Of a DNA stretch of 64,000 nucleotides, positions 1-64,000 are shown in pieces. The DNA lies in contig JAEEYQ010000066.1 in NCBI GenBank assembly GCA_016288215.1, forward strand, positions 1 to 64,000, given 5' to 3'. The stretch's first letter is position 1. The number at the start of each line of letters is the position of its first letter. Origin of the DNA: Lentisphaeria bacterium (GTDB taxonomy: Bacteria; Verrucomicrobiota; Lentisphaeria; Oligosphaerales; Oligosphaeraceae). Below the pieces are notes generated by a model, which ran no database searches, had not been told where the DNA came from, and saw nothing but the letters and a program-made list of their open reading frames with translations. Made by a program: the position numbers and the translations under genes.

Positions 1-867
1 CACCGCCTCCAGCCCCGCGTCGGCGGGGGTGACGGTGCGGCCGGAGGCCGTGGCGCAGGAGACGACCTTGCCGTCGGACGCGGCGTAGCGGACGGACGAG
101 CCGTCGCCGAAGCAGAGGTCGTAGTAGGCGGGGAGGGACGTGGCGTCCGCGCCGCCCGCGTCCCGCATGCGCAGGGCGAGCCGCAGCGTGGAGCGGTCGC
201 CGACGGGGCGGCCGACGGGGTCGTTCGCCGTGAAGCGGAACACGATGGGCTCCCGACGCGCGCCGAGGAGCCGCACCTGGTGGGTGACGCCCTGCGGCAG
301 CGTGTCGTCGACGGTGACGCGGCCATAGACGGAGAACGTGTCGAGCCTGTCCTCCCAGTCCGCGCCGAGGATGGAGGCGGCGTGGGCCGTGGCGACCTCC
401 GTCTGCAATATCCTGTCCAGCAGGCGGTTGCGGTACTGGAGGAACTGGGTCGTGCAGACCAGCGGGGAGGCGGCGACGGCGTGGACGCTGAACTGCCCCT
501 GCAGCTCCAGGTCCTCGTGGACGGCCTCGCCGAAGGGGACCCTCAGCCGGAGGCTCCCGAAACTGGCCCCCTCCGTCGGGCAGACGGGGCAGCGCCCCTC
601 GCCGGCGGCCTGCCCGCCGACGTCATGCGCGCCGCCGCCTCCGGCTCCGCTGCCGCCGTCCGGCGGGGTCTCATCCTCGACGTCGGCGTCGTCGCAGCTC
701 TCCGCCGTCCCGCTGCAGTGGACGGTGGTGTAGGGGAGGTTCGCACGGACGGCGGGTGCGGAAAGAAGCGTCGCAAGGGCGAGGGCCATGGCCACGCCGA
801 GGGACGGCCAGCGCCGAAGCCCGACCGCGGCTCGAAATGTCATGGTAAGAGTCGCCATAGCCGTCAT
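1..867 (-). CDS. Secreted protein, possibly RHS-repeat type (partial, N-terminal 289 codons)
   Basis: An uninterrupted frame enters from the left edge and contains the protein's start. The first about 42 residues form a signal peptide (hydrophobic run VAMALALATLLSA, likely cleavage after AVRA). A Gly/Asp-rich linker follows, then a CPVCPTEG motif leading into GSLRLRVPFGEA. That layout resembles the start of RHS-type proteins in PVC bacteria, but the diagnostic YD repeats would lie outside the window, so the family is a guess. Starts in frame are 867, 858 and 843; a GAGG lies 2 nt from the first and 11 nt from the second, so 858 is also plausible. GC content is clearly above that of the neighbours and the third codon position is almost always G or C. 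Coding status is fairly sure; function is not. Confidence 0.55.
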   Translation of the reverse strand, partial: MTAMATLTMTFRAAVGLRRWPSLGVAMALALATLLSAPAVRANLPYTTVHCSGTAESCDDADVEDETPPDGGSGAGGGGAHDVGGQAAGEGRCPVCPTEGASFGSLRLRVPFGEAVHEDLELQGQFSVHAVAASPLVCTTQFLQYRNRLLDRILQTEVATAHAASILGADWEDRLDTFSVYGRVTVDDTLPQGVTHQVRLLGARREPIVFRFTANDPVGRPVGDRSTLRLALRMRDAGGADATSLPAYYDLCFGDGSSVRYAASDGKVVSCATASGRTVTPADAGLEAV

Positions 868-980
868 TTCCTCAGTTTGAGTGGATTACGACTTTACAAT
901 AGCACGTCATGCGGGACTGTCAAGAGGGAAATTCCGCAATGTCGGCATTTTTCATCAAGCCTAAGAACAGCAGATGACAC

Positions 981-1018
981 TGGTCATGATTCAGTCCCGA
1001 CGGGACGAATCATGACCA
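981..1018. other. Perfect long hairpin between partial secreted gene and sialidase
   Basis: TGGTCATGATTC at 981-992 pairs perfectly with GAATCATGACCA at 1007-1018, and an inner GTCCC/GGGAC stem (994-998 with 1002-1006) closes a 3-nt loop with one bulged A. It lies 45 to 82 nt downstream of the sialidase stop at 1063. It may end that transcript, but no T-run follows on the minus strand, so it is not a textbook intrinsic terminator. A protein-binding palindrome or dispersed repeat is equally possible. Confidence 0.5.
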
Positions 1019-1062
1019 CAGACCACGGATATGGCTTTGCGTATAGGTTCTGAGCAGTCACA

Positions 1063-2637
1063 TCAGTCCTTAAAGAAGCCCGGCAGGATGGTGTTTGTGG
1101 CGGGGTCACAGAGAATGACGCCCTTTGCGGAGGTGCAGGAGAAGCGGAGGCGGGTGGTGACCAGATTGGGATCCATGTATTTAAGCGGATGCTTGATGCC
1201 GACGTTTGTGTTTTTGCCCTGTTCGGCGACCTTGACCCACTCTTCGCCCTTCAGCGCCTCGACGGTGAAGCTATAGGGTGGTGCGGAGGAGAAGCGCTCC
1301 GCGCCGAGCCACGTCAAGTCGCCCAGGCGGGTCGGTTTGTCCAACGCCAGTTCGGCCGTCACGTTCTCGCCGCCGAGGATGTTGATGCCACGTCCACGGG
1401 CATAGGAGATGACCTTCGCGGTGCCTTCGGCGGCCGTGCAGGTGCCATCGGGGAGCTTCAGGCTGGTGAAGGGGCCTTCGGGCAGGTCGTCGTAGAGGTC
1501 CTTCAGAACTGGCTTGGGTTCCATGGATTCCGTGTACAGCCAGGAGATTGGAACTTTGGTGATGCGGGAGCGATGGAGGCCTTCGCAGCAGTAGCCCAGC
1601 AGGACGGAGTCATCGACCACTTCGACGGCGATGTAGCAGTACCATCCGTTCAGGTTGGCCTCCAGGTTCTTCACGAACTGCCACGTCTGCCCTTCGTCCT
1701 TCGAGATGCCGACGGAGAGCGGAATGCGATCCGGCACGCCGGCGGGGACGCCGTCGCGGTTGTTCCACACGCAAAGGATGTCGCCGTTGGGCAGCCGTTC
1801 CATGGAGGCGGGGGAGACAGGGGAGCGGAGTTTGGAGGGCGTGGTGGGCGTCCAGGTCACGCCGCCGTCAGAGGAATAGCTGTACTGCTGATAGCCGCCG
1901 CTGGCGCGGATGTACATGAGGACGCGGCCGTCCTTCAGCTCGATGACGCCAGGCTCCTGCGTCGTGAGGCGTTGCCCTTGGGCGTTGTAGCCTTTGAAGT
2001 CCTTGCTGATGCCCCACGTCTGGCCGTTGTCGTCGGAATAGGCGCAGAGCAGGGTGCCCTCCCAGTCCATGCCCTTGTCCGTGGCGAGGGAGTGGCGGGC
2101 CAGCGGCAGGAGGATGCGGCCTTTGTGAGGGCCGTTTTTCAGCTGGATGGCGCGGTCGTTGTTCAGCACGTAATAGCCCACGGGCTCGGGAAGGCAGCAG
2201 ATGGGGTCGCTCCAGGTCTCGCCCTCGTCATCGGAGTAGCGGAGCGTGGGGCGGCAGTCGTGTTCGCTGTTTTTCAGCAGATAGAACATGGCGAGGCGGC
2301 CATTGTCCAGCCGCATGAGGGAGACGGACATGACGTTCATGCCGCCGTCGTTCTTGACGACAATGCGGTCGGTCTTATCCCATGTATCGCCGCGGTCTTT
2401 GGACCAGCGGGCGGCCAGCTCCGCGCCGGAGTGGTCGCCGCCGCCTTTGTTGAAGCGCGTGTAGACGAAGAGGATGCGGCCGTCCTTCAGCTTGGCGAAG
2501 TCTCCTTCGCTGTTGCGTTGGTTGCCCGGCCCTGGAGGAAGGTCGATGCAACGGCGCGGCACGGCGTCCGCGGCAAGGAGGCTGATGGCGGCGAGGCCGC
2601 AGGAGATTCCGACGATGGCGTTTTTGAGGAAGTTCAT
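1063..2637 (-). CDS. Exported sialidase-type (BNR/Asp-box) six-bladed propeller, paralog 1
   Basis: 524 aa. Signal peptide at residues 1-23, ending before ADAVPRR. Five Asp boxes (S/T-x-D-x-G-x-T-W) are visible near residues 79, 135, 201, 255 and 312, as in sialidase-type beta-propellers. A C-terminal region from about residue 380 looks like a separate beta-rich, carbohydrate-binding-like domain. An AAAGGA sits 5 nt before the ATG. The classical N-terminal FRIP arginine motif of GH33 is not seen; NSEGDFAKLKDGRILFVYTRF occupies the equivalent place, so true sialidase activity is unproven and another exo-glycosidase or binding role is possible. It is the last of three tandem paralogs, all keeping the same NSEG, MNVMSVSL and QEPG segments. 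It is separated from paralog 2 by 57 nt and is probably co-transcribed with it. Confidence 0.85.
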   Translation of the reverse strand: MNFLKNAIVGISCGLAAISLLAADAVPRRCIDLPPGPGNQRNSEGDFAKLKDGRILFVYTRFNKGGGDHSGAELAARWSKDRGDTWDKTDRIVVKNDGGMNVMSVSLMRLDNGRLAMFYLLKNSEHDCRPTLRYSDDEGETWSDPICCLPEPVGYYVLNNDRAIQLKNGPHKGRILLPLARHSLATDKGMDWEGTLLCAYSDDNGQTWGISKDFKGYNAQGQRLTTQEPGVIELKDGRVLMYIRASGGYQQYSYSSDGGVTWTPTTPSKLRSPVSPASMERLPNGDILCVWNNRDGVPAGVPDRIPLSVGISKDEGQTWQFVKNLEANLNGWYCYIAVEVVDDSVLLGYCCEGLHRSRITKVPISWLYTESMEPKPVLKDLYDDLPEGPFTSLKLPDGTCTAAEGTAKVISYARGRGINILGGENVTAELALDKPTRLGDLTWLGAERFSSAPPYSFTVEALKGEEWVKVAEQGKNTNVGIKHPLKYMDPNLVTTRLRFSCTSAKGVILCDPATNTILPGFFKD

Positions 2638-2694
2638 GTAAGTCCTTTGTTTTGAGTTACTTATGAAAAAACGAGAAAAATACGGCTAAAAAGT

Positions 2695-4323
2695 TTAATC
2701 GTTGAAATAGCTGTTAGGGCGCAGGGTTTTGTTGCCGTCGAAAATGAGGGCACCCTTCACGGTGTTGCCGCGGAAGCGGAGTTTGTTCGTCACCAGTTCC
2801 GGTTCCGTGAAGGTGACAAGATGGTTGATGGCGACCTTCCGGCTATTGTCGTGGCGGGCGACTTCTCGCCATTGGCCGTTCACCCACGCCTCCACCACCA
2901 CGTCGTAGGGCTCGGCTCCCGTGTAGCGTTCCATGCCGATGGCGGGCAGGTCGGCCAGGCGGGTGGGCTGCGGCAACATCAGCACCAACGTCACATAGGT
3001 GCCGCCGACGAAGCGGACGCCAGTCCCCCGCTCCGTGGCCTCGACCATTCCCTGCCCTTTGGCGGCGGTCCAGGTTCCGATGGCGGTCTTCAATGTGGTG
3101 AAGGGCCCAGGCTGGAGGTCGTCATAGTAGCCTTTGGACATGACAAGAAGCTCTTTCGGCCCTGGCTCGAAGATGTAGCTTGCAGGCACATTGACGATGC
3201 GAAGCGTCGTGATCCCTTCGCTGGCCAGGTAGGCGAAATAGGCCAGCAGCACGGTTCCCTCCTCTCTGGACCAGTCCCCCACGGCATGGATGGCCGTGTA
3301 ACAGAAGCCGCTGGCCAGATTGCCCTCCAGGGCCTTGTGGTTAAGCCAGGTCTTGCCGTTGTCATTGGAGATGGCGGTGCTCAGCGGCGTGCGGCGGCCG
3401 TCCCGCAGGGAAGCGGGCAGGGCGTCATAGTCGTTCCACACCGCCAGCAGCTGGCCGGAGGGTAGCCGTTTGATGGAGGCGGGAGAACAGGGACTACGGA
3501 GCGGCGACAGCTTCAGGTTCGTCCATGTGTCGCCGCCATCTTCGGAGGTGCAGAAATACTGTCCCAACTCCGAACGGACGAACAGCAAAATGCGCTCATC
3601 TGTAAGTTCCACAACGCCAGGCTCTTGCGCTGTCACCCGCTTGCCATTGGCGTCATAGGCCTTGAAGAGGGCCTCTGACATGCGCCACGTCTTGCCGTTG
3701 TCGTCGGAGAGGGCGCAGGTGACTTGGGCCTTCCAGTCGAAGTCCTTTTCGGGCTCCGACTTGAGGGTGTGGCGGGCCAGCGGCACGATGAGGCGGCCTT
3801 TGTGGGGGCCGCGCTCCAGCTGGATGACGCGGTCGTTGTTCAGCACATAGTAGCCCACGGGCTCCGTGACGCACAGCGTGGCGTCGCTCCAGGTTTTTCC
3901 TTCATCGTTGGAGGTGCGCATGACGGGACGGCAGTCGAGCTCGCTGTTCTTCATGGCATAGAACATGGCGAGGCGGCCGTTCTGCAGCCGCAGCAATGAA
4001 ACGGACATGACGTTCATGCCGGCATTGTTCTTCACGACGATGCGGTCCTCCGTCGTCCACGTCTCTCCGTTGTCGGAGGAATAGCGGGCGGCCAGATCGG
4101 CGTCGCCGTGGTCCCCTCCATCGTCCTTTCCGTTGAAGTGGCTGTAGATAAAAAGGATGCGGCCATCCTTCAGCGTGATGAAGGCGCCCTCCGAATTGCG
4201 GGGGTTGTTCGGCCCTTGCTTCAAGTCCAGACTGACGCGGGGCACCGCGTCCGCCGCCGTGGTGGCCGTCGCGAGAAGCAGGCTGAATGTGGAACAGAGA
4301 ATAAATGAGAGTGAACTTTTCAT
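2695..4323 (-). CDS. Exported sialidase-type (BNR/Asp-box) propeller, paralog 2
   Basis: 542 aa. Signal peptide ends before ADAVPRV, the same mature N-terminus as its two neighbours. Asp boxes SSDNGETW, SNDEGKTW, SDDNGKTW, SEDGGDTW and SNDNGKTW mark the propeller; the C-terminal about 140 residues repeat the neighbour's accessory domain. No Shine-Dalgarno sequence is visible before the ATG: the upstream DNA is a short C-rich stretch followed directly by a heptamer array (4338-4422). Translation may therefore be weak or coupled differently from paralogs 1 and 3, which have good AAGGA-type sites. It likely acts in the periplasm or outside the cell on the same class of glycan. The FRIP motif is again absent. 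Confidence 0.85.
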   Translation of the reverse strand: MKSSLSFILCSTFSLLLATATTAADAVPRVSLDLKQGPNNPRNSEGAFITLKDGRILFIYSHFNGKDDGGDHGDADLAARYSSDNGETWTTEDRIVVKNNAGMNVMSVSLLRLQNGRLAMFYAMKNSELDCRPVMRTSNDEGKTWSDATLCVTEPVGYYVLNNDRVIQLERGPHKGRLIVPLARHTLKSEPEKDFDWKAQVTCALSDDNGKTWRMSEALFKAYDANGKRVTAQEPGVVELTDERILLFVRSELGQYFCTSEDGGDTWTNLKLSPLRSPCSPASIKRLPSGQLLAVWNDYDALPASLRDGRRTPLSTAISNDNGKTWLNHKALEGNLASGFCYTAIHAVGDWSREEGTVLLAYFAYLASEGITTLRIVNVPASYIFEPGPKELLVMSKGYYDDLQPGPFTTLKTAIGTWTAAKGQGMVEATERGTGVRFVGGTYVTLVLMLPQPTRLADLPAIGMERYTGAEPYDVVVEAWVNGQWREVARHDNSRKVAINHLVTFTEPELVTNKLRFRGNTVKGALIFDGNKTLRPNSYFND

Positions 4324-4337
4324 GTGTCAGGTGAGGG

Positions 4338-4453
4338 GGAATTAGGAATTAGAAATTAGGAATTAGAAATTAGGAATTAGAAATTAGGAATTAGAAATTG
4401 GGAATTGGGAATTGGGAGTTGGGTTTTCTTCTAGAGCTTCTAGGGCTAGCTAG
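4338..4453. repeat. Heptamer array plus CTAG-rich tail (locus 1)
   Basis: Positions 4338-4422 are tandem 7-mers of the type (G/A)AATTAG that drift to GAATTGG towards the right. They are followed by GGGTTTTCTTCTAGAGCTTC and further CTAG motifs to 4453. The array abuts the start region of sialidase paralog 2, and the tail contains the stop codon (4450-4452) of paralog 3. The same composite recurs near 40.9, 52.8 and 60.8 kb. Confidence 0.85.
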
Positions 4454-6087
4454 TCCTTGAAGCAGCTGTTGAAGACGACTTTCTGCTTGCCGTCGCAGAC
4501 GATGGTGCCGCCGGCGGAGGTGCAGCGGACGCGCAGCTTGTCCGTCGTCAGCTCGGGTTGGGTCCAGACGATGGGAACGGGGGAGCCGGGGCGGACGCCG
4601 TCACCGTGCTCGCAGACTTTGACCCACTGGCCGTCCTTCATCGCCTCCACGATGGCATGGTAGGATGGTGCTCCTGTAAATCGTTCCAGCGCAAGAGGTT
4701 GCAAATTCTTTAGAGGAATGGGCTGCGGCAACGCCAGCTCCATGGTCACGTCGGAACCGCCCTGAAGGCGAAGCCCTTTGCCGCGGGTGTAGGCGAGAAC
4801 TTCCGCCGCGCCGTTGGTGACGGTCCAGGTCCCCGGCGCCGCCTGAATGGTGGTGAAGGGGCCGTTGGGCAGACTGTCGTAGAAGCCAGGCGTGATGTAG
4901 TAGGGCTCCTTCGGACCGTCCGCATAGAGATAGGAGATGGGCAGTTTGGCGATGCGGGTGTGGCAGAGCCAGTCCATGGCGCAGTAGCTCAGCAGGACGG
5001 CATCCTCCATGACATGGATGCCGATGTAGCAGTACCATCCGTTCAGGTTGCCCTCCAATATCTTGGCGTTGATCCATGTCTTGCCGTTGTCCCGCGAGAT
5101 GGCGGTGCTCAACGGGACGCGGCGACCGTCCCACGCCTTGCCGGGCACGGCGTCATAGTCGTTCCACACCGCCAGCAGGTCGCCGGTGGGCAGCCGTTTG
5201 ATGGAGGCGGGGGAGCAGGGGCAACGGAGGGGCGACAGCACGGCGGGGGTCCAGGTGTCGCCGCCGTCGTCAGATGTGGAGAAATATTGCCCCTCGTCTG
5301 AACGGCAGAACATAAGTAGCCTTCCATCAGAAAGTTCCACAATTCCCGGCTCTTGCGCCGTGACGCGGTTGCCATTGGCGTCGTGCACCTCGTAGACGGT
5401 CTTGCTCATGCGCCATGTGGCGCCGTTGTCGTCGGAGATGGCGCAGGTGTCCCGTGCCGCCAGATCCCACTTGCTTCCAGGCATTTCCCAAACGTACATG
5501 CCTTCGGGAATGTCCTCTGTCTTGATTTCATCGACCTTGAGGGCGTGGCGGGCCAGCGGCAGGATGATGCGCCCTTTGTAGGGTCCTTGCGTCAGCTGGA
5601 CGGCGCGGTCGTTGTTCAGCACATAATAGCCTTTCGGCTCGGTGACGCAGAAAATGGCCTCGCTCCAGGTCTCCCCTTCGTCATCGGTGAAGCGGAGGAC
5701 GGGATGGCAGTCGAAGTTGCTCTCTTTCAACAAGTAGAACATGGCTAGGCGGCCGTTCTGCAGCCGCAGCAGCGAGACGGACATGACGTTCATGCCACCC
5801 GTGTTCTTCACGATGATGCGGTCTTCCGTCGTCCAGGTCTCTCCTTTGTCGGAGGAATAGCGGGCGGCCAGGTCGGCGGCGGAGTTGTCATCGCCGTCCT
5901 TTCCGTTGAAACGGCTGTAGACGAACAGGATACGACCGTCCTTCAATTCCGCGAAGCTGCCTTCGCTGTTGCGCGGGTTCCCCGGCCCTGGAGGCAACTC
6001 CAGACAACGGCGGGGCACTGCATCGGCCATCACGGCGGCGGCCATCATGAAAAAGGCCATTTCACAGGCGCGAAACCAAACGGACAT
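4450..6087 (-). CDS. Exported sialidase-type (BNR/Asp-box) propeller, paralog 3
   Basis: 545 aa, first gene of the tandem trio. Signal peptide around residues 1-22 (hydrophobic AFFMMAAAVMA) ends before DAVPRR. Asp boxes are SSDKGETW, TDDEGETW, SDDNGATW, SDDGGDTW and SRDNGKTW. Relative to paralogs 1 and 2 it has an insertion of about 20 residues before the third Asp box (around DEIKTEDIPEGMYVWEM), which would sit in a surface loop and could change substrate fit. AAGGAG lies 6 nt before the ATG. The TAG stop is inside the CTAG-rich tail of repeat locus 1. The substrate is presumably a sialylated or otherwise acid-sugar-capped glycan, but the canonical GH33 FRIP motif is not visible. Confidence 0.85.
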   Translation of the reverse strand: MSVWFRACEMAFFMMAAAVMADAVPRRCLELPPGPGNPRNSEGSFAELKDGRILFVYSRFNGKDGDDNSAADLAARYSSDKGETWTTEDRIIVKNTGGMNVMSVSLLRLQNGRLAMFYLLKESNFDCHPVLRFTDDEGETWSEAIFCVTEPKGYYVLNNDRAVQLTQGPYKGRIILPLARHALKVDEIKTEDIPEGMYVWEMPGSKWDLAARDTCAISDDNGATWRMSKTVYEVHDANGNRVTAQEPGIVELSDGRLLMFCRSDEGQYFSTSDDGGDTWTPAVLSPLRCPCSPASIKRLPTGDLLAVWNDYDAVPGKAWDGRRVPLSTAISRDNGKTWINAKILEGNLNGWYCYIGIHVMEDAVLLSYCAMDWLCHTRIAKLPISYLYADGPKEPYYITPGFYDSLPNGPFTTIQAAPGTWTVTNGAAEVLAYTRGKGLRLQGGSDVTMELALPQPIPLKNLQPLALERFTGAPSYHAIVEAMKDGQWVKVCEHGDGVRPGSPVPIVWTQPELTTDKLRVRCTSAGGTIVCDGKQKVVFNSCFKD

Positions 6088-6248
6088 CTCTTTCTCCTTT
6101 GAGTCATGGGGGCATCATGTCAAATTCTCTTGGACAAAGAGCATTTTAATATGTGATGGCGTTTTTGCAAATGCACGGGACAGTTTTATTCCGGCTTTTG
6201 ACGCCTTTTTCGCAAGGGAGCTCTGGTTGCCTCGCCATTGAAATCTTC

Positions 6249-7697
6249 TCATGGTGTGAAAAGCTGTTCAAGCTCCACTGCGCATTGCGGAAAAGAATGA
6301 TATTCATTCTGCTTAAGTCCGTTGGCTGTAATGACCGTGAGAAGCAACGATTTCCGTGTGTGGGTCGCTTCACGGAAAATGTCCATCTTGTCCTGCAGCT
6401 CCTGTGCATAGGCTTTGTCAATGGCGAATGGGCCTTTTGCATATTTGATTTCACAGACGTTGATTGTCTCGTCTTTTCTGTCAATGAGAAGGTCAATCTG
6501 CGCTCCCTTTCCGATGTGTTGGGGCGCATGCCATGCACAGACTCTTGTCTGGATGCCTGAAATGCCAAGGGCCAGCTTGATTTGTCGCACATGATGGAGA
6601 CAGAGCATTTCAAAGGCAGGCCCCGCCCATGCATGATGCAAGGGGCTGTTGACGGATGTGCTCCAGAAGTTTTCATCGCCGTAGATGTTGCTTTCGATGA
6701 AATTGAAGTGGAAAAGCGTATAGAAGTCAATGAGCTGATACAGAATGTGCTTTCTGCCGGTGGTGCGGTTTATTCGATTGGTCTCCGAATACGGTTCATA
6801 GTGCCTTATGAAGCCGCATTGCTCAAGTTCTTCCAGCGCAACGCTGAACGCTCCATTGTCAGCATGTTTGGTCTGTTGGATGAGTTCCATGCGGGTCATG
6901 CCCATGCGCTTTCGGGAGAGGGCGGTGACAATGGAAATATGGGCCGACGCCTTTCTGAAAATGGCATGGTAAAGGTTGGAGAATTCGTCCTTGAGTTCGG
7001 CTGTTGGCGAGAAGAACAGACGGTCCACATTTTGAGCAAGGCTCAGATGTTTCTGCATGGCAGATAGATAGAATGGAATGCCGCCAAGAATCATGTAGCA
7101 TTCGGCAATCTCCATCCGTGAATAGCCAAAGCCATGGCTCTTGAAATACTCCTCGCATTCATGAAGGGTGAATGGCTCGAGCAGCATGTGATGGGTCAGG
7201 CGGTTATGTAGACCGCCTCTGCTATGAATGAGATTGTTGAGCATCCACGAAGTTGCTGAACCACAGACGATTAGCTTAACATCATCCCGAAGCGCCGCCC
7301 AACTGTTCCAGAAGTTCTCAAGGGCGGGAATGAAGCCGGATCTGGGCGTGTCCATCCATGGCATTTCATCGATGAAAATCACTTTCGGGCCGTCAGGAAG
7401 GGTTTCAAGATATTGCCCAAGGGCGTTGAAGGCCAAAATCCATGAGGAAAACAACGGCAGCTCCTCTTTTTTTGCATGTCGTTGCAGGGCAATGGAAAAC
7501 GCAATAAGCTGACGCTGCAGGGACGCATCATGGGAACCGGTCATGTAAAATGCGAAATGGTCATGGGCCGCCTCGCGGATGAGGAATGTTTTGCCAACAC
7601 GTCGCCGTCCATATACCGCCACGAATTCGGACCTAGAACTGGTCAGATATTCCCTTAATGTCCGTAACTCATTGTCTCTTCCAATGATAGGTTCCAT
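6249..7697 (-). CDS. AAA ATPase with C-terminal PD-(D/E)XK-like domain (DUF234 type)
   Basis: 482 aa. Walker A is GRRRVGKTF near residue 30 and Walker B is VIFIDEMPW. A winged-helix-like middle region (MTRMELIQQT) and a C-terminal segment QIDLLIDRKDE...CEIKYAKG give the D-E-x-K pattern of PD-(D/E)XK nuclease folds, matching the archaeal/bacterial ATPase plus DUF234 architecture. The role of this family is unknown; DNA or mobile-element functions have been proposed. A GGAGG site lies 8 nt before the ATG and a promoter (7734-7761) about 30 nt further up, directly below a tandem repeat array. Base composition is visibly more AT-rich than the surrounding glycoside-hydrolase genes, and it separates two parts of a catabolic block, which suggests later insertion. 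Confidence 0.85.
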   Translation of the reverse strand: MEPIIGRDNELRTLREYLTSSRSEFVAVYGRRRVGKTFLIREAAHDHFAFYMTGSHDASLQRQLIAFSIALQRHAKKEELPLFSSWILAFNALGQYLETLPDGPKVIFIDEMPWMDTPRSGFIPALENFWNSWAALRDDVKLIVCGSATSWMLNNLIHSRGGLHNRLTHHMLLEPFTLHECEEYFKSHGFGYSRMEIAECYMILGGIPFYLSAMQKHLSLAQNVDRLFFSPTAELKDEFSNLYHAIFRKASAHISIVTALSRKRMGMTRMELIQQTKHADNGAFSVALEELEQCGFIRHYEPYSETNRINRTTGRKHILYQLIDFYTLFHFNFIESNIYGDENFWSTSVNSPLHHAWAGPAFEMLCLHHVRQIKLALGISGIQTRVCAWHAPQHIGKGAQIDLLIDRKDETINVCEIKYAKGPFAIDKAYAQELQDKMDIFREATHTRKSLLLTVITANGLKQNEYHSFPQCAVELEQLFTP

Positions 7698-7733
7698 TCT
7701 ATGTTCCTCCTTCGCAACGTGGAAATGCCATAG

Positions 7734-7761
7734 AATATAACCTCTTCTGTCGTTTCCGCAA
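7734..7761 (-). promoter_or_regulatory. Predicted sigma70-type promoter of the DUF234 ATPase
   Basis: On the minus strand TTGCGG (7756-7761) and TATATT (7734-7739) are separated by 16 nt. The -35 hexamer lies inside the inverted repeat that ends the gene-proximal 51-bp repeat. Only this copy has TTGCGG; the other two have CTGCGG. A protein binding the repeats would therefore overlap the promoter. Confidence 0.45.
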
Positions 7762-7889
7762 GTTTTGTTTTTATAATCAGCGGAAACGTCGAGAAATCTG
7801 CCGATTCCGCAGGTTTTGTTTTTATAATCAGCGGAAACGTTGAAAAATCTGCTGTTTCCGCAGGTTTTGTTTTTATAATCAGCGGAAAC
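7752..7889. repeat. Three tandem 51-bp repeats with inverted-repeat ends
   Basis: A 36-bp unit starting GTTTCCGC and ending GCGGAAAC (inverted repeat), with the core GGTTTTGTTTTTATAATCAG, occurs at 7752-7787, 7803-7838 and 7854-7889. The two 15-nt gaps are near-identical to each other, so the true period is 51 bp. The array lies immediately upstream of the ATPase promoter. Conserved gaps and lack of cas genes argue against CRISPR; it looks like a multi-site operator or a target array. Confidence 0.9.
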
Positions 7890-7950
7890 GGCAGTATAAT
7901 CGACTATAAAGAATTCATAACCTGTTTGCCATCAGCAATTTATAGAACTT

Positions 7951-9213
7951 TTAGCTCATCTGGCGGCGGGCGTCGTCCTCGCAATTCTGCCGAATGCGGT
8001 GCCATGTCTCGCGGGCCTGTTCAGTGGGCTTGATGGGGCCAGTCACGCTGGGGCACGGTTTGTCCGCGCAGGGTCGCGCGGGATCCGGATTCCAGTCGTC
8101 ATGGCGATATTTTTCGCGCATGCCGGGGTCATGGAGGTCCGGAATCTCAAAGGAATTGGCGCAATTGAGCGCGGAGCGATAGCCCTGAATGCCGATCATC
8201 GTCATGTCCACGGCCTTGTAGACGTCAATCAGCGGACGCTCCCCCGTGACGATGGCGCGCTTGAACCAATAGCTGGTGAAGTAGTCGCCGCCGCCATGTC
8301 CATGTTGTTGCGCATCAATATGTTCTGGCGGAAGATTCGGCATGTATTTCATGAAGTACGGATGGACGGGCGGCGTATCGACGAAATCGCCGCCCCAGCG
8401 GCTGACCCGCAGGTTGGAGTCGCCCTGATTCCATTCCATGACACCTTTGGAGCAGCAGATGCGGTAGCGCTGCCCATGGTCGCGTAACCCGCTCCAAGGC
8501 AGGATTTTCGTCACAGCGCCGTTGTTCATCTTGCAGAGCATGACGGACACGTCGTCGTTGACGCGAAGGCTTTCGTTCATTCCCGCGTCATCGGCGCAGC
8601 GCGGGACGACCATGGCGGTCACATATTCGGGGCGGGTGTCCGTAATCAGCATGACCGGCCCCATGGAATGGGTGCAGTAGTAAGTGGCGGGCAACCAGTT
8701 ACGCCAATGGTCCTCGCGGGACGTCAGCTGGTCGATTTCATTTTTGGTCATTGGATGGACGTATTCCCCTTCGCCATAGCGGAACTCGCCCAGATCGCCG
8801 GTGGCGTACAGCCGTCGCATCTCCAGATTCTGCACCATGAAGGGATAGTTCTCCGCAAAGAAATAGACCAGGTTTGGCGCGGCCTCCACGGCCTCCACCA
8901 GCTCCACGGCCTCCGCCATGGTGAAGCACGCCATGCATTCGCTCATGACATGCTTTCCCGCTGCCAGAGCCTGCTTCACCGCCCACACGTGCTCCGTGGC
9001 GTAATTGGCCACCACAACGGCATCGATATCCGAGTCCAACATCTTCGCGTAATCCGTGAAGACCTTGCAATTCAAGCGTTTAGCGGCCAGCTTCCCGCAA
9101 AGTTCGTCGCGGTCGCACACGGCGGCGATCTCCATGCCGTTGGCTCTGGCCCCTTGGGCGAGAGACACCCCGCGCCCTCCGCCCAAAACGCCTATCTTCA
9201 GTTGCTTATCCAT
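7951..9213 (-). CDS. Gfo/Idh/MocA family protein lacking the EKP motif
   Basis: 420 aa. An N-terminal Rossmann fold begins KIGVLGGGRGVSLA. The usual catalytic EKP of Gfo/Idh/MocA dehydrogenases is replaced by SEC in GKHVMSECMACFTM. Downstream segments GEGEYVHP and YCTHSMGPVM resemble the GH109-like branch, in which NAD-dependent enzymes cleave alpha-N-acetylgalactosaminides. AGGAG lies about 7 nt before the ATG. Being next to GH20 and the sialidase-type genes, a role in cleaving or oxidising an N-acetylhexosamine or uronate product is reasonable, but the substrate cannot be read from the sequence. No export signal, so it probably acts in the cytoplasm. Confidence 0.8.
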   Translation of the reverse strand: MDKQLKIGVLGGGRGVSLAQGARANGMEIAAVCDRDELCGKLAAKRLNCKVFTDYAKMLDSDIDAVVVANYATEHVWAVKQALAAGKHVMSECMACFTMAEAVELVEAVEAAPNLVYFFAENYPFMVQNLEMRRLYATGDLGEFRYGEGEYVHPMTKNEIDQLTSREDHWRNWLPATYYCTHSMGPVMLITDTRPEYVTAMVVPRCADDAGMNESLRVNDDVSVMLCKMNNGAVTKILPWSGLRDHGQRYRICCSKGVMEWNQGDSNLRVSRWGGDFVDTPPVHPYFMKYMPNLPPEHIDAQQHGHGGGDYFTSYWFKRAIVTGERPLIDVYKAVDMTMIGIQGYRSALNCANSFEIPDLHDPGMREKYRHDDWNPDPARPCADKPCPSVTGPIKPTEQARETWHRIRQNCEDDARRQMS

Positions 9214-9305
9214 GAGTGAACTCCTGTATCTGTTTTGTTTTTGAAAAAAGTTTTTGGAAGCTCTTTATATATGACACGAACTATAATTGAACAAACTTCC
9301 GACTG

Positions 9306-11300
9306 CTATTTCCCCCAAACGACCGTCATGGCGGAGAGGGTCAGCCCTTGGCGGCCAGGGGGGAACGCAATGGCGTTCAACGGCTTCTCCGGATGCGGAT
9401 TCGTCAGAATGGAGACGCGGCGGAGCGTTCCGTCGGCGGCTTGGACGGTTTCCGCATGGAAGTATTCGCGACGGTCACTGGCGGGGCCCCCATGCCATTC
9501 ATGGTACACGGGTTGCGTATCCTCCGTGCCGTCTGCGTACTTCCATATGATGCTGCACAGCGTCGGATAGGTGAAATTCCGTTCCGTGAAGCTGACCTTG
9601 CCGAAATCCAGCGGAGGGATGTCGAAGATGGCGAGGACCTTGGCGGCCGTCCCATTGATTTTCCATGTATGCGCTCCTGCCTCCATGGACATGGCTTCGG
9701 CGGGGCGGAGGACAATTCCCTCCACGGTGGTGAGGGCCTCCGCCGTATCATCGCCGTAGAGAATCCGCTGATGCTCTTTGGCTATCCTCTTGATGGGGAA
9801 GTCGTTGTCATAGACGCGGCGGATCAGCTCCAGCCGATTGCGGTAGGACTGTCCGTCCTCCGGAAGGGTTCCGTTCCAAGCCAAATCCGCGAAATAGGGG
9901 GTGTTGTTCCATGAATCGACGCTGAACTGCATGGGGTTGCAGCCATTGCTGTAGAACCACAGGGTGTTGAAGAGCGCAGGGACCTTGGCCGCGAGGGCGC
10001 TGCGGAGGCCATTCTCCGCGTTGTGGTCGAAGCACATGACCGCCAGCGACTGGTCGTGGAAGCCGTTCTGATGATAGTAGTCCACGACGGACGGAAAGGC
10101 GTCCGGATTCTTCCCATAGTACCAGTTCATTATTTCTAAATTATTGTGATGCAACCATTTAACCATTGGATAGGTGGCCAGGTCCAGATCCATGCCCAAA
10201 ATCTTCCGCATGGGGATGGAGAGCGGACGGTCGCCCCACATGACGGCCTTCACGCCGTGCTCCTTCAGATGGTCGGCAAGCGCGTTGAGCTGACGGGCGT
10301 ACATCTCCTGAATGTGGAACGGCTGTGGCACGCAGGCGGGGCAGAGGCGGTCGCTTAGATAGATTTCGTCATAGGCGAGATGGAAGCGCTTGGGGTGGAA
10401 GGCCTCCAGCAGCTCGTCAATCATGCCGTACAGAATAGGAAGGAGCTCGTCGTTCTGGCCGGGGCAGAGCATGGAGTTGTCCCACGTAATTTCCTCCGCC
10501 TTGCGTTCACCGCTTTTTTCCCAAAACTTCAGGTGCTCCGGCGTGCGGAGGAACCAGCCGGAATGACCTCCAAGTTGCAGCAGGGGAATGACTTCTAGAC
10601 CTTCTGCTTGGGCGTGTGCCCCCAAGGCGGCCAGTTTCTCCATCGGCCATTGGGTGATGGCGGTCTTAAGCTTCACGCTTTGGTAGGCCGGAAGCGCATC
10701 CAATTGCAGCACAACGACATTGTACTTCAGCTGGCCCAAGACGGAAAGATATTGCTTGGCGCTTTCGAAGGCCCCTTCGCTGTAGTAGGCATCGCAGATC
10801 ATCTGATGCATGCCGCGGACGGCGAAAGCGGGACAGTCGAAAATCTGCATGAAGGGGATTTCGTAGGCGTCGTCTGTCAGTCGCACCAGCTGACGCAGCG
10901 TGCGGATGCCGTTGAGCAGGCCGATGGCATCCGCCCCCTTGAGTTTCACGCCCTCTTTGGAGACCCAAAGGGCATAGCCTTCTGGAGGAATTCCCACAGT
11001 CGATGTGGGATTGACGCCCTGCGTCCATATGCAGGCTCTCACCACGGGGTCGTCCACTTCCATGGGCGTCACGTCCGCGACTTCTCTGAAGAGGTCTGTC
11101 AACGCCTTTACCGCCGTGGAATCCGCCAGTTTCTGCGGACAGAAGAACTGCAGCCTCTGATTCAGCGGCAGTCTCAAAGTGCCGCCCGGATATTGGCAGG
11201 ATCGCGGACGTGGCCACAGAACCGGCTCCGGCAGACGGACGGTGGTGGCGCAGCCAACGGCAAAAATGGCCGCCGCAATCAGCGCAAAAAACGTCTTCAT
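9306..11300 (-). CDS. GH20-type beta-N-acetylhexosaminidase lipoprotein
   Basis: 664 aa from the ATG at 11300, chosen over an upstream in-frame start at 11321 because AGGAGAAGG lies 5 nt before it and the lipoprotein signal (AAAIFAVGC) then starts properly. An N-terminal domain with WPRPRSCQYPGG is typical of the GH20b domain that precedes the GH20 barrel. The catalytic Asp-Glu pair is seen in FHLAYDE (D311-E312), matching the family's HxGGDE site with changed flanking residues. A C-terminal domain of about 170 residues is unassigned. Expected reaction: removal of terminal beta-linked GlcNAc or GalNAc at the cell surface, consistent with mucin-type glycans. The downstream Gfo/Idh/MocA gene is 92 nt away. 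Confidence 0.8.
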   Translation of the reverse strand: MKTFFALIAAAIFAVGCATTVRLPEPVLWPRPRSCQYPGGTLRLPLNQRLQFFCPQKLADSTAVKALTDLFREVADVTPMEVDDPVVRACIWTQGVNPTSTVGIPPEGYALWVSKEGVKLKGADAIGLLNGIRTLRQLVRLTDDAYEIPFMQIFDCPAFAVRGMHQMICDAYYSEGAFESAKQYLSVLGQLKYNVVVLQLDALPAYQSVKLKTAITQWPMEKLAALGAHAQAEGLEVIPLLQLGGHSGWFLRTPEHLKFWEKSGERKAEEITWDNSMLCPGQNDELLPILYGMIDELLEAFHPKRFHLAYDEIYLSDRLCPACVPQPFHIQEMYARQLNALADHLKEHGVKAVMWGDRPLSIPMRKILGMDLDLATYPMVKWLHHNNLEIMNWYYGKNPDAFPSVVDYYHQNGFHDQSLAVMCFDHNAENGLRSALAAKVPALFNTLWFYSNGCNPMQFSVDSWNNTPYFADLAWNGTLPEDGQSYRNRLELIRRVYDNDFPIKRIAKEHQRILYGDDTAEALTTVEGIVLRPAEAMSMEAGAHTWKINGTAAKVLAIFDIPPLDFGKVSFTERNFTYPTLCSIIWKYADGTEDTQPVYHEWHGGPASDRREYFHAETVQAADGTLRRVSILTNPHPEKPLNAIAFPPGRQGLTLSAMTVVWGK

Positions 11301-11323
11301 ATTCCCTTCTCCTAACCTCAAAC

Positions 11324-11367
11324 CTCTAATTCCTAATTTCTAATTCCTAATTTCTAATTTCTAATTA
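11324..11367. repeat. Heptamer array (locus 2), no tail
   Basis: Tandem CTAATTC/CTAATTT 7-mers (minus-strand GAATTAG type). The array overlaps the 3' end of the 11361-12656 gene and provides its TAG stop; it lies just upstream of the ribosome-binding site of the GH20 gene. Confidence 0.8.
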
Positions 11368-12656
11368 CCTCTTTCCTTCTCCCGCTTCGTGAATTCTCCA
11401 AGTGCCTGCCACACCGCCTCTTGCTGCGAATGGACGAGGATAAAGGCCGCCTCATGGATGATGGTGTAGTCATAATCCTCCCGCACCACATCCTTCAGAT
11501 AATCGCGGACGGACTCCACAGGCGGATTCAGCCCGCTGCCGCCGTTTTTGGAAAGGGCATCGTTGAGGAAGAGGCCGATTTCCATCTTGTCCCGAGGGAA
11601 TTTCTGCCGATAAGCCTGAAGGATGGACGGCGTCTCGGGCGTCATCCGAACATTTAGACTGGTGTGGATGCGATTCACAAGTCCTTCTCCTAGAATGACT
11701 TCTGGATCCATCTGGAAGAGGGAGCCAGCTGCGGTGTCTGAATCGATGAAATTGTACAGGCCGGCCTCCAATGTCACGGTGACGTGGGGGAAGCGGCGTT
11801 TCAGCTCCCGCAGGAAGGCCTCCATGCCCTCGCCGGCGATGCGCCGCAGGACGGTGTAGTCGCAGTCAGGGGCGCCTTTGTAGGAGACGGTGCATTGCGG
11901 CAAGTCGCCGAGCCGCTTTTCCTTTGGAAGGGGCGTGACGGTGACGGTCGCCTCCTCTCGCGGGTCGATTTGGGCGCGACGGCCCGTGCGGCGGAAATAC
12001 TCCTCCGCGATGGGATGGTTGAAGCCGTAGACGTCCGCCAGCGCAGTCGCCCCGATGAACGGCGTGCAGTAAAAGCAGTGGAATCGCAACGCGCCCAGGT
12101 AGATGGAACGGAAACCCATCTCCACGAAGTCGGCGACGCGCTGCAGGAAATGCTCCCGCACTTCAGGGTAGTTGAAGCAGGGGACGCCAACCAGCTGGAA
12201 GTTGCCGCAGCGGCTCAGCTGAAAATACTCCGGATGTTCACGGAAGAACAGGTTGCGGCTGTTGGCGGGGTCTTCGTCCAACAGGCGGATATAGGGCATC
12301 AATTCCATATCCCTTTCCTGCGCAAGGGCTAACATCTTGCGGACTGGGTCGTATTCGCGAAGGCGGCGGGCCAGAAGGTCAAGATAGTTTCCCGTGCCGT
12401 CGTGACCGGCGGCGGACTGTCCGTCCACATTGGAGAATTTTGGGAAGCGGGCGGAGTCATAGAAGGCCTCGCCGTGGAAGAAGGCCTGGATGATGGCTCC
12501 GTCGAATCCGGCGGCCTTCATCTGGTCGAAGACGCGCTCCACTTGCTGCTCCGAGCCGTCGCCGGCCCAACAGAAATCGAGGTAGTCGATGTCCATGAAG
12601 GTTTTGCGAGGAGCGGCCTTCGAATTGGGTGCGACGGAAAAGGGTTGAGATTGCAT
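11361..12656 (-). CDS. TIM-barrel protein, putative glycoside-hydrolase-like
   Basis: 431 aa, no clear signal peptide. The first 200 residues (FDQMKAAGFDGAIIQAFFHG, AQERDMELMPYIRLLDED) have the beta-alpha pattern of a TIM barrel similar to the uncharacterised glycosyl-hydrolase-like families found in PVC bacteria. Later acidic motifs (VTLEAGLYNF, MEIGLFLND) could carry catalytic residues but cannot be assigned. The last codons read into repeat locus 2, giving the ending KERGN followed by TAG. It sits between a secreted SGNH hydrolase and the GH20 gene, 21 nt after the former, so probably one transcript. Function unknown; a cytoplasmic or periplasmic glycosidase is the best guess. The first-Met start has only a weak GAGAG. 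Confidence 0.6.
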   Translation of the reverse strand: MQSQPFSVAPNSKAAPRKTFMDIDYLDFCWAGDGSEQQVERVFDQMKAAGFDGAIIQAFFHGEAFYDSARFPKFSNVDGQSAAGHDGTGNYLDLLARRLREYDPVRKMLALAQERDMELMPYIRLLDEDPANSRNLFFREHPEYFQLSRCGNFQLVGVPCFNYPEVREHFLQRVADFVEMGFRSIYLGALRFHCFYCTPFIGATALADVYGFNHPIAEEYFRRTGRRAQIDPREEATVTVTPLPKEKRLGDLPQCTVSYKGAPDCDYTVLRRIAGEGMEAFLRELKRRFPHVTVTLEAGLYNFIDSDTAAGSLFQMDPEVILGEGLVNRIHTSLNVRMTPETPSILQAYRQKFPRDKMEIGLFLNDALSKNGGSGLNPPVESVRDYLKDVVREDYDYTIIHEAAFILVHSQQEAVWQALGEFTKREKERGN

Positions 12657-12677
12657 ATGTCGTTCTCTCTGTTTGAG

Positions 12678-13793
12678 TTAGTCCATGTGAAGCGCTTGCT
12701 TGACCACGGGAAGGATGGTTTGGAACATGCGATAGAAGCCCAAGTCATTGGGATGGCGGCCGTCCACCGTGCAGTAGTTCAGGCCATCCGGACCGAACAT
12801 GATGTCCCCTGGAATGAAATAGACGTTCTTATCTCCTGCGGCGACGGCATTTTCATAGGTCTGGCGGATGATTTCCATGCGTTCGCCACCATGATTGGTA
12901 TGGGGTCTGGAGAGGAAGATGACGGGCAGGTCGGGGTGGGCTTCGCGGATGATCTTGAAGAAGGGCTCATGGGTTTTTCGCAGATGCTCCGGCGTGGGGG
13001 CATTGTTGTCGTAGTCCATGACAAAGACGCTGGCGTCGATTTTGGCGATGGCGCGGGCCATGGCGGGCTCTCCCCTGCCGCTGGCGGAGAAGCCCAAGTT
13101 GACCTGCGGGGCATCCAATGCGCGGCAGATCATGGTGGTGAAGTTATTGGCGGGGCGGGAGGCGCAGCCGCCCTGGGTGATGGAGGAGCCGTAGAAGACG
13201 ATGGGCTTCTGGATGCGCTGCGGCCGTGGCTCCTCGAATTTGGCTTCGGGAGCGACGCCGATCTCCAGGCTGTCCGTGCCTGAATAGAGTGGCAGATAGA
13301 GGATGTAGTCGCTCATGCCGTCGCGAATCCAGCCGCCGGCCATGGCGGTGCCGCCGTCGGGGCGGATGTTGCTCATGAAACGCTCTGTGCCATCGGCGCG
13401 GCGTTCATAGAGGTCATAGCCGGAGACACCGGTGGAGGCCATGTGAAACATGTACTTCATGGTTGGGGCAGAGGCTCTTATGGCGATAAAGGGCGAGTTG
13501 GTGCGGAAGAGCACGGCACCGCCGGTCTGACACCGCGCAAGCCGGAGGGCGCCTTTGTTGACGTCCGCCTCCGTCATGTCCGCCGGAAGGCGGTTCAGCG
13601 GCTGGTCCGGCGAGGTGCAGAAGGGGAAGCCCGTCACAAGAAAGGGAGGTTTCCTCACGTTGCCGAAACGGACGGGACGGCCGTCAAACTCCTCCTGCTT
13701 GAAGTTCGCGTCAATTTCCGTGATGTCCATGGCCTTGACGGCGCAGCAGAACGCCGCCATTAGGATTGCATTAATGAATGCAATATGTTTCAT
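12678..13793 (-). CDS. Secreted SGNH/GDSL hydrolase (carbohydrate esterase-like)
   Basis: 371 aa from the ATG at 13793; AAAGG 7 nt upstream and an immediate signal peptide (FINAILMAAFCCAVKA) favour this over a longer frame starting at 13919. An N-terminal beta-sandwich-like domain of about 150 residues precedes the SGNH domain: GSSITQG holds the nucleophile Ser, SASGRGE and VMDYDNNAP follow as blocks II and III, and VDGRHPND supplies the Asp-His pair. This two-domain form is typical of PVC and Bacteroidetes esterases that remove acyl groups from polysaccharides. It would act outside the cytoplasm, stripping acetyl or similar esters so the neighbouring glycosidases can proceed. Confidence 0.8.
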   Translation of the reverse strand: MKHIAFINAILMAAFCCAVKAMDITEIDANFKQEEFDGRPVRFGNVRKPPFLVTGFPFCTSPDQPLNRLPADMTEADVNKGALRLARCQTGGAVLFRTNSPFIAIRASAPTMKYMFHMASTGVSGYDLYERRADGTERFMSNIRPDGGTAMAGGWIRDGMSDYILYLPLYSGTDSLEIGVAPEAKFEEPRPQRIQKPIVFYGSSITQGGCASRPANNFTTMICRALDAPQVNLGFSASGRGEPAMARAIAKIDASVFVMDYDNNAPTPEHLRKTHEPFFKIIREAHPDLPVIFLSRPHTNHGGERMEIIRQTYENAVAAGDKNVYFIPGDIMFGPDGLNYCTVDGRHPNDLGFYRMFQTILPVVKQALHMD

Positions 13794-13907
13794 TGTCATG
13801 CCTTTCTTTGCAATGGTGTGAAGTAATGATTCAGAAGAAGTCCCCATAATCCACATTAATATATGGCTCAATTCCCTATGTGAGAAGGAAAGGGACAGCT
13901 TTTTATC

Positions 13908-14042
13908 CACAGAATACACGGAATAACCAGATGCGAACTGCCAATGGGCAATTCACGGTTCTTTAAGCCATTTGAAAAGAGCAATCGCGTTCTGCCGCGG
14001 AACGTGGCTGAACGCTTCTGGTTATTCAGAGTGTTCTGTGGC
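13908..14042. repeat. Intergenic inverted-repeat element, copy 1 (about 135 bp)
   Basis: The left end CCACAGAATACACGGAATAA and the reverse complement of the right end (CCACAGAACACTCTGAATAA) agree at most positions and continue through CCAGAxGCG, giving imperfect terminal inverted repeats of about 29 bp. A related element lies at 33947-34041, sharing the 19-bp CCACAGAATACACGGAATA and the ATGCGAAC and GAAAAGA segments. It fills the gap between the SGNH gene and the stop of the 14044-16398 gene. Confidence 0.75.
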
Positions 14043-14043
14043 T

Positions 14044-16398
14044 TTATTGAAGATTGTCGATGGGGCGGATGACGTAGTCAAGAGGGGCGAGCTCCAGCTG
14101 CTGTCCGTCGGCGGCGGTGAAGCGAACGGGCTCTTTGGCGGTGTTGAGATAGATGGCGTACAGCTTGCCGTCCACGATACGTCCCTCCGCCTCAACGACA
14201 TCGGGCAGCGGCGAGGGGATGGATGCCTGCTGGCCCCGCCAGATGGGGTATTCGGTGACGAAGGCGCCCAAAATCTGCGGCGCCTTGGCCCGCAGTTCAG
14301 CGGAGAGGGGCAGCTGTGCGAAGGTGCCCAACGCCACCGCGCCCTTGAGCAGTGCGGCGGCGCCCATGAACTTGAATTCCGCCGCTGTGGGTTCCCGTCC
14401 ATAGAAATAGGCATGGCCGGTCTGCTGGAAATAGACGAAAGCCGTATCTCCATACTGCGTATAGGCTTCCACCATGGGGAGGAACTCGCGGATGTCGTAG
14501 TCGGGGATGGGATAGTGGTCGAAGCCGAGCATGTCCTGCTTCAGTGGACGGTTGATTTTGAAATTGCAGGTGTAGTTGATCCAGATGGGATGTTCCGTGT
14601 CGATGGCCTTGAGCAGCTCGTAGCCCTTCTGCGTGAATTCAATGCCGTTCCAGCCGTCGCTCGGTTCGTCGCAGACCAGCCATCCGGCCAGCGCGGGATG
14701 GCTCTTGAGATTTTTGACGACTCCCGCCATGTAGTCGTAATGGGAGGGATTGGCGTCGTGGTAGAGGAAGTTGCAGATGCCCTTGAGGCCCGCCTGGCCA
14801 AGGCGGTCAAGTGCCTCTTTGACGCCGTTTTCGCCCCATGCGGGCGGGTTGAGGAAGATGACGGCGTTGTAGCCCATGGCCTTGATCTGCGCCAGCACCT
14901 CCGGCTTGAAGGCGGTGGGATCCGGCTCGCACATCACGGCGATCAGCAGCTCCTTCGGCTGATAGGCCGTTTCCTTTAAAACTCTTGCGTAGGAGCAGTT
15001 TGCGCTTTTCGCAGCCACAATTTTACCCTGCTCTTTCACGGTGATGCGGCAGCCGGGGAAGTCCTCCGGAGCCTCCATGACGACTTTCGCCGTCTCGCCC
15101 GCCTTAAGGGTCAATTCCACCTCCTCCAGTTCGGTCCATGGTCCATTGGCGCTGCAGGTGGCGCGGGCCACGGTGAAGGTGCGGGCGATTTTGGCTAAGT
15201 TGCTGAGGGGGAAGGCGATGGAAGGCGTCGGCAGCTCGAATTCCGGATGGGGCTTGCCGATGCGCAGGGCGGCGGCGTTGGCGGCGTCCACGGGCAGGTT
15301 GCGAAGTCGGCTCCAGCGGTCCTGCTGCCCGAAGACGAAGAACGGCCACCGCGTGTCGGTGCTGACGCCCAGCTCGTTCTCAATGCAGTTCTCCCGTCCT
15401 GCCAGCCACTTCCAGTCTTTCAGAAGGGGCCTTTTGCCTCCGTCGTTGAAGGTGGCGAAGGGGAGGAACACGTCCGCCGTCCAGCTCTTGCCCGGCTCGA
15501 AGGTCGTCTTTGCTTCCCAAACGCCGTCCCAGAAGGTGTTTGCGCTGCGCAGATCCTGCACGTTGCCGTCTTCTGCGATGATGAATTGGCAGAGTGCGTC
15601 GCCGTCGCCTTGCGGGAAGAAGAAGAGCTGAATGTTGTCTGTGCCGGCCCACAGGTCGTTGTCCCGTCCATTGCTCTTTTTGGGAGCGAGTCGGGTGGCG
15701 GGGATGGCGTTGACGATGTGGAAGCGGAGGCCTTCGTCGTCGGCGGTCAGCGTGATGTCCGTGGGATGAGGCATGGCGGTGCCGTCCGGCTGAGTGAGGC
15801 GGAATTGGCGCGTGCCGCCGCCGTCGAAGTCGATGTCGCCGTTGACAGGAGCGGACTCCCGTGTGCGGAAGGGCGTGGCCTCCGTCCCTTCCTCCAATTG
15901 GGGCGAGTTGATGAAGATTCTGCCCCGCGCGAAGAACTGGATGGTGCCTGAATTGGCATCGTTGTCAATGGTGAAGCGATAGCGCTCCCATGACGCCGTC
16001 GGCGTGAAGGTGCGCTCCGCATTGCCGCCGATGTTCAGGACGATGACCACGGAACTATCTGGCTTGTCGGTCTTTAGATACACACTGAAGGTCTTTTTCC
16101 CTTTTGGGGCGCCGTTGATGCAGCTGAAGAAGGGAAGCGGATATTCGCCGCAGGCTTCGCTGTCCAGCAGGAAGCTGGCGACGCCGTCACGGGTGGCTTC
16201 GGGAGCCATGCGCCATCCCTTTTGGTATCCTTCGAAATTCTGGTACCAGAAGCCCCAATGGCTGGTGCCCCACCCCGTGGGGATGCCAGAAGGGGGCACG
16301 TCGGAGAAGTCCGCGTTCTTCAGATAGTTGAAGGGTTCGCCGCAAAGGGCGGAAATCAGGCCGCCCGCGATAGCAAGAATAGTTATAAGTCGTTTCAT
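14044..16398 (-). CDS. Large secreted multi-domain glycoside-hydrolase-like protein
   Basis: 784 aa with a signal peptide (residues 1-19, LAIAGGLISALCG). Residues about 20-190 resemble a CBM4/9-type beta-sandwich (NADFSD...GWGTSHWGF, SCINGAPKGKKTFSVYLKT). Residues about 200-400 resemble a CBM9/DOMON-like module (DNIQLFFFPQGDGD, WTADVFLPF). The C-terminal 320 residues are a TIM barrel with GWLVCDEPSDGWNG, whose Glu is a candidate acid/base. The enzyme class cannot be named; GH2- or GH5-like action on a polysaccharide is plausible. AAGG is 7 nt before the ATG. It lies 17 nt after the SGNH lipoprotein gene, suggesting an operon of esterase plus hydrolase. Confidence 0.7.
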   Translation of the reverse strand: MKRLITILAIAGGLISALCGEPFNYLKNADFSDVPPSGIPTGWGTSHWGFWYQNFEGYQKGWRMAPEATRDGVASFLLDSEACGEYPLPFFSCINGAPKGKKTFSVYLKTDKPDSSVVIVLNIGGNAERTFTPTASWERYRFTIDNDANSGTIQFFARGRIFINSPQLEEGTEATPFRTRESAPVNGDIDFDGGGTRQFRLTQPDGTAMPHPTDITLTADDEGLRFHIVNAIPATRLAPKKSNGRDNDLWAGTDNIQLFFFPQGDGDALCQFIIAEDGNVQDLRSANTFWDGVWEAKTTFEPGKSWTADVFLPFATFNDGGKRPLLKDWKWLAGRENCIENELGVSTDTRWPFFVFGQQDRWSRLRNLPVDAANAAALRIGKPHPEFELPTPSIAFPLSNLAKIARTFTVARATCSANGPWTELEEVELTLKAGETAKVVMEAPEDFPGCRITVKEQGKIVAAKSANCSYARVLKETAYQPKELLIAVMCEPDPTAFKPEVLAQIKAMGYNAVIFLNPPAWGENGVKEALDRLGQAGLKGICNFLYHDANPSHYDYMAGVVKNLKSHPALAGWLVCDEPSDGWNGIEFTQKGYELLKAIDTEHPIWINYTCNFKINRPLKQDMLGFDHYPIPDYDIREFLPMVEAYTQYGDTAFVYFQQTGHAYFYGREPTAAEFKFMGAAALLKGAVALGTFAQLPLSAELRAKAPQILGAFVTEYPIWRGQQASIPSPLPDVVEAEGRIVDGKLYAIYLNTAKEPVRFTAADGQQLELAPLDYVIRPIDNLQ

Positions 16399-16415
16399 GG
16401 CAATGCCTTATATTT

Positions 16416-17114
16416 TTACTTGTTGGTGTTTTGCGGAAGCGCCTTCCAAATGGCGTCCGCGATGGCTTTCATGCCGCGGTCTCCCGGATGGATGGCGACG
16501 CCGTCATGCTGAAAACTGCGTTCGGAGCGCGCATAGTTCTCCTCTTTGGCAAGAGCGCGTATGTCCACATAGATTCCGCCGATGGCCTCACAGGCTTTCC
16601 GGAGCGGTTCGTCAATGGATTCACGAGGCCAGAAGGTGCTGCGGACGATGATATTCGGGCAGCCCGCCTCTTTGATGAACGTCAGGAATTCCGTGACCTT
16701 CTTTTGGAAAAGTTCCTGCATTTCAGGAGTTTCCGGATCGGGAACGTTTTCACCGATGGCGAGGATGAAGAGATCCGGCTTCATGTCCATGCATTTTTTC
16801 AAGCTGTCCAGAGATGCGATGTCGATAGTGGGGTACTCACGCTCGAAGGAGGCCACATTGCTGAAAAAGGCCTCAGGTGCGGTGCCGCCGTTGGCTTCCG
16901 TGAAATAGCGCAGGAGCAAGTGGCAGAAGTCCTTGTCCTGTGAGCTGGCGGCCATCCCCCAGTTTGCCACCCAGCCGATGTTGGGTGATGGATCAGAGTG
17001 GGTGATGCTGTTGCCAAGGACGGCGAAACGTTCGCATCGATGGGGCCGCAGGGTGCTGCAACTCATGGAAACCCAGGCAAGGCCAATGGTCAGGATGATG
17101 GAGTAAATTTTCAT
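16416..17114 (-). CDS. SGNH/GDSL hydrolase lipoprotein
   Basis: 232 aa. A lipoprotein-type signal ends in SMSC (Cys19). The SGNH blocks are readable: VLGNSITH (Ser nucleophile), a GW segment in NIGWVANWG, LAIGENVPD (block III Asn), and HDGVAIHPGDRG with the catalytic Asp-His. It is therefore a compact single-domain esterase anchored at the membrane, unlike the two-domain enzyme encoded at 12678-13793. Probable role: deacylation of glycans before or alongside the large hydrolase directly downstream. The ribosome-binding site is weak (AGAAG). Confidence 0.75.
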   Translation of the reverse strand: MKIYSIILTIGLAWVSMSCSTLRPHRCERFAVLGNSITHSDPSPNIGWVANWGMAASSQDKDFCHLLLRYFTEANGGTAPEAFFSNVASFEREYPTIDIASLDSLKKCMDMKPDLFILAIGENVPDPETPEMQELFQKKVTEFLTFIKEAGCPNIIVRSTFWPRESIDEPLRKACEAIGGIYVDIRALAKEENYARSERSFQHDGVAIHPGDRGMKAIADAIWKALPQNTNK

Positions 17115-17183
17115 GGCGATTTCTTCTATTTGTTGATTATAAGTATGTTATGAGAAAACACAAAGATGCAAAAGGGATGGTGA

Positions 17184-18464
17184 TCAGCATGTCAAGCAGC
17201 CGATTGGAACAATCAGCACGCCGTCACGGCGGCGATAGGCATAATTTCCCATGCCGGTAAGGACCATTTTGAAGGCGGGGCTTTTCATGCGCGTGGTGTC
17301 GATTCTGTCCTCCAGTTTCTTGAGCACGGTGGCCCCTTCCTCAATCCGCTTCTCGCCGCCGAGCTTGATTTCGACCAGCCCGTAGCTGCCATTGCGCAGA
17401 TGAATGACGGCGTCGCACTCCAGGCCGAGGGCATCGCGGTAATGATAGACCTGGCCTTTGATGGCCTCCGCATAAACCCGCAGATCCCGGACGCAAAGGG
17501 TCTCGAACAGCAGCCCAAAGGTGTTGAGGTCGTTCAGAAGGTCCTTTGGCCCAAGCCCCAAAACGGCGGCGGCGATGGACGGATCGGCAAAATACCGCGT
17601 GTCGGACGTCCGGATGGCCGTCTTCAAGCGCAGATTGGGATTCCATGCCTCCATGTCCTCTATGACGAAGATCTTCTTCAAGGCGGTGACATAGGAATAG
17701 AGGGTGTCTTCATCCATGGAGGCATTGTCGTTGGCGATGATGTCCGCCCGGATAGCCGCGTTTGTGGCCTGCGCCCCCTGATGTCTGGCATATGCCTTCA
17801 TCAGGCGGCTGGTTCGTCCGGGGTCTCTGGAGACGCCATCGACTCGGCTGATGTCTGAATGGATTACCGTATCGCAATAGTCGAAGGCCTGGTTCAAGGC
17901 GATGGATTCCCGCATGTCAATCGCCTTTGGCCAGCCGCCGCGGCAGACAAGAAACGCCAGCTGCTCAATGGTCATGTCGTTTGCCGCCGTGATCTCCTGT
18001 TGGCCGTTGAACAGTTCGGACAGCGACACGCCGCCATTGGACTCACCAGACTCAAACAGACTCATGGGCCGCATCTTCAGCCTGGAAAATCTGCCGGTGC
18101 CCGAATGGCGGATGTCCTTGGTCACTGGCGGCACGGCGGAGCCGGTCAGGATGAATTGACCCAATTCGTCCCGATGATCGACCTCAAATCGGACGGCATC
18201 CCACAATTTCGGCGCAAGCTGCCATTCGTCAATCAGCCGCGGAGCTTTGCCGGAAAGCAGCGTCTTGGGATGAAGCTCCGCCATTTCCAGATACTGCGCC
18301 GCCTGGTCGGGGTCTGACATGTACACGATGCTGTTGGCGAACTGCTCCGCCGAAGTCGTCTTACCGCACCACTTGGCGCCTTCGATGAGTACGGCACCCG
18401 CTCCTTCCAGTTTTTCGGCAAGAAGCACATCGGAAACTCGTTTCCTGTATTTTTTCATATTCAT
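17184..18464 (-). CDS. AAA ATPase with DUF4143-type C-terminal domain
   Basis: 426 aa. Walker A EGAKWCGKTT near residue 27, Walker B PRLIDEWQ, and sensor-like FILTGSAVPP are the hallmarks of the DUF4143 ATPase family. The C-terminal region has LECDAVIHLRNGSYGLVEIK, the D-E-x-K pattern of the PD-(D/E)XK fold. Family function is unknown. A GGAGGG site precedes the ATG; the promoter (18503-18530) is just upstream and an array of about ten 23-bp direct repeats begins 11 nt above its -35 box. It separates glycan genes from the priA operon and stands alone as a transcription unit. The arrangement mirrors the DUF234 ATPase at 6249-7697 although the two proteins belong to different families. Confidence 0.85.
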   Translation of the reverse strand: MNMKKYRKRVSDVLLAEKLEGAGAVLIEGAKWCGKTTSAEQFANSIVYMSDPDQAAQYLEMAELHPKTLLSGKAPRLIDEWQLAPKLWDAVRFEVDHRDELGQFILTGSAVPPVTKDIRHSGTGRFSRLKMRPMSLFESGESNGGVSLSELFNGQQEITAANDMTIEQLAFLVCRGGWPKAIDMRESIALNQAFDYCDTVIHSDISRVDGVSRDPGRTSRLMKAYARHQGAQATNAAIRADIIANDNASMDEDTLYSYVTALKKIFVIEDMEAWNPNLRLKTAIRTSDTRYFADPSIAAAVLGLGPKDLLNDLNTFGLLFETLCVRDLRVYAEAIKGQVYHYRDALGLECDAVIHLRNGSYGLVEIKLGGEKRIEEGATVLKKLEDRIDTTRMKSPAFKMVLTGMGNYAYRRRDGVLIVPIGCLTC

Positions 18465-18502
18465 AATGGATCCCTCCGAACATCTAAATTTGACATGTTC
18501 CT

Positions 18503-18530
18503 ACTATACCCCAAAAAAGGCGTTCTTCAA
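18503..18530 (-). promoter_or_regulatory. Predicted sigma70-type promoter of the DUF4143 ATPase
   Basis: On the minus strand TTGAAG (18525-18530) and TATAGT (18503-18508) are 16 nt apart, the same spacing as the other promoters proposed in this window. The leader to the ATG is about 32 nt and contains GGAGGG. The repeat array starts at 18541, immediately upstream. Confidence 0.5.
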
Positions 18531-18540
18531 GCTCAATTCG

Positions 18541-18770
18541 GTAGTTTGTGGAAATTTCGTTCGGTAGTTTGTGGAGATTTCGTTCGGTGATTTATGGAGA
18601 TTTCGTTCGGTAGTTTGTGGAGATTTCGTTCGGTGATTTATGGAGATTTCGTTCGGTGATTTGTGGAGATTTCGTTCGGTGATTTGTATGGATTTCGTTC
18701 GGTGGTTTGTGGGGATTTCGTTCGGTAGTTTGTGGAGATTTCGTTCGGTGGTTTGTGGAAAATCCACTGC
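18541..18770. repeat. Array of about ten 23-bp direct repeats
   Basis: Nine full units of the type GT(A/G)(G/A)TTTGTGGAGATTTCG plus TTCG follow one another exactly every 23 bp (18541-18747), with a degenerate tenth unit to 18770. Units differ at three or four positions only. The array fills the gap between the priA stop and the DUF4143 ATPase promoter. Because 23 is not a multiple of 3, all minus-strand frames cycle through the same peptide pattern and stay open for long distances; these are not considered genes. Confidence 0.95.
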
Positions 18771-18818
18771 CATAGGTAGCTTCTGGCTCTGCAAGCCTCT
18801 TCGCCGACGCCTTGCGTT

Positions 18819-21026
18819 TCACAGCAGGCTTCGCGGATCCACGTCCACCATGATGTCCACATCCTTTGGCGGCTTTCGGCGGACGGCCATCTGCCGCAGA
18901 ATCGCGATGTTCTTTCGGGCGGTGCCGCCGCGCAGCAGAATCTGATAGCGGAAATAGGTTTTGACCTTGGAGAGGGGTGCAGGCATGGGGCCGATGACCT
19001 GCACGGACGGCTCCAGCTGCGGCTGCAGCTCCGCCATGAAGGCCTCGGCGGCCTGCGCGGCCAGTGACTCCTCCGGGCTGCGGAAATGCACAAGAATCAT
19101 GTGGGAGACAGGAGGAAAGTCCAACATCTTCCGCGACGGCATCTCCTCGTTGTAGAAGGCCTTGAAATCCTGTTGGATAGCCGCCTGCAGGGCGAAGTGA
19201 TAGGGGGTGTAGGTCTGCACGATGACATGGCCGGGGGAGTCTCCCCTTCCGGCGCGGCCCGCCACCTGCGTGATGAGCTGGAAGGTGCGCTCGCCGCTAC
19301 GGAAATCCGGCAGATGGAGGGTGGAGTCCGCCTGAATGACGCCCACCAGCGTGACGTTGGGGAAATCCAGTCCCTTCGCGATCATCTGGGTTCCGATGAG
19401 AATGTGGATGCGGCCTGCGCGGAAGGCGTCCAGGACCTTGCTGTAGGATTCGCGGGCGGTCATGGTGTCGGAGTCCATGCGGGCCACGGTGGCACGGGGG
19501 AAGAGAGCCTGTGTGATGGCTTCGATCTTTTCTGTGCCCACGCCCGTGTAGCGGATCTCCTGACTGCCGCATTGGGGGCATTTTGTCGGCGCATCCAGTT
19601 GAGTTCCACAGAGATGGCAGATGAGCAAGCCTGCCTGTCGGTGATAGGTGTAGGCGTTGCTGCATTGGTCGCAGGTGGCGATGAAACCGCAGTCCGGACA
19701 GATCATCTGGGTGGCGTAGCCCCTGCGGTTGAGGAAGAGAATGGTCTGTTCTCCGCTATTTAACCTATTGGATATCAACTCCTTAAGACGTTTTGAGAAC
19801 AGCTGGGACTGGCCGGTCATCGCGGCCTCCTGCGCCATGTCCACCAATTCCACGGTAGGCATCTGGCAGTTGTCGATGCGCTCTCGCATCTCCACGAGGC
19901 GGTATTTGCCCGTCTCGCAGTTGTAATAGGATTCAAGAGAAGGAGTTGCGGAGCCCAGAACGATGGTGGCCTTCTCCTTCTTGCCGCGCACGACGGCCAC
20001 GTCCCGCGCGTTGTAGCGGGGGGACTCGTCCTGCTTGTAGCTGCCCTCGTGCTCTTCGTCCACGATGATCAGCCCCAGCTGGCGGAAGGGCGCGAAGATG
20101 GCGGAGCGGGCGCCGATGGCGATGCGGGAGCGGCCCTCGTTGATGCGAGTCCATTCATCGAAGCGTTCGCCATCGCTTAAGTTGCTGTGCAGCACGCTGA
20201 TAAGGTCACCGAAACGGCGCCGGAAGCGTTCGCAGGTCTGGGGCGTCAGCGAGATTTCGGGCACAAGGACGATGGCCTCCCGCCCCAAATCCAGACAGTG
20301 GCGAATGGCCTGCAGATACAGCTCCGTCTTGCCGCTGGCGGTGACGCCGTGCACCAAAATGGTCTGCGCGTCCTGCGCGTCCAAGGAGCCGTTGATGACG
20401 GCAAGGGCGCCTTTCTGCCCTTCCGTCAAGGACTTAGGCATGTCGGGCAGGATGGTGTCATCGCGGAAAGGGTCTCGGCTGACGACCCGCTTGTCCTTGG
20501 TCAGCCATCCGTTGCGGACCAATGTGTTGACCACCCTGTCGCTGACGGCGGCCTTTTCCTTCAGCATGGCCAGCGGTAGCGCCCCCGACCGCTGAAGAGT
20601 TTGAATGGTCTTCTTCTGCTGTGGATTCAGCTTCTGGAAGGTTTCGTCGAAATTCGCCGCCTGACTCGTCAACGATATGAAAATTATCTGCTTATGGCGC
20701 ATTTCGCCGGTGCGGACGACGGCAGGCAACAGCGTCGCCACCGCATGTTCGCGGGGGCAGCAGTAGTAGTCCGCCATCCAGTCGGCCAGCCAGAGCAGGC
20801 TTTCGGGAATCTGCTCCTTGTCGTCCTCTATGGCCAGCAGCGGCTTGATGTCGCCCTGATAGGATGTGGTCTCCTGAACCGAGACGACAAACCCCGACCT
20901 CTCGCTGCTGCCGAAGGAGACGCGGACGCGGCTGCCTGGACGGACACGCTGAGCGAGGGCCGGGGGTATCGCATAATCGAATCCCTGGTCTAACGACAGG
21001 TTGAAGACGACATGCGCAAAGGCCAT
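18819..21026 (-). CDS. priA: Primosomal protein N' (replication restart helicase PriA)
   Basis: 735 aa, normal for PriA. The N-terminal DNA-binding domain (FDYAIPPALAQRVRPGSRV) is followed by helicase motif I GVTASGKTELY, DEEH box VDEEHEGSYKQDE, motif III LGSATPS, and an eight-cysteine zinc region (CPDCGF, CDQCSN, CHLCGT, CPQCGS). Motifs V-VI (GTQMIAKGLDFPNVTLV, QVAGRAGRG) complete the SF2 core. It reloads the replisome at stalled or repaired forks. Its ATG lies 3 nt after the PIG-L deacetylase stop and has no Shine-Dalgarno, so translation is probably coupled. Being in an operon with sugar genes is unusual for priA. Its 3' end borders the 23-bp repeat array. Confidence 0.97.
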   Translation of the reverse strand: MAFAHVVFNLSLDQGFDYAIPPALAQRVRPGSRVRVSFGSSERSGFVVSVQETTSYQGDIKPLLAIEDDKEQIPESLLWLADWMADYYCCPREHAVATLLPAVVRTGEMRHKQIIFISLTSQAANFDETFQKLNPQQKKTIQTLQRSGALPLAMLKEKAAVSDRVVNTLVRNGWLTKDKRVVSRDPFRDDTILPDMPKSLTEGQKGALAVINGSLDAQDAQTILVHGVTASGKTELYLQAIRHCLDLGREAIVLVPEISLTPQTCERFRRRFGDLISVLHSNLSDGERFDEWTRINEGRSRIAIGARSAIFAPFRQLGLIIVDEEHEGSYKQDESPRYNARDVAVVRGKKEKATIVLGSATPSLESYYNCETGKYRLVEMRERIDNCQMPTVELVDMAQEAAMTGQSQLFSKRLKELISNRLNSGEQTILFLNRRGYATQMICPDCGFIATCDQCSNAYTYHRQAGLLICHLCGTQLDAPTKCPQCGSQEIRYTGVGTEKIEAITQALFPRATVARMDSDTMTARESYSKVLDAFRAGRIHILIGTQMIAKGLDFPNVTLVGVIQADSTLHLPDFRSGERTFQLITQVAGRAGRGDSPGHVIVQTYTPYHFALQAAIQQDFKAFYNEEMPSRKMLDFPPVSHMILVHFRSPEESLAAQAAEAFMAELQPQLEPSVQVIGPMPAPLSKVKTYFRYQILLRGGTARKNIAILRQMAVRRKPPKDVDIMVDVDPRSLL

Positions 21027-21029
21027 GGA

Positions 21030-21815
21030 CTATTTGTAGAGCGGATTCGCAAGAACATCATCCCCAAGGATTTCCGTCAGCGGATCCCACTCCTTGGAGG
21101 ACAGTCCGAGCCAATTGCGGCGACGGAAGCCCTCCGCGTACTTGAACTTGCCGGAGCGGCTGCCAAGTTCCGCCATGAACTCCTGCATGGTCTTCTGATA
21201 GGCGTCCATGCCCTGGCTGACGTCCAGCCATTCCTTTTGGGATTTATGGCAGGTGAGCATGTCCCACTTCATCTGGAAGACTGGCTCCACATTGACGAAG
21301 ATCTCCGGCTCCACCTTGCGGCGGAACGGATCCATAAGTCCGTGCGGCACAGAATGATAGACCACAATGTCATCTTGATAGGGCGGCCGCTTCGGGTTGC
21401 AGGGGGCATTCAGCATGCCCCTGCAGAAGGCGGCCGTCGCGGCGACGCGCTGGGAGTTCAGATGGTCCTCCATGTAGTCCTCCGGAGCCTGAGTCAGCAC
21501 GATGGACGGCTGCACTTCGCGGATGACTCCAAGGACGCGGCTGATGATGTCCCAATTGTGGAAAATCTCCAGATCGTTGCAGACGGACGGATGCCAAATG
21601 GCCCCCGCCAGACGGCAGGCGTCCTGACATTCCTTCGCGCGGGTGGCGGCCGTGGCCTCCGCCGTTTCGGTGGCGGTGCCGCAGCAGCCGTTGGCGATGG
21701 TCATGTAGTGCATCTCCCAGCCGTGCTTCTTCAGCATCAGCATGGTGCCGATCATGGTGAACTCAATGTCATCCGGATGGGCGACTAACGCCAGAACTGC
21801 AGGTTTTTTGCTCAT
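21030..21815 (-). CDS. PIG-L/LmbE-family deacetylase
   Basis: 261 aa. The zinc-binding motif AHPDD at residues 13-17 and the later PEDYMEDHLNS (third zinc ligand His) define the PIG-L fold, which removes acetyl groups from N-acetylglucosaminyl and related substrates. No signal peptide; cytoplasmic. The start overlaps functionally with the preceding gene: its ATG is 2 nt after that stop, and the GGAG used sits inside the last codons of the upstream gene. Paired with a glucosamine-6-phosphate-isomerase-like protein, it probably deacetylates an amino sugar released from host glycans. Confidence 0.85.
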   Translation of the reverse strand: MSKKPAVLALVAHPDDIEFTMIGTMLMLKKHGWEMHYMTIANGCCGTATETAEATAATRAKECQDACRLAGAIWHPSVCNDLEIFHNWDIISRVLGVIREVQPSIVLTQAPEDYMEDHLNSQRVAATAAFCRGMLNAPCNPKRPPYQDDIVVYHSVPHGLMDPFRRKVEPEIFVNVEPVFQMKWDMLTCHKSQKEWLDVSQGMDAYQKTMQEFMAELGSRSGKFKYAEGFRRRNWLGLSSKEWDPLTEILGDDVLANPLYK

Positions 21816-21817
21816 GA

Positions 21818-22750
21818 TTAGTGCATCTCCACTTCACACTTGCCGATTCCGGGGCGGAAGAAGTTGAACTGGACGTTGGGATGGTCCGCCAGCAGGCTCA
21901 TGGGCACCGCGGCATCCGGCAAGTGCTTGGAGATCATGAACGTGGAGAGGCGCATGCCGAAGGCGTTGTCATGGCAGCCGGCCTGCCAGATGGAGACCTT
22001 GTCGGCCTTCCAGGTTTCCTGCGGACCGACCGTGGCGGCCTGCGTGGGCACCAACGCGATGTTGCCGCCGCCGGAGGTGCGGGCGTTCTGCATGACCGTC
22101 ATGGGGTGCAGATTGACGATGCGGGTGGTCAGCTGGCGGTACTCTTCGGGGGTCGGCGGGTTGTCGGCGTATTTGCCTTCGCGCTTCAGCGGGTCATTGA
22201 ACGCCCAGTGCTTGGTGTCGCCCTGTCCGCCCTGCATGAGAAGGCAGTGGAACTGGTCGTAGGTCTTGCTGTAGGCCGCGAGGTCGCCCGTGGGGAAGTG
22301 CATGTTGCTCTCCGGCATGCGGAGTTCGGGGCGGATGCGGTTGAAGCACAACGCCTTGTCGCAGCGCGCGAAGGACAGCGGATGGTCCGTGCTGACGGCC
22401 TGGCCGTTCTCAACCCATTCGTCCATGCCCCAGAAGTGAGCGTCCAGTTTGGCCAAGTTCATGCCCGTGGCGTTGACGATCTGCGCCACCAGCGGCAGCT
22501 GTTCCGTGGGGCCGATGGGGCCGCAGACGCCGCAGGGATTGTCCGGAGTGGACTGCTTCCACGCTTCGATGTACTCAAGGGCCTCCGCCAGATAGAATTC
22601 CTCGATGGTGTCGTACATGACCACTTTGAAGCCGGGGCGGCTCAGCTGCGCCATGTCTTCCACCGTCAGCCGCGCCACATCGGCGACCAGCTCGTCGTCA
22701 ATCGTCGTGTAATCCCACCAGTCAGGCGCTACAACACTGCGTTTTCTCAT
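21818..22750 (-). CDS. Glucosamine-6-phosphate deaminase/isomerase-like protein
   Basis: 310 aa from the ATG at 22750, chosen because AGGAG lies 9 nt upstream; in-frame Mets at 22771 and 22933 lack such a site. The central region [18 protein letters not shown] followed by HFWGMDEW and [10 protein letters not shown] matches the NagB/RpiA-fold branch, whose MDEY-type segment contributes to the active site, but identity to true NagB appears low. Directly coupled to a PIG-L deacetylase, so the likely pathway is deacetylation then isomerisation of a phosphorylated or free amino sugar. A GGCCGGAT hairpin lies in its leader (22783-22804). First gene of a probable operon ending with priA. Confidence 0.7.
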
Positions 22751-22782
22751 CTTCTGATACTCCTCTTTCATGTGTGAGTCTT

Positions 22783-22804
22783 GGCCGGATAACGGAATCC
22801 GGCC
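22783..22804 (-). promoter_or_regulatory. Perfect 8-bp hairpin in the leader of the isomerase-like gene
   Basis: GGCCGGAT (22783-22790) and ATCCGGCC (22797-22804) enclose a 6-nt loop about 33 nt upstream of the start at 22750. No T-run follows, so it is not a standard terminator. It could be an operator, an mRNA-stabilising stem or a small structured leader. Confidence 0.4.
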
Positions 22805-22952
22805 GGTTGAATGGCTTTTACGTTGCAAAAAAACAATGCGACAAGACAAACATAGTATGCTTTCCCCAAAGTTCAAGCGCGTTCGCCCCCCATTGCGCCA
22901 GTTCGACGGACACTTTGGAAAAACCCGCCGCATTTGCCTGTTCCCCTTCCCG

Positions 22953-23017
22953 CCTAATTCCTAATTCCAAATTCCTAATTTCTAATTTCAAATTCCTAAT
23001 TTCTAATTCCTAATTCT
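22953..23017. repeat. Heptamer array (locus 3)
   Basis: Tandem CTAATTC, CAAATTC and CTAATTT 7-mers run from about 22953 up to the stop codon of the DUF5131 gene (TGA at 23017-23019 on the minus strand), with GAATTAG beginning directly after the stop. No CTAG tail at this copy. Confidence 0.8.
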
Positions 23018-23901
23018 CAATGGTTTCCGCGTTCACAAAGACCGCATTGGGCACAGCCGTTGCAGAATTCGCGGCCACCGCATTCACGGCAGTTTTGATG
23101 GCTGTACTGCGGCGTGTAGAGGCTTTCTTCGGAAAGTTCCATGCCCAGCAGATTGGTCAGACGGATTTTCAGGGGTTTCGCGATGTAGTTCATGCCAGAC
23201 TTCCATGCTTGCTGGCTCTGCGCCAGCTTGCCGGGCAGACGGTAGGTCCGGCCGTCCTTCACAAGCACGGTGCCGGTCTCGAACCAGCCGAAATTCACGC
23301 CATGCTGCACGCATTCGGCGCGAAGCCGCTGCACCCACTCGAAATGGCAGGGGCGGGCGCCGTCATAGTTTTCACCGCCGGATATCACCTGCTCTATCTT
23401 CCCTGATTCCAGATATTTGGCCAAACTGACCGGCCCGATGAACGGGGCCACCATGACCCCTTTGTGACGAAAGGGCAAGTCCAGCAGGATGGGCACCCGC
23501 TGGTCCGCGCGGCGTTGGTTTTCCGCCGTCACGCTGAAGAACACATGCTCCCATCCGTTCCCCCATGTGCGGGGCAGATGGGCGGCAACCCTTTCGGGGC
23601 GTTTGGTCAGCAGGAAGAAGACCACATCGGGCCGCTGTGCGATGATGCGCCATGCGTCGTCACGCCAGGGATCCGCCTCCTCCAAAAAGAAGTCACTGGT
23701 CAGGCAGACGCGGAGACGCTCCCCGCTTTTGACCTTGTAGGCGCCGTGGCGATCCTTCTGGAGCGGATAGTCGAAGTTGTTGGTTTTGTAGATGTTGGAG
23801 CCGTCCTGGTCCCGCTGGGCGTCCAAAAAGAACATATAGCAGTTCTGACAGCCTTCGCTGACTTTTCGGCATCCATGCCATGGATTCCAGATGTCATGCA
23901 T
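23017..23901 (-). CDS. DUF5131 (phage Gp37/Gp68-like) protein with extra C-terminal Cys cluster
   Basis: 294 aa. The N-terminus WNPWHGCRKVSEGCQNCYM holds the C-x6-C-x2-C motif of the DUF5131 family, whose fold is related to radical-SAM-like barrels. LTSDFFLE, FFLLTKRPERV and SVTAENQ are also family segments. The C-terminal 25 residues add a further cluster, NCRECGGREFCNGCAQCGLC, with six cysteines in CxxC spacing; this could bind a second metal or Fe-S centre. The biochemical role is unknown. Family members are frequent in phages, but no other phage genes are nearby. No Shine-Dalgarno precedes the ATG; the 20-nt gap after the transporter gene is AT-rich (TTGATAATCAA palindrome). Confidence 0.8.
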   Translation of the reverse strand: MHDIWNPWHGCRKVSEGCQNCYMFFLDAQRDQDGSNIYKTNNFDYPLQKDRHGAYKVKSGERLRVCLTSDFFLEEADPWRDDAWRIIAQRPDVVFFLLTKRPERVAAHLPRTWGNGWEHVFFSVTAENQRRADQRVPILLDLPFRHKGVMVAPFIGPVSLAKYLESGKIEQVISGGENYDGARPCHFEWVQRLRAECVQHGVNFGWFETGTVLVKDGRTYRLPGKLAQSQQAWKSGMNYIAKPLKIRLTNLLGMELSEESLYTPQYSHQNCRECGGREFCNGCAQCGLCERGNH

Positions 23902-23920
23902 ATAATATATTGATTATCAA

Positions 23921-24358
23921 TTAGTTAATGATAAGGTAAAGACCGATGCCGCAGACCAGGACGCCTAAAATCTGATGGAAAGAGACATGTTCGTGATAGA
24001 GGAGTCCGCCGATGACCAGAAGCGCGATGGCCAGGCAGATGTTCGCCGTCAGCGCCCCCACACTGACCTTCCATCCCGCCCGATAGAGGAAGACATAGCC
24101 CGCCTCAAGGCCCACAATGGCCAGGGACAACACCCACGATGTCCAGTTGATTTTCGCAAGTTCCTCTCCGACATGGAGTTCTCGACTTCCCGCAAAAAAC
24201 AGGACGGCGGCAAGAACCGCCCCCGCCAGATACGTCACCGTCAGGGACGCAAACGCATTTGTGTTGGACGGCATGGACTTGGTGCAGATGTTGTAGAAGC
24301 AGTTGGACGCCACAATCAGCGCCAACGGCCATATCATGTTCCACATGGACGTTTTCAT
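23921..24358 (-). CDS. Small EamA/DMT-type membrane transporter
   Basis: 145 aa with four to five hydrophobic segments (WPLALIVASNCFYNIC, LTVTYLAGAVLAAVLFFAG, SWVLSLAIVGLEAGYVFLY, ALTANICLAIALLVIGGLLY, ILGVLVCGIGLYLII), the size of a single EamA half that works as a dimer. The last segment GVLVCGIGLYLI is typical of the drug/metabolite transporter superfamily. Substrate unknown. GGAAAGGGG precedes the ATG. It is followed after 20 nt by the DUF5131 gene, so the two are likely co-transcribed. Confidence 0.75.
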   Translation of the reverse strand: MKTSMWNMIWPLALIVASNCFYNICTKSMPSNTNAFASLTVTYLAGAVLAAVLFFAGSRELHVGEELAKINWTSWVLSLAIVGLEAGYVFLYRAGWKVSVGALTANICLAIALLVIGGLLYHEHVSFHQILGVLVCGIGLYLIIN

Positions 24359-24519
24359 TGCCCCTTTCCGTTTCGTTCCACATCAGAATGGTCCCCGAAG
24401 CATAGGCCCGATGACTGTTTTTCAACAGTGGTCGGTGTACTGTAGCGCAAAAACGGCTATTTTCAATTCGATGCAGGACTTGTCGAGAAGACCTTCCGCA
24501 CCATCGCCCCACCATGTCA

Positions 24520-24780
24520 TAATGAAATATAATGCATAAAAATGAATTGCTATAAATGAATAATATAACTGTTGCCGTAAGCGAGGCGAAAATGGCCGAA
24601 AACCGCTTGCGAACGGTGAAAAAAACGCCCTCTGTTTTTTACAATGACGCCGATACGGGCCGCAGAAGGCCCCTTCCTCGCATTTTGCATCCATTCAGGT
24701 ATATTAAATGCCTCCCTTGACATATAGGGCCAAAAACGGCGTTTCTGAGAGTTTTGCCATTATTGCATTTTATTTCATTA
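24520..24780. mobile_element. 261-bp intergenic element with terminal inverted repeats, copy A
   Basis: The left end TAATGAAATATAATGCAT (24520-24537) is the near-exact inverse of the right end ATTGCATTTTATTTCATTA (24762-24780). The interior aligns with a 259-bp element at 31119-31377: shared blocks include ACGCCCTCTGTTTTT, CCCCTTCCTCGC, GTATATTAAATGCCTCCCTT and TTGCATTTTATTTCATTA. No coding frame is convincing. It resembles a MITE-like non-autonomous element, or a conserved structured RNA with a long closing stem. Confidence 0.65.
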
Positions 24781-25096
24781 AATTGCAATATCCGTTCTGG
24801 ACGACGCCTCCGTCCATGACGCCTTCCTTCATGTCAAACGCCGTCGGGAATGCCACAAAGACAAGCGGTCAGCGGCAGACTGGGCATCATGAGCGGAGGC
24901 GGAGGGACTCCATCCCGAATCCGTGACGTGCTGTTTGACGGATTCAAGTCCATGATTTCAGCCTGCAACCTTCACATGCAACCGCGCGTTGCCTTGCAGG
25001 GGGAAGAGAAGTGGCTATATTTTAGATGTGCGCCCGCGCGGGCAGACGCGGCCGCGCCGTTTCCCTTCTGCCGTCTTCAGCCGCCTTTCCGCCATC
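24781..25096. other. Leader region upstream of recN
   Basis: 316 bp after element A hold no convincing gene. The only features noted are the possible promoter at 24994-25021 and the AT-rich right border of element A. Open frames reading into recN from upstream lack ribosome-binding sites. Confidence 0.5.
24994..25021 (+). promoter_or_regulatory. Possible promoter of the recN-dnaG operon
   Basis: TTGCAG (24994-24999) and TATATT (25016-25021) are separated by 16 nt, with GGC directly before the -10 as in the GH29 promoter. The implied start is about 70 nt upstream of the recN ATG. Confidence 0.35.
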
Positions 25097-26809
25097 ATGC
25101 TCTCTTCCCTTCACATCCGAAATCTTGCTTTGGTTCAGGAACTGGACCTGGAGCTTTCCACTGGCCTGAACACGGTGACCGGGGAGACCGGCGCCGGCAA
25201 ATCGCTGGTAATCGGTGCGATTCAATGGCTTGCGGGGGCGAGGGCTTCTGGCGGCGCCATCCGCAAAGGGGAAAAATCCTGCGAAGTCTCCGCCGTCCTC
25301 CGCATTCCGGAGGAATATGGAACCCTCATGGAAAAATGGCGGACATTCGCCGCCGAAAACGGCATCCCGAACGGTGACGACGAGCGGGAACTCCTTCTGC
25401 GACGGGTTGTTACGGAAAACGGCAGCCGGGCCTTCATCAACGGCGCCGCCGTCACCGTCGCCCTTTTGAAGGAATGCGGCGAATGGTTCTTTGACATCCA
25501 TGGGCCCCACGACAACCAGGGGCTGCTTCAGCCGCTGCGCCAATTGGAGCTGTTGGACAGCTATGCGGGGACGGTGGAACTGGCCGCCGCCTGCGCCGCC
25601 TGCCATGGCCGTCTTCAGGAGACGAAGGCGGAGATCGCGCGGCTCAGACAGGAGGGGCTTGCGCCAGAGGACCAGGCGCTTCTCGCCCACCAGCTGCGGG
25701 AGATTGAAGACGCGGCGCTGCAGCCTGACGAGGAGAAGGAGCTCATCGCCCGCCATCGCGTCGCCTCCAACGCGCGGCGTGTGCTTGACATCTGTCAAAG
25801 CCTCCGCAATGGCCTGTGCGACGGCGAGAATTCCCTTCAGGAGCAGATTTCCGCCCTGCTGCGGCAGCTCCATGAACTTGCGCAAATCGACCCGAAGGCG
25901 GGAAATGACTTCACCGAAATGTTGGAGGGCATTTATGAACAGGTTCAGGAGGCGGCGGTCTCCGTCTCCGACTATGGCGAGAACCTGGAGCTGGACGAAG
26001 AGGAGCTGCGCTCTTTGGAGGAGCGCATGGACCTCATCGCCCGCCTGAAGCGAAAATATGGCGGCAGTGTGGAGGAAGTCATCGCCACGGGAAGGCGGCT
26101 GCGCTCCCGTCTGGAGGCCGCCAAGAACATGGGTGGACGGCTCACGGAACTCCGTGACACCGTGAAACAGCTGGAGACGGAGCTGCGGGAGCGCTGCGGG
26201 GACCTGACGACGCGCCGCCGCGCCCAGGCGGACCGACTGGCGGCCGCCATCACCGCCAAGCTGCTGCATCTTGGCTTCGCGAAGGCCGTCTTCGCCATCC
26301 AGATGGAGGCGGCGGAGCCGGGCCCCCATGGGGCGGACGCCGTGGAGTTCCTCTTCGCCCCCAACGCGGGGGAGGACAGCCAGCCGCTTCGGGCCATTGC
26401 CAGCAGCGGCGAAATCGCGCGGGTCATGTTGGCGCTGAAGACCGTGCTGCGGGATGCGGATCCGGTTCCCGTGCTGGTCTTTGACGAAATCGACGCGAAC
26501 GTGGGCGGACGGGTGGCCGTCGCCGTCGCGGAGGAGCTGACGGCAGTGGGGGAGCACCATCAGGTGTTCTGCATCACGCATCTGCCGCAGATCGCCGCCG
26601 CGGGACGGCAGCACTACCGCGTCTCCAAAAGTGTCCACGATGGCCGAACATTTACACAAGTTTCTCTCCTGCAAGGAGATAGTAGACTTTCTGAGCTGGT
26701 CCGCATGTTGGGGGCGGACGAGGGGTCGCCAGCGGCGACGGAACATGCGCGGAGCCTGCTCAAGGCGGCCGCCCACAAGGAGCATGACAAGGGAGAAAAG
26801 AACGGATGA
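25097..26809 (+). CDS. recN: DNA repair protein RecN (SMC-like ATPase)
   Basis: 570 aa from the ATG at 25097, where the conserved start MLSSLHIRNLALVQELDLEL begins; upstream in-frame starts would add unrelated residues. Walker A is GETGAGKS, the centre is a long coiled coil (residues about 160-380), and Walker B is VLVFDEIDANVGG. The ABC signature reads SSGEIARVMLALK, with Ser replacing the first Gly of the usual SGGELSR. RecN organises broken DNA ends during recombinational repair. No clear Shine-Dalgarno before the ATG. It overlaps the next gene by 4 nt. Confidence 0.95.
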   Translation: MLSSLHIRNLALVQELDLELSTGLNTVTGETGAGKSLVIGAIQWLAGARASGGAIRKGEKSCEVSAVLRIPEEYGTLMEKWRTFAAENGIPNGDDERELLLRRVVTENGSRAFINGAAVTVALLKECGEWFFDIHGPHDNQGLLQPLRQLELLDSYAGTVELAAACAACHGRLQETKAEIARLRQEGLAPEDQALLAHQLREIEDAALQPDEEKELIARHRVASNARRVLDICQSLRNGLCDGENSLQEQISALLRQLHELAQIDPKAGNDFTEMLEGIYEQVQEAAVSVSDYGENLELDEEELRSLEERMDLIARLKRKYGGSVEEVIATGRRLRSRLEAAKNMGGRLTELRDTVKQLETELRERCGDLTTRRRAQADRLAAAITAKLLHLGFAKAVFAIQMEAAEPGPHGADAVEFLFAPNAGEDSQPLRAIASSGEIARVMLALKTVLRDADPVPVLVFDEIDANVGGRVAVAVAEELTAVGEHHQVFCITHLPQIAAAGRQHYRVSKSVHDGRTFTQVSLLQGDSRLSELVRMLGADEGSPAATEHARSLLKAAAHKEHDKGEKNG

Positions 26810-27588
26810 GAACCCGATTATGGATAATTGGCCTCTGCCTGACGGCGGTGACATGGCTTGCCGGCTGCGCTCCGGGGCTGGACGCCTCGGAAAAGCAGAC
26901 GGCCATCATCGCGCTGCAGGAGGGGGACTACGCCACCGCCGGCGTCCACGCGGACCGCTATCTGCGGCAGAATCCCGATGATGTGGACGCGCTGCTGTTG
27001 AGCAGCCTCTGCCTGGCCCGCACGGCATCGGACATGGGCGGCGTCAACAAAGCGGCCTATAACCTGGAGCGGGCCACCAACCTGGCCCCGAAGCGCTTTG
27101 ACGCATGGTATCTCTATGGCTGGCTCCTCTATGAAAATGGAAAGTACACGGAGGCGCTGACGGCGCTGGACAAGGCGGAAAACGTCATGCCCTCCAGCCT
27201 GGACATCAACAGCCCCGCCCGAGCCAACCTCTACATGATGATCGGCGTCAGCTGCGCCCACAACAATCTGCCCCGCGGCTTCAGCTATCTGCAGGCGCTG
27301 CGGCGTTTCGAGCAGTTCCGCAGCCGCCCCGAAGTCTACAACAGCCTGGCCATCCTCTGCCTGAAACAGGGGGACAGCGCCCAGGCCCTCACATGGCTGC
27401 TGGAGGGAGAGAAGATGACTCCCGAAAACAGCGACCTGCTGCGCAACATCGCCGTCATCTACGACATCTATCTGAACAATCCGGTTCTGGCCCGTCGCTT
27501 CTACGTCCGCTGTCTGGGCAGCCTGCCGCCGGAGAAGGCCGGCGTCACGGGAGCCCAAATCCGCAACCGCCTGCAGCAGCTGCAGTGA
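26806..27588 (+). CDS. TPR-like lipoprotein
   Basis: 260 aa. The lipoprotein signal WIIGLCLTAVTWLAGC places the lipidated Cys at position 21. The rest is alpha-helical with tetratricopeptide-like units (ALQEGDYATAGVHADRYLRQNPDD, WYLYGWLLYENGKYTEALTALDKAE, NSLAILCLKQGDSAQALTWL), suggesting a protein-interaction scaffold at the outer membrane. It starts inside the recN stop (ATGA overlap) and is 12 nt from dnaG, so it belongs to this operon. Its proximity to a pilT-like ATPase allows a pilus-related role such as a pilotin, but this is only inference. Confidence 0.75.
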   Translation: MRTRLWIIGLCLTAVTWLAGCAPGLDASEKQTAIIALQEGDYATAGVHADRYLRQNPDDVDALLLSSLCLARTASDMGGVNKAAYNLERATNLAPKRFDAWYLYGWLLYENGKYTEALTALDKAENVMPSSLDINSPARANLYMMIGVSCAHNNLPRGFSYLQALRRFEQFRSRPEVYNSLAILCLKQGDSAQALTWLLEGEKMTPENSDLLRNIAVIYDIYLNNPVLARRFYVRCLGSLPPEKAGVTGAQIRNRLQQLQ

Positions 27589-27600
27589 CAAGGAGCGCCC

Positions 27601-29481
27601 ATGCCCCGCATTCCCGACACGTTCATACAAGATCTCAAGGACAAGGCGGACATTGTGGAGATCATCGGCGCCTTCGTGCCGCTAAAGCGGCGGGGTTCCG
27701 ACTTTTGGGGCTGCTGTCCCTTCCATCAGGAGAAGACCCCCTCTTTCAAGGTGAGCCCCCAACGCCAAAACTACTATTGCTTCGGCTGCAAGAAGAGCGG
27801 AAATGTCTTCCATTTCGTGGAGGACATGATCAACACGGACTTCATCGGCGCCATCCACTGGCTGGCGGACCGGCTGAATCTGGATGTGCCTGAAGAGGAC
27901 GGCGCCGACACGGACCAGGGGGAGGCCGCCCGCCGCCGCCAGCTGAAGGAGACGGGGCTTCGGCTGCTGAAGGAGGCCGCCGCATGGTACACGCAGCGGC
28001 TGAACGATCCGGCGGCCCAGCCCGCGCGGGACTATCTGGCGCGACGCGGCCTTGACGTGGAGACCGTCAACCGTTTCGGCCTCGGCTATTCCCTTCCCGA
28101 ATGGAGGGCGTTAATCCAATGGGCCATGGGCAACGGCTACACGGAGGAGCATCTGGAGGCCACCGGTCTTGTCATCCGCAAGGAGGACACGGGCCGCCTC
28201 TACGATCGTTTCCGCGGTCGGCTCATGTTTCCTATCCGCGACGAATTGGGGCGGGTGGCCGGATTCAGCGCCCGCCTGCTGGATGCGGAGGCCAAAGAGG
28301 CGAAATACGTCAACAGTCCGGAGTCCATGTTCTTCCAGAAGGGCAGCATTCTCTACGGGTTGGATTTTGCCCGCCAAGCCATGAAACAGACGGACAAGGC
28401 TCTGGTCTGCGAGGGCCAGCTGGACGTCATCGCCTGTCACCGCGCGGGGCTGACTCATGCGGTAGCCGCTCAGGGGACGGCATTTACGGAACACCATGCG
28501 CGGTTGCTGAAGCGCTCCACGGGCAATGTGGTCCTCGCCTTCGATGCGGACACCGCCGGCGAAAAGGCCGCCCGCCGCACCATCGGCGTCCTTCATGCCG
28601 CTGGCCTGAGCGTCGATGTGGTGACCTTGCCCGCCGGAGAGGATCCAGACAGCATCTTCCGAACCCGCGGCGCCGCGGCGCTGACGGCGGTCATGGCGGC
28701 TACCCAGCCTGCTCTCGCCTATCTGCTGCAGGCGGACATGGGCCGTTACAACGTGTCCCGTCCGGAGCAGAAGAGCTTGGTGGTGAATGATTTGCTTAAC
28801 GCGATCATGCCGCTTCCCGACCCTGTGGCCCGCGCGGGCCATTGCCAATGGCTGGCGGAACAGCTGAAGCTTCCCGAATCCTCCATCTACGACGCGCTGA
28901 AGCGGCTGGAGGCCGGCCAACAGCACGCATGGCAGACGCCGACGGAACGTGGGGGCGACGGCATCGCCGTCAATCCGGCTCCGGGCCCCGGCGGGATGCC
29001 CGTGTTTTCGCCGCCGCCCATGAACGGCGGTCGGCTGGAGGCCGCCATGGCGGAGCTTCTGGATCTGATTCTCCACAACGAGGCCTGCGCCAAACGGCTG
29101 GCTGCCCATTCGGAAATACAGAAGTTGTTGCCGGACAATAACTTAGGAAAAGCCATCGTCCAAGTGCTTGCGGCGGTGGATTTGGATGAATGGGCCGATG
29201 CGGAGGCCATGCTCTCCGGAGATGAGCTGATTCGGGACCCCGCCGTGGGCAAAGTGTTGGCAGACCCGCACTTCCGATCGGTCAGCCCGGACAATGCGGA
29301 CGAACAGGAACGGCAGGAACAGGCCTTTGAGGACTGCGAACGCTGCTTCCTGCTGGAAGGCGTCAACCGTCAGATTCAGGAGAAGCAGCGGGAACTGGCC
29401 ACGGCGGCGGATGCGGAGTCGGTTCGCCGCATTCAGGGCGAATTGGTGGAATTGATGCGCCAAAAGGCGAAACTGAAATAG
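27601..29481 (+). CDS. dnaG: DNA primase DnaG
   Basis: 626 aa. The N-terminal CHC2 zinc finger (CPFHQEKTPSF and YYCFGCKKSGN) is followed by the primase core and a TOPRIM domain (VCEGQLDVIACHRAG, LAFDADTAGEKAARR) with the metal-binding acidic residues. The C-terminal about 180 residues should contact the DnaB helicase. EGQLD replaces the more usual EGYMD, a tolerated variation. AAGGAG lies 6 nt before the ATG. The more usual dnaG partners rpoD or rpsU are not adjacent; here it lies between a TPR lipoprotein and a pilT-like gene. Confidence 0.96.
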   Translation: MPRIPDTFIQDLKDKADIVEIIGAFVPLKRRGSDFWGCCPFHQEKTPSFKVSPQRQNYYCFGCKKSGNVFHFVEDMINTDFIGAIHWLADRLNLDVPEEDGADTDQGEAARRRQLKETGLRLLKEAAAWYTQRLNDPAAQPARDYLARRGLDVETVNRFGLGYSLPEWRALIQWAMGNGYTEEHLEATGLVIRKEDTGRLYDRFRGRLMFPIRDELGRVAGFSARLLDAEAKEAKYVNSPESMFFQKGSILYGLDFARQAMKQTDKALVCEGQLDVIACHRAGLTHAVAAQGTAFTEHHARLLKRSTGNVVLAFDADTAGEKAARRTIGVLHAAGLSVDVVTLPAGEDPDSIFRTRGAAALTAVMAATQPALAYLLQADMGRYNVSRPEQKSLVVNDLLNAIMPLPDPVARAGHCQWLAEQLKLPESSIYDALKRLEAGQQHAWQTPTERGGDGIAVNPAPGPGGMPVFSPPPMNGGRLEAAMAELLDLILHNEACAKRLAAHSEIQKLLPDNNLGKAIVQVLAAVDLDEWADAEAMLSGDELIRDPAVGKVLADPHFRSVSPDNADEQERQEQAFEDCERCFLLEGVNRQIQEKQRELATAADAESVRRIQGELVELMRQKAKLK

Positions 29482-29498
29482 GACAACAGGTGGCAGAC

Positions 29499-30989
29499 AT
29501 GGCAAACAGCGGAAATCTGAACACAAATTCGATGGCGACGAACAACGGCATTCTGGGCGGCTCCCAACGGACCATTCCGTCGGTGGCCACGGTTACGGCG
29601 GCCATGGCGACCGTCAAGCCGTCAACCGCGACCACGACTGCGGCGACCGTCGCTTCGGCCATGAGCGGAAAGGACGGCTGGCTGAAAGGCTGGCCCAAAT
29701 TGGCGGGGGCGGCGGCGCTGGCTGCGGATCAGCGACTGTCGCTGCTCAACGACTTTCTGCACAGGGCGCGGGAAACCGGCTGCAGCGACGTGCATCTGTC
29801 CGCCGGCGCCCTTCCCTTTGTCCGCCGCTACAAGATCATTCATCTGCTTGCTGACCAGGAAGTGCTCAGCAAGGAGGATTCGGAGGCGCTCAACCTGGCT
29901 CCATTGACGCCGCTCCAGCTCGAAAAGTACGAGAAGACGCTGGACTTCGACTACAGCTACAACATCACCACGGACGACCGCTACCGCACCAACTTGCTGC
30001 AGCAGCGGCTGGGCATTTCGGGAAGCTACCGCCTCATTGACACACACATCCGCAGCATCCGCGAGCTGGGCTTCAAACAGCCGGAAGTAGTGGAGAAGAT
30101 GACAACGCACAACCAGGGCCTGATTCTCATCACGGGCCCAGCCGGCTGCGGCAAATCCGCCACCATGTCCGCCATGGTGGACTACCTGAACCAGACGCGC
30201 CATGACCATATCATCACCGTGGAGGACCCCATCGAGGTCGTGCATATCCCCAAGGGCTGCAACATCACCCAACGGGAGCTCAATGTGCACACCCGCTCCT
30301 TCGGCAACGCCCTGCGCGCTGCCCTCCGCGAGGACCCGGACATCATCGTCATCGGTGAATTGCGGGATCTGGAGACCATCGAGATGGCCATCCACTCCTC
30401 CGAGACGGGGCATCTGGTCATTGGCACCCTGCACACCAACAGCGCGGCGGACACCATGAACCGCATTCTGGACGTCTTCCCCCACAATCAGCAGGCGCAG
30501 ATCCGCGCCATGTTGGCGGAGAGCCTGAAGGGGGTCATCTGTCAGCAGCTGGTGCCCAACAAGGATGAAAACGGCGTGGTGCTGGCGGCGGAGATCATGA
30601 TCGGCAATCTGGCCGTCTCCAATCTGATTCGGGAGGGAAAGACCTTCCAGATCGAGTCCACCATCCAGACCAGCAAGAACATTGGCATGGTCACCATGGA
30701 GCAGAGCCATTTCGATTTGTACATGGCGGGGCGTCGCAGCTATGAGCAGACGCTTCCGCTCATCAAGAACCGGGACCTGATTCGTCAGATGCAGATTCAG
30801 GAGGCCCAACGGCTCAGCGGCCAATCGAATTCGCAACAAACTGCAACGCAACAAGTAGCGACACATGGCGCTGGCCATGCCACGCCTCCTCCGCCACTGT
30901 CTCCGTCGCCCCTTTCTGCTCCCAAGCCCCCTCCGCCGCTGCCTAAATCCTCCGAAGAGCCGCCCAAAAAGCGGTTTGGATGGTTCTGA
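29499..30989 (+). CDS. pilT: Type IV pilus retraction-type ATPase (PilT family)
   Basis: 496 aa from the ATG at 29499 (AGGTGG about 7 nt upstream); a GTG at 29490 is an alternative. The first about 65 residues are Thr/Ala/Ser-rich and unlike PilT. The core shows Walker A GPAGCGKSA (usually GPTGSGKST), Asp box TVEDPIEVVH, Walker B DIIVIGELRD and His box GHLVIGTLHT. The last about 60 residues are Gln- then Pro-rich. PilT hexamers depolymerise type IV pili from the inner-membrane side. Other pilus genes are missing nearby except a pseudopilin-like gene at 50.5 kb, so a link to a secretion pseudopilus is also possible. Confidence 0.88.
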   Translation: MANSGNLNTNSMATNNGILGGSQRTIPSVATVTAAMATVKPSTATTTAATVASAMSGKDGWLKGWPKLAGAAALAADQRLSLLNDFLHRARETGCSDVHLSAGALPFVRRYKIIHLLADQEVLSKEDSEALNLAPLTPLQLEKYEKTLDFDYSYNITTDDRYRTNLLQQRLGISGSYRLIDTHIRSIRELGFKQPEVVEKMTTHNQGLILITGPAGCGKSATMSAMVDYLNQTRHDHIITVEDPIEVVHIPKGCNITQRELNVHTRSFGNALRAALREDPDIIVIGELRDLETIEMAIHSSETGHLVIGTLHTNSAADTMNRILDVFPHNQQAQIRAMLAESLKGVICQQLVPNKDENGVVLAAEIMIGNLAVSNLIREGKTFQIESTIQTSKNIGMVTMEQSHFDLYMAGRRSYEQTLPLIKNRDLIRQMQIQEAQRLSGQSNSQQTATQQVATHGAGHATPPPPLSPSPLSAPKPPPPLPKSSEEPPKKRFGWF

Positions 30990-30995
30990 GGGGCA

Positions 30996-31022
30996 GAACG
31001 CGAAATATTACTTTTCACGTTC
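30996..31022 (+). terminator. Hairpin just after the pilT-like gene
   Basis: GAACGCGAAA (30996-31005) can pair with TTTCACGTTC (31013-31022) with one mismatch, starting 7 nt after the stop. It is not followed by a T-run, so termination is uncertain. Confidence 0.3.
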
Positions 31023-31118
31023 CGCGCCTCATGCCTCATGTCCCGTCGCTCTTAAGTGGCGGTGCGCATCCATTTATTCTATGTGTTCAGTGGATAATAC
31101 CCCCTTATGGCACATGGA

Positions 31119-31377
31119 ATTGAATAAAAATGCATTAATATGAATGCGTTTAATGAATACTCCAAATGGGTTGCCAAAAGGCTGAAAAACCACGAAAATT
31201 GTGTCCGAAGGAGGCAAAAATGCCCCCTGTTTTTCGAGCATATGCCCTTTTTAGGGCCCCACGATGCCCTTCCTTGCGTCATAGGGGCAATCCTGTATAT
31301 TAATACCTCCCCTTGTCGATGGCCCGAAATAGGGGTACTTGGGGGCCTCTGACTATCTTTGCATTTTGTTTCATTAT
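31119..31377. mobile_element. 259-bp intergenic element with terminal inverted repeats, copy B
   Basis: The left end ATTGAATAAAAATGCATT and right end TTGCATTTTGTTTCATTAT are imperfect inverted repeats, matching the ends of copy A at 24520-24780. Internal blocks AATGCCCCCTGTTTTT, GCCCTTCCTTGC and GTATATTAATACCTCCCCTT align in the same order and orientation. It lies between the convergent pilT-like and helicase genes. No coding frame is convincing. Confidence 0.65.
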
Positions 31378-31437
31378 CTTGCAGTATAACGCAAAAAAAA
31401 CAGCGGTTCAGAGCTGGCACAAACACGTTTCCTTTGA

Positions 31438-33888
31438 TCAGTGCTCCCGCTGGCGGCGGGCTTGGAGTTGGATGGCCGCTCGTTGCAGGCGCGTCATAAG
31501 TCGTTTTTGTTCAAGATCTTCCGGCGGCGCGGCAACGGGATGGGGGACGTGTTCCCGATTCACCGTCACCTTGGGCAGGATGATGATGCCGTCGCAAAGG
31601 GCGGTCAGCAGGCTTTCCGTGCAGCGGACGGATGCGTCGGAGACCACCAGCAGCTCCTCCAGCGCCTCATCTTTCACCACGCCGGGGGGCATGGCGGGGA
31701 CGCAGGCGGGGCAGCCGCCGCGGCAGGGGCATTCCCGCAGGACCGAACGGCACAGCTCCAACGCCTCCGGCAGCCGCTCGTAGATCTTCTCCGCATAGCC
31801 CACGCCGCCCTCATGGGTGTCGTAGAGATAGAGGGCGCTGGTGAAGCGGTCGCCGGTCATGTCCACGAGAGCCACATCTGTATCAATGTCAGAAATATCT
31901 GCCATGCAAAGACTTGGAGAAGTTCGTCGGAGCAAGTAGGCCAAACCGAAGAAGGCCGCCCCCAGCCAGCGTTTGTCTTGGGCATCCACGGCGTTCAGCC
32001 AGGCAGGCGGCGGTTGGATGGAGAAGCCGGTACTGTCATATTCGAAGGCGGGCAGGGTAATGGGGCCATAGCCGATGTTCTCAAAGGTGCGCTCCCGTAT
32101 CTTCTTGTAGAGCTTGGGCTGCTGGTTCACATGGACGGCGCCGAATTTCACGGGGGCGGTCTGCTGCTCCTTGCTTTCATACTGCTCGGTCATGTCCAGC
32201 CGGTTCTCCCACGAGGCCTCCGTGAAGTAGTCCACATTGACCTCCTCCACCTGGCAGAGTTTGCGCTCCAGATCCAGGTCGCGGGACATGTAGCGGCGGC
32301 CGAGATGTTGGTAAATGGCGTCTTTGTAGAGAGTTCCGCGGGCACCGATGGGATCGATCTCCCCAATGACCTCCGTTCCGCAGTAGATTTGGATATTGTA
32401 GTCCGTCATGCCTCGCAGATTGACGCCGCGGGCGGGATAGTCGCTCAGCGCGTAGCGCAGACCGCCATGCCATGGTTTCAGGGTGCCGTTTTCCTGCAGG
32501 ATTTGGGCGGCGGCAAGGGCGGCGGGGCTGCTGAAATAGGGGTCGTTCGGAGACAGGGGGTACTCTTGGGCGGCGCAGGGCAGGTGCTGCAGGACGATGT
32601 AGGGGTTGTCCGCGTTCAGCCATGCCTGTTCCACGGGGGAGCCCGTGATGAATTCGTGATGGTTGACCAGATATTGGTCGATGGGGGTGTCTTTGGCCAG
32701 ATAGATGATAACGGCGCGGGACTGGCCGCGGCCGACCCGTCCAGCCTGTTGCCAGAAGCTGGCCAAGGTGCCCGGATGGCCGGAGAGGATGCACAAGTCC
32801 AGCCCGCCGATGTCGATGCCAAGCTCTAACGCATTGGTGCTGATGATGGTACGAAGACGGCCCTCAAACAGGTCCCGCTCCAGTTGCCGCCGTTCATTGG
32901 GCAGCAGGCCACCCCGATAGGGCTTGACGCAGCTCTTCAGATAGGCGTAGCGGCCGTCGATGACCGCGCCGTACAGCCGCTCCACCTCCTGGCGGGCACG
33001 GCAGAAGCAGATGGTGCGGATGCCCTGCTCCGAGGCTTTCCGCAGCAGCGGCACGGACAGGGAGCGGGTCCCTTTGCGGAACAGAACCCCTTCCTCCGAC
33101 TCCACCGTGGGCGGGTTGATGCAGTACAGCAGACGTTCGGGGCGGGGGGCGCCGTCGTTGTCCACCACGGTCACGGGACGGCCGATAAGGGCGGCCACGT
33201 GCTCGCCTGGGTTGCCCACGGTGGCCGAACAGCAGACGAAGGCGGGATGGGAGCCGGCAAGCTCCGCCGCCCGCAGCAGCCGTCGGAACACGTTGGCCAC
33301 ATGGGAGCCAAAACTGCCGCGATAGCTATGAACCTCATCCACAACAATATAGCGCAGCCGTGACAAGAAGACGCGCCAGCTCCGCATCTGGTTGGGCAGG
33401 ATGCCTGAATGCAGCATGTCCGGATTGGTGATGACAAAATCCGCATTGCGCTGCAGCATTCGCCGCATCTCCGTCGGCGTGTCGCCGTCAAAGGTTCCCA
33501 ACCGCTTCTCATCGGACACCGCCCGCAGCATCTTCGCTAACGTTCCCTCCTGGTCGCGGGACAGGGCCTTGGTGGGATACAGCAGCAGCACGGAGAAGCG
33601 AGCAGGTGACGCAAGATATTCCTGCAGAATGGGTAACAGAAAAGACAGCGTCTTGCCGCTGGCGGTGCGGGAGACCAATGCCACATCGTGGTTGGCGCGA
33701 ATCTCCCCATAGGCAGTGGCTTGATGGGAATAGAGGCGGGTAACTCCCTGTTCCTCCAGAACCTGCCTCAATTCCGGCGCCAAATCCGGCGGCAAGGGGG
33801 AAAACTGCCCTTCGCTGGCCGGCAAAACCACTTTCGCCGTGATGTTCTGGGCAAATTCCCGCTCTAGATATTCGATAAATGCATTCAT
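31438..33888 (-). CDS. SF2 helicase of the MrfA/YprA family (DUF1998)
   Basis: 816 aa. Motif I RTASGKT, DEVH box VDEVHSYRG, CCSATVGN (motif III) and STNALELGIDIGG plus QQAGRVGRG (motifs V-VI) form the helicase core. The C-terminal DUF1998 region has LYDTHEGGVGYAEKIYE and a CPCRGGCPACV cysteine cluster (C-x-C-x3-C-x2-C) as in MrfA. MrfA-type helicases act in repair of mitomycin-induced DNA damage in Bacillus. AAGGA is 5 nt before the ATG. It stands alone, convergent with the recN-dnaG-pilT operon and divergent from yraN. Confidence 0.9.
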   Translation of the reverse strand: MNAFIEYLEREFAQNITAKVVLPASEGQFSPLPPDLAPELRQVLEEQGVTRLYSHQATAYGEIRANHDVALVSRTASGKTLSFLLPILQEYLASPARFSVLLLYPTKALSRDQEGTLAKMLRAVSDEKRLGTFDGDTPTEMRRMLQRNADFVITNPDMLHSGILPNQMRSWRVFLSRLRYIVVDEVHSYRGSFGSHVANVFRRLLRAAELAGSHPAFVCCSATVGNPGEHVAALIGRPVTVVDNDGAPRPERLLYCINPPTVESEEGVLFRKGTRSLSVPLLRKASEQGIRTICFCRARQEVERLYGAVIDGRYAYLKSCVKPYRGGLLPNERRQLERDLFEGRLRTIISTNALELGIDIGGLDLCILSGHPGTLASFWQQAGRVGRGQSRAVIIYLAKDTPIDQYLVNHHEFITGSPVEQAWLNADNPYIVLQHLPCAAQEYPLSPNDPYFSSPAALAAAQILQENGTLKPWHGGLRYALSDYPARGVNLRGMTDYNIQIYCGTEVIGEIDPIGARGTLYKDAIYQHLGRRYMSRDLDLERKLCQVEEVNVDYFTEASWENRLDMTEQYESKEQQTAPVKFGAVHVNQQPKLYKKIRERTFENIGYGPITLPAFEYDSTGFSIQPPPAWLNAVDAQDKRWLGAAFFGLAYLLRRTSPSLCMADISDIDTDVALVDMTGDRFTSALYLYDTHEGGVGYAEKIYERLPEALELCRSVLRECPCRGGCPACVPAMPPGVVKDEALEELLVVSDASVRCTESLLTALCDGIIILPKVTVNREHVPHPVAAPPEDLEQKRLMTRLQRAAIQLQARRQREH

Positions 33889-33946
33889 TGCATTCCTTAA
33901 ATGAAAGGATATAGTATGGCCAACATCGCCTGAAAAAGCTCTTTAA

Positions 33947-34041
33947 CCACAGAATACACGGAATACACGAATGCGAACGGCCGTTTGCGGTCCTTTTATG
34001 GCATTCGAAAAGAACAAACTTCGCGTTCTGTGTGCTCTGTG
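33947..34041. repeat. Intergenic inverted-repeat element, copy 2 (about 95 bp)
   Basis: It starts CCACAGAATACACGGAATAC and ends with the inverse of CCACAGAGCACACAGAACGC. The first 19 bases are identical to copy 1 at 13908-14042, and ATGCGAAC, GAAAAGA and CGCGTTCTG follow in the same order. It sits in the divergent gap between the helicase and yraN. Confidence 0.7.
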
Positions 34042-34128
34042 GACAATAAACATCCCTTATGGGAAACCGAATGTTCACTTATAAAAGATAGTCGGTTTTT
34101 GCAGTTTTGCCAGAGGAGACAGCTCATC

Positions 34129-34569
34129 TTGCGCATTTTTGAAAAAATTCGTTCATGGAATCGGAGGCGGAGGCGCTTTCATTGGCTTCGTGCCGCCCAT
34201 CTTCGGCTGGGCCGCCGCGGGGAACATCTGGCGGCGGTGGCCCTGCAGGAACTGGGGCTGGACATCCTCTGCCGCAATTTCCGCGGCTCCCAAGGGGAAT
34301 TGGACATTGTGGCGCGGGATGGCACCACCCTCTGCTTCGTGGAGGTCAAAACCCGCCATCGTTCCCTCCGCTCCCGTCCGGCGGAGGCGGTGACGGAATC
34401 CAAACGGCGGCATCTGTTCCGGACGGCGGCTCAATACCGCCATCAGCTGGGCAATCCGCCCCTCGTCTACCGCTATGACATTGTGGAAGTGGTCTTTGAT
34501 AATGGCAAATTATTGGAACTAATATATTTGCGAAATGCGTTCAGTGAAGAATTAGAAATTAGGAATTAG
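34129..34569 (+). CDS. yraN: YraN family (UPF0102) putative endonuclease
   Basis: About 146 aa if the TTG at 34129 is used, which has AGGAG about 10 nt upstream; the start is uncertain. The family core LGRRGEHLAAVALQELG, CRNFRGSQGELDIVARDG and FVEVKTRH shows the Asp and E-x-K residues of the PD-(D/E)XK fold, with the later EAVTESKRRHL helix. The biochemical role of YraN is not established. The last residues, ELEIRN and the TAG stop, are encoded by a heptamer array (locus 4), so the native C-terminus has probably been altered by the repeat. Confidence 0.85.
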   Translation: MRIFEKIRSWNRRRRRFHWLRAAHLRLGRRGEHLAAVALQELGLDILCRNFRGSQGELDIVARDGTTLCFVEVKTRHRSLRSRPAEAVTESKRRHLFRTAAQYRHQLGNPPLVYRYDIVEVVFDNGKLLELIYLRNAFSEELEIRN

Positions 34570-34581
34570 GAATGAGGAATT
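34547..34581. repeat. Heptamer array (locus 4), short
   Basis: About four GAATTAG/AAATTAG 7-mers overlap the end of yraN and supply its stop; the array decays into GAATGAGG. It lies between convergent yraN and the DUF6785 gene. Confidence 0.75.
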
Positions 34582-34601
34582 TGTTGGAGTGCCTTTTGCC
34601 G

Positions 34602-36683
34602 CTATCGCGGGAAGAAGGAGTAGCTTTTTGGGGGCTGCCGCACGATGATGAAATAGACGACGCCGACGATCATGAAGAGCAAGGCGCCGAGAATGTCCCC
34701 CGCGATGATTCCGATGGCCATGGGGCGCAGTTTCAGCACCAGTTTGTTGCCGCCGAAGCGGAGAGAGAGCTTTTTGATGAGCCATCCGAGGAAGAAGGGG
34801 TGGGTGAAGAAGTGGAGGGGCGTGGTGCACCATACCAAGAAGATGAGAGGATGGAGGGCCCACCAGCGGACATGGAGCCGCAGATAGTTCAGCAGGAAGA
34901 CACCCACAATGCCCACGCCGGCCGCCCAACAGAAGAGGGGCTCCGGCCGCATGGCGCAAATCTGCTGCCAGGCGGTGAGCTTTTCGGACTTCTCCAAAAG
35001 GCCGGAGGCCTGCAGCTTGAGATAGGGCGGTTCGCTGGCGCGGATGGCCAACGTGGGTAGCCGGTAATAGGACCATTCGGGGTATTCGGTGCGGGTGCCT
35101 GCGTCGTAGGAGGCGATGATGCCGACGGCCACGCAGACGACGATGCCCACCAGATAGAGCCATACGGTGGAGTGGGTCATGCCTGTCAGACTGGTTTTGG
35201 TGCGGTCGCCAAGCTTTAAGCCATTGGTGATGTAGGGCATAAGAGCCTGAGCTTGGTCGATGCAGCAGATGGCGCAGATGAGGGTGGCGATGAAGATGCC
35301 CTTTGGGGTGATGGCGTAGCTGCCGAACAGCACCATGAGGATGCCGAAGGGCTGCCAGCCGGGCTGGATGAAGAACAGGCCGGTCTCCGCGCTGATGCGG
35401 GCCACGATGAGAAAGGTCATCAGCATCAGAATGACGTTGCCGACGGCGATGGGCCAGCTCAGCCCCATCCGCATGCTCAGGACGCAGAGGCCGATGGTGG
35501 AGAGCAGCAGCAGGCGGACGGACTGGACCGCATGGGGCTCCAGACTTTGCATCTTACGTGGCAGACGGAAGTTCCAGAAGGCGGCGCGGGTCAGGTTCCA
35601 ATAGTAGTGTCGGCCGGAGTAGATGAGCATCAGCGTGAAGGCGATGTAGGCGCCGGCGCGGGTCCAGGCCACATAGCCGCCGATGTCATAGTCGCAGTAG
35701 AGGTCTACGCCGTAGGAGACCAAAAAGGCGCTGAAGACGCACCATGTCAGCTGGGTGACGCCGAGGCTGAGGGAGATGTCCGACGGCAGGAAGAAGGCGA
35801 TGGCGGTGGCCAGAGGGAAGATGCGGTAGCTGAGGATGGAGTCCACGCTGGGGATGCGGTAGAGGAAGGGCCATCGACTGGCGAAGGGATAGAAGGAATG
35901 CCACATGTTGACGGGGACCACATAGTCTGGAAACCATTGAAAGAGACCGTTGTTGACGCGGATGATGAAACAGGTCAGCAATCCCGTGAGGAACATGGGG
36001 TTACGGAGGGTGCGGTTGTACAGCAGCCCCTTGTCCTGCTCAATCAGGGCGCCGGTGAATTCGGCGATGGGATATTGGAGATGCTCATAGTCGGACCATT
36101 GGCGATGGACGATGAGGGCCATGGCGGCCATGGCAATGGTGGTGAGGAACATGAAGGGGGCCCAGGTCACCAGCGGCGGAATCCACTGCCGCCAGGGGAC
36201 GCGGTTCCATTCTGTCTGAAGCCACGCCCATAGGCCGGCGGGCTTGTTGGCGGTGGGCTCGCAGCCTGTGATGAAGCCGTTGATGACCACATCGTGGGGT
36301 TCTGGCGTGACCAATGTGCCTTTGGGGAACCAGTCGATGACCTCCCGCTTCTTCCAGCCGGGATTCAGCTGAACCCAATGGTGGGGCAGGGTGACGATTT
36401 GGGTGAACTGCTCCATCAGCGCACGGCCCGGAATGCCGCTGGCGCTGCTCGTGATGATGAAGAACAGCGCCAGCTCCGACGGACTGAACATCCAACGGCG
36501 TTTCAGCTTGCCCAGCAAGGGGTTAAGGATCACCGCCACCAAAAACAGGGCCCCGATGATGATGATGGGGAGCTGATGGCCGTTGTTGGTCCGCTCCAGA
36601 CGAAGGACATGGTCGTTGATGAAGCCAAGGGAGCAGATGGCCAGAACGGCGAGAGTGCTGATGAACAGGGCGCGTTTCGTCAT
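34602..36683 (-). CDS. Polytopic membrane protein of the DUF6785/DUF6784 type
   Basis: 693 aa with about 14 hydrophobic segments, starting with LFISTLAVLAICSLGFI and ending with a pair near residues 650-680 (GIIAGDILGALLFMIVGVVYFII). A periplasmic or cytoplasmic loop around residues 100-170 contains GIPGRALMEQ and HHWVQLNPGW, motifs I associate with DUF6785 proteins of PVC bacteria, which are loosely related to oligopeptide transporters. Substrate unknown. No Shine-Dalgarno before the ATG, and the upstream gene ends 12 nt earlier, so translation is probably coupled to the secreted orphan protein encoded there. Confidence 0.7.
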   Translation of the reverse strand: MTKRALFISTLAVLAICSLGFINDHVLRLERTNNGHQLPIIIIGALFLVAVILNPLLGKLKRRWMFSPSELALFFIITSSASGIPGRALMEQFTQIVTLPHHWVQLNPGWKKREVIDWFPKGTLVTPEPHDVVINGFITGCEPTANKPAGLWAWLQTEWNRVPWRQWIPPLVTWAPFMFLTTIAMAAMALIVHRQWSDYEHLQYPIAEFTGALIEQDKGLLYNRTLRNPMFLTGLLTCFIIRVNNGLFQWFPDYVVPVNMWHSFYPFASRWPFLYRIPSVDSILSYRIFPLATAIAFFLPSDISLSLGVTQLTWCVFSAFLVSYGVDLYCDYDIGGYVAWTRAGAYIAFTLMLIYSGRHYYWNLTRAAFWNFRLPRKMQSLEPHAVQSVRLLLLSTIGLCVLSMRMGLSWPIAVGNVILMLMTFLIVARISAETGLFFIQPGWQPFGILMVLFGSYAITPKGIFIATLICAICCIDQAQALMPYITNGLKLGDRTKTSLTGMTHSTVWLYLVGIVVCVAVGIIASYDAGTRTEYPEWSYYRLPTLAIRASEPPYLKLQASGLLEKSEKLTAWQQICAMRPEPLFCWAAGVGIVGVFLLNYLRLHVRWWALHPLIFLVWCTTPLHFFTHPFFLGWLIKKLSLRFGGNKLVLKLRPMAIGIIAGDILGALLFMIVGVVYFIIVRQPPKSYSFFPR

Positions 36684-36695
36684 GGCGCAGCGGCT

Positions 36696-38912
36696 TCAGG
36701 GTTTGGTAGAGGTGGCTTTGGTGCGCTTCTTCAGCACACGGCTTTCAATGGAGACATCGTTGGAGACGACGGGCCGGTCATTTTTGTCGCCTTTGAACTG
36801 ATAGGTCTTTTCGGAGACCAAAGAGACGTCTCCCGCCGTCTCCCGTGTCTTCAGTCCCACCATGTCATTGGTGACCAGCCCCGCCGTCAGGACCGTGGGA
36901 TGCACATCCCATGTCTTCCACAGCGCCTCCAGCTTGTCCTGCAGCGCCTTATGCTCCGGATACTGGCCGTCTCCAAGGGCCATAAGCTCCTCCCGAAGGG
37001 CGAGCAGAGAGAAAATCTGGGTGGTCTGGCCGCCGAGGTCAAAGCCAAAGGCCTCCACGTTGTCGCGGAAGAAGCCAATGTAGCTTTCCGGCGATGCCAT
37101 GGCGTGGGCTGCGGCCAAGTCCATGTAGCCGGAGGTCTGATAGAGGATGAAGGGCAGGGCCCCCTGAAAGGCCTCCTTCGCCTCCGCCGTCTTCCCGATT
37201 TTGCGGAACCAGCTGGACGCTTTCATCAGAAGCAGTGAAAACTCCGCCGCCGTCGTGCAGCTGGGCAGGCGGACGGGGGAGCCGAAGAGGTCGGGGAAGA
37301 GGGGATTCAGATTGGCGCTCACGGGAGCCAGCAGGGAGAGGCGCGTCATCTGCTCCCGATTGTCGCTGCCTCGGCTGTAGTGCTGCGACAGCGCTTCCGC
37401 CAGCCATGGGGTCATTTGGACCTCCTCAATGGAGAGGGTGCGCAGACGGTTTTCCAGAAACTCCTCCAGAACGGAGTCCGCAATCAGCTGGAATTCGCCG
37501 TTGTGGAGTTGGCGGGACACCTCCTGAACCGCCGTGATGGCGATGGCCTCCGCCTCCACTTCGCCGTAGAGGCTGATTTCCTCTTCCGTGTAGGGCTGGC
37601 CGGATGGAAAGTGCCGTGCCTGAACGAAGCCCAGTCCCTCCTGATATTGGGCGAGCACGTAGCGGGCGAGGGCGAAGCGGGCGGCGTCGAACTCCGTGGT
37701 CTTGCGGACGCGGGCCATGGCGGAGAGGGCCAGGCAGGCCATGGCGTTTGTCCGCAGCTTGGCGATGGGGCGGGGGTCTTGGGAGCTGCCTTCTGGAAGG
37801 GGCTCCGGCTCGGTCAGGACGCTGTTCTCCGAATTTTCACCTAGCTTGACGATGCTCCGCATGAGGGCGCGGGTCACGAAGAGCGCTGTGTCCGAATAGG
37901 TTGCGTCTTGGGTGACTTCAGAGAGGCGGGCCAACGCCAGAACCAGCTCCGCCAACATGGCGGGCTCTTCCTTCTCCTTTGCGGAGAAGAACCATTCAGG
38001 GAAGGGCCGCAGAAACTGGCCGTTCTCCTTGTCGATGTTGGCGCAGAGCTGTTTGCCGCAGGCGGTGGCCATGGCGAGACACTGCTCCGGAAGGGGCAGT
38101 GCGGGTTTGGAGTGAGTCCGATAAAGGCGCTTGGCGGGGCCTCCTTCGGTGAAATAGGAGTCGCATTCGAAAAGGCAAATGCGCTGACCCCCCTCCGCGT
38201 TGGCCACTTTCATCCAGGCCTGAAGGGCGCCCAAGTTGAAGGTCTCCGCGATGATGTTGCCCACCTGCACCTTGTTCAGGGTATGGGAGTCGGTCATCAT
38301 GAACCGGCCGGAGAGCTGGGCGGGAGTGAAGGCGTAGCCCACGTCCGGCCCGAAGGCGAGGCCTGCGAGGGAGGTCATGGCGATGATGGAGCTGTCCGGA
38401 GAGAAGTTCACGGCGGGTTGGGCGGCCTGAACGATGTCCAGCCGGAGCCAGTTCCAGGCGGCGGGGTCCGCCAGTCGCTCCTTTTGGGCCTTGGTGACGG
38501 GCAGGTTCTTCGCCTTCGTGTCGCGAATGTTGGCCTCGGCCTCCTTCTTGGCCTCCACGGCGTAGACCTTTTCGTTGGCCAGCAGGATGTCCATCACGTT
38601 GGCCCAGGCGGTGGCGAAGCTGTAACCTGTTCCAAAATAAGTTCTTCCGGGCCAGGACATGCCGCCGATGGAGACGAAGATGACGCGGGGTTTGTGCTCC
38701 TCCGGCGCCAAGGCCGTCAGCTCCTTCAGGGACAGACCGGATTTCAACCCCGCGTAGGTCTTCTGCGCCAGCTCCCCAAGTGCCGCCTCGCTGAGCGCGG
38801 TGGCCTCCGTGACATGGTCAAACCACGGGGTATCCGGCATGGGCCCCGTCTGGGCGATGACGGAAACGGCCACGGCAAACAATAGGGCGGTCAGTCGGAG
38901 AATATGCTTCAT
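36696..38912 (-). CDS. Large secreted protein of unknown function
   Basis: 738 aa from the ATG at 38912, where a signal peptide begins (LLFAVAVSVIA, cleavage before QTGPMP); an in-frame start at 39008 would bury that signal. Residues 70-270 form one domain (VIFVSIGGMSWPGRTYFGTGY, SIIAMTSLAGLAFGPDVG). Residues 330-640 are helix-rich with repeated aromatic and Ala-rich patterns (MLAELVLALARLSEVT, MACLALSAMARVRKTT, WLAEALSQHYSRG), compatible with an alpha/alpha toroid like that of lyases or GH-type enzymes. No family is recognised. It lies 12 nt before the DUF6785 membrane protein and is probably functionally linked to it. Confidence 0.6.
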   Translation of the reverse strand: MKHILRLTALLFAVAVSVIAQTGPMPDTPWFDHVTEATALSEAALGELAQKTYAGLKSGLSLKELTALAPEEHKPRVIFVSIGGMSWPGRTYFGTGYSFATAWANVMDILLANEKVYAVEAKKEAEANIRDTKAKNLPVTKAQKERLADPAAWNWLRLDIVQAAQPAVNFSPDSSIIAMTSLAGLAFGPDVGYAFTPAQLSGRFMMTDSHTLNKVQVGNIIAETFNLGALQAWMKVANAEGGQRICLFECDSYFTEGGPAKRLYRTHSKPALPLPEQCLAMATACGKQLCANIDKENGQFLRPFPEWFFSAKEKEEPAMLAELVLALARLSEVTQDATYSDTALFVTRALMRSIVKLGENSENSVLTEPEPLPEGSSQDPRPIAKLRTNAMACLALSAMARVRKTTEFDAARFALARYVLAQYQEGLGFVQARHFPSGQPYTEEEISLYGEVEAEAIAITAVQEVSRQLHNGEFQLIADSVLEEFLENRLRTLSIEEVQMTPWLAEALSQHYSRGSDNREQMTRLSLLAPVSANLNPLFPDLFGSPVRLPSCTTAAEFSLLLMKASSWFRKIGKTAEAKEAFQGALPFILYQTSGYMDLAAAHAMASPESYIGFFRDNVEAFGFDLGGQTTQIFSLLALREELMALGDGQYPEHKALQDKLEALWKTWDVHPTVLTAGLVTNDMVGLKTRETAGDVSLVSEKTYQFKGDKNDRPVVSNDVSIESRVLKKRTKATSTKP

Positions 38913-39000
38913 GTTGTTGAAATCCAAGGGGATAGAAGTTGAAACTGCAGTGGAGCCAGAGAACCTGGAAGAACGCGAGGGTTTTGCGGTGGATGATTTA

Positions 39001-39025
39001 TAAGTCATTTATTATCAATGACTTA
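39001..39025 (-). terminator. Perfect 9-bp palindrome after the PNPOx-fold gene
   Basis: TAAGTCATT (39001-39009) and AATGACTTA (39017-39025) enclose a 7-nt loop 8 nt downstream of the stop at 39034. The stem is AT-rich and lacks a clear T-run. Similar ATGACTTAC fragments occur near 40730 and ATGGCTTAC near 55345, always near gene ends. It may be a terminator or a binding site. Confidence 0.35.
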
Positions 39026-39033
39026 CGATATTT

Positions 39034-39549
39034 TTAGAATTCCATGGCCACGGGGGCGCCTTTGAAGGAGTAGATGGTGGCGGTCACGGTGCCCGGCTTG
39101 AAATAGAGCACCATGGTGTTTTCGTCATCGGCGGAGTACATCTTCTTCAGGCTCTCGTATTCGTCCAACATGGAGGCCTTGGCCTCCCGCCGTGGATCGT
39201 CGACCAGTTCGCCGGAGACGCGAATCCACTCGTCGCCCTTCATGGCGCAAATTTCCGTCTTCCCGTTGGCCATCAGCTGTTTAGCCACGTTTTTGCGACG
39301 GCCGGTCTGGATGTACAACTTGCCTTCGAAGATGTGGATGGTGCCAAAGGGGCGGACTCGGGGCTGGTCCTTGTCCACCGTGGCGATGAAATAATGGCCG
39401 GCCGCCTTGATGAAGTCATAGGTTTTTTGCATGGACATACGTTGTTCCTCCGTAGGTGTTTGGTAGTTTCCCTGGCCGCAATTCATGCAGCGGCAGCCGC
39501 AGAAAGACAGGACAGCCAGGCAGATGAATGGAATGAGATGACGGTTCAT
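39034..39549 (-). CDS. Exported pyridoxamine-5'-phosphate-oxidase-fold protein
   Basis: 171 aa from the ATG at 39549 with AAGGAG 5 nt upstream. The mature part is a small split-barrel PNPOx-like domain (HYFIATVDKDQPRVRPFGTI, KLYIQTGRRKNVAKQL, WIRVSGELVDD), a fold that binds FMN or heme. The N-terminus is a signal sequence (LIPFICLAVLSFCGCRC) with several cysteines, one possibly lipidated. Most PNPOx-like proteins are cytoplasmic, so predicted export is odd. A flavin-dependent reductase or heme-handling role in the periplasm is possible; nothing in the neighbourhood decides this. Confidence 0.75.
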   Translation of the reverse strand: MNRHLIPFICLAVLSFCGCRCMNCGQGNYQTPTEEQRMSMQKTYDFIKAAGHYFIATVDKDQPRVRPFGTIHIFEGKLYIQTGRRKNVAKQLMANGKTEICAMKGDEWIRVSGELVDDPRREAKASMLDEYESLKKMYSADDENTMVLYFKPGTVTATIYSFKGAPVAMEF

Positions 39550-39674
39550 GTTGTCTCCTTGTCTATGAATAGGAATAGGCTGACGGGGCAGATGGTGGGC
39601 GGCCTGTTGGCTCATGGTGGTGACAAAACCGCCGATGAATTATTTGTAAATTATTATTTTGCAATGAGTTATGA

Positions 39675-40700
39675 CTATTCGAATCGGAGGGTCTCTCCAT
39701 CGATGATGACGGCGCGGCCGCCGGCCTGGGCGCTCTTCTTGATGGCGATGCAGGCCAGGTGGGCGTTGACCGCCGACCGCAGGTTGTGCGGCGATTCCTT
39801 GTCCTGCTGAATGCATTCCACAAAATGGGACACCATGGCGGGGAAGGGGTGGCCGTACACGTCCCCTGTCTTCTTGACGCCGGTGTCCAGCGTGAAGAAA
39901 TCCGCCTGTCCCTCGAAGCGCTTCAAATAGAAGCGGTCGTTGACGATGGTGCCCTTTTCGCCCAACAGGGAGACATTGGCCATGTAGGGCACGCAGCCAG
40001 TCAGCGAGCAGGTGAACACCCCGAGCGTGCCGTTGGCCAGCTGGATCTGCGCTGTCTCCACAGGAGGATATTCGTAATAGTCGCCCACCATGGCGGCTTG
40101 GGCGGTGACCCGCCGGAAATCCGCTCCCACCACGTAGCGAATCATGTCCAGAGAATGGCAGCCCGCGAGAATGGAGGCACCGCCAGTCTGCGCTTCGTGC
40201 TTCATCCAGCCCTTGCGGTCGCGGCCGAACCAGTAGTCCGCGTTGGCCATGAAAACCCGTCCAAGTTCCCCTTCGGCCACTAGCCGCCGCTGGAGATTCA
40301 CCAACGGATTGAAGCGGAGGATGAAAGCGACGATGCTGTGGGTGCGGGCGCGGTCCGCCGCCGCCAGCAGCCTGGGGATGTCCTCCGCTTCGATGGCGAT
40401 GGGCTTCTCAAGAAAGACGTGCTTTCCCGCCTCCAAGGCGCGGATGGCTTCGTCCGCATGTTGGCAGTTCGGGGTGCAGATGGAGACAATGTCCACCCGC
40501 TCGTCGTTGAGGATTTGGTCGAAATCCGTGCAGGCGGTGCAGGAGAGGCCGAATTCCGCCCGCTTGGCGTCCACGCTCTCCATCCGTCGGCTGCCGAGAG
40601 CAACCACCTCGCAGGCCGGATGGGTCAGATAGGCCTTGATATGGCCACTGGCCACCCAACCGCAGCCCCAAACGGCGCAACCGTATTTGCCGTTTTTCAT
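39675..40700 (-). CDS. Gfo/Idh/MocA family NAD(P)-dependent oxidoreductase
   Basis: 341 aa. The N-terminal Rossmann fold (YGCAVWGCGWVASGHIKAYL) is followed by the complete AGKHVFLEKP motif holding the catalytic Lys, then the C-terminal alpha/beta domain with HSLDMIRYVVG, which carries His near the substrate site. Likely a dehydrogenase or epimerase acting on a sugar or inositol in the cytoplasm. GGAAGGA lies about 9 nt before the ATG. It is flanked by an exported PNPOx-fold gene and a VCBS propeller gene; the 276-nt upstream gap contains repeat locus 5, so it probably has its own promoter. Confidence 0.88.
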   Translation of the reverse strand: MKNGKYGCAVWGCGWVASGHIKAYLTHPACEVVALGSRRMESVDAKRAEFGLSCTACTDFDQILNDERVDIVSICTPNCQHADEAIRALEAGKHVFLEKPIAIEAEDIPRLLAAADRARTHSIVAFILRFNPLVNLQRRLVAEGELGRVFMANADYWFGRDRKGWMKHEAQTGGASILAGCHSLDMIRYVVGADFRRVTAQAAMVGDYYEYPPVETAQIQLANGTLGVFTCSLTGCVPYMANVSLLGEKGTIVNDRFYLKRFEGQADFFTLDTGVKKTGDVYGHPFPAMVSHFVECIQQDKESPHNLRSAVNAHLACIAIKKSAQAGGRAVIIDGETLRFE

Positions 40701-40881
40701 GCTTATATTCCTTCCGTATTGTGATGCAATGACTTACAGTTTTAATTCAGGGGCATGCGGTGGGTCCTGTCGGTCGCCAACCGCCCGCAAATGCGACATA
40801 TCCATAACGTATCCCGCCAAAAGGCCCGTTGCAAATCGTTATCCTTGTTTAGGTTGATATTTACTGGCATCATCATGGGTC

Positions 40882-40970
40882 ACTCTAGAAGCTCTAGAGG
40901 CTCTAGAAGAAAACCCAATCCAACTCCTAACTCCTAATTTCAAATTCCTAATTTCAAATTCCTAATTATC
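40882..40970. repeat. CTAG-rich tail plus heptamer array (locus 5)
   Basis: Read on the minus strand this starts 7 nt after the stop of the VCBS gene: GAATTTGAAATTAGGAATTT-type 7-mers (40919-40970), then GGATTGGGTTTTCTTCTAGA and repeated CTCTAGA motifs (40882-40918). Order and sequence match locus 1, 6 and 7 composites. Confidence 0.85.
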
Positions 40971-40976
40971 AGTGGC

Positions 40977-43736
40977 TTATTCCATGGTGAATTCCACGCG
41001 GGTGACCCGTGGAGAGCGGAGGGACAGCGTGGCCCCCAAGGTCAGGCGATATTGAATGACGTGGCCGGCGGGGACGCTCAAGGGCATGGTGCCGTCTGCA
41101 GGAGCGGGCGTCCAGATGGCCGTCTCCAGCTCCTCCGTTGTGGCGGCGCAGCGCAGATGCACTTTAACCCACGTCTTTTCAGGGACTTGAGCCTGAATGG
41201 CGGTGTTGGTGATCTTGCAGGCGGCCTTGACCTTGAGGGGTTCGCTGTAATAGAATTCGTCGGCGCTGCGGTCCAGCTGGTTTCCGGGTTCGATGGCGGT
41301 CATGCCATGGGGGCCGCAGGTGGGCAGCTGAGTGCAGTGGATGTGGGTGAAGCCTTCCGGCCCATTCCACCAGACGCAGGAATAGCCGGTGTGGTCGCCG
41401 TAGACTTTGTGGTTGGCCACGGCTAAATCGGGCCATCCGTCTTCATTGAAGTCGGCGGCGATGGTTCCGGATGCGGAGTGGGTGAACAGCTCCTGACGGT
41501 CCAGTTCGGCAAAATGGCCGTTGCGGTTCCAATAGAGGAAGGAATTCACGTCTCGGTCCTTGCCTCCGTGGTAGCTGCCGCAGAAGACGTCCAACCAGCC
41601 GTCGCGATTGAAGTCTGCGATGGAGATGGAGTCGCAGGCGTCGGTGCGGAGGATGGTCTTGCGGCGTTCGGAAAGGCCTTCTGGGCCATTCCAGTAGATG
41701 TGGAGATAGGAGTGGTGGGGCTCATGGGGCGTCAATTCACCTTTGGACGGCGTTTCCGTATGGGTTCCCACCAGCAGGTCCGGGTAGCCGTTGCCGGTCA
41801 GGTCGGCGGCCCGTGCGCAGGCGCCCTTGAAGATGGCCAGCTCGCTGCGGCGGTCCATGCTGAAACCCTCCGGCCCGCCCCAGAGGATGAGCGTGCGGCC
41901 GCTGGTGATCAGAGGGACCACCAGATCCAGCCAGCCGTTCTTGTTCAGATCCACGGCCAAAATCCAGCGGGGGGAGCCTGCGTCCTTCAAGTCAATGGTC
42001 TCCTCTTTGGAGAATTTGCCGTCGGGAGTCTGATAGAAGATGCGCAGGTTCTTGTAGGTGTCGCAGACGGAGATGATCTCCAGGCTGCCATCGCGGTTGA
42101 AGTCGCCGACGACGCAGCTCCAGCCGCAGGTGGTGTGCAGGTTGAAGGTCTTCTCCGGCTCGAATCCGTCCGGTCCGAAGTGATGGACATGATGGCCGGG
42201 GTCCAGATCGAGGGAGTTCTCCGAATTGTTGCAGATGATCAGTTCGGCCCAGCCGTCGTCATCGATGTCCGCGGAGGCATAGTCGACGGCGCACCAACCG
42301 GGGACTTCCAGCCGGTTGAGGGGCGAATAGCCGTTTTTGCCACCCCAATAGACGTAGGATTTGTCGAAGCCGACGGAGGAGCGGGCGTAGTGGTTGATGA
42401 GAACCAGCTGCACGTCCTGGCCGGGGTTCTGGATAAGGAAGACCCTTCTGGTGTCTTCGCCCTGGAAGCGGCGTGGCTCCGGGTTGAGGACGCCGTTTTC
42501 AAAGGTGAAGAGCAGGGCGTCGTTGGTGTAGAGGCGGCCGCTGGCGCATTGGCCGAAGAGGACGTAGGGCCCTTTGGCGTCCACGCAGCAGGCGGAGCGG
42601 GTTTCCACCTCGATGCGGCGTTCCGGACGGATGCCGTCGGCGGAGTTCAAAAAGATGAAGCTGCTCTGACGGCCTGGCTCATCGGGGTGGACCGTGGCTT
42701 GGGAGGCGACGGCGATGTCGTCCAGCCCGTCTCCGTTAAAGTCGCCGACGGCCACCGCCAGCGCCATGGGAACCTCCAGCTCGAACACGCACGAAATGGC
42801 GTGAGAGGCATCGGAGCTGTAGAAGAGGATTTTCTTTCCCGTGCTCAAGGTGAAGCAGTCGCGGCCGTTCCAGCGGACTTTCTGCAGCAGTCGCGGCGTG
42901 TCCGAACGGCGTTCCATGTCGCTTTGCTTCCCTTCCCGTTTGGGCGGCTGGAGGATTTTGCTTTTGGGAAGCTCGGCCAGTTCGGACACGTTGTCCAGCT
43001 GGATGCCTTTGGGACCGCCCCAATAGACTTTGGTCTTCGTTTTGCCATTTGTGCGGACGATCAGCTCGTCGTAGCCGTCTCCGTCCAGGTCGGCGGCGGT
43101 GACGAGGTCGCCGCTGATGGGCAAATCTTCGCAGGAGTGCCATTCATAGCAGCCCAAGTCGGTCTGCCGATAGAGGCGGATGGATTTGTAGGGGGTCAGG
43201 CAGAAGGCCAGAGTCAGGCCCTTGCTGTCGTCGAAATGGCCTGCGCAGCAGTCGTTGCAGTAGGGGGTGGGAATGCGGATGTGGGCGTCCTGCGAATAGC
43301 CGTTGGGGGTGGCGAAATAGAGGTCGGAGGTGGCGAAGGGGGCGGCCATGTCATAGTGGCCGGCGACGATGATGTCAGTCTGGCCGGTTCCGTTCAAATC
43401 GGCCACCATTCCGCTGACGGCGCCCTGGCCAGGCAGCGCCTGCCGCTTGCCATTGAGGTCGTAGACATAGCTGGGGGCCGCCTCGTGGTGATTCTGGCAG
43501 TTGGCGAAGACCAGCGGGAAAAAGCCGTCATGGCGTAGATCGTATTGGTAGATGCGCTGCAGCACGCCGTCTTTGGAAACATAGAGGTTCTGTCCCCCGT
43601 TGCCAAATGTTCCCTTGCGGAATGCGTCAAAACCCTCGGTGATCCATTGTTTCATTGGTTGTCTCCATGTGGTCAGAGCAAAGGCCTGGCCGATTGTGAT
43701 TAGTGCAAGCAAAAAAGGTGCAAGCCTCGAAATCAT
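40977..43736 (-). CDS. Secreted FG-GAP/VCBS-repeat beta-propeller protein
   Basis: 919 aa. A signal peptide covers residues 1-20 (LAPFLLALITIGQAFA). About a dozen Asp-rich repeats of the FG-GAP/VCBS type follow (DLNGTGQTDIIVAG, DLDGDGYDELIVR, DFNGDGLDDIAVAS, DINRDG-like, DFNEDGWPDLAVAN), each with calcium-binding DxDxDG-like loops, forming one or two seven-bladed propellers. The C-terminal about 110 residues are a separate beta domain. Such proteins often bind polysaccharides or mediate surface adhesion; some are lyases. An alternative start at 43655 has GGAG at 8 nt but would lose the signal peptide. It starts 9 nt after the sulfatase stop, so it is in the sulfatase operon. Confidence 0.78.
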   Translation of the reverse strand: MISRLAPFLLALITIGQAFALTTWRQPMKQWITEGFDAFRKGTFGNGGQNLYVSKDGVLQRIYQYDLRHDGFFPLVFANCQNHHEAAPSYVYDLNGKRQALPGQGAVSGMVADLNGTGQTDIIVAGHYDMAAPFATSDLYFATPNGYSQDAHIRIPTPYCNDCCAGHFDDSKGLTLAFCLTPYKSIRLYRQTDLGCYEWHSCEDLPISGDLVTAADLDGDGYDELIVRTNGKTKTKVYWGGPKGIQLDNVSELAELPKSKILQPPKREGKQSDMERRSDTPRLLQKVRWNGRDCFTLSTGKKILFYSSDASHAISCVFELEVPMALAVAVGDFNGDGLDDIAVASQATVHPDEPGRQSSFIFLNSADGIRPERRIEVETRSACCVDAKGPYVLFGQCASGRLYTNDALLFTFENGVLNPEPRRFQGEDTRRVFLIQNPGQDVQLVLINHYARSSVGFDKSYVYWGGKNGYSPLNRLEVPGWCAVDYASADIDDDGWAELIICNNSENSLDLDPGHHVHHFGPDGFEPEKTFNLHTTCGWSCVVGDFNRDGSLEIISVCDTYKNLRIFYQTPDGKFSKEETIDLKDAGSPRWILAVDLNKNGWLDLVVPLITSGRTLILWGGPEGFSMDRRSELAIFKGACARAADLTGNGYPDLLVGTHTETPSKGELTPHEPHHSYLHIYWNGPEGLSERRKTILRTDACDSISIADFNRDGWLDVFCGSYHGGKDRDVNSFLYWNRNGHFAELDRQELFTHSASGTIAADFNEDGWPDLAVANHKVYGDHTGYSCVWWNGPEGFTHIHCTQLPTCGPHGMTAIEPGNQLDRSADEFYYSEPLKVKAACKITNTAIQAQVPEKTWVKVHLRCAATTEELETAIWTPAPADGTMPLSVPAGHVIQYRLTLGATLSLRSPRVTRVEFTME

Positions 43737-43745
43737 ACAATATAC

Positions 43746-45125
43746 TCAGACTTTGGCGTTTTCCAAAAGCTGCCGCCGGATCCACATGTTGTCCAATGGG
43801 TCATGGACCTCCATCATCCATTGGTGAAGCCGCCGCCGCAGCGCCGTCAGAACCTCGCGGCAGGCGGGGTCGGCGGCGCGGTTGTGCAGCTCTCCCTTAT
43901 CGTGCTCCACGTCATAGAGTTCGTCTTCGGCGGTTCCGTTCCAGATGTATTTCCAGCGGCGGTTGCGGACCATGCGCTGGCTGAAGAGGCCGAATTGGTT
44001 GCCATGATACATGCAGAGCACGTCCTGACGACCGTTCCCTTTGCCCTCCATGCAGGGAAGCAGGCTTTCCCCCTGGAAGCTTTCGGGAACGGTCGCTCCT
44101 GCGATTTCGCAGAGGGTGCGGGCCAGATCCAGCGTGTGGATGACAAAATCGTCACAGCGGCTTCCCCCCTTGATCTTGCCTGGCCAGCGGATCAGAAGGG
44201 GCACGCGGACCACGTCCTCGTACATGACGTAATGTTTGTCGATCATGCCGTGGGCACCGCAGAGGTCTCCGTGGTCGCAGGTATAGATTATAATCGTATT
44301 ATCTTGAATACCAAGTACTTGCAATTCTTGTAAAAGGCGGCCGATCTGCCCGTCCAGCAGGGTCAGCTCTCCAAGATAGCGGCCCACCAGCGGCGCCCAC
44401 TGCTCCCATGTCCAGCCGTCAAGGCCCCATGAGCGGAGTTGCTGCTTTTGGATGTAAGGCTTTCCCTCAAAGGGGTCTCCGAAGCTGGGCCATGGAGGGA
44501 TTTGGTCGGGGGGATACATGTCCGCATAGGGCGGCGGCACCACGTTGGGCAGATGGGGCTCCGAGGGATCCCATCGGATCAGGAAGGGCTGCTTCCGTTG
44601 GACGGCCTCCCGAAGCCGCGCGATGACTTGGTCCGCCCCCCAATGGAGACGGCTCTGCTCCGGCGTGATGGCGTCATCCTTTCCAAAGAAGGGGAGGCCG
44701 CCGGGGCGGGGCGGCAGGTTCATGGATTCACGCCATTTGCCGTAGGCGCTTTCGGGAATGTAGCTGTCAAAGCCATATTCCAAAGGGGATTTCGCGTTGC
44801 CGCCCAACCATTTGCCGATGAAATCCAAATGGTATCCTGCTGTTTTCAGCACTTCTGGAAAGGCGGTGAGCTGGGGAAGGGCGGGGCGGGGCGCCTCCGT
44901 GTCGGCGTTGGCGATGCTGAGATGACGGCAGGGCCACGCTCCATGGAGCAGGCTGTTCCGAGCTGGCACGCAGATGGGAGAGGAGGTGAAGGCGTGGGTG
45001 AAATTGATTCCCTCCGCCGCCAGACGGTCCAGATGGGGCGTCTGAAGAAAAGGATGGCCGTTGCAGCCGAGACAGTCCTGACGGTGCTGGTCGGCGACGA
45101 TAAGCAAGATGTTCGGTTGTGGCAT
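43746..45125 (-). CDS. Sulfatase (type I, formylglycine-dependent)
   Basis: 459 aa from the ATG at 45125, where the family start PNILLIVADQHRQDCLGC begins; a longer frame to 45203 has no support. The maturation motif CVPAR (Cys52 to Arg56) fits C-x-P-x-R, so the Cys would be converted to formylglycine by an anaerobic or aerobic maturase encoded elsewhere. Metal-binding Asp pairs (VADQH; YTCDHGDLCGAHG) are present. No signal peptide is seen, so it may be cytoplasmic and act on imported sulfated sugars. It probably shares a transcript with the VCBS protein. Substrate position and sugar cannot be named. The upstream gap has an AT-palindrome (CTATACCATATATATATAGT) suitable for a promoter. Confidence 0.9.
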   Translation of the reverse strand: MPQPNILLIVADQHRQDCLGCNGHPFLQTPHLDRLAAEGINFTHAFTSSPICVPARNSLLHGAWPCRHLSIANADTEAPRPALPQLTAFPEVLKTAGYHLDFIGKWLGGNAKSPLEYGFDSYIPESAYGKWRESMNLPPRPGGLPFFGKDDAITPEQSRLHWGADQVIARLREAVQRKQPFLIRWDPSEPHLPNVVPPPYADMYPPDQIPPWPSFGDPFEGKPYIQKQQLRSWGLDGWTWEQWAPLVGRYLGELTLLDGQIGRLLQELQVLGIQDNTIIIYTCDHGDLCGAHGMIDKHYVMYEDVVRVPLLIRWPGKIKGGSRCDDFVIHTLDLARTLCEIAGATVPESFQGESLLPCMEGKGNGRQDVLCMYHGNQFGLFSQRMVRNRRWKYIWNGTAEDELYDVEHDKGELHNRAADPACREVLTALRRRLHQWMMEVHDPLDNMWIRRQLLENAKV

Positions 45126-45355
45126 GGTCAGTGAAACGGTGGGTTCAGGTGGATGTTCTATACCATATATATATAGTATAGCTGACCCATGGGAAGATGC
45201 CAATCCGTTGCTCTCTTAAAATGTCCGATTCGAAAGGACGGCCCCCTCACGACGCCATCGCCTCAACATGGCTGAATGACGGCCGCAATGATGACTTTGG
45301 GGGGCTTCTGAATGGTCACATTCCAAAGTGACAATCGCAAATTGTTGATTGCCAA

Positions 45356-46678
45356 TTACTTGACAAATCCGGCGAGCCAAGTCACCATGCCGTGGGGGAA
45401 GAGCAGCAGCATAAGGAAGCAGAAGACGTAGGCGGGAAGGAAATACATGCTTCCCTTGAAGACCTGCTCGGCGCTGGAGTCTTTGCTGATGCCTGCGACG
45501 ATGAAGCTGGAGACGCCCACGGGCGGCGTGACCGCGCCCAATGTGGTGACCAGACAGACGACTTGGCCGAACCACACGGGGTCATAGCCCAATTGGGCGA
45601 TGAGCGGCTGGAAGAGGGGAAGGGAAATCATGAGGAAGGCGAGGGAGTCCATCAGGCAGCCGCCGATGAGATAGCAGATGGCGATGGACGCCAGAATCAG
45701 CGTGGGGGGCAGGTTGCAGCGGGAGACGGTGTCAGCCAGCTGGAATGGTAACCGAGTCATGACGAGGAACTTACCGAAAATGGTGGCGCCGGCCAAGATG
45801 AGAAAGACCATGCCGGAGATGTGCAGGGTCTCCGTCAGAGACTGCGCCAAGCCCTTCCAGTTCAGGTGTCGGCGCAGAAGGCACCATGCGATGCCGCAGA
45901 AGGTGCCGAAGCCCGCCGCCTCCGTGGGAGTCACGATTCCCGTGAACATCGCTCCCATGATAAGTAGGAAGAGGATGGCGACTTCCGCCACGCCGCCCAG
46001 ACAGCGGATGCGCTCGCGGAGGGTGTGGGCTTCGCCGCCGGGGGCGCAGTCTTTGTGGATGGCGCAGAGGATGAGCACGGTCGCGATGAATGCCAATACC
46101 AGCAGCCCGCCAGGCAAGATGCTGCCTGCGAAGAGTTTGGAGATGCTGACGCCGGTGTACAGGCCATAGACCACCAATACGATGGACGGCGGAATGACCA
46201 CGCCCAACGTGGAGCCGACGGCGATGCAGCCGCATTTGAGCTCCCTGCGGTATCCTGCCTTGGTCATGGGCGGCAACGCCACGCAGCCCATGGTGGCGGC
46301 GGTGGCGGTGTTGGAGCCGCAGATGGCGGAGAATCCGGCGGAGGCCAGCAGGGTGGTGATGGCAAGGCCGCCGCGCTTTTCGCCGAACCAGGTCTGAGCC
46401 GCCTTGAAGAGGCGTTCGCTGTATCCGGCGTGGAACATGGCCTCGCCCAACAGCACGAAGAGAGGGATGACGGTGAATCCGTAGTTTGAGAAGACGTTCC
46501 ACACTTCCATGCCAGTGGTTCCCGCAAATATCGTCTGGAACGTGATTTCCGGCATGAGGGAGACACAGCCGACCGTGCCGACCAAAAGCATGGCCAGGCC
46601 AGGGGACATGCCCGCGAAGAGGATGAGAAGCAGCATCACCACGATGCCGAAGAGGCCAAAGAGCATTTCACCGTTCAT
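45356..46678 (-). CDS. dctM: TRAP transporter large membrane subunit (DctM)
   Basis: 440 aa from the ATG at 46678, which overlaps the DctQ stop by 4 nt; earlier in-frame starts read out of the dctQ region. About 12 hydrophobic segments, beginning GLFGIVVMLLLILFAGMSPG. The DctM signature region AICGSNTATAATMGCVALPPM is present. Together with DctQ and DctP it forms a sodium-driven, binding-protein-dependent importer for organic acids or acidic sugars. Last gene of the TRAP trio; no terminator is obvious after it. Confidence 0.93.
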   Translation of the reverse strand: MNGEMLFGLFGIVVMLLLILFAGMSPGLAMLLVGTVGCVSLMPEITFQTIFAGTTGMEVWNVFSNYGFTVIPLFVLLGEAMFHAGYSERLFKAAQTWFGEKRGGLAITTLLASAGFSAICGSNTATAATMGCVALPPMTKAGYRRELKCGCIAVGSTLGVVIPPSIVLVVYGLYTGVSISKLFAGSILPGGLLVLAFIATVLILCAIHKDCAPGGEAHTLRERIRCLGGVAEVAILFLLIMGAMFTGIVTPTEAAGFGTFCGIAWCLLRRHLNWKGLAQSLTETLHISGMVFLILAGATIFGKFLVMTRLPFQLADTVSRCNLPPTLILASIAICYLIGGCLMDSLAFLMISLPLFQPLIAQLGYDPVWFGQVVCLVTTLGAVTPPVGVSSFIVAGISKDSSAEQVFKGSMYFLPAYVFCFLMLLLFPHGMVTWLAGFVK

Positions 46679-47277
46679 TTTGCGCCCTCCGTCGAGGTGG
46701 CTTCCGTCATGTCCTGCTGTCCGTGGGGCAGGACCACATCGTTGCGGATGGAGGTGACGACGCCTTTGCGGTCGCCGCTGGTCAGGGCCTCGGTGTCCGG
46801 ATCCTGTCGGGTCAGCAGATAGATGCAGTCCGTCAAATAGGCGCAGGCCAGTAGGATGAGTCCGCCGGCGCAGGCGACCATGAGCCATGGATAGGGAAGC
46901 CGCAGGGTTTCGGAGAGCTCGCCTGCCGCCAGCAGACGACGGGCGCGGTTAATCTGTTGAATGGTAAGCATTAACAGCAACAGAAAGCCGAAGAGCATAT
47001 TGAAGGCGCCGACGAGGCGCTTCACCAGCGGCTTGTAGCGCCGCGTGAACATGTCCAGTTCCACGTGGCCGCGTTTGCGTTGGGTGTCCGCCAGCGCCAA
47101 TGCCGCAATGAGCGCGCCGCAGAAGCCGGAGAGCTCATAGCTGCCGCCGATGGGATGGTCGAAGATTCGGCCGAAGACGTTCAGGCCGGAGAGCAGCACA
47201 AGGGCGCACAGTAGCGCTCCCGCTATTCCCAAACCCGCCAGGCAAAGCCAGCGCTCGAAACGGACCAGTCGGTTCAT
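46675..47277 (-). CDS. dctQ: TRAP transporter small membrane subunit (DctQ)
   Basis: 200 aa with four transmembrane segments (LGIAGALLCALVLLSGLNVFG, FCGALIAALALADT, NMLFGFLLLLMLTI, WLMVACAGGLILLACAYLTD). The cytoplasmic RKRGHVELDMF segment after the second helix is typical of DctQ. A C-terminal tail of about 45 residues extends beyond the usual length. It overlaps DctP by 4 nt and DctM by 4 nt, showing tight translational coupling. Confidence 0.9.
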   Translation of the reverse strand: MNRLVRFERWLCLAGLGIAGALLCALVLLSGLNVFGRIFDHPIGGSYELSGFCGALIAALALADTQRKRGHVELDMFTRRYKPLVKRLVGAFNMLFGFLLLLMLTIQQINRARRLLAAGELSETLRLPYPWLMVACAGGLILLACAYLTDCIYLLTRQDPDTEALTSGDRKGVVTSIRNDVVLPHGQQDMTEATSTEGAK

Positions 47278-48287
47278 TTGCCGTTTCCTTCGTCGCGCTG
47301 CAGGAACTCGATGAGCTTCTTGCCGTCAATGCCCTTTTCGGCGACACGGGCCACATAGGCGTCCATCATGGGGGACAAAATGGCCTTGATTTTGGCCAGC
47401 TGGTCGTCGTCTACGCGGGTGACGGTGACGCCGTGGTTGGCTTTTGACCACTCCAGCGCGTCCTCCACATGTTTGTCCACATACTCGCCCGTCCAGTCCG
47501 CCTGCTCAAAATAGAGGTCGTCGAAGACTTTCTTCACGTCCTCCGGCAGCGCCTCCCATTTCTTCATGTTCATGACGACGGCGAAGCTGATGACGGGAAG
47601 CCGCGCCTCCACCACATGCTTGCAGTAGACGGCGTAGTTCATGTCCTTCATGACCTCGCCGGAGGAGACGATGCCGCTGATGACGCCTTTGTGGAGGGCA
47701 TCCGGCACGTCGGATTGGGGCATGGCGATGGGAGACGCGCCAAGCAGCTTGAGGGCCTCCAGGCTGGTTCCAGAGCTGCGGAGCGTGGCGTTCTTCAGGT
47801 TCGTGACGTCCGCGATGGGGTCGCTGCTCATGATGACGCCCGGCGGGCAGGTGAAGGCGGTGAGAATCTTCGTCTCCGCGAATTCGGCGGGGGCCTCCTG
47901 CTTGAGGAGGGCGGCGAGACGATGGCTGGCGGTCTTGGAGTCCGGAAAGAAATGGGGCAGATCCGCCGCCTCGGAGACGGGGAAGCGGCCCGGCTGATAG
48001 CTCATGGCGAAATTGCCGATGGCGGCAGTGCCGTCCGCCACGCCGTCATAGATGGCTTTGGCGCTGAGCAGCGTGCCTCCCGGATAGGTCTTGATGCGCA
48101 CTTTCCCGTTGGTGCGCTTTTCCACTTCCTCTTTCCAACGCTCCATCTGAACGCAGGGGAAGGTTTCCGGCGGCGGAAAATTCGCATAGCTCAGTTCAAT
48201 GACCGCTTCTCCCTCTTTTGGGGAGCAGCCATACAGCAGCGTAAGCGCCATGACGGCGCCCAAAAGGCTGGACAAACGGACTTTCAT
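47274..48287 (-). CDS. dctP: TRAP transporter substrate-binding lipoprotein (DctP)
   Basis: 337 aa from the ATG at 48287 with AAGGAG 7 nt upstream. The signal ALTLLYGC gives a lipid-anchored Cys21. DctP features are present: SYANFPPPETFP near the N-terminus, VRIKTYPGGTL, and LRSSG with the Arg that usually binds a substrate carboxylate. The substrate is therefore likely an organic or sugar acid (uronate or sialic acid are candidates given the gene context), but this cannot be fixed from sequence. A TATAAT at 48341-48346 on the minus strand could be its -10 box, and the 243-nt gap upstream holds nothing else recognisable. Confidence 0.9.
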   Translation of the reverse strand: MKVRLSSLLGAVMALTLLYGCSPKEGEAVIELSYANFPPPETFPCVQMERWKEEVEKRTNGKVRIKTYPGGTLLSAKAIYDGVADGTAAIGNFAMSYQPGRFPVSEAADLPHFFPDSKTASHRLAALLKQEAPAEFAETKILTAFTCPPGVIMSSDPIADVTNLKNATLRSSGTSLEALKLLGASPIAMPQSDVPDALHKGVISGIVSSGEVMKDMNYAVYCKHVVEARLPVISFAVVMNMKKWEALPEDVKKVFDDLYFEQADWTGEYVDKHVEDALEWSKANHGVTVTRVDDDQLAKIKAILSPMMDAYVARVAEKGIDGKKLIEFLQRDEGNGK

Positions 48288-48530
48288 GATATTCTCCTTA
48301 TGGAAATTTGGAAATTGGGTTGGCCTGTGGATGAAAGACAATTATAATAAACTCGAAAATCGGCGAAATATTGTCCGCCTTTTCGTAATTTTTGATCGAT
48401 TTTCAGACCTGATAACCGAAGAAAGACATCGCCTTGGTTCGAATTCAGCTCGTTGGGGTCTGTGTGTCAAGGACTTAGCCTGTCCCTCGTTTCGCCGAAT
48501 CTCCGTCCGCAAGATGGCATTCGGAACCCT

Positions 48531-49280
48531 TTATGCAAGAACAGATTGGAGATGACGAATGCTGGCCAGGGCACTTTCGCATTCGGTGGTGGTGGTGGAA
48601 TCCTGCTCATAGATGAGCCAGGGGATGCCGTGGGCTTTGGCGAACTCCGCCACGGGTTTGAAGTCAATGACGCCATGGCCGACTTCGGTAACGTCGTTGT
48701 CCGTGCCCAGGTCCTTGGCGTGGATGAGCGGAATCCGTTGGGCATGGCGGTTCAGATAGGCCATCACGTCCACTCCGGCCTGTTGGAGCCAGCAGGTGTC
48801 CGCCTCCAGTTGCATGTCGGCCAGCGCAGGGGTCTGGAAGAGGCGGTCAAGAAGGGAGAGGCCATCGGGCTTCTTGACGAATTCGTGGGTATGGGCATGA
48901 TAGAGCGGCGTGTAGCCCTTGTCGCGGATGGTTTGGAGACAGCGGCCGCAAAGCGCCGCGCAGTCCTCAAAGGGCTGTTCCTCAAAATAGCTGGGGCTGA
49001 TGCCAAAAGTCACGAATTTGCTGCCCAATGCTTTCATATAGGTATATAAGGGGGAATCGGGGTTGGTCACGTTGTCCAAAGTCTCGTAGATTCCAATTAC
49101 ATCTAAATTATTTATTCTAAATAACTTAGCAAGTTCATCGGGGCTTTTCCCGCCATAGTTGAACGCCAGTTCCACGCCCTGGAAGCCCATGGCGGCCACT
49201 TTCGCGATGGTGCCGTCAAAATCTTCAGCCAACGTGCGGCGGACGGAATAGAGTTGAATGCCAAGCTTTGGAGTGCTCAT
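48531..49280 (-). CDS. Sugar phosphate isomerase/epimerase (xylose-isomerase-like TIM barrel)
   Basis: 249 aa from the ATG at 49280 with AAAGG 8 nt upstream. LGIQLYSVRRTL, GFQGVELAFNYGG and YHAHTHEF are typical of the AP-endonuclease-2 / xylose-isomerase-like barrel; metal ligands are likely Glu and His in these motifs and in LEADTCW and PLIHAKD. It probably interconverts a keto- and aldo-sugar or sugar acid in the cytoplasm. It lies 62 nt after a Gfo/Idh/MocA gene, a common pairing in inositol and uronate catabolism, and before a TRAP transporter. Confidence 0.87.
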   Translation of the reverse strand: MSTPKLGIQLYSVRRTLAEDFDGTIAKVAAMGFQGVELAFNYGGKSPDELAKLFRINNLDVIGIYETLDNVTNPDSPLYTYMKALGSKFVTFGISPSYFEEQPFEDCAALCGRCLQTIRDKGYTPLYHAHTHEFVKKPDGLSLLDRLFQTPALADMQLEADTCWLQQAGVDVMAYLNRHAQRIPLIHAKDLGTDNDVTEVGHGVIDFKPVAEFAKAHGIPWLIYEQDSTTTTECESALASIRHLQSVLA

Positions 49281-49342
49281 GGATATGCCTTTTCTGTTGA
49301 ATGGGAGTTGGTTATGGATATGAATGGCGGGGATGTGTCCCG

Positions 49343-50467
49343 CTAAGCGAGGCGGCCCAACGGGAGCCATGGCGGCAGCGGCTCGGGAACGGGACAGCTG
49401 GTCCGCAGCGTCACGGCGGCGCCGCTGGCGGCGGATTCCAAAATGGACTGCATGATGTCGATCACATGGGTGGCCATTTCCCCTGAGGCGCGGAAGGGGC
49501 GGTCGTGGAGGATGGCGTCCGCCATGTCGGCGATGCCGATGCCGCGGCCGCATTCCGTGCAGTGCATGGGATGGAGCTCCTGCCAATTTTCGTCATTCGC
49601 CCGCCGCAACTTGATGAGGCCCGTGTAGGAGTTGGGGTCAGTGAAGACGATGGAGCCATCCGTGCCATGGATTTCGATGTTCGGGGTGTCGGTGCCCCAT
49701 ACGTCCCAACTGGTGGTCAGGATTCCCGTGGCGCCGCTGGCGAACTCCAGAAGGCCGTTGATGTGGGTGTCCACATGGACTTCGATGGGACGGCCAATTT
49801 GCTCTTTGGGGATTCGGGGGCCGTTGCCGAAGCAGCGGGTCGGCGTGCCCCGCACGGCCATGCCGCACACGCGGCGGATCGGGCCCATCATGGCGATGAA
49901 GGTGTTGAGATAATAGGGTCCCATGTCAAAGAGCGGTCCGCCGCCGGGGGAATAGTAGAACTCCGCATGGGGATGAAAGGCCTCCGGCCCATGGAAGAGC
50001 ATGTTGCCGTTGATGCTGAACACCTTGCCGATGGCCCCCTCGCGGACCAGTTTGACGAGGGTCTGGATGCCGCCCCCCATGAACGTGTCCGTGGCGCAGC
50101 CCACGCGGAGCCCGCGGCTTTTCGCCTCCGCGCAGAGGATTTCGCATTGTTCCCGCGTGAGGGCCAGCGGCTTCTCCGAATAGACATGCTTGCCCGCCTT
50201 CAGCGCTGCCATGGAAAGGTCGAAATGGGCGGCGGGAATGGTCAGGTTCACTACCAAATCGATGGACGGGTCCGCCAGCAGCTCGGCGTTGCTCATGGGG
50301 CGGAGGCCGGGGAACTGGGCGGCCATGGCGCGGGCGGCGTCTTCAATGAGGTCGGAGCAGGCGGTCACCTTCATCCATGGATAGATGCCGACCATGTTGC
50401 TGAGATAGTTCTTGCAGATGATGCCGCAGCCGATGACGCCCACGTTCATGATGTCTTTTGCGTCCAT
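49343..50467 (-). CDS. Gfo/Idh/MocA family NAD(P)-dependent oxidoreductase
   Basis: 374 aa from the ATG at 50467 with AAGGA about 7 nt upstream; a further Met six codons on is possible. NVGVIGCGIICKNYL is the nucleotide-binding loop, and AGKHVYSEKPLAL carries the catalytic Lys. FDMGPYYLNTFI, next to the sugar site, is typical of the family. Probably oxidises or epimerises a hexose or inositol derivative feeding the isomerase downstream. It follows a pseudopilin-like gene by 60 nt. Confidence 0.9.
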   Translation of the reverse strand: MDAKDIMNVGVIGCGIICKNYLSNMVGIYPWMKVTACSDLIEDAARAMAAQFPGLRPMSNAELLADPSIDLVVNLTIPAAHFDLSMAALKAGKHVYSEKPLALTREQCEILCAEAKSRGLRVGCATDTFMGGGIQTLVKLVREGAIGKVFSINGNMLFHGPEAFHPHAEFYYSPGGGPLFDMGPYYLNTFIAMMGPIRRVCGMAVRGTPTRCFGNGPRIPKEQIGRPIEVHVDTHINGLLEFASGATGILTTSWDVWGTDTPNIEIHGTDGSIVFTDPNSYTGLIKLRRANDENWQELHPMHCTECGRGIGIADMADAILHDRPFRASGEMATHVIDIMQSILESAASGAAVTLRTSCPVPEPLPPWLPLGRLA

Positions 50468-50527
50468 ATGTAATTCCTTGCAATTACGATGATTGTGATG
50501 TCTTCTTCGGATGTCGATGAGTCCCAA

Positions 50528-51265
50528 TCAGTCCATGGTCGCTCGGGTATGATTCTGTGTATAGAACTGGAAGGGGTTGCTGTTGGCGTTCAACGGCATC
50601 CTCAGACTTAGCTGGCACAGGTCGACGGGGTCGGAGGCGGAGAAGCCGGCGTGGCCGTCGATGTACATTTTGTTGCAGAGTTCCTTGTGGGCCATCCAGA
50701 AGTGGAACTGTCCGGGTCTGCGAACGTCAATCAAGAAGGTGGGGGCGTTGATGTTCTGGAGTTTGCCCCAGCTGTCCGCCACGAGGAATATGGCAGAGGG
50801 GGTCTTGAGGGCGTTGATGAGCAAGTAGCGGTGGGCACCGTCAAACAACACATAGTCGGATTCCAGTTCCCAGGGGTCAATGCAGCCGTAGATGTGCTCC
50901 ATGAAGGCATAGGTGCCGGTTGTGCCGTTGTAGCCCACTTTGGGTTTGGTGCAGTCGGCGGGGCAGCAGACAAGGCAGGTTCCCACTTCAAGATAGCCCG
51001 TGCGCATCAGGTTGTCCGCCCATGAGCAGCTGCGGGTGGCTCCGGAGACGAAATTGCTCTCGACTTCGTCGTAGACAGGGAAGTGGTTATTGAAGTCGTC
51101 CATGTAGTTCAAAGCGGCTTCACCGCAGCCACGTAAATTGGAGGCGCACTTCACGGTCATGGCCTTCTGCCTCGACCAGGCCAAGATGGGCAGCTGAATG
51201 CTTGCAATTATTGCAAGAATTGCAATCACAACCAGCAGTTCGATGAGAGTAAATGCCTTTTTCAT
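50528..51265 (-). CDS. Prepilin-type (pseudopilin-like) protein
   Basis: 245 aa from the ATG at 51265. The type III signal KKAFTLIELLVVIAILAIIA has Ala instead of the usual Gly before the cleavage point. The rest (SNLRGCGEAALNYMDDFNNHFP, MYIDGHAGFSASDP) is the DUF1559-like large family abundant in Lentisphaerae and Planctomycetes; it contains several Cys residues. These proteins are exported by type II or IV pilus-like systems, possibly to carry surface functions; the individual role is unknown. A promoter with TTGTTT and TATACT lies about 105 nt upstream. It precedes the Gfo/Idh/MocA and isomerase genes in one direction. Confidence 0.85.
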   Translation of the reverse strand: MKKAFTLIELLVVIAILAIIASIQLPILAWSRQKAMTVKCASNLRGCGEAALNYMDDFNNHFPVYDEVESNFVSGATRSCSWADNLMRTGYLEVGTCLVCCPADCTKPKVGYNGTTGTYAFMEHIYGCIDPWELESDYVLFDGAHRYLLINALKTPSAIFLVADSWGKLQNINAPTFLIDVRRPGQFHFWMAHKELCNKMYIDGHAGFSASDPVDLCQLSLRMPLNANSNPFQFYTQNHTRATMD

Positions 51266-51371
51266 GATGAAAACTCTTAAGTAACTGAATGTCAATGAGT
51301 TGCAAAATCATAGCCGTTCGGCAGGGCAAAGGAGACCATGCGCTCAATGATACGCCGTTTCACTTCATATA

Positions 51372-51399
51372 AGTATACTAAAGCATTCACCAAAAACAA
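51372..51399 (-). promoter_or_regulatory. Predicted promoter of the pseudopilin/Gfo/isomerase unit
   Basis: On the minus strand TTGTTT (51394-51399) and TATACT (51372-51377) are 16 nt apart. The leader to the ATG would be about 100 nt. It is divergent from the GH29 promoter about 70 nt away. Confidence 0.4.
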
Positions 51400-51468
51400 G
51401 AGGACACGGCGTTATTTTCATCAATTTCCGCTTTTTGGAGGAATTCCATAAACAGCATTGGCGAGGGG

Positions 51469-51496
51469 TTGTGCAAAATGCTGATGAGGCTATATT
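51469..51496 (+). promoter_or_regulatory. Predicted promoter of the GH29 fucosidase
   Basis: TTGTGC (51469-51474) and TATATT (51491-51496) with a 16-nt spacer ending in GGC, like the possible recN promoter. The leader is about 40 nt and contains the AGGAG used by the fucosidase. Confidence 0.45.
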
Positions 51497-51542
51497 TTGT
51501 AGGGTTGTGACAGACACAAGAACGTTTCAGCAGGAGAGCCCC

Positions 51543-52751
51543 ATGATTCCCTTCAACGACTCGAGAGACTGGATTTTCAAAAAACGCTATGGACTGTTTG
51601 TCCATTGGGGGATCTATGCCGTGGGCGGCGTCCATGAGCAGGAGCAGTGGCGCTATGGGAAGCCCAAAGCCGAATACGTCCGCTACATGGACCGCTTTCG
51701 GGCGGAGTCCTTTTCCCCCGCCCAATGGCTGGATATGGCGCAAGCCTCTGGCATGGAGTATCTTGTGTTCACGACTAAACACCACGACGGCTTCTGCCTA
51801 TGGGACACGGACTGCACGGACTTCAACATCATGCATACGCCTTTCGGCAAGGACGCCCTGGCCCTTTTGGCGGAGGAGTGCCATCGGCGGAACTTCCCCC
51901 TGATGCTCTATTATTCCGTCGTGGACTGGCATCAGGAATGCTACCCCAACCTGGGGCGGCACCATGAGATCGTGACCAATCCCGCACGGCATGACATCCC
52001 CCGCTACATGGATTTCCTGAAGCGCCAAATCACGGAATTGTGCACGCGCTACGGCACCATCCATGGCATCTGGTGGGACATGAATGTGATGGGCATTCAG
52101 GACCCCTCCATTCGTCGGCTCATTCATGAGCTGCAGCCTGCCGCCATCATCAATGACCGTGGCTTCGACCCAGGGGATTTCACCACGCCTGAACGCTCCT
52201 TTCAGGACGAGCCGGACAGCCCTTTTCGCACGCCCACGGAAGCCTGCGACGCCATCGGAGTCAACAGCTGGGGCTATCGTGAACAGGAGGACTTCCATTC
52301 CTCTTATACATTGGAGCGCAAAATCGCCACCAATCTGGCTTTAGGCGGCAATTTCATCTTGAACGCCGGTCCTCGCGCCGATGGAAGCTTCCCGCCGGAG
52401 GCTACGGTGCTGTTGGGCCGCATTGGCGACTGGTTCCGCGCCGTCCGCCCCGGGTTGACGGCGCCGCCACGGCCGAAGGTTCTGGCCCGACGAGACGGCA
52501 TTCTTACGACGGGAGCGGATCGCGATCTCTACATCATCGTGCTGAACCCATTGGATTCCAGTACGTTATCTCTTGCGCCCCTGGACACGCTTCCCGCATC
52601 CTGCACCCTGCTCAACCTGAACCGCCCCATCGACATGACGCTGGAGCCTATTTCCTATGAACTGGCCAACGGCCCCAGCCTGCGTCTCCGCAACATTCCC
52701 GTGGAGGAACTGCATGGACAGGTACCTGTCTTTCATATAATTAGGAATTAG
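51543..52751 (+). CDS. Alpha-L-fucosidase (GH29)
   Basis: 402 aa from the ATG at 51543 with AGGAG 6 nt upstream. The GH29 landmarks RYGLFVHWGIYA, YLVFTTKHHDGFCLWD and GIWWDMN are present; Asp179 in WWDMN is the expected nucleophile. The later NSWGYREQEDF and LALGGNFILNAGPRADG belong to the barrel end. No signal peptide, so it likely acts on imported fucosylated oligosaccharides. The C-terminal residues HIIRN and TAG stop lie in repeat locus 6. It is the only metabolic gene on the plus strand in this half of the window, with its own promoter. Confidence 0.92.
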   Translation: MIPFNDSRDWIFKKRYGLFVHWGIYAVGGVHEQEQWRYGKPKAEYVRYMDRFRAESFSPAQWLDMAQASGMEYLVFTTKHHDGFCLWDTDCTDFNIMHTPFGKDALALLAEECHRRNFPLMLYYSVVDWHQECYPNLGRHHEIVTNPARHDIPRYMDFLKRQITELCTRYGTIHGIWWDMNVMGIQDPSIRRLIHELQPAAIINDRGFDPGDFTTPERSFQDEPDSPFRTPTEACDAIGVNSWGYREQEDFHSSYTLERKIATNLALGGNFILNAGPRADGSFPPEATVLLGRIGDWFRAVRPGLTAPPRPKVLARRDGILTTGADRDLYIIVLNPLDSSTLSLAPLDTLPASCTLLNLNRPIDMTLEPISYELANGPSLRLRNIPVEELHGQVPVFHIIRN

Positions 52752-52855
52752 GAATTAGGAATTAGGAGTTAGGAATTTGGAATAGGAATTAGGAATTAGC
52801 AGTTAGAAGTTTGGTTTTCTTCTAGAGCATCTCGAGCTTCTAGAGTTAGCTAACA
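52738..52855. repeat. Heptamer array plus CTAG-rich tail (locus 6)
   Basis: GAATTAG-type 7-mers from 52738 to about 52812 include the stop codon of the fucosidase gene. They are followed by TTTGGTTTTCTTCTAGAGCA and further TCTAG and TAGCTAA motifs to 52855. The tail matches loci 1, 5 and 7. It sits between convergent GH29 and GH2 genes. Confidence 0.85.
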
Positions 52856-52882
52856 GCCGAAGATAGTCCTAACTTCTTTATT

Positions 52883-55297
52883 TCAAGGGAGTTCCATACT
52901 ATCTGGCGCCAATGGCTCTGCTCTGGCGGTCAGTTTGCAAGGGCTGGCGGTGGTGCGGTCCGGCAGGACAATCACCTGGCACCATCCATTGAAGAGGCGG
53001 CGTTCAGGGGCGGTCTCCGACTCATGGCTGAGGGGATCGCCGTTGCCGGTGCCCGCGATGCGGCCCGCTCCCTCCAGCTCGAAGAGGACGCGGTGGTCGG
53101 CGGTGGGCACGGTCCGTCCTTTTGCGTCCACGGCGGTGATGTTCATAATGGCCACATCCTGAACGCCTTGCGGTGTCGCGTCAAGGATTTTCAGCGCCAC
53201 GGGGACTCCAGTCGTCTCGCGGACGCAGACGGCATCCGGCTCTTCCGCCGCCGAATTGCCCTTCCGCCAGCCTTTGGCCTCCAGTTGTCCCGCCTCATAG
53301 GGCACCTGCCACTCCAAATGGCCGTTTTTCTGCATCTCTTTGCAGCCCAATGACTTACCATTTATGAACAATTCAATGCGCTCACAGTTGGAATAACACC
53401 ACACGGCGATGGGCTGGCCTTCGCGGCCCTGCCAGTTCCAGTGGGGGAAGATGTGCAGAACCGGCTCTTGGGTCCACCATGACTTGTAGTAATAGAAATG
53501 GTCTTTGGGGAAGCCGCAGCTGTCCGTGATGCCCATGTTGGTGGCGACGCAGGGCCATCTGCAGGGTTCCGGCTCCCCATGGTAGTCTAACCCCGGCCAC
53601 GTGAATTCGCCCAACACCCATGGCCGTGCATCCACTTCCGTCCACGCGATTTCCGCGGTCAGGCAATGGCCGAAGCCCACCTTCTTCACATCGTAGCTGT
53701 TGAAATGGCCATAAGGTGGCTTTTCATCGTAAACTCCTCTGGTGCAGAAGGATGGAGAAGATTCCGTGGCGATGATGGGAAGGTTTGGATACTTCTCATG
53801 GAAGCCGTCGTACCAATCGGGAAAGTAATTGACGCCCTGCACATCCAGCAGCGGGGAGACGGGGCCGCCCACGGCGCCGTTCATGGCGAGCGTGACCGGA
53901 CGGGTCGGATCCCACTTGCGGACGATGCGCTTCAAGGTCTTGCAGATGCGGACGCCGACGTCGCTGCCCTGATGGTACACCTCCTCGTTGCCGATGCTCC
54001 AGATGATGATGGAGGGGTGGTTGCGGTCCCGCTTCAGCATGGTCTCCAGCTGGCGGATGCCGTAAGGCGTGGTGTCCATGCGGCGGGTTTCGTCCATGAC
54101 CATCATGCCGAGACGGTCGCAGGCGTCCAAAAATTCGGGGGCAGGGGGATTGTGGGCGCAGCGCCATGCGTTGCTGCCGGCGGCCTTCATGCAGAGGATA
54201 CGATAGTCATGGAGGCCATCGGGAATGGCGATGCCAACCCCCGGATGGTCAACGTGATTGCAAGTTCCTTTGATTGCGGAAGATACGCCATTGATTAAAA
54301 ATCCCTTCTCCGCGCTGAAGACAATTTCACGGAAGCCGATGGCTGTGGCCATGCCGTCCCGTTGGCTTCCGTCAGCCGCCTCCAGAAGTGCCTCCGCCGT
54401 ATAGAGGGTTGGGGTGTCCGGACTCCACAGCATGGGCTCCGCCACCTCGAAGGAGGGCAGCGGCACGTCCTTCTGCTCCCACGGCTCCAGAGTCAGCGGA
54501 ACATGGACATGGGCCACCTCCACGCCGTCGGCGGTCTTCAGCCGAAGGCTCAGCTGGCCTGCGAAGGGGTTGTCTCCATCGTTGCAGACGGTGTAGCTGG
54601 CGGTGACGACGGCCGGTCCGAGGGCCCGTCCCGCCTCTGTGGCAACTTGACTGCGGATGCAGGCTCCGTCCAACGCAAAATGCGTCGGCGGAAGGACATA
54701 GAGCCGCACATGGCGGTTGATTCCGCCGCCCTCGTACCACCAGCCTTCGTTTTGGCTCACGTCCAGATGGATGGCCAGCAGATTGGTCTGACCGTAGCGG
54801 GCCTGGTCGGTGATGTCCACGGTCACGGGAATGAATCCGCTCTCTTCGCCGCCCATGTCATGGCCGTTGAGGAAGATTCTGCTGTTTCGATAGAGGCCGT
54901 CGAAGACCAGAAGCAGCCGGCAGCCCTCCACGTCCGCCGGAACCTCGAAACGGCGGCGGTACCAGGCGGTGCCCATGGGGACATAACCCCTTGCCACTTC
55001 GCAATTTGGAGAGAATGTCTGCTCCACGCACCAATCATGGGGGACGGAGAGCTCCCGCCAGCCGTTGTCGTCAAAGTCCGGCCCCTGCGGTCCCCGGAGG
55101 AAGCCGCCGGTTTTGGCGCCGTCGAAGACGTAAAAATCGTAGTGTTGGGTCTTTGGAGGAGCGGCCACCTCGCCGAGGTGAAACCGCCAATTCGCATCAA
55201 GAGAGATGATCCGTCTTTCCATAATCTGTCCATTTCCTTTTGGGGCCGCGCAGGCCGCCATGATAGCCAAAAGAGGGATGATCCGTCTTTCCATCAT
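52883..55297 (-). CDS. GH2 family glycosidase (beta-galactosidase or beta-glucuronidase-like)
   Basis: 804 aa. The sugar-binding sandwich domain (WRELSVPHDWCVEQTF, MGTAWYRRRFEVP), immunoglobulin-like domain and TIM barrel (ICMKAAGSNAWRCAHNPPA) come in the usual GH2 order. The acid/base Glu is in IIWSIGNEEVY and the nucleophile Glu in WVLGEFTWPGLDY. A C-terminal DUF4982-like region follows. The N-terminal 24 residues form a lipoprotein-like signal (LLAIMAACAAP), created by a 72-bp in-frame tandem duplication that also repeats MERRII; a second start at residue 26 would give a cytoplasmic form. The likely task is removing terminal beta-linked galactose or glucuronate. Confidence 0.9.
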   Translation of the reverse strand: MMERRIIPLLAIMAACAAPKGNGQIMERRIISLDANWRFHLGEVAAPPKTQHYDFYVFDGAKTGGFLRGPQGPDFDDNGWRELSVPHDWCVEQTFSPNCEVARGYVPMGTAWYRRRFEVPADVEGCRLLLVFDGLYRNSRIFLNGHDMGGEESGFIPVTVDITDQARYGQTNLLAIHLDVSQNEGWWYEGGGINRHVRLYVLPPTHFALDGACIRSQVATEAGRALGPAVVTASYTVCNDGDNPFAGQLSLRLKTADGVEVAHVHVPLTLEPWEQKDVPLPSFEVAEPMLWSPDTPTLYTAEALLEAADGSQRDGMATAIGFREIVFSAEKGFLINGVSSAIKGTCNHVDHPGVGIAIPDGLHDYRILCMKAAGSNAWRCAHNPPAPEFLDACDRLGMMVMDETRRMDTTPYGIRQLETMLKRDRNHPSIIIWSIGNEEVYHQGSDVGVRICKTLKRIVRKWDPTRPVTLAMNGAVGGPVSPLLDVQGVNYFPDWYDGFHEKYPNLPIIATESSPSFCTRGVYDEKPPYGHFNSYDVKKVGFGHCLTAEIAWTEVDARPWVLGEFTWPGLDYHGEPEPCRWPCVATNMGITDSCGFPKDHFYYYKSWWTQEPVLHIFPHWNWQGREGQPIAVWCYSNCERIELFINGKSLGCKEMQKNGHLEWQVPYEAGQLEAKGWRKGNSAAEEPDAVCVRETTGVPVALKILDATPQGVQDVAIMNITAVDAKGRTVPTADHRVLFELEGAGRIAGTGNGDPLSHESETAPERRLFNGWCQVIVLPDRTTASPCKLTARAEPLAPDSMELP

Positions 55298-55326
55298 CTA
55301 ATCATTTCCTTGGGGGCTGCTCAGGC
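55201..55326. repeat. 72-bp tandem duplication of the GH2 start region
   Basis: 55201-55255 and 55273-55326 share GATGATCCGTCTTTCCAT, CATTTCCTT, GGGGC and CAGGC in the same order at a 72-bp offset. Each copy holds a ribosome-binding sequence (AAGGA) and an ATG of the GH2 gene. The offset is 24 codons, so the frame is kept. Confidence 0.85.
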
Positions 55327-55351
55327 TGCTATATTGCCTATTATCAATGGC

Positions 55352-57421
55352 TTACACACGATGAGTGGCCAACAGGAGGAACAGACCGTGCAGGGGTTTG
55401 ACCTTGGCGACGGCGCGGAGCACCCGGTTCCGGCTGTCCAGAGAATAGTCGGCTCGCTGCCATTCGCCGTTTTCGGACAACTGCTGGCAGACGGTGTAGT
55501 CATGGAGGTCGGAGGCGCGGAAATCCACGTAGGTCCAACTGTCCGCTGAAAGATTGATGGCCCCCAGCAGCATGCGTCCGTCCGCCAGATCCCGCCGGAA
55601 AGCCATGGGATGGGCACCATCCACGCTGACCCGCACGCCGCATTCCACGGAGGGATCCAGATATTCCAGCATGTTCCGCAGCGCCTGACGACGGCGGACG
55701 GAGAGGAAACCGCTGTCCGTTGCGCAGCAGCTGTAGTCATAGCCATGGACGAAGATGCGGCCGCCGCGTTCGTTGCGGAAGCAGAAGGACATGAGCCCCA
55801 GCTCGTTGCCTTCGTTGTCGATCATGCGGCTGAAGGGGAGGGCTTTGGGAACCGGTTTCAGGAAGGCCACGGGGGCGTTGGGGCCGTAGCTGGGGACGAA
55901 CACGCCGGAGCAGTTGGGGGCATGGTCCGTGATTCGCGGCAGAAACTCCTCCGCCGCCGCAGAGGGATACTCCTCCGGATGCTTAAATTCTCCGATCTCC
56001 TCCAGGCCGATGAGGGCGGCGAGGCCTCGTTTGCAGAGCACGGCGGCGGCCCGTCCGTCCAGCCAGAGGCTGCGTTTCAGCAGCCGCTCCAGATCCTCGT
56101 CGGAAAGCATGTCGGCGATGGTGCCGTCGATCAGATTGACGGGCGCGGTGTCCGAATAGACGGTGGGCAGACCCATTTCCCCAAGAAGCTGCACCAAACC
56201 GCCGCCTGGCGGCATGAAGGCGGCGGGGATGGAATCCCCTTCCTGCAGGGGGTGGTGCTTCCCGTAGTCGTTAATGTAGGGGACGGCGACACCACGGTCA
56301 TGGCCATTCTGATGAACGGTGTCCGCCAGCATGTCCAAATACTTTTTGGCGCGTTTGATCATGCGGCCGTAGGCGGCCTCTTCCTCCATGGGAGTGCCCA
56401 AATGGTCAAAGAGGTTCATGGCGGCCCCATGACAGCCGGTGGCCGCGCTGACCAGAAGCCGCGCACGGGTCAATGACACGCTGCAGCTTTGTCGCGAATA
56501 GGGGAAATCCTCCACTTCGGTCAGCTCGCAGGAGTGTGCGGGAAGCAGGACGTGGCGGGAAAGACGAATCAGGTCCGCCGCCATGTAGAGGGACGTGCCC
56601 AGGGCCTCGGTGTACATGCCAAGGGTGGGCCGTGTGCGGAACGGCAGACGGCCATTGTCCGACAGGGCCTTCGCCAGCCCCTGCCAGTCCCGCCCCTCCA
56701 TTTCATGGACGCGGGGGCCGCTGGTCATCAGTCCCATCTGGATGTTCGGGTCCACCTCATGCACCGCCTGAGTCAGAGCCCGAACCACGTCCACCGTGAC
56801 TTTGCCGAGCGTCTCCAGCCAGATGCGGCGCCATGGGTGGGGCTCCCCTTTGGCGGAAAGGGCCGCGACCAATTCCTCTCGAGTCACCTTCCGCCTCAGG
56901 CCCGCCGCCTTCGCGAAGCGCTCCAGATGGCGTGGGCAGAAACAGCCGTAGCTCACATTCGGCGCATGGTTGAAATGGCGCATGTCATCTTCAATCCAGA
57001 TGGAGTGGGGATGAAGAGACGCATAGCGCTTCCATACTGCCTGCGTGTGTTTCAGCCAGGCAGGGGACAGCGGACAGGCGCATGCTTCCGAGACCTTGCC
57101 GGAGATGTCCACCATGCCTTCGAAGCCGGGCAGGGAGTCCTTTCCATGGCGTCCGCGGTCCAGATGGCACAGGGTGATCCATGGATTGATGTCATAGCGC
57201 GTGCCATGCCGTGCCAGCATCTGCCCCAGCTCCTCCAGATGGGGGAACATGCGGTCAAGCCATTCCATGGAGACTTGCCCATGGGACAGCTCCTCCGTGT
57301 CCACCTTGACCATCACCTCATCCAGTTTCCATTGGACCACTGCCTGCTCCAGCTCCTCGAGATTCTCGCGGAAACTCCACAGCGGCAATGTTCTACGAAG
57401 CACGAATGTAAAGCCGGACAT
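55352..57421 (-). CDS. TIM-barrel protein, putative glycoside hydrolase (GH42-like)
   Basis: 689 aa, no signal peptide. Residues 1-350 look like a TIM barrel (LDEVMVKVDTEE, PHSIWIEDDMRHFNH, CFCPRHLERFAKAAG, VDPNIQMGLMTSGP); WIEDD and the following Cys-x-Cys resemble the acid/base and metal regions of GH42-like enzymes, though I cannot assign a family. Residues 380-690 include a trimerisation-like and a small beta domain (RRDLADGRMLLGAINLSADSW). AAGGGG lies before the ATG, 15 nt after the first SSS symporter's stop, so it is probably in the same operon as that transporter and the GH2 enzyme. Confidence 0.65.
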   Translation of the reverse strand: MSGFTFVLRRTLPLWSFRENLEELEQAVVQWKLDEVMVKVDTEELSHGQVSMEWLDRMFPHLEELGQMLARHGTRYDINPWITLCHLDRGRHGKDSLPGFEGMVDISGKVSEACACPLSPAWLKHTQAVWKRYASLHPHSIWIEDDMRHFNHAPNVSYGCFCPRHLERFAKAAGLRRKVTREELVAALSAKGEPHPWRRIWLETLGKVTVDVVRALTQAVHEVDPNIQMGLMTSGPRVHEMEGRDWQGLAKALSDNGRLPFRTRPTLGMYTEALGTSLYMAADLIRLSRHVLLPAHSCELTEVEDFPYSRQSCSVSLTRARLLVSAATGCHGAAMNLFDHLGTPMEEEAAYGRMIKRAKKYLDMLADTVHQNGHDRGVAVPYINDYGKHHPLQEGDSIPAAFMPPGGGLVQLLGEMGLPTVYSDTAPVNLIDGTIADMLSDEDLERLLKRSLWLDGRAAAVLCKRGLAALIGLEEIGEFKHPEEYPSAAAEEFLPRITDHAPNCSGVFVPSYGPNAPVAFLKPVPKALPFSRMIDNEGNELGLMSFCFRNERGGRIFVHGYDYSCCATDSGFLSVRRRQALRNMLEYLDPSVECGVRVSVDGAHPMAFRRDLADGRMLLGAINLSADSWTYVDFRASDLHDYTVCQQLSENGEWQRADYSLDSRNRVLRAVAKVKPLHGLFLLLATHRV

Positions 57422-57435
57422 GCCTGTCCCCTTCT

Positions 57436-59025
57436 CTATTTGTCATCCTCCTGAACATGGACGGGAAGCGTCTTGTTGCGAATCCTGTCAAACATGCCCC
57501 ATACCACCAACTTGCGCTGCTCTTCATTCGGCTTCCTGAAGAAGAAGCTGGCGAAGAGGCCGCCGAAGATGGCTACCGCATTGGTACCCAGGCCGATGAT
57601 CATGAAACTGATACGCTTGTCTATCGGTTTCGATAGATAATATGCATAGGTTATGTAGCAGCCGATGACGATGGACAGGCCCATGCCGACCAGCACGCCT
57701 TTGGTGTTGCAGCGGGGGGCCAGCAGACCGAGAATGAAGAAGCCGCCCGTGAAGGCGCCGAAAAGGCCCAGGCACACTTCGGAGACTTCCGTCAGCGGGA
57801 AGTTGCCGCCGTCAAACACTTTCACAATCAGCAGACCCATCAGCAGCGTGAAGATGCCGAAGGCCAGCGTGGACTTCTTTGCCACGCTCAGATAGTGGGC
57901 CGCATCCCTGCCAGGGGCGATCCACGGCGTGTAGATGTCATGGACAAAGACCGTGCTGAGGCTGTTCAGCACGGAGTCCACCGTGGAGATGACCGCCGCC
58001 AGCACGCCGGAAATGAGCAGGCCACGGATGCCGACCGGCAAGACGCTGGTGATGAAGTAGTTAAATGCGGAATCGCCGTCAAGGTCCTGGGGAAGCGTCT
58101 GGAGGCCGACGATCTTGAAATAGGCGAAGATGCCCAGCCCCGCGATGAAGAAGAGCAGGACGACGGGAAGCGTCCCGATGGCGAAGCCCCACATGGTCTT
58201 GCCGATGGATTTGAAATTGCCCGCCGCCAGCGCGCGCTGCAGCTGCATCTGGTCGGTCGCATAGGCGAAGGTGACCATGGGAAGCTGGAAGAGGCACCAC
58301 CAGAAGGAGATACGGCTCTTGGGATCCATGCTCCAGAAGCCGCTTTCAACCGAAAGATTGAACGTATGGTGGTGTTCGGCAGCGCAACGCCAGACTTCCG
58401 CCGCGCCGCCAGGAATTTTCCAGAAGCAGAAAAGCATCACGAAAATCATACCGCCGCAAAGGACGAAGAACTGGGCCACGTCCGTCCAGACGACGGAACT
58501 CATGCCGCCCAGATAGGCGAAGAAGAGGGAGAAGAGGCCGACGATCAGGATGGAGACCAGCATGGGCCACCCGATGACTGTCCGCAGCACCAGTCCTGAC
58601 GCATAGAGGACGACGCCGAGGTAGACGCTGCGCAGCACCGTGAAGCTGATGCTGGAGATCAGCCGCATCACTGGCGAGAAGCGCCATTCCAGATATTCGT
58701 TGCAGGTGCGGATCCGCAGCTCATAGAAGAAGCGCAGGAAGATGTACAGGCCAATGGGAAGCGGAAGCACCCTTATGATGTTGTCCACGAACATCGTAAG
58801 GCCGTAGTTGTATGCCTCGCCGGGGATGGCCACGAAGCTGATGGCGCTGAACACCGTCGCGAAAAGGCTAATGGCCATGGCCCACCAGCAGATTTTGCCG
58901 CTGCCGAAGAAATAGTCGCTCGTGTTCTTCTGCTTGCCATGAAAACGGAAGCTCAAGAGCAGAGTGCCCGCCAGATAGGCGATGATGACGGCATAGTCAA
59001 TGCCGTGCAGATGGGGTGCATCCAT
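57436..59025 (-). CDS. Sodium/solute symporter (SSS family), paralog 1
   Basis: 529 aa, about 13 transmembrane helices, normal for the SSS (SLC5) family. YFFGSGKICWWAMAISLFA and AISFVAIPGEAYNYG near the N-terminus, GGMSSVVWTDVAQFF, and ISGVLAAVISTVDSVLNSLS (sodium-site helix 8 region) are conserved. Closest in pattern to sugar or sialic-acid type symporters, but the substrate is not readable. First of the three in distance to GH2; AAAGGA is about 11 nt before the ATG. An AT palindrome (59050-59080) upstream suits a promoter. Confidence 0.92.
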   Translation of the reverse strand: MDAPHLHGIDYAVIIAYLAGTLLLSFRFHGKQKNTSDYFFGSGKICWWAMAISLFATVFSAISFVAIPGEAYNYGLTMFVDNIIRVLPLPIGLYIFLRFFYELRIRTCNEYLEWRFSPVMRLISSISFTVLRSVYLGVVLYASGLVLRTVIGWPMLVSILIVGLFSLFFAYLGGMSSVVWTDVAQFFVLCGGMIFVMLFCFWKIPGGAAEVWRCAAEHHHTFNLSVESGFWSMDPKSRISFWWCLFQLPMVTFAYATDQMQLQRALAAGNFKSIGKTMWGFAIGTLPVVLLFFIAGLGIFAYFKIVGLQTLPQDLDGDSAFNYFITSVLPVGIRGLLISGVLAAVISTVDSVLNSLSTVFVHDIYTPWIAPGRDAAHYLSVAKKSTLAFGIFTLLMGLLIVKVFDGGNFPLTEVSEVCLGLFGAFTGGFFILGLLAPRCNTKGVLVGMGLSIVIGCYITYAYYLSKPIDKRISFMIIGLGTNAVAIFGGLFASFFFRKPNEEQRKLVVWGMFDRIRNKTLPVHVQEDDK

Positions 59026-59111
59026 GATTTCATTGTCCTTTCATTGCCATATAATATATATATATAATATGTATAGAGGATGGTGATATTTGGAGCGGAC
59101 TTCGACACTGT

Positions 59112-60713
59112 TTATTTGGCGGTGGCCTCTTCTTCCGCGGTGTCATAGCGTGGCAGTGTGCCGTCCTTGATGCGGCGGAACATGCCCCACACGACCAGCT
59201 TCCGCTGTTCCTCCGTGGGCTTCTCGAAGAAGAGGCTGGCGACCAGACCGCTGAAAATCGCCACCATGTTCGTGCCTAAACCAATGAACATGAAGCTGAT
59301 GCGCTGTCCTGCGGGTTTGGAGAGATAGAAGGCGTAGGTGATGGTGCAGCCGATGACGATGGACATGACCATGCCGCAGAGGATTCCCTTGGTGTTGGCG
59401 CGGGGGGCCAGCAGGCCGAGAATGAAGAAGCTGCCTGTGAAGGCGCCGAAGAGGCCGAGACAGACTTCGGAGACTTCCGTCAGCGGGAAGTTGCCGCCGT
59501 CGAATACCTTGACGATCAGCAACCCCATGACCAAAGTGAAGACACCGAAGGCCAGCGTGGAGTTTTTCGCCATGGCCAGATAGTGCTCCGGTTTGCGGTT
59601 TGGCGCGATCCACGGAGTGTAGATGTCGTGCACGAAGACGGTGCTGAGGCTGTTGAGGACGGAGTCCACGGTGGAGATAACCGCCGCCAGCACGCCGGAG
59701 ATCAGGAGACCGCGCATGCCGAGGGGCAGGACGGTGGTGATGAAATAGTTGAAGGCGGAGTCGCCGTTGAGGTCCTGCGGCAGCGTCTGGGCGCCGACGG
59801 TGCGGAAATACGCGAAGATGGAAATGCCTGCGAAATAGAACAGGAAGATGACGGGCACGGCGCCGCCCGCGTAGGTCCACATGGTCCTGCCGATGGCCCG
59901 AAAGTCGCCGCTGGAGAGGGCGCGCTGCAGTTTCATCTGGTCGGTGGCCGTGGCGAACACCTGAAGCGGCATGTTCAGCAGCCACCACCAGATGGCGATG
60001 CGCACTTTCGGGTCAAAGCGCCAGAATCCGCTCTCCACGGAGATGTTGAAACCGTGGCCATGCTCCACCGCATAGCTCCAGATGCCGCCAACGCCGCCGG
60101 GAACCCGCCAAATGCAGAACAGCACGACAAAGAGCAGGCCGCCGAACAGGATGAAGAACTGGGCCACGTCCGTCCACACGACGGAGGTCATGCCGCCCAT
60201 GTAGGCGAAGACGAGGGAGAAGAGACCGACGATGGTGATGGAGAGGTAGGGGGGCCATCCGATGACCGTCCGCAGCACGAGAGCGGTGGCATAGAGGACG
60301 ACGCCCAGATACACGCTGCGCAGCACGGTGAAGCCGATGCTGGAGATCAGTCGGATGACCGGCGCGAAGCGCCATTCGAGATATTCGTTGCAAGTGCGGA
60401 CCCGCAACTCATAGAAGAAGCGCACGAAGACGTAAAGTCCCACCGGCAGCGGAATTAGCGCAAGAATGTTGCCGATGAACATCGTCATGCCGTGGTTGTA
60501 GCCCTCGCCAGGCGCGGCGATGAAGCTGATGGCGCTGAATACGGTGGCGAAGAGGCTGATGGCCACTGCCCACCAACACATCTTGCCGCCGCCGAAGAAA
60601 TAGTCCTTGGTGCTTTTCTGCTTTCCGTGGAAGCGGAAGCTCAACAGCAGCGTTCCCGCCAGATAGGCGATGATGACGATATAGTCCAGACCGTGGAGAT
60701 GGGGCGTTTCCAT
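59112..60713 (-). CDS. Sodium/solute symporter (SSS family), paralog 2
   Basis: 533 aa and closely similar to its two neighbours along the whole length (same WWAVAISLFATVFSAISF, GGMTSVVWTDVAQFF and SGVLAAVISTVDSVLNSLS blocks), with divergence mainly in transmembrane helices 4-6 and the C-terminus (RYDTAEEEATAK). No Shine-Dalgarno is seen: the ATG is joined directly to a heptamer array (locus 7), as with sialidase paralog 2. Probably imports a sugar liberated by the nearby GH2 and GH29 enzymes. Confidence 0.92.
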   Translation of the reverse strand: METPHLHGLDYIVIIAYLAGTLLLSFRFHGKQKSTKDYFFGGGKMCWWAVAISLFATVFSAISFIAAPGEGYNHGMTMFIGNILALIPLPVGLYVFVRFFYELRVRTCNEYLEWRFAPVIRLISSIGFTVLRSVYLGVVLYATALVLRTVIGWPPYLSITIVGLFSLVFAYMGGMTSVVWTDVAQFFILFGGLLFVVLFCIWRVPGGVGGIWSYAVEHGHGFNISVESGFWRFDPKVRIAIWWWLLNMPLQVFATATDQMKLQRALSSGDFRAIGRTMWTYAGGAVPVIFLFYFAGISIFAYFRTVGAQTLPQDLNGDSAFNYFITTVLPLGMRGLLISGVLAAVISTVDSVLNSLSTVFVHDIYTPWIAPNRKPEHYLAMAKNSTLAFGVFTLVMGLLIVKVFDGGNFPLTEVSEVCLGLFGAFTGSFFILGLLAPRANTKGILCGMVMSIVIGCTITYAFYLSKPAGQRISFMFIGLGTNMVAIFSGLVASLFFEKPTEEQRKLVVWGMFRRIKDGTLPRYDTAEEEATAK

Positions 60714-60816
60714 AATTAGAAATTAGGAATTAGAAATTAGAAATTTAGTTAGCAGATAGCAGTTGGGTTTTCTTCTAGAGCTTCTAAGGCTTCTACAGCT
60801 TCCAGAGCCGACTAGG
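60712..60816. repeat. Heptamer array plus CTAG-rich tail (locus 7)
   Basis: AATTAGA/AATTAGG 7-mers (60712-60750) begin at the start codon of SSS paralog 2. They are followed by GTTGGGTTTTCTTCTAGAGC and a series of CTTCTA motifs to about 60816. The tail shares more than 20 bases with loci 1 and 6. Confidence 0.85.
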
Positions 60817-60825
60817 GGGATGGAA

Positions 60826-60856
60826 TCAAAAAGGCGTGCAGTTCAGCACGCCTTTG
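60826..60856 (-). terminator. Intrinsic terminator of SSS paralog 3
   Basis: On the minus strand AAAGGCGTGC, a 6-nt loop and GCACGCCTTT form a perfect 10-bp stem followed by TTTTT, 13 nt after the stop codon at 60869. This is the clearest rho-independent terminator in the window and separates paralog 3 from paralog 2. Confidence 0.85.
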
Positions 60857-60868
60857 AGTTCTTTTCGC

Positions 60869-62467
60869 CTATTTGTCAGCGGACTCCTCGTCTTTCACAT
60901 AGCAAGGCAGGGTGCCTTCCTTGATGCGTTTGAACATGCCCCAGACGACCAGTTTCTGCTGTTCCTCCGTCGGCTTTTTGAAGAGATAGCTGGCGAACAG
61001 GCCGCCGAAGATGGCCACCAGATTGGTGCCCAGGCCGACGAACATGAAGCTGATGCGCTGGTCGACGGGCTTCATAAGGAAATGGAAGATGGTGATATAG
61101 CTACCGAAGACAATCGCCAACGCCATGCCCACAAGCAGGCCTTTGGTATTGCAGCGGGGGGCCAGCAGGCCGAGAATGAAGAAGCCGCCCGTGAAGGCGC
61201 CGAAGAGGCCGAGACAGACGTTGGAGACTTCGATGAGCGGGAAGTCCTTGCCGCTGAACACCACGACGATGAGAACGCCCATGACCAGCGTCAGCAGACC
61301 GAACGTCAGCGTGGAGGCTTTCGCCATCTTCAGATAATGGGCGGGCTCCTTGCCGGGGGCGATCCACGGAGTGTAGATATCATGGACAAAGACCGTGCTC
61401 AAGCTGTTGAGGACGGAGTCGACGGTGGAGATGACGGCCGCCAGAATGCCGGAGACCATGAGGCCGCGCATGCCGACGGGCAGAACCGTGGTGATGAAGT
61501 AGTTAAAGGCCGCATCGCCATTCAGATTCTGTGGCAGCGTATCCGCGCCGACCTTCTTGAAATACGCGAAGATGGCGACACCGGCGAAATAGAACAGGAA
61601 GACCACGGGCAGGGTGCCGATGGCATAGCCCCACATGGTCTTGCCGATGGACTTGAAGTTGCCGCTGGACAAGGCGCGCTGCAGCTGCATCTGATCCGTC
61701 GCATACTGGAACATGTACGTGATTGGAATCTGCATCACCCACCACCAGATGGAAATGCGCACTTTGGGATCGAAGCGCCAGAAGCCGCTCTCCACGGAGA
61801 CGTTGAAGAGGCGGTTGTTTTCCGCCGCGAAGCTCCAGATGCCGCCCAGGCCACCGGGGAACTGGCAGGTGATCAGGATTACGACGACCAGCAGGCCGCC
61901 GAAAAGCACCACGAACTGCGCCACGTCTGTCCACACGACGGAGTTCATGCCGCCCATGTAGGCGAAAATCAGCGAGAAGAGGCCCACGACGGTGATGGAG
62001 ACCAGCGGATGCCAATTCACGACGGTCTGCAGCACCAGCGCGGACGCATACAGCACGACGCCGAGGTAGATGCCGCGCAGCAGCAAGAAGCTGCAGCTGG
62101 ACACCAGCCGGAGGACGGGCGAGAAACGCCATTCCAGATATTCGTTGCAGGTGCGCACCTTCAGTTCATAGAAGAAGCGCAGGAAGATGTAGAGGCCTAT
62201 GGGCAGCGGCAAGACTGTTATGATGTTGCCGATGAACATCGTCAGACCGAAGTTGTAGGCTTCGCCGGGCGCCGCCACAAAGCTGATGGCGCTGAACACC
62301 GTCGCGAACAGGCTGATGGCGACGGCCCACCAACACATCTTCCCGCCGCCGAAGAAATAGTCCTTCGTGTTCTTCTGTTTGCCGTGAAAGCCGAGGCTCA
62401 GCAGAACGCTGGCGCCCAAATAGACGGCGATGACGATGTAATCCAATGCGTGCAGATGCGGTTCCAT
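60869..62467 (-). CDS. Sodium/solute symporter (SSS family), paralog 3
   Basis: 532 aa with the same helix pattern and conserved blocks as paralogs 1 and 2 (YFFGGGKMCWWAVAISLFA, GGMNSVVWTDVAQFV, SGILAAVISTVDSVLNSLS). It differs most in helix 6 and the external loop after RISIWWWVMQIPITYMF. AGGAG lies 6 nt before the ATG, and an intrinsic terminator follows directly, so it is a separate transcription unit and may be expressed under other conditions than its tandem relatives. Confidence 0.93.
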   Translation of the reverse strand: MEPHLHALDYIVIAVYLGASVLLSLGFHGKQKNTKDYFFGGGKMCWWAVAISLFATVFSAISFVAAPGEAYNFGLTMFIGNIITVLPLPIGLYIFLRFFYELKVRTCNEYLEWRFSPVLRLVSSCSFLLLRGIYLGVVLYASALVLQTVVNWHPLVSITVVGLFSLIFAYMGGMNSVVWTDVAQFVVLFGGLLVVVILITCQFPGGLGGIWSFAAENNRLFNVSVESGFWRFDPKVRISIWWWVMQIPITYMFQYATDQMQLQRALSSGNFKSIGKTMWGYAIGTLPVVFLFYFAGVAIFAYFKKVGADTLPQNLNGDAAFNYFITTVLPVGMRGLMVSGILAAVISTVDSVLNSLSTVFVHDIYTPWIAPGKEPAHYLKMAKASTLTFGLLTLVMGVLIVVVFSGKDFPLIEVSNVCLGLFGAFTGGFFILGLLAPRCNTKGLLVGMALAIVFGSYITIFHFLMKPVDQRISFMFVGLGTNLVAIFGGLFASYLFKKPTEEQQKLVVWGMFKRIKEGTLPCYVKDEESADK

Positions 62468-62846
62468 TCATGCTCCTGGTGGTTGTTTACTCTATGTTCA
62501 AAATAAAAATGCCAATTCAATAATATACATTAATCTTTCATTCCTGCACTTCTGACGACAACGGCCAGAGACGCAGGAACGACTATACTGTAACAGCCGT
62601 CACCTTATTTTCAAACTCCACTCCGCCATTTTTCTGAATTAGCCAATCCTCAACTGACGCATGGGCAATGCCTTGCCGATTGTCATGGCCGTGGCTGCAT
62701 CCATCTTGAATTTTGGCCGACAACGAGTGGCAAAACCCATTGCGCCATTATCTTAAGCGGTCATCGACAACCTCACACAGGGGCTGAACACCGACTACAA
62801 CGACTTGACAATCTGACCATTGCGACGCCCATTCAGGAGAATCAGC
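62468..62846. other. Intergenic stretch without recognised features
   Basis: 379 bp upstream of SSS paralog 3. No gene, repeat or clear hairpin was found; the part nearest the symporter is AT-rich and may hold its promoter. Confidence 0.5.
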
Positions 62847-63056
62847 ATGAAATCAAACCGCCCTTGCATGGTTTTCACCACCCTGTTCTGCATGACCGCC
62901 CTCATCTCGAAGGGCATGGAGTTCAAGGACTTCTCAGGAGTCAACCAGGGGGCCCCCACACCACAGCTGGACAAAATCACGGGGTGGGACAGATGGGACT
63001 TTTCCATGGCGGCCTATGAATCGGCTTTCATGGAATTCAACGACCAGGGAGTTTGA
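62847..63056 (+). CDS. Small possible secreted protein
   Basis: 69 aa starting at an ATG with AGGAG 7 nt upstream. Residues 1-20 (NRPCMVFTTLFCMTALIS) resemble a signal peptide; the remainder KGMEFKDFSGVNQG...DRWDFSMAAYESAF has no recognised family. It could be a genuine small exported protein or the N-terminal remnant of a decayed gene. It is the only plus-strand candidate in an otherwise empty 736-bp gap. Confidence 0.35.
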   Translation: MKSNRPCMVFTTLFCMTALISKGMEFKDFSGVNQGAPTPQLDKITGWDRWDFSMAAYESAFMEFNDQGV

Positions 63057-63203
63057 GACGTCTTTTGAAATTGCTTAATGCCTTTCAGGCACTTTGTCGA
63101 TTCGCATAACTGGTAAAGTCATTTCTGCTTTAGGTACAGGAAATTCCGTTGCTCCTTTATGCGATGCTCCAGCTATGCATTGCCATACAGCCTTGTAGCA
63201 ATG

Positions 63204-64000
63204 TCAGTTCATCTCTAACGAGAGTCTGGCGTGCTTGAAGCGCTGGTTGTCCGGTTCGAGTTCGACGAGCATGTCGCATAACTTCAGCAGCTCCGCCTTC
63301 TCACGGTTCAGGCGACGCCCGCAGAGCAGCTTCAAGAAGACAAGCCTCGTGTCCTTCTCCCATGCCTCTATTTTGTCAATGGAATCGTAAATGTCATGGT
63401 AAGAGCGGTGTATGCTGTATTTGAACCAGAGGTTCAGCATGAAGGCCTCCGGCTCTGTCAGGGAGATCCTGATCTTTTCGAGATTCGGAAGGTCGAGACT
63501 TCCCCTGAGTTCTTTCCTGTATGCGCTCAGCTTGCTCATGAATATCTCGATGGCATCCAGTTCCCATTTCCGTTTTGTCTCAAGCTCTTTGAGAGCCTCC
63601 TCTACATTGGCGAATCCACGTCTCTGAAGTTCAACAAGATACGAGGACTGCGCCTTCTGTGCGGCATGGTAGGCAGGCGCCTGCGGTGCATCCAGCGACA
63701 GTCTGGCATGCCTATATATCTGGTTGTTCGGCTCTAGCTTTACCAAGGCATCGCAAAGTTCGACGACCTCCTCCTTCGGGCGGTTCAATTCACGGGCGCA
63801 TATCATGCGCAACGCGACAAGCCTGCTCTCTTTTTCCCAGCCATTTGTTGCCCCCACGGCGTCATAGACATCTTGAGTCCTTCCATGAATTGAAAACTTG
63901 TACCAGAGGTTCAGGACTGTCGCCTCCCATTCGGAGTTCGAAGCCTTTATCTTGTCGATGTTCGGCAGATCGGGCTTGTCCTTCAACTCGTTTTTGAAGG
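63204..64000 (-). CDS. Helical repeat protein (partial, C-terminal part)
   Basis: At least 265 residues; the frame continues past the right edge, so the start is not seen. Two long repeats of about 150 residues are visible: LPNIDKIKASNSEWEATVLN...LVKLEPNNQIYRHARLSLDA and LPNLEKIRISLTEPEAFMLN...LVELEPDNQRFKHARLSLEM, joined by a helical linker (SSYLVELQRRGFANVEEALK). The EPNNQ/EPDNQ ends recall TPR-like repeats. GC content is lower than in the metabolic genes. Function unknown. Confidence 0.7.
   Translation of the reverse strand, partial: FKNELKDKPDLPNIDKIKASNSEWEATVLNLWYKFSIHGRTQDVYDAVGATNGWEKESRLVALRMICARELNRPKEEVVELCDALVKLEPNNQIYRHARLSLDAPQAPAYHAAQKAQSSYLVELQRRGFANVEEALKELETKRKWELDAIEIFMSKLSAYRKELRGSLDLPNLEKIRISLTEPEAFMLNLWFKYSIHRSYHDIYDSIDKIEAWEKDTRLVFLKLLCGRRLNREKAELLKLCDMLVELEPDNQRFKHARLSLEMN

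Follow-up and report, generated by a model that had tools for sequence, protein, structure and literature searches.

Private promoter repeats and candidate autoregulation of PDC-S01 and PDC-S27 genes encoding AAA-ATPase/PD-(D/E)XK proteins

PDC-S01 and PDC-S27 are single-gene phage defence candidates in which an ATPase is fused to PD-(D/E)XK (PMC12988326). Among the defence entries of prokaryotes, PDC-S01 is reported to rank fourth in frequency, with 39,480 systems detected (9,986 in archaea and 29,494 in bacteria), and an antiviral role of either is a candidate one only (PMC12988326). Tandem repeats are not mentioned in that paper, and we found no description of private promoter repeats, protein-repeat covariation or autoregulation in the PDC-S01/PDC-S27 literature. 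Nor are the arrays described in the literature on DUF4143 or PDC repeats, within a search whose scope excluded preprints and covered subscription papers sparsely. The promoter-repeat arrays reported here have apparently not been described before. They lie in a window of 64,000 nucleotides, the whole stretch of Lentisphaeria DNA that was analysed, where one protein matches each profile and has the same ATPase-PD-(D/E)XK fusion.

Several known systems share parts of this layout. Iteron-regulated plasmid initiators are autoregulated and have direct repeats of about 20 bp that the neighbouring protein reads. The window units resemble them in having direct repeats and an adjacent protein, but differ in having a nuclease domain, no Rep domain and no replicon features; most units found, moreover, are chromosomal. 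ORC/Cdc6 initiators recognise origin sites via their winged helix, 2qby being a DNA complex. They and the archaeal PF01637 ATPases (PDB 2qen and 2fna) are the nearest folds, with AAA and winged helix in common; unlike ORC/Cdc6, however, the window sites lie at the gene's own promoter, a nuclease domain follows and there was no hint of an origin. In the CapW and BrxR systems, regulation is carried out by a separate WYL-domain protein, whereas in the single-gene units of the window the putative nuclease effector itself bears the winged helix. A domain search found no WYL domain in either window protein, and hence no regulator of the CapW/BrxR type. CapW (CBASS) and BrxR (BREX) are described as DNA-binding regulators that restrain a defence system at its promoter, and so offer precedents for the repression of defence genes (PMC9122588, PMC9122601, PMC9122589).

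Two single-gene units in the window

The first unit is a DUF234-type gene with a 51-bp array:

6249-7697, minus strand: gene for a 482-aa protein, ATPase_2/DUF234-type AAA ATPase, winged helix and PD-(D/E)XK (PDC-S27)
6444-6548, minus strand: PD-(D/E)XK core of this protein (GAQIDLLI...NVCEIK)
7734-7761, minus strand: promoter-like TTGCGG-16-TATATT, a weak match read from the sequence and without an entry in the promoter scan
7746-7890, minus strand: array of 2.8 copies of 51 bp, 5' of the gene

The protein has an ATPase_2 match and a sub-threshold DUF234 match, and belongs to PDC-S27 by its PADLOC profile (E=5e-194). Its putative catalytic residues D402, E416 and K418 are invariant in 26 homologues. 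Every 51-bp unit contains an interrupted dyad, GTTTCCGCTG N16 CTGCGGAAAC, and the last copy contains the -35 of the promoter-like sequence.

The second unit is a DUF4143 gene with a 23-bp array:

17184-18464, minus strand: gene for a 426-aa protein, AAA_14, winged helix and DUF4143/PD-(D/E)XK (PDC-S01)
17355-17456, minus strand: PD-(D/E)XK core of this protein
17673-17762, minus strand: winged-helix helices 235-246 and 252-264 (AlphaFold model, covariation)
18503-18530, minus strand: promoter-like TTGAAG-16-TATAGT, directly after the array (promoter scan)
18537-18759, minus strand: array of 9.7 copies of 23 bp, unit CCACAAACYACCGAACGAAATCT, 5' of the gene

This protein belongs to PDC-S01 (PADLOC profile, E=1e-63), to which type-1 DUF4143 proteins match at E=1e-166 to 1e-180. 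D351, E365 and K367 are invariant across 50 homologues. No terminator lies between array and gene. Elsewhere in the same genome, the 23-bp repeat occurs solely as one diverged orphan array on C68, behind which a decayed gene was sought and not found.

High-confidence AlphaFold models of the two proteins (pLDDT 92 for the DUF4143 and 91 for the DUF234 protein), read with sequence motifs, contain AAA, winged-helix and PD-(D/E)XK parts, and the Walker and nuclease motifs are intact in both. By sequence, the DUF234 protein matches the solved structures 2qen and 2fna, while the DUF4143 protein has no good match among solved structures. The nearest solved fold of both models is PDB 2qen, with ORC/Cdc6 and STAND proteins lower in both lists. 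Because domain order and nearest fold are common to both, the genes represent different families with one architecture. The sequence-only reading had rightly placed arrays of differing period upstream of both genes; it had also called the two families unrelated, and here the difference in family stands but unrelatedness is too strong a word.

Enrichment, period and boundaries of the arrays

ATPase-family matches in the genome comprise 17 DUF4143 and 11 ATPase_2, with one gene matching both. An array was scored as a non-SSR repeat upstream of a gene with a period of at least 18 and a score of at least 80. With simple-sequence arrays set aside, 12 of the 26 tested ATPases of both families have one. 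As background we used a 464-kb sample of the genome with 307 genes, five of which have an array: the two window ATPases, two orphan arrays of the same kinds and one SSR-like case. Leaving out the window ATPases, this is 3/305 (the two orphans and the SSR-like array) against 12/26 (Fisher p=1.3e-12). The comparison of upstream arrays with background, and the search for a private repeat per gene, that had been proposed as a check on the sequence-only reading was thus strongly positive. Its central proposal, a recurrent and selected array-plus-ATPase unit, is borne out by this enrichment and by the occurrence of the unit in distant genomes with unrelated flanks. For the self/non-self system and the copy-number control that it had offered as examples, we found no direct evidence. 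Among paralogues in one genome, the repeats are not more different than chance (specificity positions 0.55 within versus 0.51 between); since no repulsion among them was found, selection for orthogonality is unsupported.

Array period is a protein-family trait. It is 23 bp in the window DUF4143 subfamily and 32-33 bp in a second (type-1) DUF4143 subfamily, while in DUF234 genes the element is primarily a dyad, long and in many cases amplified at 51 bp. For the window DUF4143 protein, we took the best 80 of 586 relatives, a set hence biased to close relatives, from Firmicutes, Bacteroidota, Spirochaetes, Fibrobacter, Proteobacteria, Actinobacteria and others. TRF reported a period of 23 or 46 in 67/87 loci (these 80 and seven viral contigs). 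In a threshold-free lag analysis of 90 loci, mean identity at lag 23 is 0.76 against a background of 0.37; type-1 DUF4143 peaks at 32/33 and DUF234 at 51. No lag peak appears in 242 neighbouring genes or in the clade formed by the top-scoring DUF4143 proteins. Arrays are absent from some DUF4143 (PDC-S01) clades, and because the best-scoring DUF4143 relatives (L061-L090) mostly have none, arrays are a property of subfamilies. In held-out loci drawn from 388 genomes of the phylum, the best lag is 23 in 43 of 48, 46 in three and 22 in two. The period is kept in plasmid homologues at 30-31% identity to the window protein (Lentilactobacillus, Prosthecochloris), and the most diverged plasmid homologue examined (Aminobacter) has a weak maximum at lag 23 (0.50); haloarchaeal plasmid homologues examined have no clear array.

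The 23-bp family motif, GCCAAaYnnCsgAAYrAAAATTn, is present in at least two copies in 84/90 loci. Agreement is 74% among copies within a locus and 56% among the consensus sequences of different loci. The organisation is not that of CRISPR, since units stand head-to-tail without unique spacers, and an Rfam search gave no match. Upstream of 34 DUF234 genes, long interrupted dyads reach a median score of 12.9, compared with 7.3 for 60 other genes (p=7e-13). DUF234 genes without an array often have a single large dyad, such as GATAGTGGTGCCAAAA…TTTTGGCACCACTATC (Segatella) and TTTTGGCGGAATAT…ATATTCCGCCAAAA (Butyrivibrio), and the 51-bp array is therefore an amplified dyad. Symmetry is weaker in type-1 DUF4143 units, whose upstream regions gave a non-significant dyad test (p=0.14).

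Where near-identical copies stand in unrelated surroundings, their common sequence runs from the array to the stop codon and goes no further. In two Fibrobacter loci, L111 and L128, a segment that starts 86 nt ahead of the gene start and ends shortly after the stop is 93.5% identical, and the sequence on either side is unrelated; L167/L170 and L143/L145 follow the same pattern, and some other close pairs have longer common flanks. Downstream of the gene there are no repeat copies (13.0 matched bases of 23 versus 12.8 in the control), the exception being the type-1 gene L007 with an array on both sides, and no terminal repeats of the unit were seen. Most units found are chromosomal; others are on plasmids and in viral contigs. 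The exact window repeat and a generic two-copy pattern, which is strict, are both absent from 2.9 million viral contigs. Phage targets or decoys were considered as a role for the repeats and rejected, there being no match in those contigs at that strictness.

Covariation and promoter phasing in the 23-bp family

Covariation was tested for the 23-bp family only, as mutual information between repeat consensus and protein columns. Repeat positions 7-14 covary with residues 232-260, the winged helix (discovery p=1e-6; held-out p=9e-4). Positions 1-5 show no such enrichment at these residues; for positions 16-23 it is absent from the discovery set and weaker than for positions 7-14 in the held-out set (p=0.03). 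The pair of residue 253 and repeat position 12 ranks first in both the held-out and the combined set: D253 goes with G in 53/59, N253 with C in 9/13 and P253 with A in 7/7. In the AlphaFold model (mean pLDDT 92), the covarying residues lie where helix 252-264 begins. This helix is the second one of the winged-helix HTH and the putative recognition helix.

With relatedness controlled in a sister-pair test (59 independent pairs), the partial r is 0.57 for columns picked after the first covariation analysis. Equally variable random columns gave 0.06±0.14, none of 3000 reaching the observed value, and the repeat tail positions gave −0.11. Among 409 windows scanned blind, the eight that rank highest all start at 243-250. 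Using the 20 held-out pairs alone, windows 249-250 come second and third; window 224 ranks first, which marks this subset as noisy. Covariation and model together identify computationally, in the 23-bp family only, a DNA-binding domain that specifies its own site. From the sequence comparisons, we infer that the ATPase's own winged helix reads its private repeats.

The array is upstream of the -35 at most loci, and nearly all relatives have the promoter downstream of the array and ahead of the gene. Among the Firmicutes-type loci, 22/35 have a -35 hexamer that starts 19 nt after repeat position 1. For Spirochaetes, Fibrobacter and others, GCCA from the repeat itself forms a TTGCCA -35, so that the last copy falls within the promoter spacer. 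The -33/-7 boxes of Bacteroidota are likewise in narrow phase with the array, and in some Lachnospiraceae repeat copies lie between -35 and -10 and further on. The geometry of array and promoter is fixed in three taxonomic groups, with Rayleigh p values from 4e-5 to 3e-12 that are inflated by kinship of the loci; promoter positions rest on consensus matching, and common ancestry also contributes to the conservation of phase. A 16-nt spacing, which had been seen as a common feature of the two window promoters, is present at both (the one at 7734-7761 being weak), but the shared value is not meaningful because relatives mostly have 17. The positions fit an array that acts in regulation at the promoter of its own gene. 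Repeat copies in the promoter spacer point to, and favour, repression, while an array upstream of the -35 suits activation as well as repression.

Proposed role of the array and alternatives

The explanation that we favour, with a probability of about 0.7, is a self-contained autoregulated unit whose own winged helix binds the private repeats and most likely autorepresses the promoter of a nuclease effector. Each unit would consist of private binding sites, a promoter and one AAA-ATPase/winged-helix/PD-(D/E)XK protein. The winged helix would bind 23-bp direct repeats in the window DUF4143 subfamily, 32-33-bp repeats in the second DUF4143 subfamily and, in DUF234, interrupted dyads that are frequently amplified at 51 bp. 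By binding cooperatively beside or over the -35 region, the protein would autoregulate its gene, probably by repression rather than activation, and hold the putative nuclease effector of a candidate phage defence at a safe level. A presumed trigger would displace the protein from the repeats and end repression. Against this explanation stand the number of repeat copies, three to ten being more than a simple operator needs, and the DUF4143 (PDC-S01) clades that have no array.

Alternatively, the array could be chiefly a scaffold or sensor, on which a DNA-bound oligomer of the AAA/STAND-like ATPase holds the nuclease inactive or poised until phage interference releases it, with transcription control secondary. 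Several features are in keeping with this idea: the sites are multi-copy and keep a fixed register, the folds are close to those of ORC/Cdc6 and STAND immune proteins, the Walker and nuclease motifs are intact, and both genes are defence candidates. However, the strict phasing with the core promoter, with copies forming the -35 or lying in the spacer, points to transcription, and DUF234 genes often manage with one dyad, so we find a chiefly structural role unlikely. A tentative possibility is that PDC-S01 and PDC-S27 are immune receptors seated on a private array that serves as operator, titration sink and tripwire at once, such that disturbance by an invader would free both expression and nuclease.

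We find it improbable that array and ATPase make up a mobile or selfish element with the repeats as its ends or insertion target. Near-identical units in unrelated flanks such as L111/L128, homology that stops at the array edge and the stop codon, and relatives 60-68% identical across phyla do suggest movement, but ordinary horizontal transfer with selection on the unit would look alike. The lack of any repeat copy 3' of the gene above the control level, and of a visible terminal inverted repeat or integrase in the unit, makes the autonomous mobile element envisaged from the sequence alone unlikely. Type III toxin-antitoxin loci also have a repeat array adjoining a single protein gene, and an array directly 5' of a gene with nuclease motifs might be transcribed to a repeat RNA that restrains the protein. 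In those systems, however, a promoter upstream of the array and a terminator before the toxin gene are expected. Here the promoter follows the array in nearly all relatives, so that the array would not be transcribed with the gene, and the DUF4143 unit has no terminator at that place; the missing Rfam match and a winged helix as covariation partner also speak against a toxin-antitoxin-like module, which is very improbable. As for background tandem repeats of a repeat-rich genome, which many heptamer arrays elsewhere in the window would suggest, the genome control (12/26 against 3/305) and the identical exact period in many phyla refute them.

Under the autoregulated-unit explanation, the family-specific promoter array would give PDC-S01 its first testable handle, a defined putative DNA ligand with a predicted contact between residue 253 and repeat position 12. 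The unit boundaries define the segment for cloning an active unit, and constructs without the upstream array may misbehave, given its proposed role. The recognition code offers a natural set of matched protein-site pairs for the evolution of DNA specificity. If the receptor-on-array possibility were true, one of the most widespread candidate defence families would use an effector that also serves as its own repressor, and its protein-DNA code would be rewritable.

Orphan arrays

On contig C68 of the window's own genome (G000), an orphan 23-bp array at locus L049 (5383-5469; G000:C68:95380-95471) closely resembles the array of the window's DUF4143 unit. No DUF4143 gene lies behind it, and a PDC-S27-like gene is found about 600 bp past it. 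This array is possibly a gene-loss scar or a decoy site. Also on G000:C68, an orphan 33-bp array (L047, 9791-9909; unit AAACACCCTTGGATTTCGTCCAATAAATGGCGC) adjoins a SNF2-type helicase gene, without an ATPase.

Array layouts at ATPase genes

The type-1 DUF4143 gene of L007 (G000:C28) is flanked on both sides by one 33-bp array type (673-792 and 2315-2426), the sole such case seen. A single 33-bp array is common to two divergent DUF4143 genes, L002 and L010 (G000:C53:55940-58650), and probably belongs to L010, the type-1 gene. Ahead of a diverged PDC-S27-like gene, about 800 bp of TGCGTTGCACAAGAA-type repeats with periods of 15 and 39 bp (L026, 585-1395; G000:C62) extend into its open reading frame.

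Other features of the window

Judged from their translations, three putative paralogous sialidase/neuraminidase-like genes in a row (1063-6087) adjoin the DUF234 unit. GGAATTA/CCTAATT-type heptamer arrays are scattered intergenically (4338-4417, 11325-11366, 22953-23016, 34545-34581, 40925-40967, 52739-52814 and 60714-60745), accompanied by CTCTAGAAG 9-mers (40883-40909 and 60772-60808); both are of simple-sequence type, with no link to the ATPases.
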